Positions 1 through 23,992 of a stretch of DNA of 23,992 bases are shown here, one piece after another. Both the position numbers and the translations under genes were made by a program. The stretch is from a virus. The stretch spans positions 1-23,992 of IMG/VR virus record IMGVR_UViG_3300047552_000051. One strand, given 5' to 3'. Each line of letters begins with the position of its first letter. The first letter of the stretch is position 1. Below the pieces are notes generated by a model, which searched no databases, was not told the DNA's origin, and saw only the letters and a list, made by a program, of their open reading frames with translations.

Positions 1-365
1 CTTCTGACGCCAAAGCTGTGGACGCTGTTGCTAAGATCGCAGACCTGCAAGGTCAACTGGACGCTGCTGCTGCAAAAGCTACCGAGACTGACAAGACCCA
101 AGCTGCCCTGGAAGCTATTGTGGCTGGCAGTTTGAAAGCAATGTCTGTGGCTTTGAATGCCACTGCAGATGCTACACTCAAAGGTCAAGAACTTGTGGCT
201 GCTCATGCTGAGATGGCTGACAAGTTCAAATCCAAGTTCAAAGCGGGCGGTGTTGCCGCAGCCAAACCAGCAGTTACTGAAACTGAGAAAACCACTCAAG
301 CTTCTGCAACTGTTAACCCGCTGTTTATCGCTGCGGCAACCATGAAACAATCGAAAGGAAAGTAA
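1..365 (+). CDS. 3' end of a head maturation protease/scaffold-like protein (partial)
   Basis: The reading frame is open to the left edge of the window (first full codon at 3), so only the C-terminal ~120 residues are present; the GTG at 18 is not a credible start. What is visible is an alanine-, lysine- and glutamine-rich segment with a long helical, coiled-coil-like stretch, then a low-complexity A/T/P linker and a short tail ending in KQSKGK. It lies four bases upstream of the putative decoration gene and just before the major capsid gene. In HK97-like head modules this slot usually holds a scaffold protein or a prohead protease with a C-terminal scaffolding domain, and the composition fits. 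No catalytic residues are in view, so the protease part is inferred from position only. Confidence 0.55.
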   Translation, partial: SDAKAVDAVAKIADLQGQLDAAAAKATETDKTQAALEAIVAGSLKAMSVALNATADATLKGQELVAAHAEMADKFKSKFKAGGVAAAKPAVTETEKTTQASATVNPLFIAAATMKQSKGK

Positions 366-368
366 ATC

Positions 369-851
369 ATGCCTCGTGATCACTACATTGCTCCCACCCT
401 CACCGAACTGGCCAGCACCACTGTCCGTTTCGGTGCAGGTAACGCTGCCAACCAGCGTTTCTCGTACACTGAAGTGGGCAAAGCTGTTCGCCTTGTTGGC
501 GAGTCGCGTTACGACCTGTGCGCTGTCGGTACTGACATCGAAGGCTTTGTGACTGCCGTTGAGTTGGCTGTGCAGAACGGCTTCTCGATTGGCTCTGTTG
601 CCAACGCTCCCGGTACTCGTGTCAGTGTGACCTTTGACGGTCTGCAAGGTACTCCTGGTACTGGTGTTCTGGCTATTGGCGATATTGTCAACGCTGGCAC
701 CATCACCGCCAAGGACACTGCCTTGGCTCCCTACCCCAAAGTGTGCAAGGCTACCACCCCTGCCAACGTTGTGTTCAAGTGGCGTGTTGTGTCCCTGGGC
801 ACCGCTGGCACTGGCGCTGTTGGTACGACCGGTGTGATCGAACGCATCTAA
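369..851 (+). CDS. Putative capsid decoration/stabilising protein
   Basis: This 160-residue protein is rich in Gly, Ala, Thr and Val, with alternating patterns that suggest beta structure and no membrane segment. Starting at ATG 369, it has a good Shine-Dalgarno (AAAGGAAAG) just upstream. It sits between the scaffold/protease-like gene and the major capsid gene, where many siphophages encode a small beta-rich head decoration (cement) protein, for instance of the DUF2190 or lambda gpD type. Its codon choice resembles that of the capsid gene, as expected for a protein made in hundreds of copies. No diagnostic motif was recognised, so the role rests on position, size and composition. A head fibre protein is the main alternative. 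Confidence 0.6.
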   Translation: MPRDHYIAPTLTELASTTVRFGAGNAANQRFSYTEVGKAVRLVGESRYDLCAVGTDIEGFVTAVELAVQNGFSIGSVANAPGTRVSVTFDGLQGTPGTGVLAIGDIVNAGTITAKDTALAPYPKVCKATTPANVVFKWRVVSLGTAGTGAVGTTGVIERI

Positions 852-885
852 TCTGGTCTACAATATCCAACAGAAAGGAAACATC

Positions 886-2097
886 ATGCTCGTTTCGTAC
901 ATCAACAGCCAAGGCCAGTCGCAGCAAGTTACCTTGCAAGAAGGTGAACTGATGCAGGCCGTCAGGTCGGGTGACCCTGTTGCCCACTACAACCGCCAGT
1001 TCGCGGATGCCGACCCCCGCTTGGGCTCTGCGTTTGACCAGTTCAAGCTGTCTGCTGGTCTGGTCCGTGCTGACGTTGGCAACGCTATGGGTATCCGCAC
1101 TGCTACCATTGGCAGTGTCCTGGATGGCACCTCTGGCCTGAACGCTGTCAGCAACGTCCAGCAAAACACCACCCCGTTTGGTACTTCTTCGCGTGCTTTC
1201 ACTGCCATCGCCATGATTGATGAAGTCATGTCCGAAGTGCAGAAAGACCGTGAAACCGACTCCGTGGTGTTCAACGATCTGGTGGCTGTGAACCAAGCCA
1301 TCACCACTGAGCACTTCGAACAGCCTGTCATCGACATGACCGGTGCTGGTGGCCCTGAGTCTGCCAAGGCCCAGCGCGTTGCCCAAGGTGCCTTGCCTCC
1401 GAAAATCTTGTTCTTCAAGACCTCGGACCGCATTCGCCGGATCGGTGCCTGGACCATTGGTATGGAATGGTCTGACCAAGCCCTGCGCAACACCACCATC
1501 GACTACGTGTCGCGTACCACTGCTCACTACCTGCGTGTTGAGCAAGACGAGCGTGTCTACCGTTACCTGTCCAACTTGTTCAGCGGTGACAACGACTTTG
1601 TGGTTGGTGCTGTATCTGCTGTGACCTCCACTTCGCTGGACAGCGCTGCTACCGGTGGCGTGCTGACCCACAAAGCTTGGGTGAAGTTCCTGGCCCGTAA
1701 CCGCAAGTACCGCAAAATCACCCACGTGGTTTGCGACTTCGATACGTACCTGAAGATCGAAGGTCGCACCGGTCGCCCTGGTTCCAACAACTACGATCCT
1801 ACACTGGCTCGTATTGATCCCCAAGTGGCGTTCATGAACATTGGCTTCGGCAACGATGTCAAGTTCTTCCTGGTGGACTCCGCTGCAGAAGGTGGCCCTG
1901 TGCCTGCTAACACTGTGTGGGCTCTGGATGCATCTATTGCTGTAACCAAGATCACGAACACTGCTGCTTCGTACAATGCTGTCGAAGAGTTCGCGCTTCG
2001 CAGGGTGCAAGCAGTTCGCATGGACTGGGCAGAGGAAGTCTTCCGCACCCTGGGTGACTCCGAACTGCGTCCCTTCGACGTTCTGACCATCAGCTAA
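886..2097 (+). CDS. Major capsid protein (HK97-fold type)
   Basis: The 403-residue product has the size of an HK97-fold capsid protein and lies directly after the decoration gene. ATG 886 is preceded by a strong Shine-Dalgarno (AGAAAGGAAA). An N-terminal ~80 residues that look helical are followed by a mixed alpha/beta body; the region around FKTSDRIRRIGAW and the acidic repeat-free core around residues 210-330 are typical of this class. The C-terminus (FRTLGDSELRPFDVLTIS) resembles the final strands of capsid proteins that form capsomer contacts. Codon use is strongly biased, with very few TTA, CTA or TCA codons, and a strong terminator follows 13 bases after the stop. Both suit very high expression. 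No N-terminal delta domain is obvious; the scaffold function is probably supplied by the upstream gene. Confidence 0.85.
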   Translation: MLVSYINSQGQSQQVTLQEGELMQAVRSGDPVAHYNRQFADADPRLGSAFDQFKLSAGLVRADVGNAMGIRTATIGSVLDGTSGLNAVSNVQQNTTPFGTSSRAFTAIAMIDEVMSEVQKDRETDSVVFNDLVAVNQAITTEHFEQPVIDMTGAGGPESAKAQRVAQGALPPKILFFKTSDRIRRIGAWTIGMEWSDQALRNTTIDYVSRTTAHYLRVEQDERVYRYLSNLFSGDNDFVVGAVSAVTSTSLDSAATGGVLTHKAWVKFLARNRKYRKITHVVCDFDTYLKIEGRTGRPGSNNYDPTLARIDPQVAFMNIGFGNDVKFFLVDSAAEGGPVPANTVWALDASIAVTKITNTAASYNAVEEFALRRVQAVRMDWAEEVFRTLGDSELRPFDVLTIS

Positions 2098-2110
2098 TCA
2101 CTGACCCTGG

Positions 2111-2137
2111 AGCCTAGGTGGAAACACCTAGGCTTTT
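2111..2137 (+). terminator. Rho-independent terminator after the capsid gene
   Basis: A perfect 10-bp stem (AGCCTAGGTG at 2111-2120 with CACCTAGGCT at 2125-2134) closes on a GAAA tetraloop and runs into TTT. It starts 13 bases after the capsid stop. A GTG at 2118 lies inside the left arm, which argues against its use as a start. Confidence 0.85.
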
Positions 2138-2144
2138 CAACTCT

Positions 2145-2348
2145 ATGCAAATCCAGAAAATCTACGATAGCAACGGTAAGTGGTACGTCAACAAGGGCAG
2201 CTTTGACTTCGTTGACCCCACGACAGGCAACCGGTTTACCCCTGGGACTCCGACCCAGGCCCTGGAAACCGAGTGGATCAAGGGCCAGCCTGTGCTGGAA
2301 CCCCAGCAGGCCGAAAAACCTGCAAAGCCTACTAAGCAAGAATCCTGA
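2145..2348 (+). CDS. Small hypothetical protein between two terminators
   Basis: This 67-residue protein begins MQIQKIYDSNGKWYVNKG. The longer reading from GTG 2118 is rejected because that codon is buried in the capsid terminator stem. It is basic to neutral, with aromatic residues near the N-terminus and a Pro/Lys/Gln-rich C-terminal tail (QAEKPAKPTKQES) that looks disordered. No family was recognised. It is isolated by a terminator on each side, so it is probably expressed by read-through from the capsid transcript, at lower level. Small proteins in this position are commonly found between the capsid and connector genes, but their role is usually unknown. No clear Shine-Dalgarno precedes ATG 2145. 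Confidence 0.6.
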   Translation: MQIQKIYDSNGKWYVNKGSFDFVDPTTGNRFTPGTPTQALETEWIKGQPVLEPQQAEKPAKPTKQES

Positions 2349-2349
2349 C

Positions 2350-2374
2350 AAAAACCCCTCTCTGAGGGGTTTTT
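2350..2374 (+). terminator. Rho-independent terminator
   Basis: An 11-bp perfect stem (AAAAACCCCTC at 2350-2360 with GAGGGGTTTTT at 2364-2374) closes on a TCT loop. Its A-tract and U-tract flanks make it potentially functional on both strands. It begins two bases after the stop of the 67-residue gene. Confidence 0.9.
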
Positions 2375-2446
2375 CTTTACCTACACATCTACGAGGTTGT
2401 TAGGATTGTCAGGCCCACCACCTTGCTAAATCCTACAATATATGTC

Positions 2447-2941
2447 ATGGCGCTAAATGACTACACCACATCTGATGACGTTCGGGCTGCACTTGGCGTC
2501 TCTTCTGAAGAACTGGAAGAGGCTACACTAGGGCTCGAAACGATAGGTACCCAACTTGACATGAGCCTGGAAGAGCTGTCACCAGACTTGGCAGATAGCT
2601 ATGCTACAGTCCATGCTATTCAGCAACACCAGCGTACAGAAGCTCAACAGCGCTTTTACTTGTACACCAGAACTTACGCCACTTACGTAGTAGCCAACTT
2701 GCTGTTGAATACACTGGCAATGTTTTCGTTCAAGCGGCTGACAGACGGCAAGGCTGAAGCTGAGCGTACAGACGCCTGGGAAGACACCAAGAAAGATGTG
2801 CGAGACAACCTTGAGTTGCTTCGCCGTAGACTGCAGACTGCGTTCACGAACTTGAACACTGTCTATGTGGCTCCAGCACCCACACGAATGAACTTCATCG
2901 TGGCGTCTGGCCTGTTAACCAACCCGGTGACAGGCGAATGA
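2447..2941 (+). CDS. Putative head-tail adaptor (connector) protein
   Basis: Reading from ATG 2447 gives 164 residues, starting MALNDYTTSDDVRAALGVS. The product is mainly helical and acidic in its first half; the opening 'TTSDDVRAALGVSSEEL' resembles the short N-terminal helix pair of gp6/gp15-type adaptors that dock on the portal. A further in-frame TTG lies at 2423, but it would add residues unlike the rest. No Shine-Dalgarno is seen before ATG 2447. It is the first gene after the double terminator and heads a tight run of neck genes ending with the tail terminator. Its stop overlaps the next start (ATGA at 2938). The adaptor role is inferred from order and helical character, not from a diagnostic motif. 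Confidence 0.5.
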   Translation: MALNDYTTSDDVRAALGVSSEELEEATLGLETIGTQLDMSLEELSPDLADSYATVHAIQQHQRTEAQQRFYLYTRTYATYVVANLLLNTLAMFSFKRLTDGKAEAERTDAWEDTKKDVRDNLELLRRRLQTAFTNLNTVYVAPAPTRMNFIVASGLLTNPVTGE

Positions 2942-3783
2942 GACTCAAGAGCGCAGCCCGGTACTTTGACACGTGCCCAGTGTACGATGCCTACAGCGGC
3001 GCGTACCTGTTCAAGATGCAGACTTCCACATTCTTGGAAAGCGCTGTTGAGGGTTCGACTGCAGCCCGCCGTGTGGTGTCTCTTGATCCAGCTTTGACGC
3101 CTCCAACTCACTCTGCTATTCTAGCTGTCAACGTTTTGATGCTGTTGGGTGGTGAAACCATTGACGAGTGGGCAGGCGAAGCGATTAGAAAAGCCTATTG
3201 GGTTAAGACAGTCACAGACAATTTCTCTATGCTGACCCCCGGCCAAGCCGCACTTGGCAGTGCCGGTGCAGCCTGCTTCGGTCAAAAGAAGTTCTTGCGG
3301 GAAACCATTAACACTGCAACAGACTCGGAACTCGATCCGATGTGGCGGATTTTCCTGTCCAAGAGTCTGAACCCCGCACGTGGTACCATTCTCAAGTCTG
3401 CGACAACCCTCTACAGAGTGCGCATGGGTTTTGAAGACGTTGATGGCTTTCGAACAGTACAGTGTGACGAGCTTGACTCCCCAGTTGTGCGTGTCACGAT
3501 GACAGCTAACAGGGTTTACGATCCAGTCACAGACACCTACAAGCCTAGCACAGTCACATACCAAGCACTTGCCATTGACGCTTCAAAAGCTTATGCAGAC
3601 ATGTCAGAAGCTTCGGAAAAGGTGAAACCTGGGGACATTTCATTGGTTGTCAGCAAGTCCAGTGCAACCCCTGGAATGGGTACTGAATACAGTTTTGCCA
3701 CTGGCCGTTATCAAGGCCGCTGGTCTGTAGTAGACGTCATGTCTGAACTTGACAGTTGGCTGCTGCAGTTGCGGAGGTTGTGA
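2938..3783 (+). CDS. Unrecognised protein in head-closure/connector position
   Basis: This is a 281-residue protein with no family recognised. It starts at an ATGA overlap with the previous gene and ends in a TGATG overlap with the next, so it is translationally coupled on both sides. The N-terminal third is mixed, the middle has a helical stretch with several aromatic residues (around residues 75-110), and the C-terminal half looks beta-rich, with repeated T/V/Y patterns around residues 155-225. No membrane segment or catalytic motif is evident. Its position between the adaptor and the gp10-like gene is where head-closure (stopper) proteins lie, but those are usually near 100-150 residues. 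It is longer than expected and could combine a stopper with another domain. Confidence 0.45.
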   Translation: MRLKSAARYFDTCPVYDAYSGAYLFKMQTSTFLESAVEGSTAARRVVSLDPALTPPTHSAILAVNVLMLLGGETIDEWAGEAIRKAYWVKTVTDNFSMLTPGQAALGSAGAACFGQKKFLRETINTATDSELDPMWRIFLSKSLNPARGTILKSATTLYRVRMGFEDVDGFRTVQCDELDSPVVRVTMTANRVYDPVTDTYKPSTVTYQALAIDASKAYADMSEASEKVKPGDISLVVSKSSATPGMGTEYSFATGRYQGRWSVVDVMSELDSWLLQLRRL

Positions 3784-4298
3784 TGATCCGCTTTACTGGT
3801 CTTAACACCTACAAGAAGAAGACTGAGGCTCAGAAGGCTTTGATCAAGTCTAAGGCTACAGACCTTGTTCGCCGTCGCACACGTGAAGTCCTGCGGTTCC
3901 TTGTTTTGAACACTCCACAGTTTAGTGGTAACACTGCAGCATCTTGGCGTATTGATCTGAACTACATGCCTGCAAATAGGGAAGTGTCTGCACTGTTTGA
4001 TTTAACCATCTCGGAATACTTCGCAGAAGGTGAGTATCAGCTGCCAGAACAGGGGCTTCGTTTCAAAGGTGACGAAGGCGCCTGGAAAGAAGCCCTTAGA
4101 ATGAACGAAGCTCACTTCAAAGCCATACGCTGGAACGCCAACGTTAGTATCGTGAACGTCAGTTCTGTGGCTGACGGCCTTGAAAGTGGTGACATCGCTG
4201 AAGAAACACTGCGTCCAGGAAACTACATTCCAGGTGATGTAATGGCGATCAAGACTGCTGCGCTGAAGTTCAACCTGATGCCGAACTCTATTGGTTAA
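3783..4298 (+). CDS. HK97 gp10-like neck/tail completion protein
   Basis: The 171-residue product is read from ATG 3783, which has a GGAGG Shine-Dalgarno at 3773-3777 and overlaps the upstream stop as TGATG. The TTG at 3756 inside the upstream gene is not credible. The N-terminal region is very basic (KKKTEAQKALIKSKATDLVRRRTREV) and helical. It is followed by 'NTPQFSGNTAASWRIDLNY', matching the family pattern of small neck proteins related to HK97 gp10 and lambda gpZ, in which a 'TPvdTGnlraSW' motif precedes beta strands. Such proteins join the head connector to the tail tube. The neighbours (adaptor-like genes upstream and a tail terminator downstream) agree. Confidence 0.65.
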   Translation: MIRFTGLNTYKKKTEAQKALIKSKATDLVRRRTREVLRFLVLNTPQFSGNTAASWRIDLNYMPANREVSALFDLTISEYFAEGEYQLPEQGLRFKGDEGAWKEALRMNEAHFKAIRWNANVSIVNVSSVADGLESGDIAEETLRPGNYIPGDVMAIKTAALKFNLMPNSIG

Positions 4299-4301
4299 CC
4301 T

Positions 4302-4721
4302 ATGCAAGACTTAGACAACTTCCGTGCTGCGGTTAACACTGCTATTGAAGCTACACGGGCTACGTTTACAGACTACAGCTTGGCTGTGGACTACGAAAAC
4401 CGTCACATCGTAAATCCAGACGCACTTGATAATCCTTATCTATGCGTTGAGTTGAAGTTTGTAGACTCTGGACAACGTGACCTAAATCCCATACGTACTC
4501 AACGTGTACTTGGCTTTGTCATCTTGACTGTCAAGTGCAAAGTAGGTGCTGGCACATCTGGTGCGCTCAAACTATTGGAACACATGTACAAGCCACTGCA
4601 CTGCCGTAAGCTTGGTGCTGCCAACATGGAAATAGCTAAGCTTGTCCCAGGCCGCGAGGTCAAGGGCTTTTGGTGCCAGAGCATCATGATCCCATTCTGG
4701 CTGGACACCCAAGCGTTCTGA
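4302..4721 (+). CDS. Tail terminator protein (gpU/DUF4128-like)
   Basis: The 139-residue product has a helical N-terminus (DNFRAAVNTAIEAT) leading into beta strands that include 'PYLCVELKFVDSGQRDLNP' and 'RVLGFVILTVKCKVGAGTSGALKLLEHMY', and a C-terminal 'QSIMIPFWLDTQ' strand. That layout, helix then a small sheet with 'G.G...a..l.e.i...f', is the usual one for phage tail terminators of the gpU/DUF4128 type. These cap the tube when it reaches the length set by the tape measure. It is the last neck gene before the tube protein and is followed by a hairpin terminator. No other family fits as well. Confidence 0.65.
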   Translation: MQDLDNFRAAVNTAIEATRATFTDYSLAVDYENRHIVNPDALDNPYLCVELKFVDSGQRDLNPIRTQRVLGFVILTVKCKVGAGTSGALKLLEHMYKPLHCRKLGAANMEIAKLVPGREVKGFWCQSIMIPFWLDTQAF

Positions 4722-4743
4722 CATCCAGCCAAGACTCGTACAT

Positions 4744-4776
4744 GAAGCCTGCCATTTGAGCAGGCTTCGTTGTTTG
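4744..4776 (+). terminator. Hairpin terminator between tail terminator and tail tube genes
   Basis: GAAGCCTGC (4744-4752) pairs perfectly with GCAGGCTTC (4760-4768) around a seven-base loop, followed by GTTGTTTG. The stem is strong but the U-tract is interrupted, so termination may be partial. Confidence 0.7.
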
Positions 4777-4844
4777 TGCTGTAGCAAGTCCAGGGAGAAG
4801 CGACGACACTACAGGCTGCAAACACGTTCCATTTGGAGTTCACC

Positions 4845-6065
4845 ATGCCTAACGCATCATCCAGCCTTGTCCAGATAGCCTACGCTCAAGAGGCTACCTT
4901 CGGCGTCATCCCCACCTCAGGTAACCACAAGTACCTGCGTGTGACCGGCGAAACCTTGAACTACGAAATCAGCAAAGAAGCCTCTGCTGAAATCAACAGC
5001 ACCCGCGCTGTGTCCAGCATGATCCCCATCAGTGCTTCGGCAACTGGTGGTATCGAGACTGAGATTTCGTACAACGAATACGATCCACTGTTTGAAGCTG
5101 CACTGCAGTCGAGCTACACAGTGTACGGCACTGCGGGTGTTGGTGCAACTTTCACTGCAACTTTCACTGCTACCACTATTACCGCTTCGGTTGCACCCAC
5201 AGGTGGTAGTGCTTTCACAAACCTGAAAAAGGGTCAATTCTTCCGTTTGGTAGCTCCTGGGCATGCCAACGATGGCAAGATTTTCCGTGTCAGCCTGACT
5301 ACGCCGACCAACGGTACGGTTATCACTGTGGAAGCTTCCACACCCCTGACTACTGGTACGTCGATTGCCAACTGCTTGGTTCAGTCTTCGCGTCTGACCA
5401 ACGGCACCACCCAGCGCAGCTACACCATTGAGCGTCAATCTCCTGACATCACTGAGTTCTGGGCTTACTCTGGTATGACCCTGAGTTCGATGACCATGAA
5501 CGTGGCATCCGGTGCACGCTCCACGATGTCGTTTGACTTCATGGGCAAGAAGGCCACTCGCAAGACTGGTACTACCAACATGCCCGGTACTGCTACCGAC
5601 TCGCTGGCTTACGACATCCACTCCAGTGGTACTGGTCCTGCCTGCTACATCTGGGTTGACGGTGCACCTCTTGCAGGTACTTACGTCAAGTCGTTGAGCA
5701 TGACTTACGACAACGCTCTGCGTACCCAAGAAGCTGTGTGTGAGATTGGTGCTATTGGTATCGGTTCCGGTACGATCAACTGCACTGGTAGCTTGGAAGT
5801 GTACTTCGCCAACGGTACGCTGTACGACAAGTTTGCCAGCAACACCAACATTGCTTTCACGTTCTCCACGCTTGACAACGCCGGTAACGGTTATGTTGTG
5901 ACCCTGCCCAAGGTCAACATCTCCAGTCTGGGTGTGAACGCATCCGGTAAGGACCAAGACTTGATGCTGAGTCTGGAGTTCACTGCCTTGCGTGACCTGG
6001 GTAACGCTGACGCTACCCTGCGTCAGGTGGCTTTCATCGACCGGGTTGGTGCCGCTGTGGTGTAA
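4845..6065 (+). CDS. Major tail (tube) protein
   Basis: ATG 4845 gives 406 residues and has a TTGGAG ribosome binding site at 4833-4838; the TTG at 4833 overlaps this site and is not the start. The opening (SLVQIAYAQEATFGVIPTSG...LRVTGETLNYE) and the following 'INSTRAVSSMIPISASATGGIETEISYNEYD' resemble the Phage_tube_2-type tail tube family, in which a conserved N-terminal strand-loop-strand leads into a two-domain beta barrel. The remainder is Thr/Ser/Gly-rich beta structure, including a GATFTATFTATTIT stretch. Size is on the long side for a tube protein and may include an extra surface domain in the middle (roughly residues 80-190). It sits alone between two terminators and uses highly biased codons, both expected for an abundant product. 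Confidence 0.8.
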   Translation: MPNASSSLVQIAYAQEATFGVIPTSGNHKYLRVTGETLNYEISKEASAEINSTRAVSSMIPISASATGGIETEISYNEYDPLFEAALQSSYTVYGTAGVGATFTATFTATTITASVAPTGGSAFTNLKKGQFFRLVAPGHANDGKIFRVSLTTPTNGTVITVEASTPLTTGTSIANCLVQSSRLTNGTTQRSYTIERQSPDITEFWAYSGMTLSSMTMNVASGARSTMSFDFMGKKATRKTGTTNMPGTATDSLAYDIHSSGTGPACYIWVDGAPLAGTYVKSLSMTYDNALRTQEAVCEIGAIGIGSGTINCTGSLEVYFANGTLYDKFASNTNIAFTFSTLDNAGNGYVVTLPKVNISSLGVNASGKDQDLMLSLEFTALRDLGNADATLRQVAFIDRVGAAVV

Positions 6066-6100
6066 TGGTTGGGTTGCTGAGTTGGGAAACTTAGCAGTTA

Positions 6101-6132
6101 GCCAGGGAAGGTAACACTTCCCTGGCTTTTTT
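6101..6132 (+). terminator. Rho-independent terminator after the tail tube gene
   Basis: A perfect 10-bp stem (GCCAGGGAAG at 6101-6110 with CTTCCCTGGC at 6117-6126), GTAACA loop and six Ts (6127-6132). It starts 36 bases after the tube gene stop. Confidence 0.92.
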
Positions 6133-6186
6133 CTGCGTGTTAGAATCCACACCGCAGGCTTTCTGCAGCAACCCAAGGAACACAAA

Positions 6187-6588
6187 ATGGATATTTTTGA
6201 CGCTTTTGCTTCTGACGAAAAACTGGAAATTGAAGGTCGCTGGGTCGACTATGCCCCCGGCATCCGTTTCAAGATCGCACGTGCCAGCAACAAGCATTTC
6301 AGTCGCCTGTTTACCCGTGAGTACGCCAAGAACCGTATGGTCTTGGAAGCCAAGGGCGAAGCTGCAGAAGCCAAGTCTGATGAGCTGATGGCCAAGGTGT
6401 TTGCCAAGACCATCCTTGTGGACTGGGAAGGCCCCATCAAGTTCCAGAAGAAAGACTACAGCGTCTACAGCGTGGAGAAAGCAGAAGAGATGCTGCGTGT
6501 GAAAGACTTCCGGCGTTGGGTTGCTTCTCAGTCTGAAGACTTCGATGCGTACAAAGCTGTCCAAGAGGCAGAAGACGCAAAAAACTAA
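6187..6588 (+). CDS. Tail assembly chaperone, short form (gpG-like)
   Basis: The 133-residue short product is helical and charged, with a strand-rich N-terminus (LEIEGRWVDYAPGIRFKIARAS) typical of lambda gpG-like chaperones. These bind the tape measure and tube protein during tail assembly. ATG 6187 has an AAGGAA ribosome binding site at 6175-6180. Its last sense codons are GCA AAA AAC before TAA, so the canonical -1 slippery heptamer A AAA AAC lies exactly in register just before the stop. The adjacent -1 frame is open to 6956. Position between the tube protein and the tape measure is the classic place for this frameshifted pair. A frameshifted long form of 256 residues is predicted. Confidence 0.85.
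   Translation: MDIFDAFASDEKLEIEGRWVDYAPGIRFKIARASNKHFSRLFTREYAKNRMVLEAKGEAAEAKSDELMAKVFAKTILVDWEGPIKFQKKDYSVYSVEKAEEMLRVKDFRRWVASQSEDFDAYKAVQEAEDAKN
6579..6585 (+). promoter_or_regulatory. -1 programmed ribosomal frameshift site
   Basis: The heptamer A AAA AAC is positioned in the 0 frame as X XXY YYZ, directly followed by TAA at 6586-6588. An AAGAGG sequence at 6563-6568 ends ten bases upstream, similar to the Shine-Dalgarno-like stimulator of E. coli dnaX. No obvious strong stem-loop or pseudoknot was found just downstream by eye. Confidence 0.85.
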
Positions 6589-6956
6589 CTGACTTCTTTG
6601 AGTGGTGGCTAGAGTACGCAGACAAGATTGAGGCGATGGAACATGTGGCTGAGGCTACAGGCATCATCCCTCAAGGTCTGCGGAATAGGCCGCAGGACTT
6701 AGGTCCACACCTACAGTTTTATCTCGGGCTTTACAGAGAGGTAGAACGTGATAGGTTGTTTACAGGCAGTGGGGTACCCCTACCACTTCGCTTTGCAGAC
6801 TTCGTAACGTTTGCACAGTTCCACGAGTTCACCCGAGAAGACACCAACCGTTGTTGGAAGTTCGTAAGGGTTGTCGATGACGCTTGGCTACGAGATTACA
6901 AAAAACGTCAGCAAGCGCACGACGAAAAGCTGAAGGCCAGGGCCAAGAGCCGTTGA
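6585..6956 (+). CDS. Tail assembly chaperone, frameshift extension (gpT-like part)
   Basis: This segment has no start of its own worth using: the frame is open from the slippery site, beginning L-T-D-F-F-E-W-W after the slip, well upstream of the ATG at 6636. Joining 6187-6585 to 6585-6956 gives a 256-residue G-T fusion. The extension contains 'FFEWWLEYADKIEAMEHVAE', a compact helical domain, a conserved-looking 'HLQFYLGLYREVERDR' helix, and a basic C-terminus (KKRQQAHDEKLKARAKSR). In lambda-like phages the T domain binds the tube protein while the G domain binds the tape measure, and the long form is made at a few per cent of the short form. The next gene is the tape measure, as expected. 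Confidence 0.8.
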   Translation, partial: LTDFFEWWLEYADKIEAMEHVAEATGIIPQGLRNRPQDLGPHLQFYLGLYREVERDRLFTGSGVPLPLRFADFVTFAQFHEFTREDTNRCWKFVRVVDDAWLRDYKKRQQAHDEKLKARAKSR

Positions 6957-6959
6957 GTT

Positions 6960-7015
6960 CTACAGTTTTGGCAGGCTTGTTGGTCTGCTGAAACTGTAGA
7001 ATCGGCGTAGCCGAT
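6960..7015 (+). promoter_or_regulatory. Tandem hairpins in the leader of the tape measure gene
   Basis: Two adjacent inverted repeats fill the 74-base gap before the tape measure. The first is a 15-bp stem with two wobble pairs (CTACAGTTTTGGCAG at 6960-6974 with CTGCTGAAACTGTAG at 6985-6999) and a ten-base loop. The second is a perfect 6-bp stem (ATCGGC at 7001-7006 with GCCGAT at 7010-7015) on a GTA loop. Neither is followed by a U-tract, so they look like RNA stability, processing or translation-control elements rather than a standard terminator. The tape measure ribosome binding site (AAGGA, 7020-7024) lies five bases after the second hairpin. Confidence 0.65.
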
Positions 7016-7030
7016 CTGCAAGGAACTCAC

Positions 7031-8515
7031 ATGACTCAAGATGATGGACTCAGTTTACCGACAGGACGCTTGAAGCGTGATGTCCGTGAGGCCACTTCGT
7101 CCCTTGACGAGTTGATGCAGGCGTTTGTTAAGCTTGAAAGCGGTCTTAAAACTCTTCGGCGCTCTGAAGCGACTGAGCTTGAAGGTGTGCTGAAGCAGAT
7201 CAAGAAGTTTGAGTTAGGAGCTTTTGCTAGCATTCAGAAAGATGCGCTGACAAAGATTCAAGCTGGCAACATCAAGCTACTAGACGTTGAAAGAGAGATG
7301 AGCAGAGCGCTGCAGCAGCTATATGAAGCTCGCTACTCCATGCGTGGCAAGTTCAGCGACCAAGAACTCGCACAGCTGAAAGAGTCTAAAGTTAAACTTG
7401 TGGAAGAGCATAGAGCGCAGCTAAAAGACTATGAAGCAGTCCTTAAACAGGAAGCTGCACTGGCTAAGCAGCAGGTAGACGCACGCAATGCGACTGCCAA
7501 AAGCCTTGTAGCTTCGCTGCAACCTGCCGGTCAGACCAGCAAGTTGAGTGATCGTACACTGCAACAACCTAACGGCAAGGGTGGGAGTGAGTCTGTGGCC
7601 CTCGCAGGTTTAAAGGCTGACGAGGCTATTGCAAAGCAACGTGAAAAGATCGACATCGACGCTGAACTTGCAGCCCAAAAGATTCGTGAAGACAACTTCA
7701 AAGACTACGAAGCCCGTCAACAATCGCTAAAGAAGACTGCTGATGCTGTAATGCTGCAACAGCAGCAGGAAACGCATCAGCAAGTTGAGGCAATGTGGCG
7801 CGAACACGAGAACACGCTAAGAGCCATTAAGGCAGCTGACAAGAAGCAGCTGGGTGCAGCGGTTGCAAATGAGATTGCGCAGTACAACGAACAACTAGAC
7901 CAGAGGCTTGCAGCAGCTAAACAAAATCGTGCAAACCTCACTGCTGAAGCTAAGCAGCAGGTTGCTGATGACCTGAAGGTTGCTGGTCAGCGTGAGGACA
8001 CACTGCAGCGCCTTGAGAAACAATCCGCTGCAGCTAGACTCAGCAACCACAAAGCTTACGAAGATCGTAAAAACGAGATTTCAAAAACAGCTGCAGCTGT
8101 TTATAAGCAGATCGAGTCGGATAAGGCTTCTCAGCTTGAGGCCATGTGGAAAAGCCACGAGTCTCAGCTGAAGCAGATTAAAAAGGATGAGAATGCTGCG
8201 CTTGGCAGGGCAGTGGCCAGCGAACTCGCGCAATTTAACGAACAACTGGACCAGCGACTTGCTGCGGTAAAACGCTACAAAGCTAATGAGATGGCGGTGC
8301 TGCAGCAGAGTGTAGCGGTAGCCACCAACCAAACCGCAGCTGCTTACAGCAAGTTTGGCGGCGGCTCCACAGGTAAGCTTGTCGAAACTAAGTCCTTTTA
8401 CCGTCCTGAAGTTGGTGGTGATACTATCGGTGGCGAGTACGCCAAGTACGACGCTGTTGCCGTCAAAGCTGCAAAAGACAAAGCAGATGCTACTGCTGTT
8501 GCTACTAACGCCTAG
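7031..8515 (+). CDS. Tape measure protein, N-terminal part (frame-split)
   Basis: This 494-residue frame is almost entirely charged helix and predicted coiled coil, rich in Ala, Lys, Glu and Gln, as in the N-terminal half of tape measure proteins. ATG 7031 has an AAGGA site six bases upstream. Residues 223-339 and 340 onward form a collinear internal repeat of 117 residues, anchored by 'QLDQRLAA' and 'EAMW' in each copy. It ends at TAG 8513-8515, with no domain boundary visible. The adjacent -1 frame continues at once with sequence that reads as tape measure (see the next entry), so I take this as the first part of one protein of about 1,668 residues and not as a separate gene. Whether the break is a programmed shift, a natural mutation or a sequence error cannot be told from this sequence. 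Confidence 0.75.
   Translation: MTQDDGLSLPTGRLKRDVREATSSLDELMQAFVKLESGLKTLRRSEATELEGVLKQIKKFELGAFASIQKDALTKIQAGNIKLLDVEREMSRALQQLYEARYSMRGKFSDQELAQLKESKVKLVEEHRAQLKDYEAVLKQEAALAKQQVDARNATAKSLVASLQPAGQTSKLSDRTLQQPNGKGGSESVALAGLKADEAIAKQREKIDIDAELAAQKIREDNFKDYEARQQSLKKTADAVMLQQQQETHQQVEAMWREHENTLRAIKAADKKQLGAAVANEIAQYNEQLDQRLAAAKQNRANLTAEAKQQVADDLKVAGQREDTLQRLEKQSAAARLSNHKAYEDRKNEISKTAAAVYKQIESDKASQLEAMWKSHESQLKQIKKDENAALGRAVASELAQFNEQLDQRLAAVKRYKANEMAVLQQSVAVATNQTAAAYSKFGGGSTGKLVETKSFYRPEVGGDTIGGEYAKYDAVAVKAAKDKADATAVATNA
7697..8317 (+). repeat. Degenerate 351-bp tandem repeat in the tape measure gene
   Basis: Copy 1 is 7697-8047 (residues 223-339) and copy 2 starts at 8048 (residue 340) and is recognisable to about 8317. 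The two align without gaps over about 90 residues; shared blocks include K-x-Y-E-x-R near the start, EAMW, H-E, AVA-x-E-x-AQ and NEQLDQRLAA. The last ~27 residues of copy 1 have no clear counterpart in copy 2. Confidence 0.8.
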
Positions 8516-11500
8516 AGTCTAAGAACCTGGCACCCGAACTCGATAAGGGTTCGAAGGCGCTGCGTAACCTTGCTTTCTCTGGTAACGACGCCCACTCGGC
8601 TGCACGAGGCTTGGCTTCTGGCTTTGGCTTGTTGTGGTTGACCTGGGGTAACATGCTGCCCCTGCTGGCAACTGCTGCCCTGTCTAACAGCTTCCGTGAG
8701 GTTGTGCAGACTGGTCGAGTTGTGGAGCAGCAACTGGCGATCATTGGCGCTTTGGGTGGTGCTACTGGTGAGCAGGTTGACGGTCTGCGCAACAGGATCA
8801 CGGAGCTTGCCCGCAGTGGTCCTGTCGGTGTCACAGAAATCGCAGAAGCGATGAAAGTGCTGTCACTGGCCGGTATGCAGGCTAATGAAATCTTAGGCGC
8901 TACTCAGGTTGTTCTTGACTTCAGCGTTGCAGGTACAACTGACCTGAAGACTGCTGCTGAGACTTTGATGTCTGTGTCCACAGCTTTCAATATGGGCAGT
9001 GGTGGTTTCCGTGAAGTGTCTGACGTTATATCTAAGGCTGCTGCTGAATCCATGACAAGCGTGGAGAACTTCTCCAGCGCCATGAAGACAGCCTCTGTGA
9101 TCAATGCGCAGTATGGTGTCAGCCTTAAAGACACAGCAGTCAACATTGCTGCACTGTCTCAGTTGGGTATTCAAGCAAGTGCAGCTGGTACAGCCGTTCG
9201 CAACATGTACGCAGACCTGTCTGGTCGGTCTACACAGGTTGCTAAGGTGCTGAAGCAGCAAGGCATTGAGCTTAGAGACAACAACGGCAAGTTCCGCGAT
9301 CTTGTGACGATTGTTGGTGAACTCGACGATAAGTTTAGCAAGCTGACTGGTAAGGGCAAGGCTAACCTTATGCAGGCCCTCTTATCTGAGAGGGGTGCTA
9401 AGCCAATTGTTGAGCTTTTGCGCATGGTTCAAACAGAAGCTACTGTGACAGGTAAGAGCTTCTCTAACGCACTCGAAGAGATGCGGGGCAAGCTTGACAA
9501 CATTGGTGGCTTCTCTGCTGAAGCAGCTGCACGACTTAATCAGACTGCAGACAACCAACTGAAGTCTGTGACTTCTAGCTTCTCAGCCACGATGCTGGAT
9601 GCTTACAAGTCCATTGAGCCCAGTCTGATTGTCATTGCTACAAACTTAAAAGCACTGTTTGCTGATGACACGTTTAAGGCTTTTTTAAGCGGTATGGCTA
9701 ACTTCATGGCCACACTTGGTCGTGTCGTGTCTGAGAACATTGGAGCATTTACGTTACTTGCTGGTGTCTACGCTGCTTCCAAGGTTGCGGGTTGGGCCTT
9801 GGCTTTTGTGACTGATAAACTCTCAGTCGAGAAGAAGAAGTTGCTGACCTTGACCCTTGAGAATGGTGCGGCCATGACGATCGAAGCTACTGCTGAGAAC
9901 CGTTCACTGGCTTCTAAGTACGCTCTGATACGTGCTGAACAGGCGCTGAACAAGGAAAAGCAGGCTGGAACACTCATTACGCAGGGTAATGCTGCCAAGA
10001 CCACAGCTACTGGGCTTGCAGGTGCTGCTGTGGGGGTCGCCGGTGTTGCTGGTGCTGCGGTGGCTGGTGCGGGTATCGTAGATGCAGCAGGTAACGTAAT
10101 CCGTTCACAGAAGGGAATTGCAGACGCTACTGACGCAGCTACTAGAGCAACTGTAGACAATGGCAAAGAAACTGCCAAAGACATGAGCACCAAGATGAAG
10201 TGGATTGGTTGGCTCGGTCGTGCTGCCGGTGCCCTGAACTACGTAGGTATGGCTATCACACTGGGTACAGTTGGGTACAGCCTATACGAGATGTGGCAAA
10301 ACAAGTCTGCTGACGCTGCCTCTCGTGCTGCCAGCATTACAGAGAACAACGTTGCTACTGCGATGAACAAAGAAGCTGATATGCTAGAGCGTATCAACTC
10401 TTTGATGGCAACAGGCTTGTCTCTGCGAGATGCTACAGCCAGAGCGTCGGTTATGGGCACTGCACCTAGTGAACTTGATGCAGCCAAGACTAAGCTAGAG
10501 AGCTTGAAAGAGCAGAAAAAGCTCTACGACAAGACATATGGTTCTCAAATTTCAGCTGCGTCTTCTGGTACAGAAGTTAGCAGAGTTGCGTCTAACGGTG
10601 CAGCACTCGACAGAGAGATTACAGCTACAACTGCACAAGTAGCTAAACTTGAACGCCCAGTTACAGAAGCAACTAACAGACTCAAGCTAGCTAACGCTGA
10701 ACGTGAAAAGCTTATAAAGGCTGAGGAAGACCGTCGTAAAAAAGCGATAACTGGCACAGGCATGTTTGAACTCGGTCAAGGTGCCAACGGTGGCGGTCTA
10801 CGCCAACAGGGCGCCAACGCCTTCGACTCTCTGATTAAGGGCTTCAACGAAGCCTCTCGCAGCGCCATTGCAGCAGCCAAGGATCAACAGGCTTTGATGG
10901 ATGGCTTCCCTGCAACTCTTCCTTATCTCAAAGCGTTCGAAAACGATCTTGAAAAGATTGACGAACAGTTTGAGATGGCCAAGAAGAACATGAAGCCTGA
11001 CGCTGAAGGCTACGCCCAAGCAGTCAAGCAGCTTGAGCTTGGTCGTCTGATGGCTCGTGCAGCTGCAGAGCAAAAGAAGAATGACGCAGAGTACGCTTAC
11101 GGAGTAGCAGAGACGAAGAAAGCACTTGAAGAGTATGCAGTTGCTGTCGCTAAAGTCGTAGAGCTTAAACGTGCAGATGCTAGAGCAGCATGGGAAGCTA
11201 CACGGGCGTATGAAGCAGAACGTGCTGAGAAAGAACGTAGCTTCAAAGTTATGGAAGACGATGCTAAGGCTAAGGATGCTCAGCGGGGTATGACGCCTGC
11301 TGACGCTGCTGCCTATGCTGCGCAGTACGAGATACAGAAAAAGTACGCAGGAGAACGCTTCAAAATTGAACAGGAATTACAAAAAGACCTTGAAGGTCTA
11401 GTAGACCAAGATGGTATTGAAGACTACCAAGCAGCTAATCGCAAGATTTTGCAGGCTAACAAGAAACTTGCGGACTTGGAAAAAGACCGTGCAAAAGAAA

Positions 11501-12036
11501 CTTCAATTGCCACAGCACAAGTTTACAAAGAAGAATGGCAAAAGACCACTGACAGCATTGCGTCTGACCTGACCAACCGCCTCATGGAAGGTACACTCGA
11601 TGCAGGTGACTTCCTGAAAGACACCTTCAAGAACCTTGTGCTTCGTCCCCAGATGGAGCTGGCAATGAAGGGTCTGATGGACGGCGTGTTCGGTGGTATG
11701 GGTGGCGGCTCCAGCGGCGGTGGTGGCATCTTTGGTTTCCTTGGCAGTCTGTTCAGCTTCGACGGTGGCGGTTACACCGGTGACGGCTCTCGCTCTGGCG
11801 GTCTGGACGGCAAGGGCGGCTTCCTGGCTATGCTGCACCCCCAAGAAACCGTGACCGACCACACAAAAGGTCAGGCTGTGGAAAGCTCAAGTGCCCCTGT
11901 TACTGTTATCATCAACAACACTGTGGGTGACGTTGCAACCAAATCCATGCTTGACCAATACCAACAATCGACTGTGAAGCAGGTTCAGGCTGGTCTGATG
12001 CGGTCTTCGCGTTACGGCGGGGCTGCAAGTGCCTGA
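8512..12036 (+). CDS. Tape measure protein, main part (lambda gpH-like)
   Basis: Read in the -1 frame from 8512, this adds 1,174 residues. The first 50 residues include 'NDAHSAARGLASGFGLLWLT', a block I associate with gpH-like tape measures, and it begins before the first possible start (TTG 8611, no usable ribosome binding site; next ATG 8653). Residues ~100-300 read as the PhageMin_Tail/TP901 core (GPVGVTEIAEAMKVLSLAG, TLMSVSTAFNMG, ALLSERGAKPI). Hydrophobic Gly/Ala stretches at roughly 413-435, 501-523 and 568-595 could insert in a membrane during DNA entry. Helical coils follow, and the C-terminus (FDGGGYTGDGSRSGGLDGKG, FLAMLHPQETVTDHTKG) is the lambda-family gpH tail end. The stop overlaps the next GTG. 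At about 1.5 angstrom per residue the full protein suggests a tail near 250 nm. Confidence 0.85.
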   Translation, partial: LESKNLAPELDKGSKALRNLAFSGNDAHSAARGLASGFGLLWLTWGNMLPLLATAALSNSFREVVQTGRVVEQQLAIIGALGGATGEQVDGLRNRITELARSGPVGVTEIAEAMKVLSLAGMQANEILGATQVVLDFSVAGTTDLKTAAETLMSVSTAFNMGSGGFREVSDVISKAAAESMTSVENFSSAMKTASVINAQYGVSLKDTAVNIAALSQLGIQASAAGTAVRNMYADLSGRSTQVAKVLKQQGIELRDNNGKFRDLVTIVGELDDKFSKLTGKGKANLMQALLSERGAKPIVELLRMVQTEATVTGKSFSNALEEMRGKLDNIGGFSAEAAARLNQTADNQLKSVTSSFSATMLDAYKSIEPSLIVIATNLKALFADDTFKAFLSGMANFMATLGRVVSENIGAFTLLAGVYAASKVAGWALAFVTDKLSVEKKKLLTLTLENGAAMTIEATAENRSLASKYALIRAEQALNKEKQAGTLITQGNAAKTTATGLAGAAVGVAGVAGAAVAGAGIVDAAGNVIRSQKGIADATDAATRATVDNGKETAKDMSTKMKWIGWLGRAAGALNYVGMAITLGTVGYSLYEMWQNKSADAASRAASITENNVATAMNKEADMLERINSLMATGLSLRDATARASVMGTAPSELDAAKTKLESLKEQKKLYDKTYGSQISAASSGTEVSRVASNGAALDREITATTAQVAKLERPVTEATNRLKLANAEREKLIKAEEDRRKKAITGTGMFELGQGANGGGLRQQGANAFDSLIKGFNEASRSAIAAAKDQQALMDGFPATLPYLKAFENDLEKIDEQFEMAKKNMKPDAEGYAQAVKQLELGRLMARAAAEQKKNDAEYAYGVAETKKALEEYAVAVAKVVELKRADARAAWEATRAYEAERAEKERSFKVMEDDAKAKDAQRGMTPADAAAYAAQYEIQKKYAGERFKIEQELQKDLEGLVDQDGIEDYQAANRKILQANKKLADLEKDRAKETSIATAQVYKEEWQKTTDSIASDLTNRLMEGTLDAGDFLKDTFKNLVLRPQMELAMKGLMDGVFGGMGGGSSGGGGIFGFLGSLFSFDGGGYTGDGSRSGGLDGKGGFLAMLHPQETVTDHTKGQAVESSSAPVTVIINNTVGDVATKSMLDQYQQSTVKQVQAGLMRSSRYGGAASA

Positions 12037-12625
12037 CTTTAACTGGCCCTCTGCACATTGGCCTGTTGCGTTTTCGCTACGGGTCAATCCTGATGTCCGC
12101 CGTGCCAGCTCCGGCTACGGCGGTAACACCCGTATCACGGACAAGCTTGACGACAGCTGGCAGGCGTCTATGACCTTGGACACGCGCAGCAACCCTGTTG
12201 CAGTTGCACGTGTAGAAGCTACTGTGTCAAAGTTAAATCTTGGTTACGTAGCTGTATTTGGTCACATAGCTAGACAGGCCTTGCAGGGCACAATGGCAGG
12301 TTCGCCAACATTAAGTGTGTCAGCTCTTAAAGGTGCTGAAAATATTGTAGTGCAGACAACAGCAGGGGCAACTGTTAAAGCTGGAGATATGCTTGGAGTA
12401 TCAGGACTGCTGTTACAGGTATCAGCTGATGCTACAGCCAACGGTAGTGGCGTACTCACTGTACCGCTTGTCAACAGGTTGCGTAAAGCCTTGACCAGTG
12501 GTGCGGCTATTGTGTACGCTTACCCTACGACACGCTGGTTACTGACTTCTGAAGCAGGCGTTTCACTGTCTAACGATGGCAGTGAGACTGTTACGCTTAA
12601 CTTTGAGGAACTCATAAGTGGCTAA
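12029..12625 (+). CDS. Distal tail / tail-tip protein, paralogue 1
   Basis: GTG 12029 overlaps the tape measure stop by eight bases, and GGCGGGG lies a few bases upstream as a weak ribosome binding site; no ATG is available nearby. The 198-residue product begins PDFNWPSAHWPVAFSLRVNP and has a Gly/Val/Thr-rich beta body with 'GDMLGVSGLLLQVSADATA'. It is a paralogue of the next gene along its whole length: both share WP...P..F.LR, SS/YG..T, D.W.A..T.D, GD....GLLLQV, L.VT/P...R.RKA and a final LNFEELI/LAEDLL. Immediately downstream of the tape measure is where distal tail proteins (lambda gpM/gpL position) that nucleate the tail tip are encoded. No family assignment beyond that is claimed. Confidence 0.55.
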   Translation: MPDFNWPSAHWPVAFSLRVNPDVRRASSGYGGNTRITDKLDDSWQASMTLDTRSNPVAVARVEATVSKLNLGYVAVFGHIARQALQGTMAGSPTLSVSALKGAENIVVQTTAGATVKAGDMLGVSGLLLQVSADATANGSGVLTVPLVNRLRKALTSGAAIVYAYPTTRWLLTSEAGVSLSNDGSETVTLNFEELISG

Positions 12626-13211
12626 CTATACATGGCCTACAGTGTGCTACCCGTCAAGGTTTCAGTTGCGACCCGCCAACTTGCGCCTGCAAGGCAGCTC
12701 TATGTACGGTCGTAGTACACAGACACTGGATTTAATGAACGACCGCTGGATTGCAGAAGCCACCATAGACCCTAAGATAGGTGCAGATGCTGCCACCACA
12801 GAAGCTTTTATTAACAGTCTTCGTGGTGGTGCTAACACAGTTAACGTGATGCACTTTCAAAGGCTGCGACCAAATGGTACGCAGTTCAGCTCTACTACGT
12901 TGCAAACTGCTACTAACCAGGGAGCTAACAGTTTTGTACTTGTCAGCACTACCGGCTTAACGCTTTTAGAAGGTGACCTGTTTACCCTTGACGGTCTTCT
13001 TCTTCAAGTCGCCGAAGACTGCACAGCAGTCTCGAACCTGCTTACGGTCACTACTTTGAACAGAGCACGCAGAGCCTGTGCTGCAGGTTCTGTAGCTGTG
13101 TTTAATCAGCCTACAATACGTATGCGTTTAGTAGACTTGCCTACACTGTCTTACCAAGCTGGTGGTGTCCTGAGCGCTACTAGTCTTATGCTTGCTGAGG
13201 ACTTGCTATGA
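12618..13211 (+). CDS. Distal tail / tail-tip protein, paralogue 2
   Basis: GTG 12618 is preceded by GAGGA at 12605-12609 and overlaps the previous stop by eight bases, the same arrangement as its paralogue. The 197-residue product begins ANYTWPTVCYPSRFQLRPAN and parallels gene 12029-12625 from end to end at low identity, so the pair is an old tandem duplication. The second half has the same 'GDLFTLDGLLLQVAEDCTA' and 'LLTVTTLNRARRACAAGS' elements, which look like a small beta barrel with a ligand or partner loop. In lambda the corresponding slot holds gpM and gpL, two different proteins; here two related ones may form a mixed ring at the tail tip. The next start overlaps as ATGA. Confidence 0.55.
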   Translation: MANYTWPTVCYPSRFQLRPANLRLQGSSMYGRSTQTLDLMNDRWIAEATIDPKIGADAATTEAFINSLRGGANTVNVMHFQRLRPNGTQFSSTTLQTATNQGANSFVLVSTTGLTLLEGDLFTLDGLLLQVAEDCTAVSNLLTVTTLNRARRACAAGSVAVFNQPTIRMRLVDLPTLSYQAGGVLSATSLMLAEDLL

Positions 13212-13783
13212 TTATTCTTACTCCTGGGGCACAGACAGCAATTGCACAAGAGAATGTACCTATTGTGCAGCTTGTGTACTTTCAGTTCAGCACAACACCA
13301 CTAGCGCTTAACTCAAGCAATTGGGACTTGACCTACGGCGGTGTGCTTTATCGAGGTGCCTACGGCATGGGCAGAATTTCAGAGATTGATGACAGTCCTG
13401 GGGAGATTAAGGGCCTGCAGTTTACGCTCAGCGGTGACAGCGCAGACATGGTGGCACTTGCCTTAGACGATGCTGCCATTTGGCAGGGTACACCTATAAC
13501 GATTCGAACGGCCATCCTGGACCCAGCGACTTACCAAATTCTTGACGCACCAGTTGCCTGGAGTGGTAAGGGCGATACAATGAGCATAGAGGCGCAGCCT
13601 GGGTCTACTGTCATACAGGCAACAGCAGAAAGTAGTGCTGTAGACCTGCTAAAGGGGCATGTGCTACACTACAGTAATGTGGATCAGCAGATGTTGTATC
13701 CAGGTGACAACGGCTTTGGTTATGTTGTATCGCAGGTTGACAAGCCCATTGTATGGCCTTCTAAAGAGTTCTTCTACCAATGA
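13208..13783 (+). CDS. DUF2163-like tail hub protein
   Basis: This 191-residue protein starts at an ATGA overlap with GAGG at 13197-13200. The opening 'VPIVQLVYFQFSTTPLALNSSNWDLTYGGVLYRG' followed by 'ISEIDDSPGEIKGLQFTLSGDSADMVALALDDA...GTPITIRTAILD' is the pattern of DUF2163/BR0599-type proteins, which form part of the baseplate hub in siphophages and gene transfer agents (GTA gp13-like). The first half is a beta barrel and the second carries the 'AWSGKGDTMSIEAQPGSTVIQATAESS' strands. The C-terminal Cys-containing BR0599 domain seems to be absent, so this is the N-terminal hub domain only. It lies between the distal tail pair and the DUF6950 protein, in the usual order. Confidence 0.65.
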   Translation: MIILTPGAQTAIAQENVPIVQLVYFQFSTTPLALNSSNWDLTYGGVLYRGAYGMGRISEIDDSPGEIKGLQFTLSGDSADMVALALDDAAIWQGTPITIRTAILDPATYQILDAPVAWSGKGDTMSIEAQPGSTVIQATAESSAVDLLKGHVLHYSNVDQQMLYPGDNGFGYVVSQVDKPIVWPSKEFFYQ

Positions 13784-14181
13784 ATCGCAAACTTGACTGG
13801 CAGGCTTCATTCGCTGCACTTGTTGCAGGTCGTACAGCTACTCCGTTTGCGTGGGGTACTCATGACTGCTGCGTGTGGGCTGCAGATGCAGTGAAGGCTG
13901 TAACAGGTGTGGACTTTGCTGAGAACTTCCGAGGCACATACACGGATGAAGAGTCTGCGGCTGTTGTGCTGGCTCAGTTTGAGGAAGTAGATCAACTGGC
14001 TACGGCTTATCTTGGAGAGCCTACAACAGTTAGCTTTGCTACTGTAGGTGATATCATACTTTTTGACTTCAATAATGGTTACACACTTGGTGTGTGCAAC
14101 GGCAGAAATAGTCTTGTCGCTGGTGAAACTGGCCTTCGGGCTGTACCCACTCGTATGGGTTTAAAAGCTTGGAAGGTTTGA
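13780..14181 (+). CDS. DUF6950-like (NlpC/P60-related) tail-tip protein
   Basis: The 133-residue product begins with 'MNRKLDWQASFAALVAGRTATPFAWGTHDCC', where W-G-x-H-D-C (Cys30) matches the catalytic-cysteine region of the NlpC/P60-like DUF6950 family. 'AADAVKAVTGVDFAENFRGTY' and the later 'VGDIILFDFNNGYTLGVCNG' fit the same family. The usual catalytic histidine after the GD turn is not obvious (the segment reads NNGYTLGV), so hydrolytic activity is uncertain and a structural role is possible. In lambda-like phages the corresponding gpK is an NlpC/P60 cell wall hydrolase of the tail tip, immediately upstream of the J-type protein, as here. It overlaps the upstream gene by ATGA and ends one base before the J-like start. 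Confidence 0.7.
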   Translation: MNRKLDWQASFAALVAGRTATPFAWGTHDCCVWAADAVKAVTGVDFAENFRGTYTDEESAAVVLAQFEEVDQLATAYLGEPTTVSFATVGDIILFDFNNGYTLGVCNGRNSLVAGETGLRAVPTRMGLKAWKV

Positions 14182-14182
14182 G

Positions 14183-17100
14183 ATGCCACAGGTTTTCACT
14201 GTCGTAGGTTGGGCGCTAGCTGGTGCAGGAGCCACAAGTTCGTTAGCCATCTCTATTGGCTATTTTTTGATCGGTGCTGCCCCAGTGTTAGGAGGGGCGC
14301 TGCTACTGCTTGGCGGTATGGCAATGTCCAAGCGTGCTAAGAAGAAAGCACGCGCAGCTTATAACGCTCAGCAAGTAGACCGCCTTGTTAATGTACCTAC
14401 GACGACTGGACCTAGAGAGCTTGCGCTAGGGCGTGTACGTAAGGGTGGTGTTATTGTTTTCAGAGACTCTACAGGCTCTAACAGGTCTACATTTTACTCT
14501 GTGATAGCTTTGGCGGCTCATGAGATAGACGCAGTTGAGCATATCTACTTTGACGACAAAAAAGTAAGTCTCGATGCTAATGGTTACGTCACTACAGCAC
14601 CGTGGGCTGTTTCCAGCACTATCTCTGCTAGTGGTACTTCACCTCCAAGTCCAGGTACCTACATACCAGGAACCCTTGTAGACTACTCTTGGTCTGACGA
14701 GTCTACTGGTTACTCTTCATACTCGTGGCAGTACACAAGCACTACGAACTACGCAAGGGTTAGAACTGTCAAAGGCACTGCGACACAGACAGCTGACGCT
14801 ATTCTCATGTCTGCTTTTCCAGGCGTGTGGACCAGTGCGCATCGCTTGCAGGGCGTTGCTTATCTTGTCTGCCAGTTTGAGTACAGCGAATCTGCGTTTC
14901 CGTCTGGCTTACCTAATATAACAGCACAGCTCAGAGGTGCTAAGGTTTACGATCCTCGTTCAGCAACAACGGTATGGACACAGAATCCTGCGCTGCATGT
15001 TCGCCACCTGCTCCTGCACCCTTACTTCGGTAAGCGGACAAGTCTGACTGCTGAAGAGGACGAACGTATCATTGAAGCAGCCAACGCCTGTGACGTTCTT
15101 TACAACGATGGCACGACTAACAGTGCTATCTACAAGAGTAACACTGTCATACCGTTTGGCACAGAAGTCAGTGATGCACTGGACGACTTGACACAGGCCA
15201 TGTGCGGCATGTGGGCTTACGCTGGCGGACAGTTCTACCTAAAAGCAGGTGTGTACACAGCTCCAGAACTTGCTCTGGAGTCTAAACACATCCTGTCAAG
15301 CGTCAACTCTACTGCAGGTGGGTCACAGACTTTCCCAGTGGCTATTAGTGTTCATAAACCTACAGTAGACAAGATAAACGTTATTATTCCTAAGATATGG
15401 GATGAAAACCAGGACTACAAAGAAGTTGCGCTTCCTGCTGTAAAGAATACTGGAGCAATTGCATCTGACGGTAAAGAGATACCTCAGGAGATAACTCTAG
15501 CTGCAGTAGGTAATGCAAGTCGAGCTAACATAGTTAGTCAGTTCATCATGAAGGATGCTCGTGACCCTATGGTAGTTACAGCTACTTTTAAGATGGCAGC
15601 GTATCCTGTTGAGATGTTGGACAACATCACACTGACGATGCCAGAGTTTGGGTTTGCAGCCAAACCCTTCATGGTGCTTGGTAAATCATACTCTATCGAA
15701 GGCGGTGTAAAACTGACTTTAAAAGAGACTAACCCAGCTATCTACGATCCAGGCGTCTACGCTAATACCGACGGTTATGCTACTAATACAAATCTTGTTG
15801 AACCTTGGGACATAGCACCACCTACTATTACAGCTGTTGAGTCTGGGACTGCACATCTACAGTACGGACAAGACGGTACGGTTATCACACGTGTGCTAGT
15901 GAGCTGGGCACCGATTACAGACGGCAGAATTACAGAAGGTGGTACTATTGACGTACAGTGGAAACACTTACCAGACGCGACATGGAACACTGTAGTTGCG
16001 CAAGGTAATGAAACTTCAACTTACCTCACAGGTTGTACAGACGGTGTGACTATAGTTGTAAAGCTTCGTAGTAGAACTACACTAGCAGTTTCAGACTGGA
16101 GCCTGCAGCATGGACATTCAGTAGTTGGTAAGCTTGCGAATCCAAGCAACGTAACTTCTGCTGCTACGACGCTGGAGCGTAGGGAGCTTAGACTTACCTG
16201 GACTCCAATAAGTGACATTGACGTTGCAGGCTACGAAGTTCGAAACACAGATGGCAACTGGGGTGCTACAGTTCCTGCGCCTATCTTCAGTGGTAACGGG
16301 CTTGCTTGGCTAGTGAACCCTACAACAGGTCCTTGGTACGTTCGAGCGTATGACACCACTGGTCACTACAGCACAGCAAGTGCCACTGCTAGTTTCACAG
16401 CTGCAGCCATACCACAGCCCACAGGCTTTACTTCTACATTTTCAGATACAAGCCTGACTTCCGCTGTGGTCACTCTTTCCTGGACAGACGTAGACCCTCA
16501 GTTTGGGCTTGACTCTTACGAGTTGACCTGGAACGGCACTACCAGAACCATCAAAGCAAACAGTGTAGACCTGCCTGCTGACTGGGTTGGTGTACGTAAT
16601 TACACTATTCGCACAGTAGACCGCTATGGTGCAAAGTCTGCAGATTTAGTCCTGCCAGTTACAAGACTTGTTCCCAACCCTCTAAACGCAAGCCTAATTC
16701 TTCCTCAAGTCATTGACAATAACGTTCTGTTCCGCTGGACACTGCCTGCGAAGACAAGTCTCCCTATCTCGCACATTGTGATTAAGAAGGGTGACGTGTA
16801 CGCTACTGCGTCTACTATTGGAGCTAAAGACGGTGAGTTTACCGTACTTCAAGAACTCAACGGCGGTACTTACACTTACTGGTTTGTTGTTGTTGACACT
16901 GAAGGTGAAGAGTCTACTCCAGTTTCTAAGACTGTAACAGTAAGTCAACCGCCTGACTACGTGTTTAACGACGAAGAGTTCTCGACGCTTAGTGGTACCA
17001 GAAGCAATGCTTTGTTGGAGGCAGGTTACGTTGTGATGCCTGTCAACTTGACTGAGACTGGAGCGCAACACCACACCACAAATACGACACCACAGGCACA

Positions 17101-17860
17101 GATAAACGCAGGTCTGCCAATCTTCATTCAGCCGGGCTTGTCTACTGGTTACTACGAAGAAACGTTTAATTTTGGACAGGTATTTGCAAGTTCTAGCGTA
17201 AAGCTTAGCTTTACAGGTACTGCCCTTGCTGGCGCACCCACAGTGGCTCCTACACTCAGCATATCAACAAATGGTGTAGCCTGGACAGACTACCCAGGCT
17301 TGACCCAAGTGTTTGCGTCTAACTTTCAGTACGTTAAGGTGAGGATTACAGCAACACAGAACGTAACAGGTGCACTGTACCAGTTGCAGGCCTTGTCTGT
17401 ACGCCTTGATACAAAACTAAAGACGGATGCAGGTACACTGTCTGTGACTACAGCAACTACAGGTACGCCTTTTAACTTCGGTTCCGAGTTTGTAGACGTT
17501 ACCTCAGTTACGTTGTCTCCGATGGGCACTACAAGGCTGTACACAGCTTACGAGTTTGACGATACAGTACGTACCGGCACATACAACGTTGTGTCTAACG
17601 TTATTACTGTGAGTGTTACAGCTCACACGCTGATCGCAGGGCAAAAAGTTCGCCTATCGCCAAGTACCGGCACTCTGCCCGCTGGTGTCTACACAATTGC
17701 TTCGGCTGCAACTGACAGCTTTACCATCAACTTTACGACTGCCAATACCAGCGGAAACGTATCTACGTACCCCAACAGTGCACGAGCGCATCTATTCAAC
17801 GACGCAGGAACTCGGGTTACGGGTACAATCTCGTGGACCGTTCGCGGCAGTGGCACATAA
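14183..17860 (+). CDS. Tail tip attachment / host specificity protein (J-like)
   Basis: A 1,225-residue protein with GGAAGG six bases before ATG 14183. Residues ~5-50 are a Gly/Ala/Leu hydrophobic stretch ending in MSKRAKKKARAAY. Next comes 'VPTTTGPRELALGRVRKGGVIVF', a beta block typical of J-type proteins at the tail tip. Residues ~220-420 (WTQNPALHVRHLLLHPYFGK, TEVSDALDDLTQAMCGMWAY) fit the Phage-tail_3 hub region. Four fibronectin-III-like modules follow at about 547-645, 650-740, 742-828 and 830-925, each with L.W......Y.V.W or equivalent strands. The last ~300 residues are beta-rich, and would be expected to bear the receptor-contact surface. The fibre and adhesin genes just downstream complete the tip. 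Confidence 0.85.
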   Translation: MPQVFTVVGWALAGAGATSSLAISIGYFLIGAAPVLGGALLLLGGMAMSKRAKKKARAAYNAQQVDRLVNVPTTTGPRELALGRVRKGGVIVFRDSTGSNRSTFYSVIALAAHEIDAVEHIYFDDKKVSLDANGYVTTAPWAVSSTISASGTSPPSPGTYIPGTLVDYSWSDESTGYSSYSWQYTSTTNYARVRTVKGTATQTADAILMSAFPGVWTSAHRLQGVAYLVCQFEYSESAFPSGLPNITAQLRGAKVYDPRSATTVWTQNPALHVRHLLLHPYFGKRTSLTAEEDERIIEAANACDVLYNDGTTNSAIYKSNTVIPFGTEVSDALDDLTQAMCGMWAYAGGQFYLKAGVYTAPELALESKHILSSVNSTAGGSQTFPVAISVHKPTVDKINVIIPKIWDENQDYKEVALPAVKNTGAIASDGKEIPQEITLAAVGNASRANIVSQFIMKDARDPMVVTATFKMAAYPVEMLDNITLTMPEFGFAAKPFMVLGKSYSIEGGVKLTLKETNPAIYDPGVYANTDGYATNTNLVEPWDIAPPTITAVESGTAHLQYGQDGTVITRVLVSWAPITDGRITEGGTIDVQWKHLPDATWNTVVAQGNETSTYLTGCTDGVTIVVKLRSRTTLAVSDWSLQHGHSVVGKLANPSNVTSAATTLERRELRLTWTPISDIDVAGYEVRNTDGNWGATVPAPIFSGNGLAWLVNPTTGPWYVRAYDTTGHYSTASATASFTAAAIPQPTGFTSTFSDTSLTSAVVTLSWTDVDPQFGLDSYELTWNGTTRTIKANSVDLPADWVGVRNYTIRTVDRYGAKSADLVLPVTRLVPNPLNASLILPQVIDNNVLFRWTLPAKTSLPISHIVIKKGDVYATASTIGAKDGEFTVLQELNGGTYTYWFVVVDTEGEESTPVSKTVTVSQPPDYVFNDEEFSTLSGTRSNALLEAGYVVMPVNLTETGAQHHTTNTTPQAQINAGLPIFIQPGLSTGYYEETFNFGQVFASSSVKLSFTGTALAGAPTVAPTLSISTNGVAWTDYPGLTQVFASNFQYVKVRITATQNVTGALYQLQALSVRLDTKLKTDAGTLSVTTATTGTPFNFGSEFVDVTSVTLSPMGTTRLYTAYEFDDTVRTGTYNVVSNVITVSVTAHTLIAGQKVRLSPSTGTLPAGVYTIASAATDSFTINFTTANTSGNVSTYPNSARAHLFNDAGTRVTGTISWTVRGSGT

Positions 17861-17869
17861 GGACTTGCA

Positions 17870-18760
17870 ATGGCTGACCACTCAGACCTTTTAACGACCG
17901 AACTTTACTCAACAATCCTTAGTCGGATTGATGGGCGGCTTGACGACACTGCCAAGGCTTTCGATCCGGCAAACATCACACACACTAATCCACAGACCAA
18001 CACTGTGCGATGGACTTCTGCGTCTAACAAGTGGCAGAAATACGATGGTTCGTCCTGGGTAGACTTAACTGCTACGTATGCCATAGCAATCAGTGGTAAC
18101 GCAGGCACAGCGACCACACTAGCTACAGCAAGAACTATTAACGGTGTCAGCTTTAACGGCAGTGCCAACATAACGGTAACTGCTAATACTGGTTCTGCTG
18201 TTACGTTTAATAACGGCGGCTCTGGTGCAGCTTCTGGCACTACATTTAACGGCAGTGCCGCCCAGACTATCAGTTACAACACGGTTGGTGCACCAAGTAC
18301 GGCCGGTACTGGGGCCACGGGAACCTGGGCTATCAGCATCAGTGGTAACGCTGCAACAGCCACCGTAGCTGGCACAGCTGGGTCGGCGTTTGCACAGACA
18401 CTGCTTGACGACACCTCACAGGCCGACGCCAGAGCCACACTTGACGCCGCATCCACTGCGCAGGCGACGACGAGTCCTAGGTCTACAACAGCTACAACCT
18501 TGGTAGCCGCTGACACAGGCAAGACTGTGGCGCTCACAGCAGGCATTACTATTCCTGCTAACATCTTCGCTGCTGGTGCTGTTGTTTCCCTCTACAACGA
18601 TAGCGCTGCGTCTGTGACGATCACACAAGGTGGTTCTCTTACGTTGCGCGCTGCAGGCAGTACAACTACAGGTAACAGGACACTTGTAGCTAGAGGGCTT
18701 TGCTCTGTATGGTTTAACTCTACAACTGAAGCTATCATAGCTGGTGCTGGGGTGACCTAA
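17870..18760 (+). CDS. Repeat-containing tail fibre protein
   Basis: ATG 17870 follows AAGGA at 17859-17863. The 296-residue product has an N-terminal helix (YSTILSRIDGRLDDTAKAFD), then repeated fibre motifs: 'AISGNAGTATTLATARTINGVSFNGSANI' around residue 70-100, a second 'ISGNAATAT' near residue 158-166, and two 'FNGSA' turns (DNA copies of TTTAACGGCAGTGCC at about 18152 and 18247). 'FAQTLLDDTSQADARATLDA' is a common short-fibre helical motif. The C-terminus is a small beta domain. Such Gly/Ala/Thr/Asn repeats form trimeric beta-helical shafts. It begins ten bases after the J-like gene and overlaps the adhesin gene as TAATG, so the two are likely partners: shaft here, tip there. Confidence 0.75.
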   Translation: MADHSDLLTTELYSTILSRIDGRLDDTAKAFDPANITHTNPQTNTVRWTSASNKWQKYDGSSWVDLTATYAIAISGNAGTATTLATARTINGVSFNGSANITVTANTGSAVTFNNGGSGAASGTTFNGSAAQTISYNTVGAPSTAGTGATGTWAISISGNAATATVAGTAGSAFAQTLLDDTSQADARATLDAASTAQATTSPRSTTATTLVAADTGKTVALTAGITIPANIFAAGAVVSLYNDSAASVTITQGGSLTLRAAGSTTTGNRTLVARGLCSVWFNSTTEAIIAGAGVT

Positions 18761-19557
18761 TGGCAGGTATCCACAATATGCTACTAGGCTGTCACGCTGC
18801 AGCTTCTACGTTTAACTTGGTAATAAGCACCACACAGAGTAATCTTAATATAGCAACAGCTGCAACAGCAGCTGGATGGAACGGCACTTCCAGGCTTGTT
18901 GTGACTATCAATAACGGTGTAACCATTTCCAGCACAATAGACACTACACCTGCTGTACTTTGGTCTGGTGTTACCAGTGTTACTACAGAGCTACACAACA
19001 GTGGTATCATTATTGGTTGTGGTGGTAGAGGTGGTAATGGTCCCGGTCGCCCACTAACTAACGGCAGTCAGGGTGGTACAGCTATACGAGTTACAGGATC
19101 TGTGCTTATGATTGTAAATGCTGGCCAAATTCTGGGTGGTGGAGGTGGTGGTGGGGCTGGGACAACCGATACTTACTCAGGTGGCCAATATGACAGTGCT
19201 GGCTCTGGTGGTGGGGGTGGTGGCGGTCGTAGCGGTAACACCAACGCTGCGGGTGGTGCACCAGGGCTATCTGGAAACTCAAGTGTTGATGTTTTTTCTA
19301 CTTACGGTGGTGCTGGTACCTCTTCGGCAGCAGGAGCTGGCGGTACACCGTACGATGGGACCATTTACTACAACTACTATGCGGGCTATGGTGGTAGCGG
19401 TGGTGGTTATGGCGCAGGTGGTGCAAACGGTAACGATGGTCACGTTACCGCTGGAATTTTTGGCGCTACTAAGTCTTATGGAGGTGCTGGAGGCTATGCA
19501 ACACACGGTAGCGTCAGCATTAGCAACAGCGGTACGATCTTAGGAGCTTCAGTATGA
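18760..19557 (+). CDS. Glycine-rich tail adhesin-like protein
   Basis: The 265-residue product has a ~90-residue beta-rich N-terminal part ending 'TELHNSGIIIGCGGRGGNG', then long glycine runs at about residues 86-165 and 180-235, including seven-glycine tracts in a G-G-x-G context with interspersed Tyr, Ser and Asn. This composition is like the polyglycine-II sandwich adhesins of T-even phages (gp38 of Salmonella phage S16), in which variable loops between glycine strands contact the receptor. The final strand 'HGSVSISNSGTILGASV' reads like an attachment segment. It overlaps the fibre gene (TAATG) and the DUF4376 gene (ATGA). The comparison rests on composition, and no sequence match was made. 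Confidence 0.65.
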   Translation: MAGIHNMLLGCHAAASTFNLVISTTQSNLNIATAATAAGWNGTSRLVVTINNGVTISSTIDTTPAVLWSGVTSVTTELHNSGIIIGCGGRGGNGPGRPLTNGSQGGTAIRVTGSVLMIVNAGQILGGGGGGGAGTTDTYSGGQYDSAGSGGGGGGGRSGNTNAAGGAPGLSGNSSVDVFSTYGGAGTSSAAGAGGTPYDGTIYYNYYAGYGGSGGGYGAGGANGNDGHVTAGIFGATKSYGGAGGYATHGSVSISNSGTILGASV

Positions 19558-20183
19558 ACATAGGATACAGTTACAGTGTAGTAGAAGATAGTGGAGAATC
19601 TCTTCTTGTACGGTACAAGAGCAGTGGTAAACCAGATATTGACGTGTATGTCAGAAGACCGTACACTAATGAAACTTTTGACGGTGTTGCGCAGCAGTAT
19701 GCACCTATACAACTGTGGACTGCGCAGGAGCTACAAGTCTTAGCGGTTCCGCTAGGCACCGCTGGCGAGGTGCGCCCAAAGCTACTTGCTGACTACACTC
19801 TAGAAGAGCGTAAGGAGCAGCAGCTGCAGGCACTTGCATTCTGGCGCTACACTAAAGAAGTGTCTGGGGTTTTCTTGAACGGTGCTAAAGTACGTACAGA
19901 CAGGGAGAGCCAGAGTCAGATAGCTAGTGCTTACGTGTCGCTTAAAGAAGGGCTTGTGAGCAGCGTCAACTTTAAGACGGCTAATGGTGGTTGGATTGCT
20001 CTTACAGCTGCTGAAATTGCAGCTGTAGCACGAGCTGTGGCAGAGCATGTACAAAAGTGGTTCACGCTTGAAAGTGTGATTGCAGATCAGATTAAAAGTG
20101 CTCCAGACATCGCCACACTGGAGGCCATAGAGTTTGAGAGCTTCGTTCCAACACATGGAACACTACCTGGGAGTCAAATTTAA
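19554..20183 (+). CDS. DUF4376-containing tail-associated protein
   Basis: ATG 19554 has TAGGAG at 19541-19546 and overlaps the previous stop. The first ~85 residues are a variable beta region rich in Tyr and Val. Residues ~87-200 match the DUF4376 pattern: 'LEERKEQQLQALAFWRYTKEVSGVFLNGAKVRTDRESQSQIASAY', then 'VNFKTANGGWIALTAAEIAAVARAVAEHVQKWFTLESVIADQI'. This domain is common at the ends of phage tail fibre or fibre-assembly proteins and is usually encoded next to the fibre genes, as here. The function is not established; a fibre chaperone or a structural fibre-base component are the two likely choices. Confidence 0.7.
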   Translation: MNIGYSYSVVEDSGESLLVRYKSSGKPDIDVYVRRPYTNETFDGVAQQYAPIQLWTAQELQVLAVPLGTAGEVRPKLLADYTLEERKEQQLQALAFWRYTKEVSGVFLNGAKVRTDRESQSQIASAYVSLKEGLVSSVNFKTANGGWIALTAAEIAAVARAVAEHVQKWFTLESVIADQIKSAPDIATLEAIEFESFVPTHGTLPGSQI

Positions 20184-20545
20184 TGAGCAGTCCAGAAATT
20201 AATGTTGGGATTACGTGCAATATTTTTGCACGACAGATGCACTTTAAGAATGCTGGTGACTTTGAAATTGGGCATGAGCATCCTTATGATCACCTTACGT
20301 TGCTAGCCAAGGGCAGGTTTATCGTAGAGGTCGATGGTGTCTCAACTGAGTTTTTAGCTCCGCATATGCTTTGGGTACGCGCAGACAAGATACACAAGAT
20401 TACGTCTGTCACTGCTGGCGCAGTTGCTTACTGCATACATGGTCTTAGAAACTCTGAAGTGTCTGACGACATTGTTGCACCTGACATGGTGCCACGCGGA
20501 GTGGAGTTGCGTTCTATGATCAGTCGTCTAAAACTAACAAAATGA
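20183..20545 (+). CDS. Cupin-fold protein 1
   Basis: The 120-residue product begins with a TAATG overlap and GGGAG at 20169-20173. It carries the cupin motif 1 spacing G25-x5-H31-x-H33-x3-[37]-x6-G44, with His37 where glutamate is usual, and a motif 2-like 'LAPHMLWVRADKIH' placing His71 at the fourth ligand position. The length matches a single small cupin barrel. A metal centre with three or four histidines is therefore plausible. Small cupins can be dioxygenases, isomerases or simple sugar-binding proteins, and nothing here chooses among these. It sits between the DUF4376 protein and a second cupin-like gene, within the tail-to-lysis transcript. Confidence 0.65.
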   Translation: MSSPEINVGITCNIFARQMHFKNAGDFEIGHEHPYDHLTLLAKGRFIVEVDGVSTEFLAPHMLWVRADKIHKITSVTAGAVAYCIHGLRNSEVSDDIVAPDMVPRGVELRSMISRLKLTK

Positions 20546-21114
20546 TCTACACAGAGCAGTTAGCCACGTACTTTGATAAGCTTGAAGTTCCTGACGACTT
20601 CAGGGATATGGATCACCTTGTTGAGTGGTACTTTGCGTCAGGAACACCGTTGGCTATACCTTGGGATGCTGATGTAGTGGTTAGCGACGATGCTACAGCT
20701 ATTTCACTGTTTAGACATAAACACTATCAGGTAGAGCTATACCTTGTCTACCCTAGCATTGCCATACCGCTTCACGAACACCCTGGGATGCTTAGCCGTA
20801 TCATAAGTCTAGGTGGAGGGAAGCAGGGGAGAGCCAAGGGGCTTGTCAGTACGAGCTGGGGTGTCGACTCAGGAACAACAAGTCTTGGTCAAAAGCATGG
20901 TGGTCGTAACTTTGGGTCCTCTCCTAGAGGTTACGCGATGCTTACTTTTCAAATTTGGCCAGTGGGTATGCGACCTACTTCGGCAGCGTACCACTGGAAG
21001 GGTGAGACAGCTGGGCCTAAACAGGATGCGCTTATAAAGGCAGTTAACCCTTCTGCAATCTCTATTCCAGGCTATGCTGATGTCACTCAGGTAGCGCCTG
21101 AAGGTGTTCTATGA
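20542..21114 (+). CDS. Cupin-like protein 2
   Basis: ATG 20542 overlaps the previous gene (ATGA) with no visible Shine-Dalgarno, so it is probably coupled. The 190-residue product has a helical N-terminus (EQLATYFDKLEVPDDFRDMDHLVEWYF), then a beta region with 'FRHKHYQVELYLVYPSIAIP' and 'LHEHPGMLSRII', where His78 and His80 form an H-x-H metal site. A glycine/lysine loop follows (GGGKQGRAKG), and a 'RPTSAAYHWKGETAGPKQDALIKAV' segment supplies His151 as a possible further ligand. This is compatible with a cupin fold but less complete than the first protein. It is not a close copy of its neighbour. I cannot assign a substrate; see the findings for the pair. Confidence 0.45.
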   Translation: MIYTEQLATYFDKLEVPDDFRDMDHLVEWYFASGTPLAIPWDADVVVSDDATAISLFRHKHYQVELYLVYPSIAIPLHEHPGMLSRIISLGGGKQGRAKGLVSTSWGVDSGTTSLGQKHGGRNFGSSPRGYAMLTFQIWPVGMRPTSAAYHWKGETAGPKQDALIKAVNPSAISIPGYADVTQVAPEGVL

Positions 21115-21506
21115 AACTCTTTCTAACCCTATTACTTCTGCCCCTCACCGTAGCAGCCACAGGCATTCTACCTGCTAACGACCCTATCAGTGCTTTTAAA
21201 GAGTACCGACAGTGTGGCGAACCCCTGCGCAATAAAGACGGCAGCATCAAACGCAGCACAGCTGTGCTCAATGCGTACAAGAAGCTACACCCGTGTCCAG
21301 TGACTGGGCTGTCAGGTGGAGCTTGTCCAGGCTGGGCCATAAACCACATCATCCCACTTGCAAAAGGTGGGTGCGATAACGTGATCAACTTAGCCTGGAT
21401 GCCAAATCAGATTAAGAGTTGCAGTCAAGATTACTGCATCGACAGATGGGAACGCGAGTATTACGGAAACCCTCACGGCGTCTTGGAACCTAGAAAGGAT
21501 CAATAA
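21111..21506 (+). CDS. HNH-motif protein with signal peptide
   Basis: The 131-residue protein starts with MKLFLTLLLLPLTVAATG, a classic signal peptide with likely cleavage near residues 16-18. The mature part contains 'HPCPVTGLSGGACPGWAINH' and then IPLAKGGCDNVINLAWM, matching a phage/proteobacterial HNH family of the form CP.TG...CPGY..DH..PL..GG.D..NM.W. His79 and Asn93 would be the first two HNH residues; the last is changed. Six cysteines (35, 62, 72, 88, 104, 109) suggest disulphides or a zinc site after export. It overlaps the upstream cupin gene and is followed by the holin after a one-base overlap (TAATG). Function may be a periplasmic nuclease at lysis or in exclusion; neither is shown. 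Confidence 0.75.
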   Translation: MKLFLTLLLLPLTVAATGILPANDPISAFKEYRQCGEPLRNKDGSIKRSTAVLNAYKKLHPCPVTGLSGGACPGWAINHIIPLAKGGCDNVINLAWMPNQIKSCSQDYCIDRWEREYYGNPHGVLEPRKDQ

Positions 21507-22021
21507 TGTTACCTGCACTTCTTATGGGCATCGTCACCACACTGGTACAGAACAACCTTCCAAGGGTGGCGCAAGCTGTCACTGAGAAAGGTTTGGATTA
21601 CGTCCAAGACAAGCTTGGCGTTGAACTCAAACCAGAGATGACAGCTGAAGAAATCAAAGCCGTTGCAGAAGCTGCTGACAAGCACGAAGAGTTCCGCATC
21701 ACCCAGGCCAACGCCAACACAGCCAACGCACGGGCTATGCAGGTTGCAGCCTTGCAGCAGTCTGACACATTCAGCAAACGTTTCGTGATGTTCTTGGCTA
21801 CAGGTTGGAGCGTCTTTGCAATGGCTTACATCATTGCCATCACGTTTGCAACCATTCCAGAAAGCAATTTGCGGTTTGCCGATCTTGTACTTGGTTTCTT
21901 GCTCGGCACCATTGTAGCTACCATCATCAATTTCTTTTTCGGTACAAGTGCCTCTTCTTCGAACAAGAGTGGTGCGATTACTGACCTTGCACAGAGTGTA
22001 AAAGATGCTCTTAAACGCTGA
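21506..22021 (+). CDS. Holin (3TM holin family-like)
   Basis: ATG 21506 has AAAGGA at 21494-21499 and overlaps the previous stop. The 171-residue protein has a weakly hydrophobic N-terminus (residues 1-15), a charged, Ala-rich helical region at 20-90, then two clear membrane segments at about 93-115 and 126-146 and a short hydrophilic tail. This arrangement, long cytoplasmic helix before the membrane pair, with 'FSKRFVMFLATG', resembles the 'Holin of 3TMs' (GTA holin-like) family. It is directly upstream of, and overlaps by 17 bases, the endolysin gene, so a holin role is well supported by context. It would release the soluble endolysin to the periplasm. Confidence 0.75.
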   Translation: MLPALLMGIVTTLVQNNLPRVAQAVTEKGLDYVQDKLGVELKPEMTAEEIKAVAEAADKHEEFRITQANANTANARAMQVAALQQSDTFSKRFVMFLATGWSVFAMAYIIAITFATIPESNLRFADLVLGFLLGTIVATIINFFFGTSASSSNKSGAITDLAQSVKDALKR

Positions 22022-22691
22022 AATCTTTTCTCGTGCCACGGGTGCACGGCCTGACACGGCAACTTTGCTGCTGCCGTTCATGCTTGGCACCTTGAAAGCC
22101 TACGACATCAACACTGTACAGCGCATTGCTGCGTTCTTGTCGCAGGCTGCGCACGAGAGTGGTGCCTTCAGCAAGATGGAGGAAAACCTCAACTACTCTG
22201 CCAAGCGGCTTGCAGTCGTCTGGCCCAAGAGGTTTGCACGTACAGACATCAACGGTGACTACGTTAAAGACGACAAGGGCAAGAATGAGCCCAATGACGC
22301 CGCGCTAACATTGGCTAACAAGCCTGAGCCACTTGCAAACTACGTCTACAGTAACCGTAATGGTAATGGTGATGTTGCGTCTGGTGACGGTTGGAAGTAC
22401 CGTGGTAGGGGCATCTTCCAACTCACCGGTAAGGCAAACTACAAAGCAGCCAGTGATGCGCTCAACGAAACCTTTGTTGAAGAACCTGACCGTGTGAAGC
22501 TGCCGTTCAATGCCTGCTTGACAGCAGGTTGGTACTGGAGCAGCAAGAAGCTGCACCAGTACGCTGACACAGAAAACTTAGAAGGCCTGTCTAAGGCTAT
22601 CAATGGTGGGCTGAACGGCTTGGACGAGCGCGTTGCAGCCTACCACAAAGCCAAAGCTGTACTAGATGCGTATCACGTTGGTAGCGAATGA
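22005..22691 (+). CDS. Endolysin, glycoside hydrolase family 19
   Basis: The 228-residue enzyme shows the GH19 pattern: 'RIAAFLSQAAHESGAFSKMEENLNY' with Glu51 as the likely general acid, 'KRLAVVWPKRF', 'YVYSNRNGNGDVASGDGWKYRGRG' followed by the conserved 'IFQLTGKANY' near residues 136-145, and 'ACLTAGWYWSSKKLHQYAD' plus 'LSKAINGGLNGLDERVAAYHKA' near the C-terminus. It cleaves peptidoglycan glycan strands in the periplasm. There is no signal peptide or signal-anchor helix, so export depends on the holin. Its start lies 17 bases inside the holin gene. Its last 30 bases overlap the end of the convergent Rad50-like gene. No Rz/Rz1 pair follows, unlike most Gram-negative phage lysis cassettes. Confidence 0.9.
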   Translation: MLLNAEIFSRATGARPDTATLLLPFMLGTLKAYDINTVQRIAAFLSQAAHESGAFSKMEENLNYSAKRLAVVWPKRFARTDINGDYVKDDKGKNEPNDAALTLANKPEPLANYVYSNRNGNGDVASGDGWKYRGRGIFQLTGKANYKAASDALNETFVEEPDRVKLPFNACLTAGWYWSSKKLHQYADTENLEGLSKAINGGLNGLDERVAAYHKAKAVLDAYHVGSE

Positions 22692-23992
22692 GTCAGCAAG
22701 TGGTGAGTGCGTGACCATCACCACCTGATCCAGCCCGCAGCTTGACAGGATACCCACCATCTCGGTTTCCCGTTCGTCGTCTGCCGCCGCCCCAGGTTCA
22801 TCAATCAGCATGAACCCCACGGTAGGCAGAAACGTCTTCAGCAGCGTGATCCTGATGGCAAGGCCCAAGATGTCTTGGGTAGAGCCTGAGAACGCTTCAG
22901 CAGGTTTACCGTCGATAGTGAAGCCATCGGTGGCACGGTCCACAACGGATTGGACGCCCCGCATCCGGCTGAAAGCCACTGTGACCCCAGCTAGCACGAT
23001 CTGCCAGAGCTTGCGGCTGACAACAGGTCTTGCGTCCCGCAGCTTGCGGATAAGCTCGTTGAAAAACTGCTGCTGTCCAATGAGGTTTACAAGTCCGTCT
23101 CGCTGCTCCACAGCCGTAGTGTACGTTTTAAGCGCATGCTCGTAGCCTTGTTGCGCTGTTAGGTATTGAACATTGGCAGCGTCAAACTGTTTGCTTGCTG
23201 CCACCAAGGCCGTGTACTTCTCGCCATGTACAGTCCTAGCCTTGTTGTAGTCTTCAACTGCACGCTCATTCAGCTTAGGCAGCACAGCAGCAAGTTGCTT
23301 CCCACACTCTGCGAGGCTTGTTGATAGGTTCTCGTAACGTAGCTCAGCTTGTTGCTTGTCGCTTTCCAGCACTTGAGCTGCCTTGATAGCGGCTTCTGTC
23401 TCAGTAATCGCCTGCGCAAAGTCTTGAATCTCTGACGCTACAGGAATGCTGTCTTCCCAAGGCTTCAGCTTGCAGGGCTCCACTGTGTTGTCACAGGGAA
23501 AGCCAAAGCTGCTAACAGTTACGCTGTGGCTAGACACAGCCGCTGTGTAAGCTTTGGCATCTTTCAATCTAGCAAGCAACTCTGCGTGGATGAAGCGTAG
23601 GTCTGCAATTTCAGCCTGTACGTCAGCAATCTGCTGCCGAATCCTTGCGTTCTTGTCTGTAACAGCAGGCACCTGTGTCAGGTCAAGTTCGCACAGCGGG
23701 CAGGTGCTGTCTACGATCAGCGTAGCGTCGAGCACAGCCAACCGTTGTTGCAGGGCGTTGCCCCAGCTTGCGCTTTCGTTGACCAGCTTTTGAGCCTCAT
23801 TCTGTTGCCGTTCAGCTGTACCTGCTGGGGCTTCTTCAATGCCGTCTGGCAGTGGCAAGTTACAAGCTTGAGTGTAAGCTGCGTAACGCTTGCAGGCTGC
23901 CGCTACTGCTTTCTGGTTTTGCTGATCCAACTTCAACTGAAACAGTTGAGCTTGCAACCCAGCAATGTTAGGCAGTTCAAGCTTGCTCAGCT
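22662..23992 (-). CDS. Rad50/SMC-like ATPase, C-terminal portion (partial)
   Basis: The reading frame is open to the right edge of the window, so the N-terminus with the Walker A motif lies outside; the TTG at 23957 is not the start. What remains is mostly long coiled coil with a CPLC motif at 23691-23702, like the CXXC zinc hook of Rad50. The C-terminal head has 'EAFSGSTQDILGLAIRITLL' (ABC signature), 'VGFMLIDEPGAAADD' (Walker B, with Asp-Glu) and 'MVTHSP' (H-loop). Phage members (T4 gp46, T5 D13) pair with an Mre11-like nuclease in recombination and DNA processing. It is convergent with, and overlaps by 30 bases, the endolysin, and probably starts the genome-maintenance module on the opposite strand. 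Confidence 0.8.
   Translation of the reverse strand, partial: LSKLELPNIAGLQAQLFQLKLDQQNQKAVAAACKRYAAYTQACNLPLPDGIEEAPAGTAERQQNEAQKLVNESASWGNALQQRLAVLDATLIVDSTCPLCELDLTQVPAVTDKNARIRQQIADVQAEIADLRFIHAELLARLKDAKAYTAAVSSHSVTVSSFGFPCDNTVEPCKLKPWEDSIPVASEIQDFAQAITETEAAIKAAQVLESDKQQAELRYENLSTSLAECGKQLAAVLPKLNERAVEDYNKARTVHGEKYTALVAASKQFDAANVQYLTAQQGYEHALKTYTTAVEQRDGLVNLIGQQQFFNELIRKLRDARPVVSRKLWQIVLAGVTVAFSRMRGVQSVVDRATDGFTIDGKPAEAFSGSTQDILGLAIRITLLKTFLPTVGFMLIDEPGAAADDERETEMVGILSSCGLDQVVMVTHSPLADSFATNVIRI

Follow-up and report, generated by a model that had tools for sequence, protein, structure and literature searches.

The locus analysed here raises the question of how a phage tape measure gene that runs in two reading frames, overlapping by a few bases, should be read: as two genes, as one gene whose frames are joined by recoding, or as one gene whose frame has been broken. 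The window, i.e., the whole stretch of 23,992 bases that was analysed, carries in order a capsid gene, head-completion genes, the major tail protein, a chaperone pair, the tape measure, distal tail genes, the tail tip and lysis-type genes. The tape measure was named by profile search, and the other names are those that we presume from synteny and general knowledge. No end repeats were found in the 23,992 bases, and apart from the tape measure no gene in the window appears broken. The coordinates of the features discussed are collected in Table 1.

Table 1. Features of the window that bear on the tape measure join.
Feature	Position	Strand	Details
Window	1..23,992		IMG/VR virus record, 23,992 bases; siphovirus structural region
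Tail assembly chaperone, gpG-like	6187..6588	+	Ends at A_AAA_AAC TAA; outside the tape measure break
gpT-like extension	6582..6956	+	Programmed -1 frameshift from 6579-6585; ORF list has ATG 6636
ORF A, N-terminal part of the tape measure gene	7031..8515	+	494 aa; AAGGAA Shine-Dalgarno and ATG
Rest of the tape measure gene, -1 frame	8509..12036	+	1,175 codons; profile and homology
Seven bases confining the probable net -1 lesion	8509..8515	+	Direct reading; codon-usage switch

Reading frames at the join

ORF A is open from 7031 to 8512 and then reaches a TAG at 8513–8515, which it meets owing to the break in the frame. The -1 frame has a TAA at 8506–8508 and is open from 8509 up to the stop at 12034–12036, so that the seven bases 8509–8515 are the only ones that both open frames share. 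In this second frame the block N-D-A-H-S-A-A-R-G-L-A-S-G-F-G begins at position 8584; the earliest TTG and ATG are those at 8611 and 8653, respectively, and no GTG precedes them. The original prediction had placed the TAG, the TAA, the opening of the second frame, the block and both start codons at exactly these positions. Codon usage, scored in each frame with the rest of the window's genes as the reference, was strong in the frame of ORF A until about 8495 and strong in the second frame from about 8540, with an abrupt switch at about 8510–8530. This pattern, together with the identity to relatives found upstream of the first start codon (see below), exceeds what chance would produce. The 1,175 codons past the break contain no further stop and have coding-type usage where scored. 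Because the other genes of the window appear whole as well, the lesion is either recent or not real.

The ORF A product is of coiled-coil type with internal repeats and by itself matched nothing in Pfam or PHROG. At the DNA level a diverged repeat links 7859–7922 and 8210–8273 (64 nt, 72%, spacing 351) within this coiled-coil part. At the join itself we found no RNA element, tRNA or intron.

One tape measure gene

The second frame matched the Pfam family PF10145 (PhageMin_Tail, E 8e-37) and the tail length tape measure family phrog_9696 of PHROG (E 1.4e-41). A scan of IMG/VR with the family alignment gave 23 tape measure contigs, and in all of them the gene is one continuous frame across the join. 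Upstream of the GFGLLWLTW block, or its variant, the 23 relatives have 216–704 open residues vs. 37 in the window, whose copy departs from their single frame in being broken at 8509–8515. Judged by homology, the gene is a member of the tape measure family, in a copy that is broken as assembled. It lies between the chaperone pair and the distal tail genes, in synteny with the nearest relative, L002.

L002 is IMG/VR contig 3300048017_000061 (L002/L020/L043) and is syntenic with the window from the capsid gene through the tail-tip gene. Gene order around the tape measure is alike in both, and the conserved block and the first ~160 aa are homologous, but the relative has an uninterrupted ORF of 1,414 codons, counted between stops, where the window copy is broken. 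Over 163 aa, ORF A is 30% identical to the N-terminus of this intact tape measure, with E about 1e-6; the second frame is 46% identical to the same L002 ORF over 418 aa. Since a single ORF of L002 matches both halves and all 23 relatives are continuous, the two parts are best read as one tape measure gene of about 1,668 codons with a net -1 lesion, as had been proposed from the sequence. The C-terminal ~50 residues of ORF A had no sequence match in the relatives, and the left side of the join is for this reason bridged by gene layout and frame rather than by a residue-level alignment.

On the right side the evidence comes closer to the break. Recognisable tape measure sequence in the second frame begins at about 8539–8557, ahead of any ATG, GTG or TTG, and the residues encoded by about 8539–8610, before the possible starts, are 48–71% identical to an in-frame stretch of the relatives' tape measures. 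This match makes a separate downstream start unlikely. Such a start would be needed if ORF A were a gene of its own ending at 8515 and re-initiation within the second frame produced a shorter tape measure, an arrangement to which the adjacency of the stop and the downstream frame, and the fact that some phages split genes, lend a little plausibility. However, no Shine-Dalgarno start precedes the conserved block, the relatives are all fused, and the fused N-terminal part of L002 is homologous to ORF A. We regard two genes as very improbable; the homology upstream of any start codon led us to reject a split gene whose second part has its own start.

Origin of the break

It is very likely that this tape measure gene has been interrupted by a small net -1 indel within 8509–8515, either an error or a recent mutation. 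We infer that the break probably arose in the making of the metagenome contig, by a sequencing or assembly error, with a loss-of-function mutation that occurred recently in the sampled genome as the less likely origin; both weights are our judgement rather than computed values. The gene of the living phage would then be read as one uninterrupted frame giving one tape measure protein, and the tail tube polymerises around this protein.

There is a direct precedent for such a break within the family. The tape measure of L037 (IMG/VR 3300022743_000048) is likewise frame-broken in the contig, by one missing base near 6335–6390 of L037, whereas L026 and L027, 99.98% identical to it over more than 4.2 kb, have the gene intact. 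The case is one among 23 related contigs, a small sample, and differs from ours in having its break at another place in the gene and in having intact twins. For the window no near-identical contig was found in IMG/VR when the queries were the two protein halves, an exact 24-mer taken near the join and the C-terminal part, and the prokaryote genome collection had no near-identical copy either, so that no intact version of this particular gene was found.

A real frameshift in the sampled phage or prophage, with the sequence correct and the gene inactive in this copy, is a possibility to be taken seriously, though an unlikely one. Indel errors are commonest in long homopolymers and the break lies outside any such run, which speaks for mutation, and the break could be present in a subpopulation or in a defective prophage. 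On the other hand, the tape measure is essential for siphovirus tails and a null would prevent tail formation, so that none is expected in the consensus sequence of a phage that replicates; a natural mutation fixed in such a phage is therefore less likely than an error. Neither a second lesion nor decay is visible. Two further ways of building a false join were considered. A chimeric assembly of two phages was rejected, L002 being syntenic and similar on both sides of the join, and so was misassembly driven by repeats, none of which lies across it.

Recoding at the join and the tail chaperone site

The third reading keeps the sequence as correct and joins the two tape measure frames by programmed recoding, either through a -1 shift or through a short hop. 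The narrow overlap of the open frames, only seven bases, and the coding constraint on both would fit it, as would the fact that this phage already uses -1 frameshifting in its tail chaperone. The chaperone provides a control. Upstream of the tape measure, at 6579–6588, lies a canonical -1 slippery site, A_AAA_AAC TAA, followed by a stable structure (z = -2.4); the gpG-like chaperone is 55% identical to that of L002, whose site is likewise A_AAA_AAC TAA (15803). This is the real programmed -1 site of the phage, of the G/GT type known for the tail chaperone of lambda (Xu, Hendrix and Duda, 2004, as cited in PMC5009743). Both the lambda arrangement and the tape measure join are -1 joins of two frames beside a stop in the tail operon, but the latter lacks a slippery heptamer, notable structure and conservation. 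As the original prediction had also noted, it has no canonical heptamer: there is no in-frame X_XXY_YYZ within 60 nt of the stop. By base-pairing reasoning, a tRNA-Ala on GCC is unable to re-pair on CGC; moving back by one base at GCC before the TAG would create two mismatches. Folding downstream is ordinary (z -0.34 and -0.57, vs. -2.4 at the chaperone site), and among the 23 relatives there is none with a frame change or a site at the join. Hopping or slippage at ACT AAC GCC TAG was also discarded, no matching take-off and landing codons being found nearby.

There is, in short, no positive evidence for recoding at the tape measure join, and with the one-base deletion of L037 as a precedent we consider programmed recoding highly improbable. 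Even less credence goes to the idea that this phage lineage alone joins the frames by an unrecognised mechanism at a non-slippery stop, which would give a full-length and a truncated product. In a limited full-text literature search no tape measure gene with an internal programmed frameshift was found, and frameshifts predicted in genes labelled as tape measures may belong to mislabelled chaperone genes (PMC10885494). Among the three causes originally offered for the break, assembly error and mutation fit the evidence, while unusual recoding does not, for lack of a slippery site, of more than ordinary folding and of any relative broken at the join. If recoding were real here, an essential virion gene would show a frame change of a new kind. 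On the ordinary reading, a normal tape measure gene is present in a copy whose frame is broken, and it is best handled as a single gene carrying a suspected indel at 8509–8515. When a large phage gene in a metagenome contig shows a frame break, comparison with relatives should be the first check.

Neighboring genes and similarity to named phages

The region 12029–13211, just downstream of the tape measure, holds two paralogues side by side, minor tail genes of 198 and 197 aa. L002/L043 likewise has two minor tail genes at that place, and the matches to the pair in the window run crosswise. The Variovorax phage VarioGold has the same gene order around the tape measure as the window. The sole piece of the window with DNA-level similarity to named phages lies in the 3' part of the tape measure, at 11750–11875, where Variovorax VarioGold, Paracoccus Pkon1 and cyanophage S-2L match at 74–80%. 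This similarity suggests that the C-terminal segment of the tape measure may have been conserved or exchanged.
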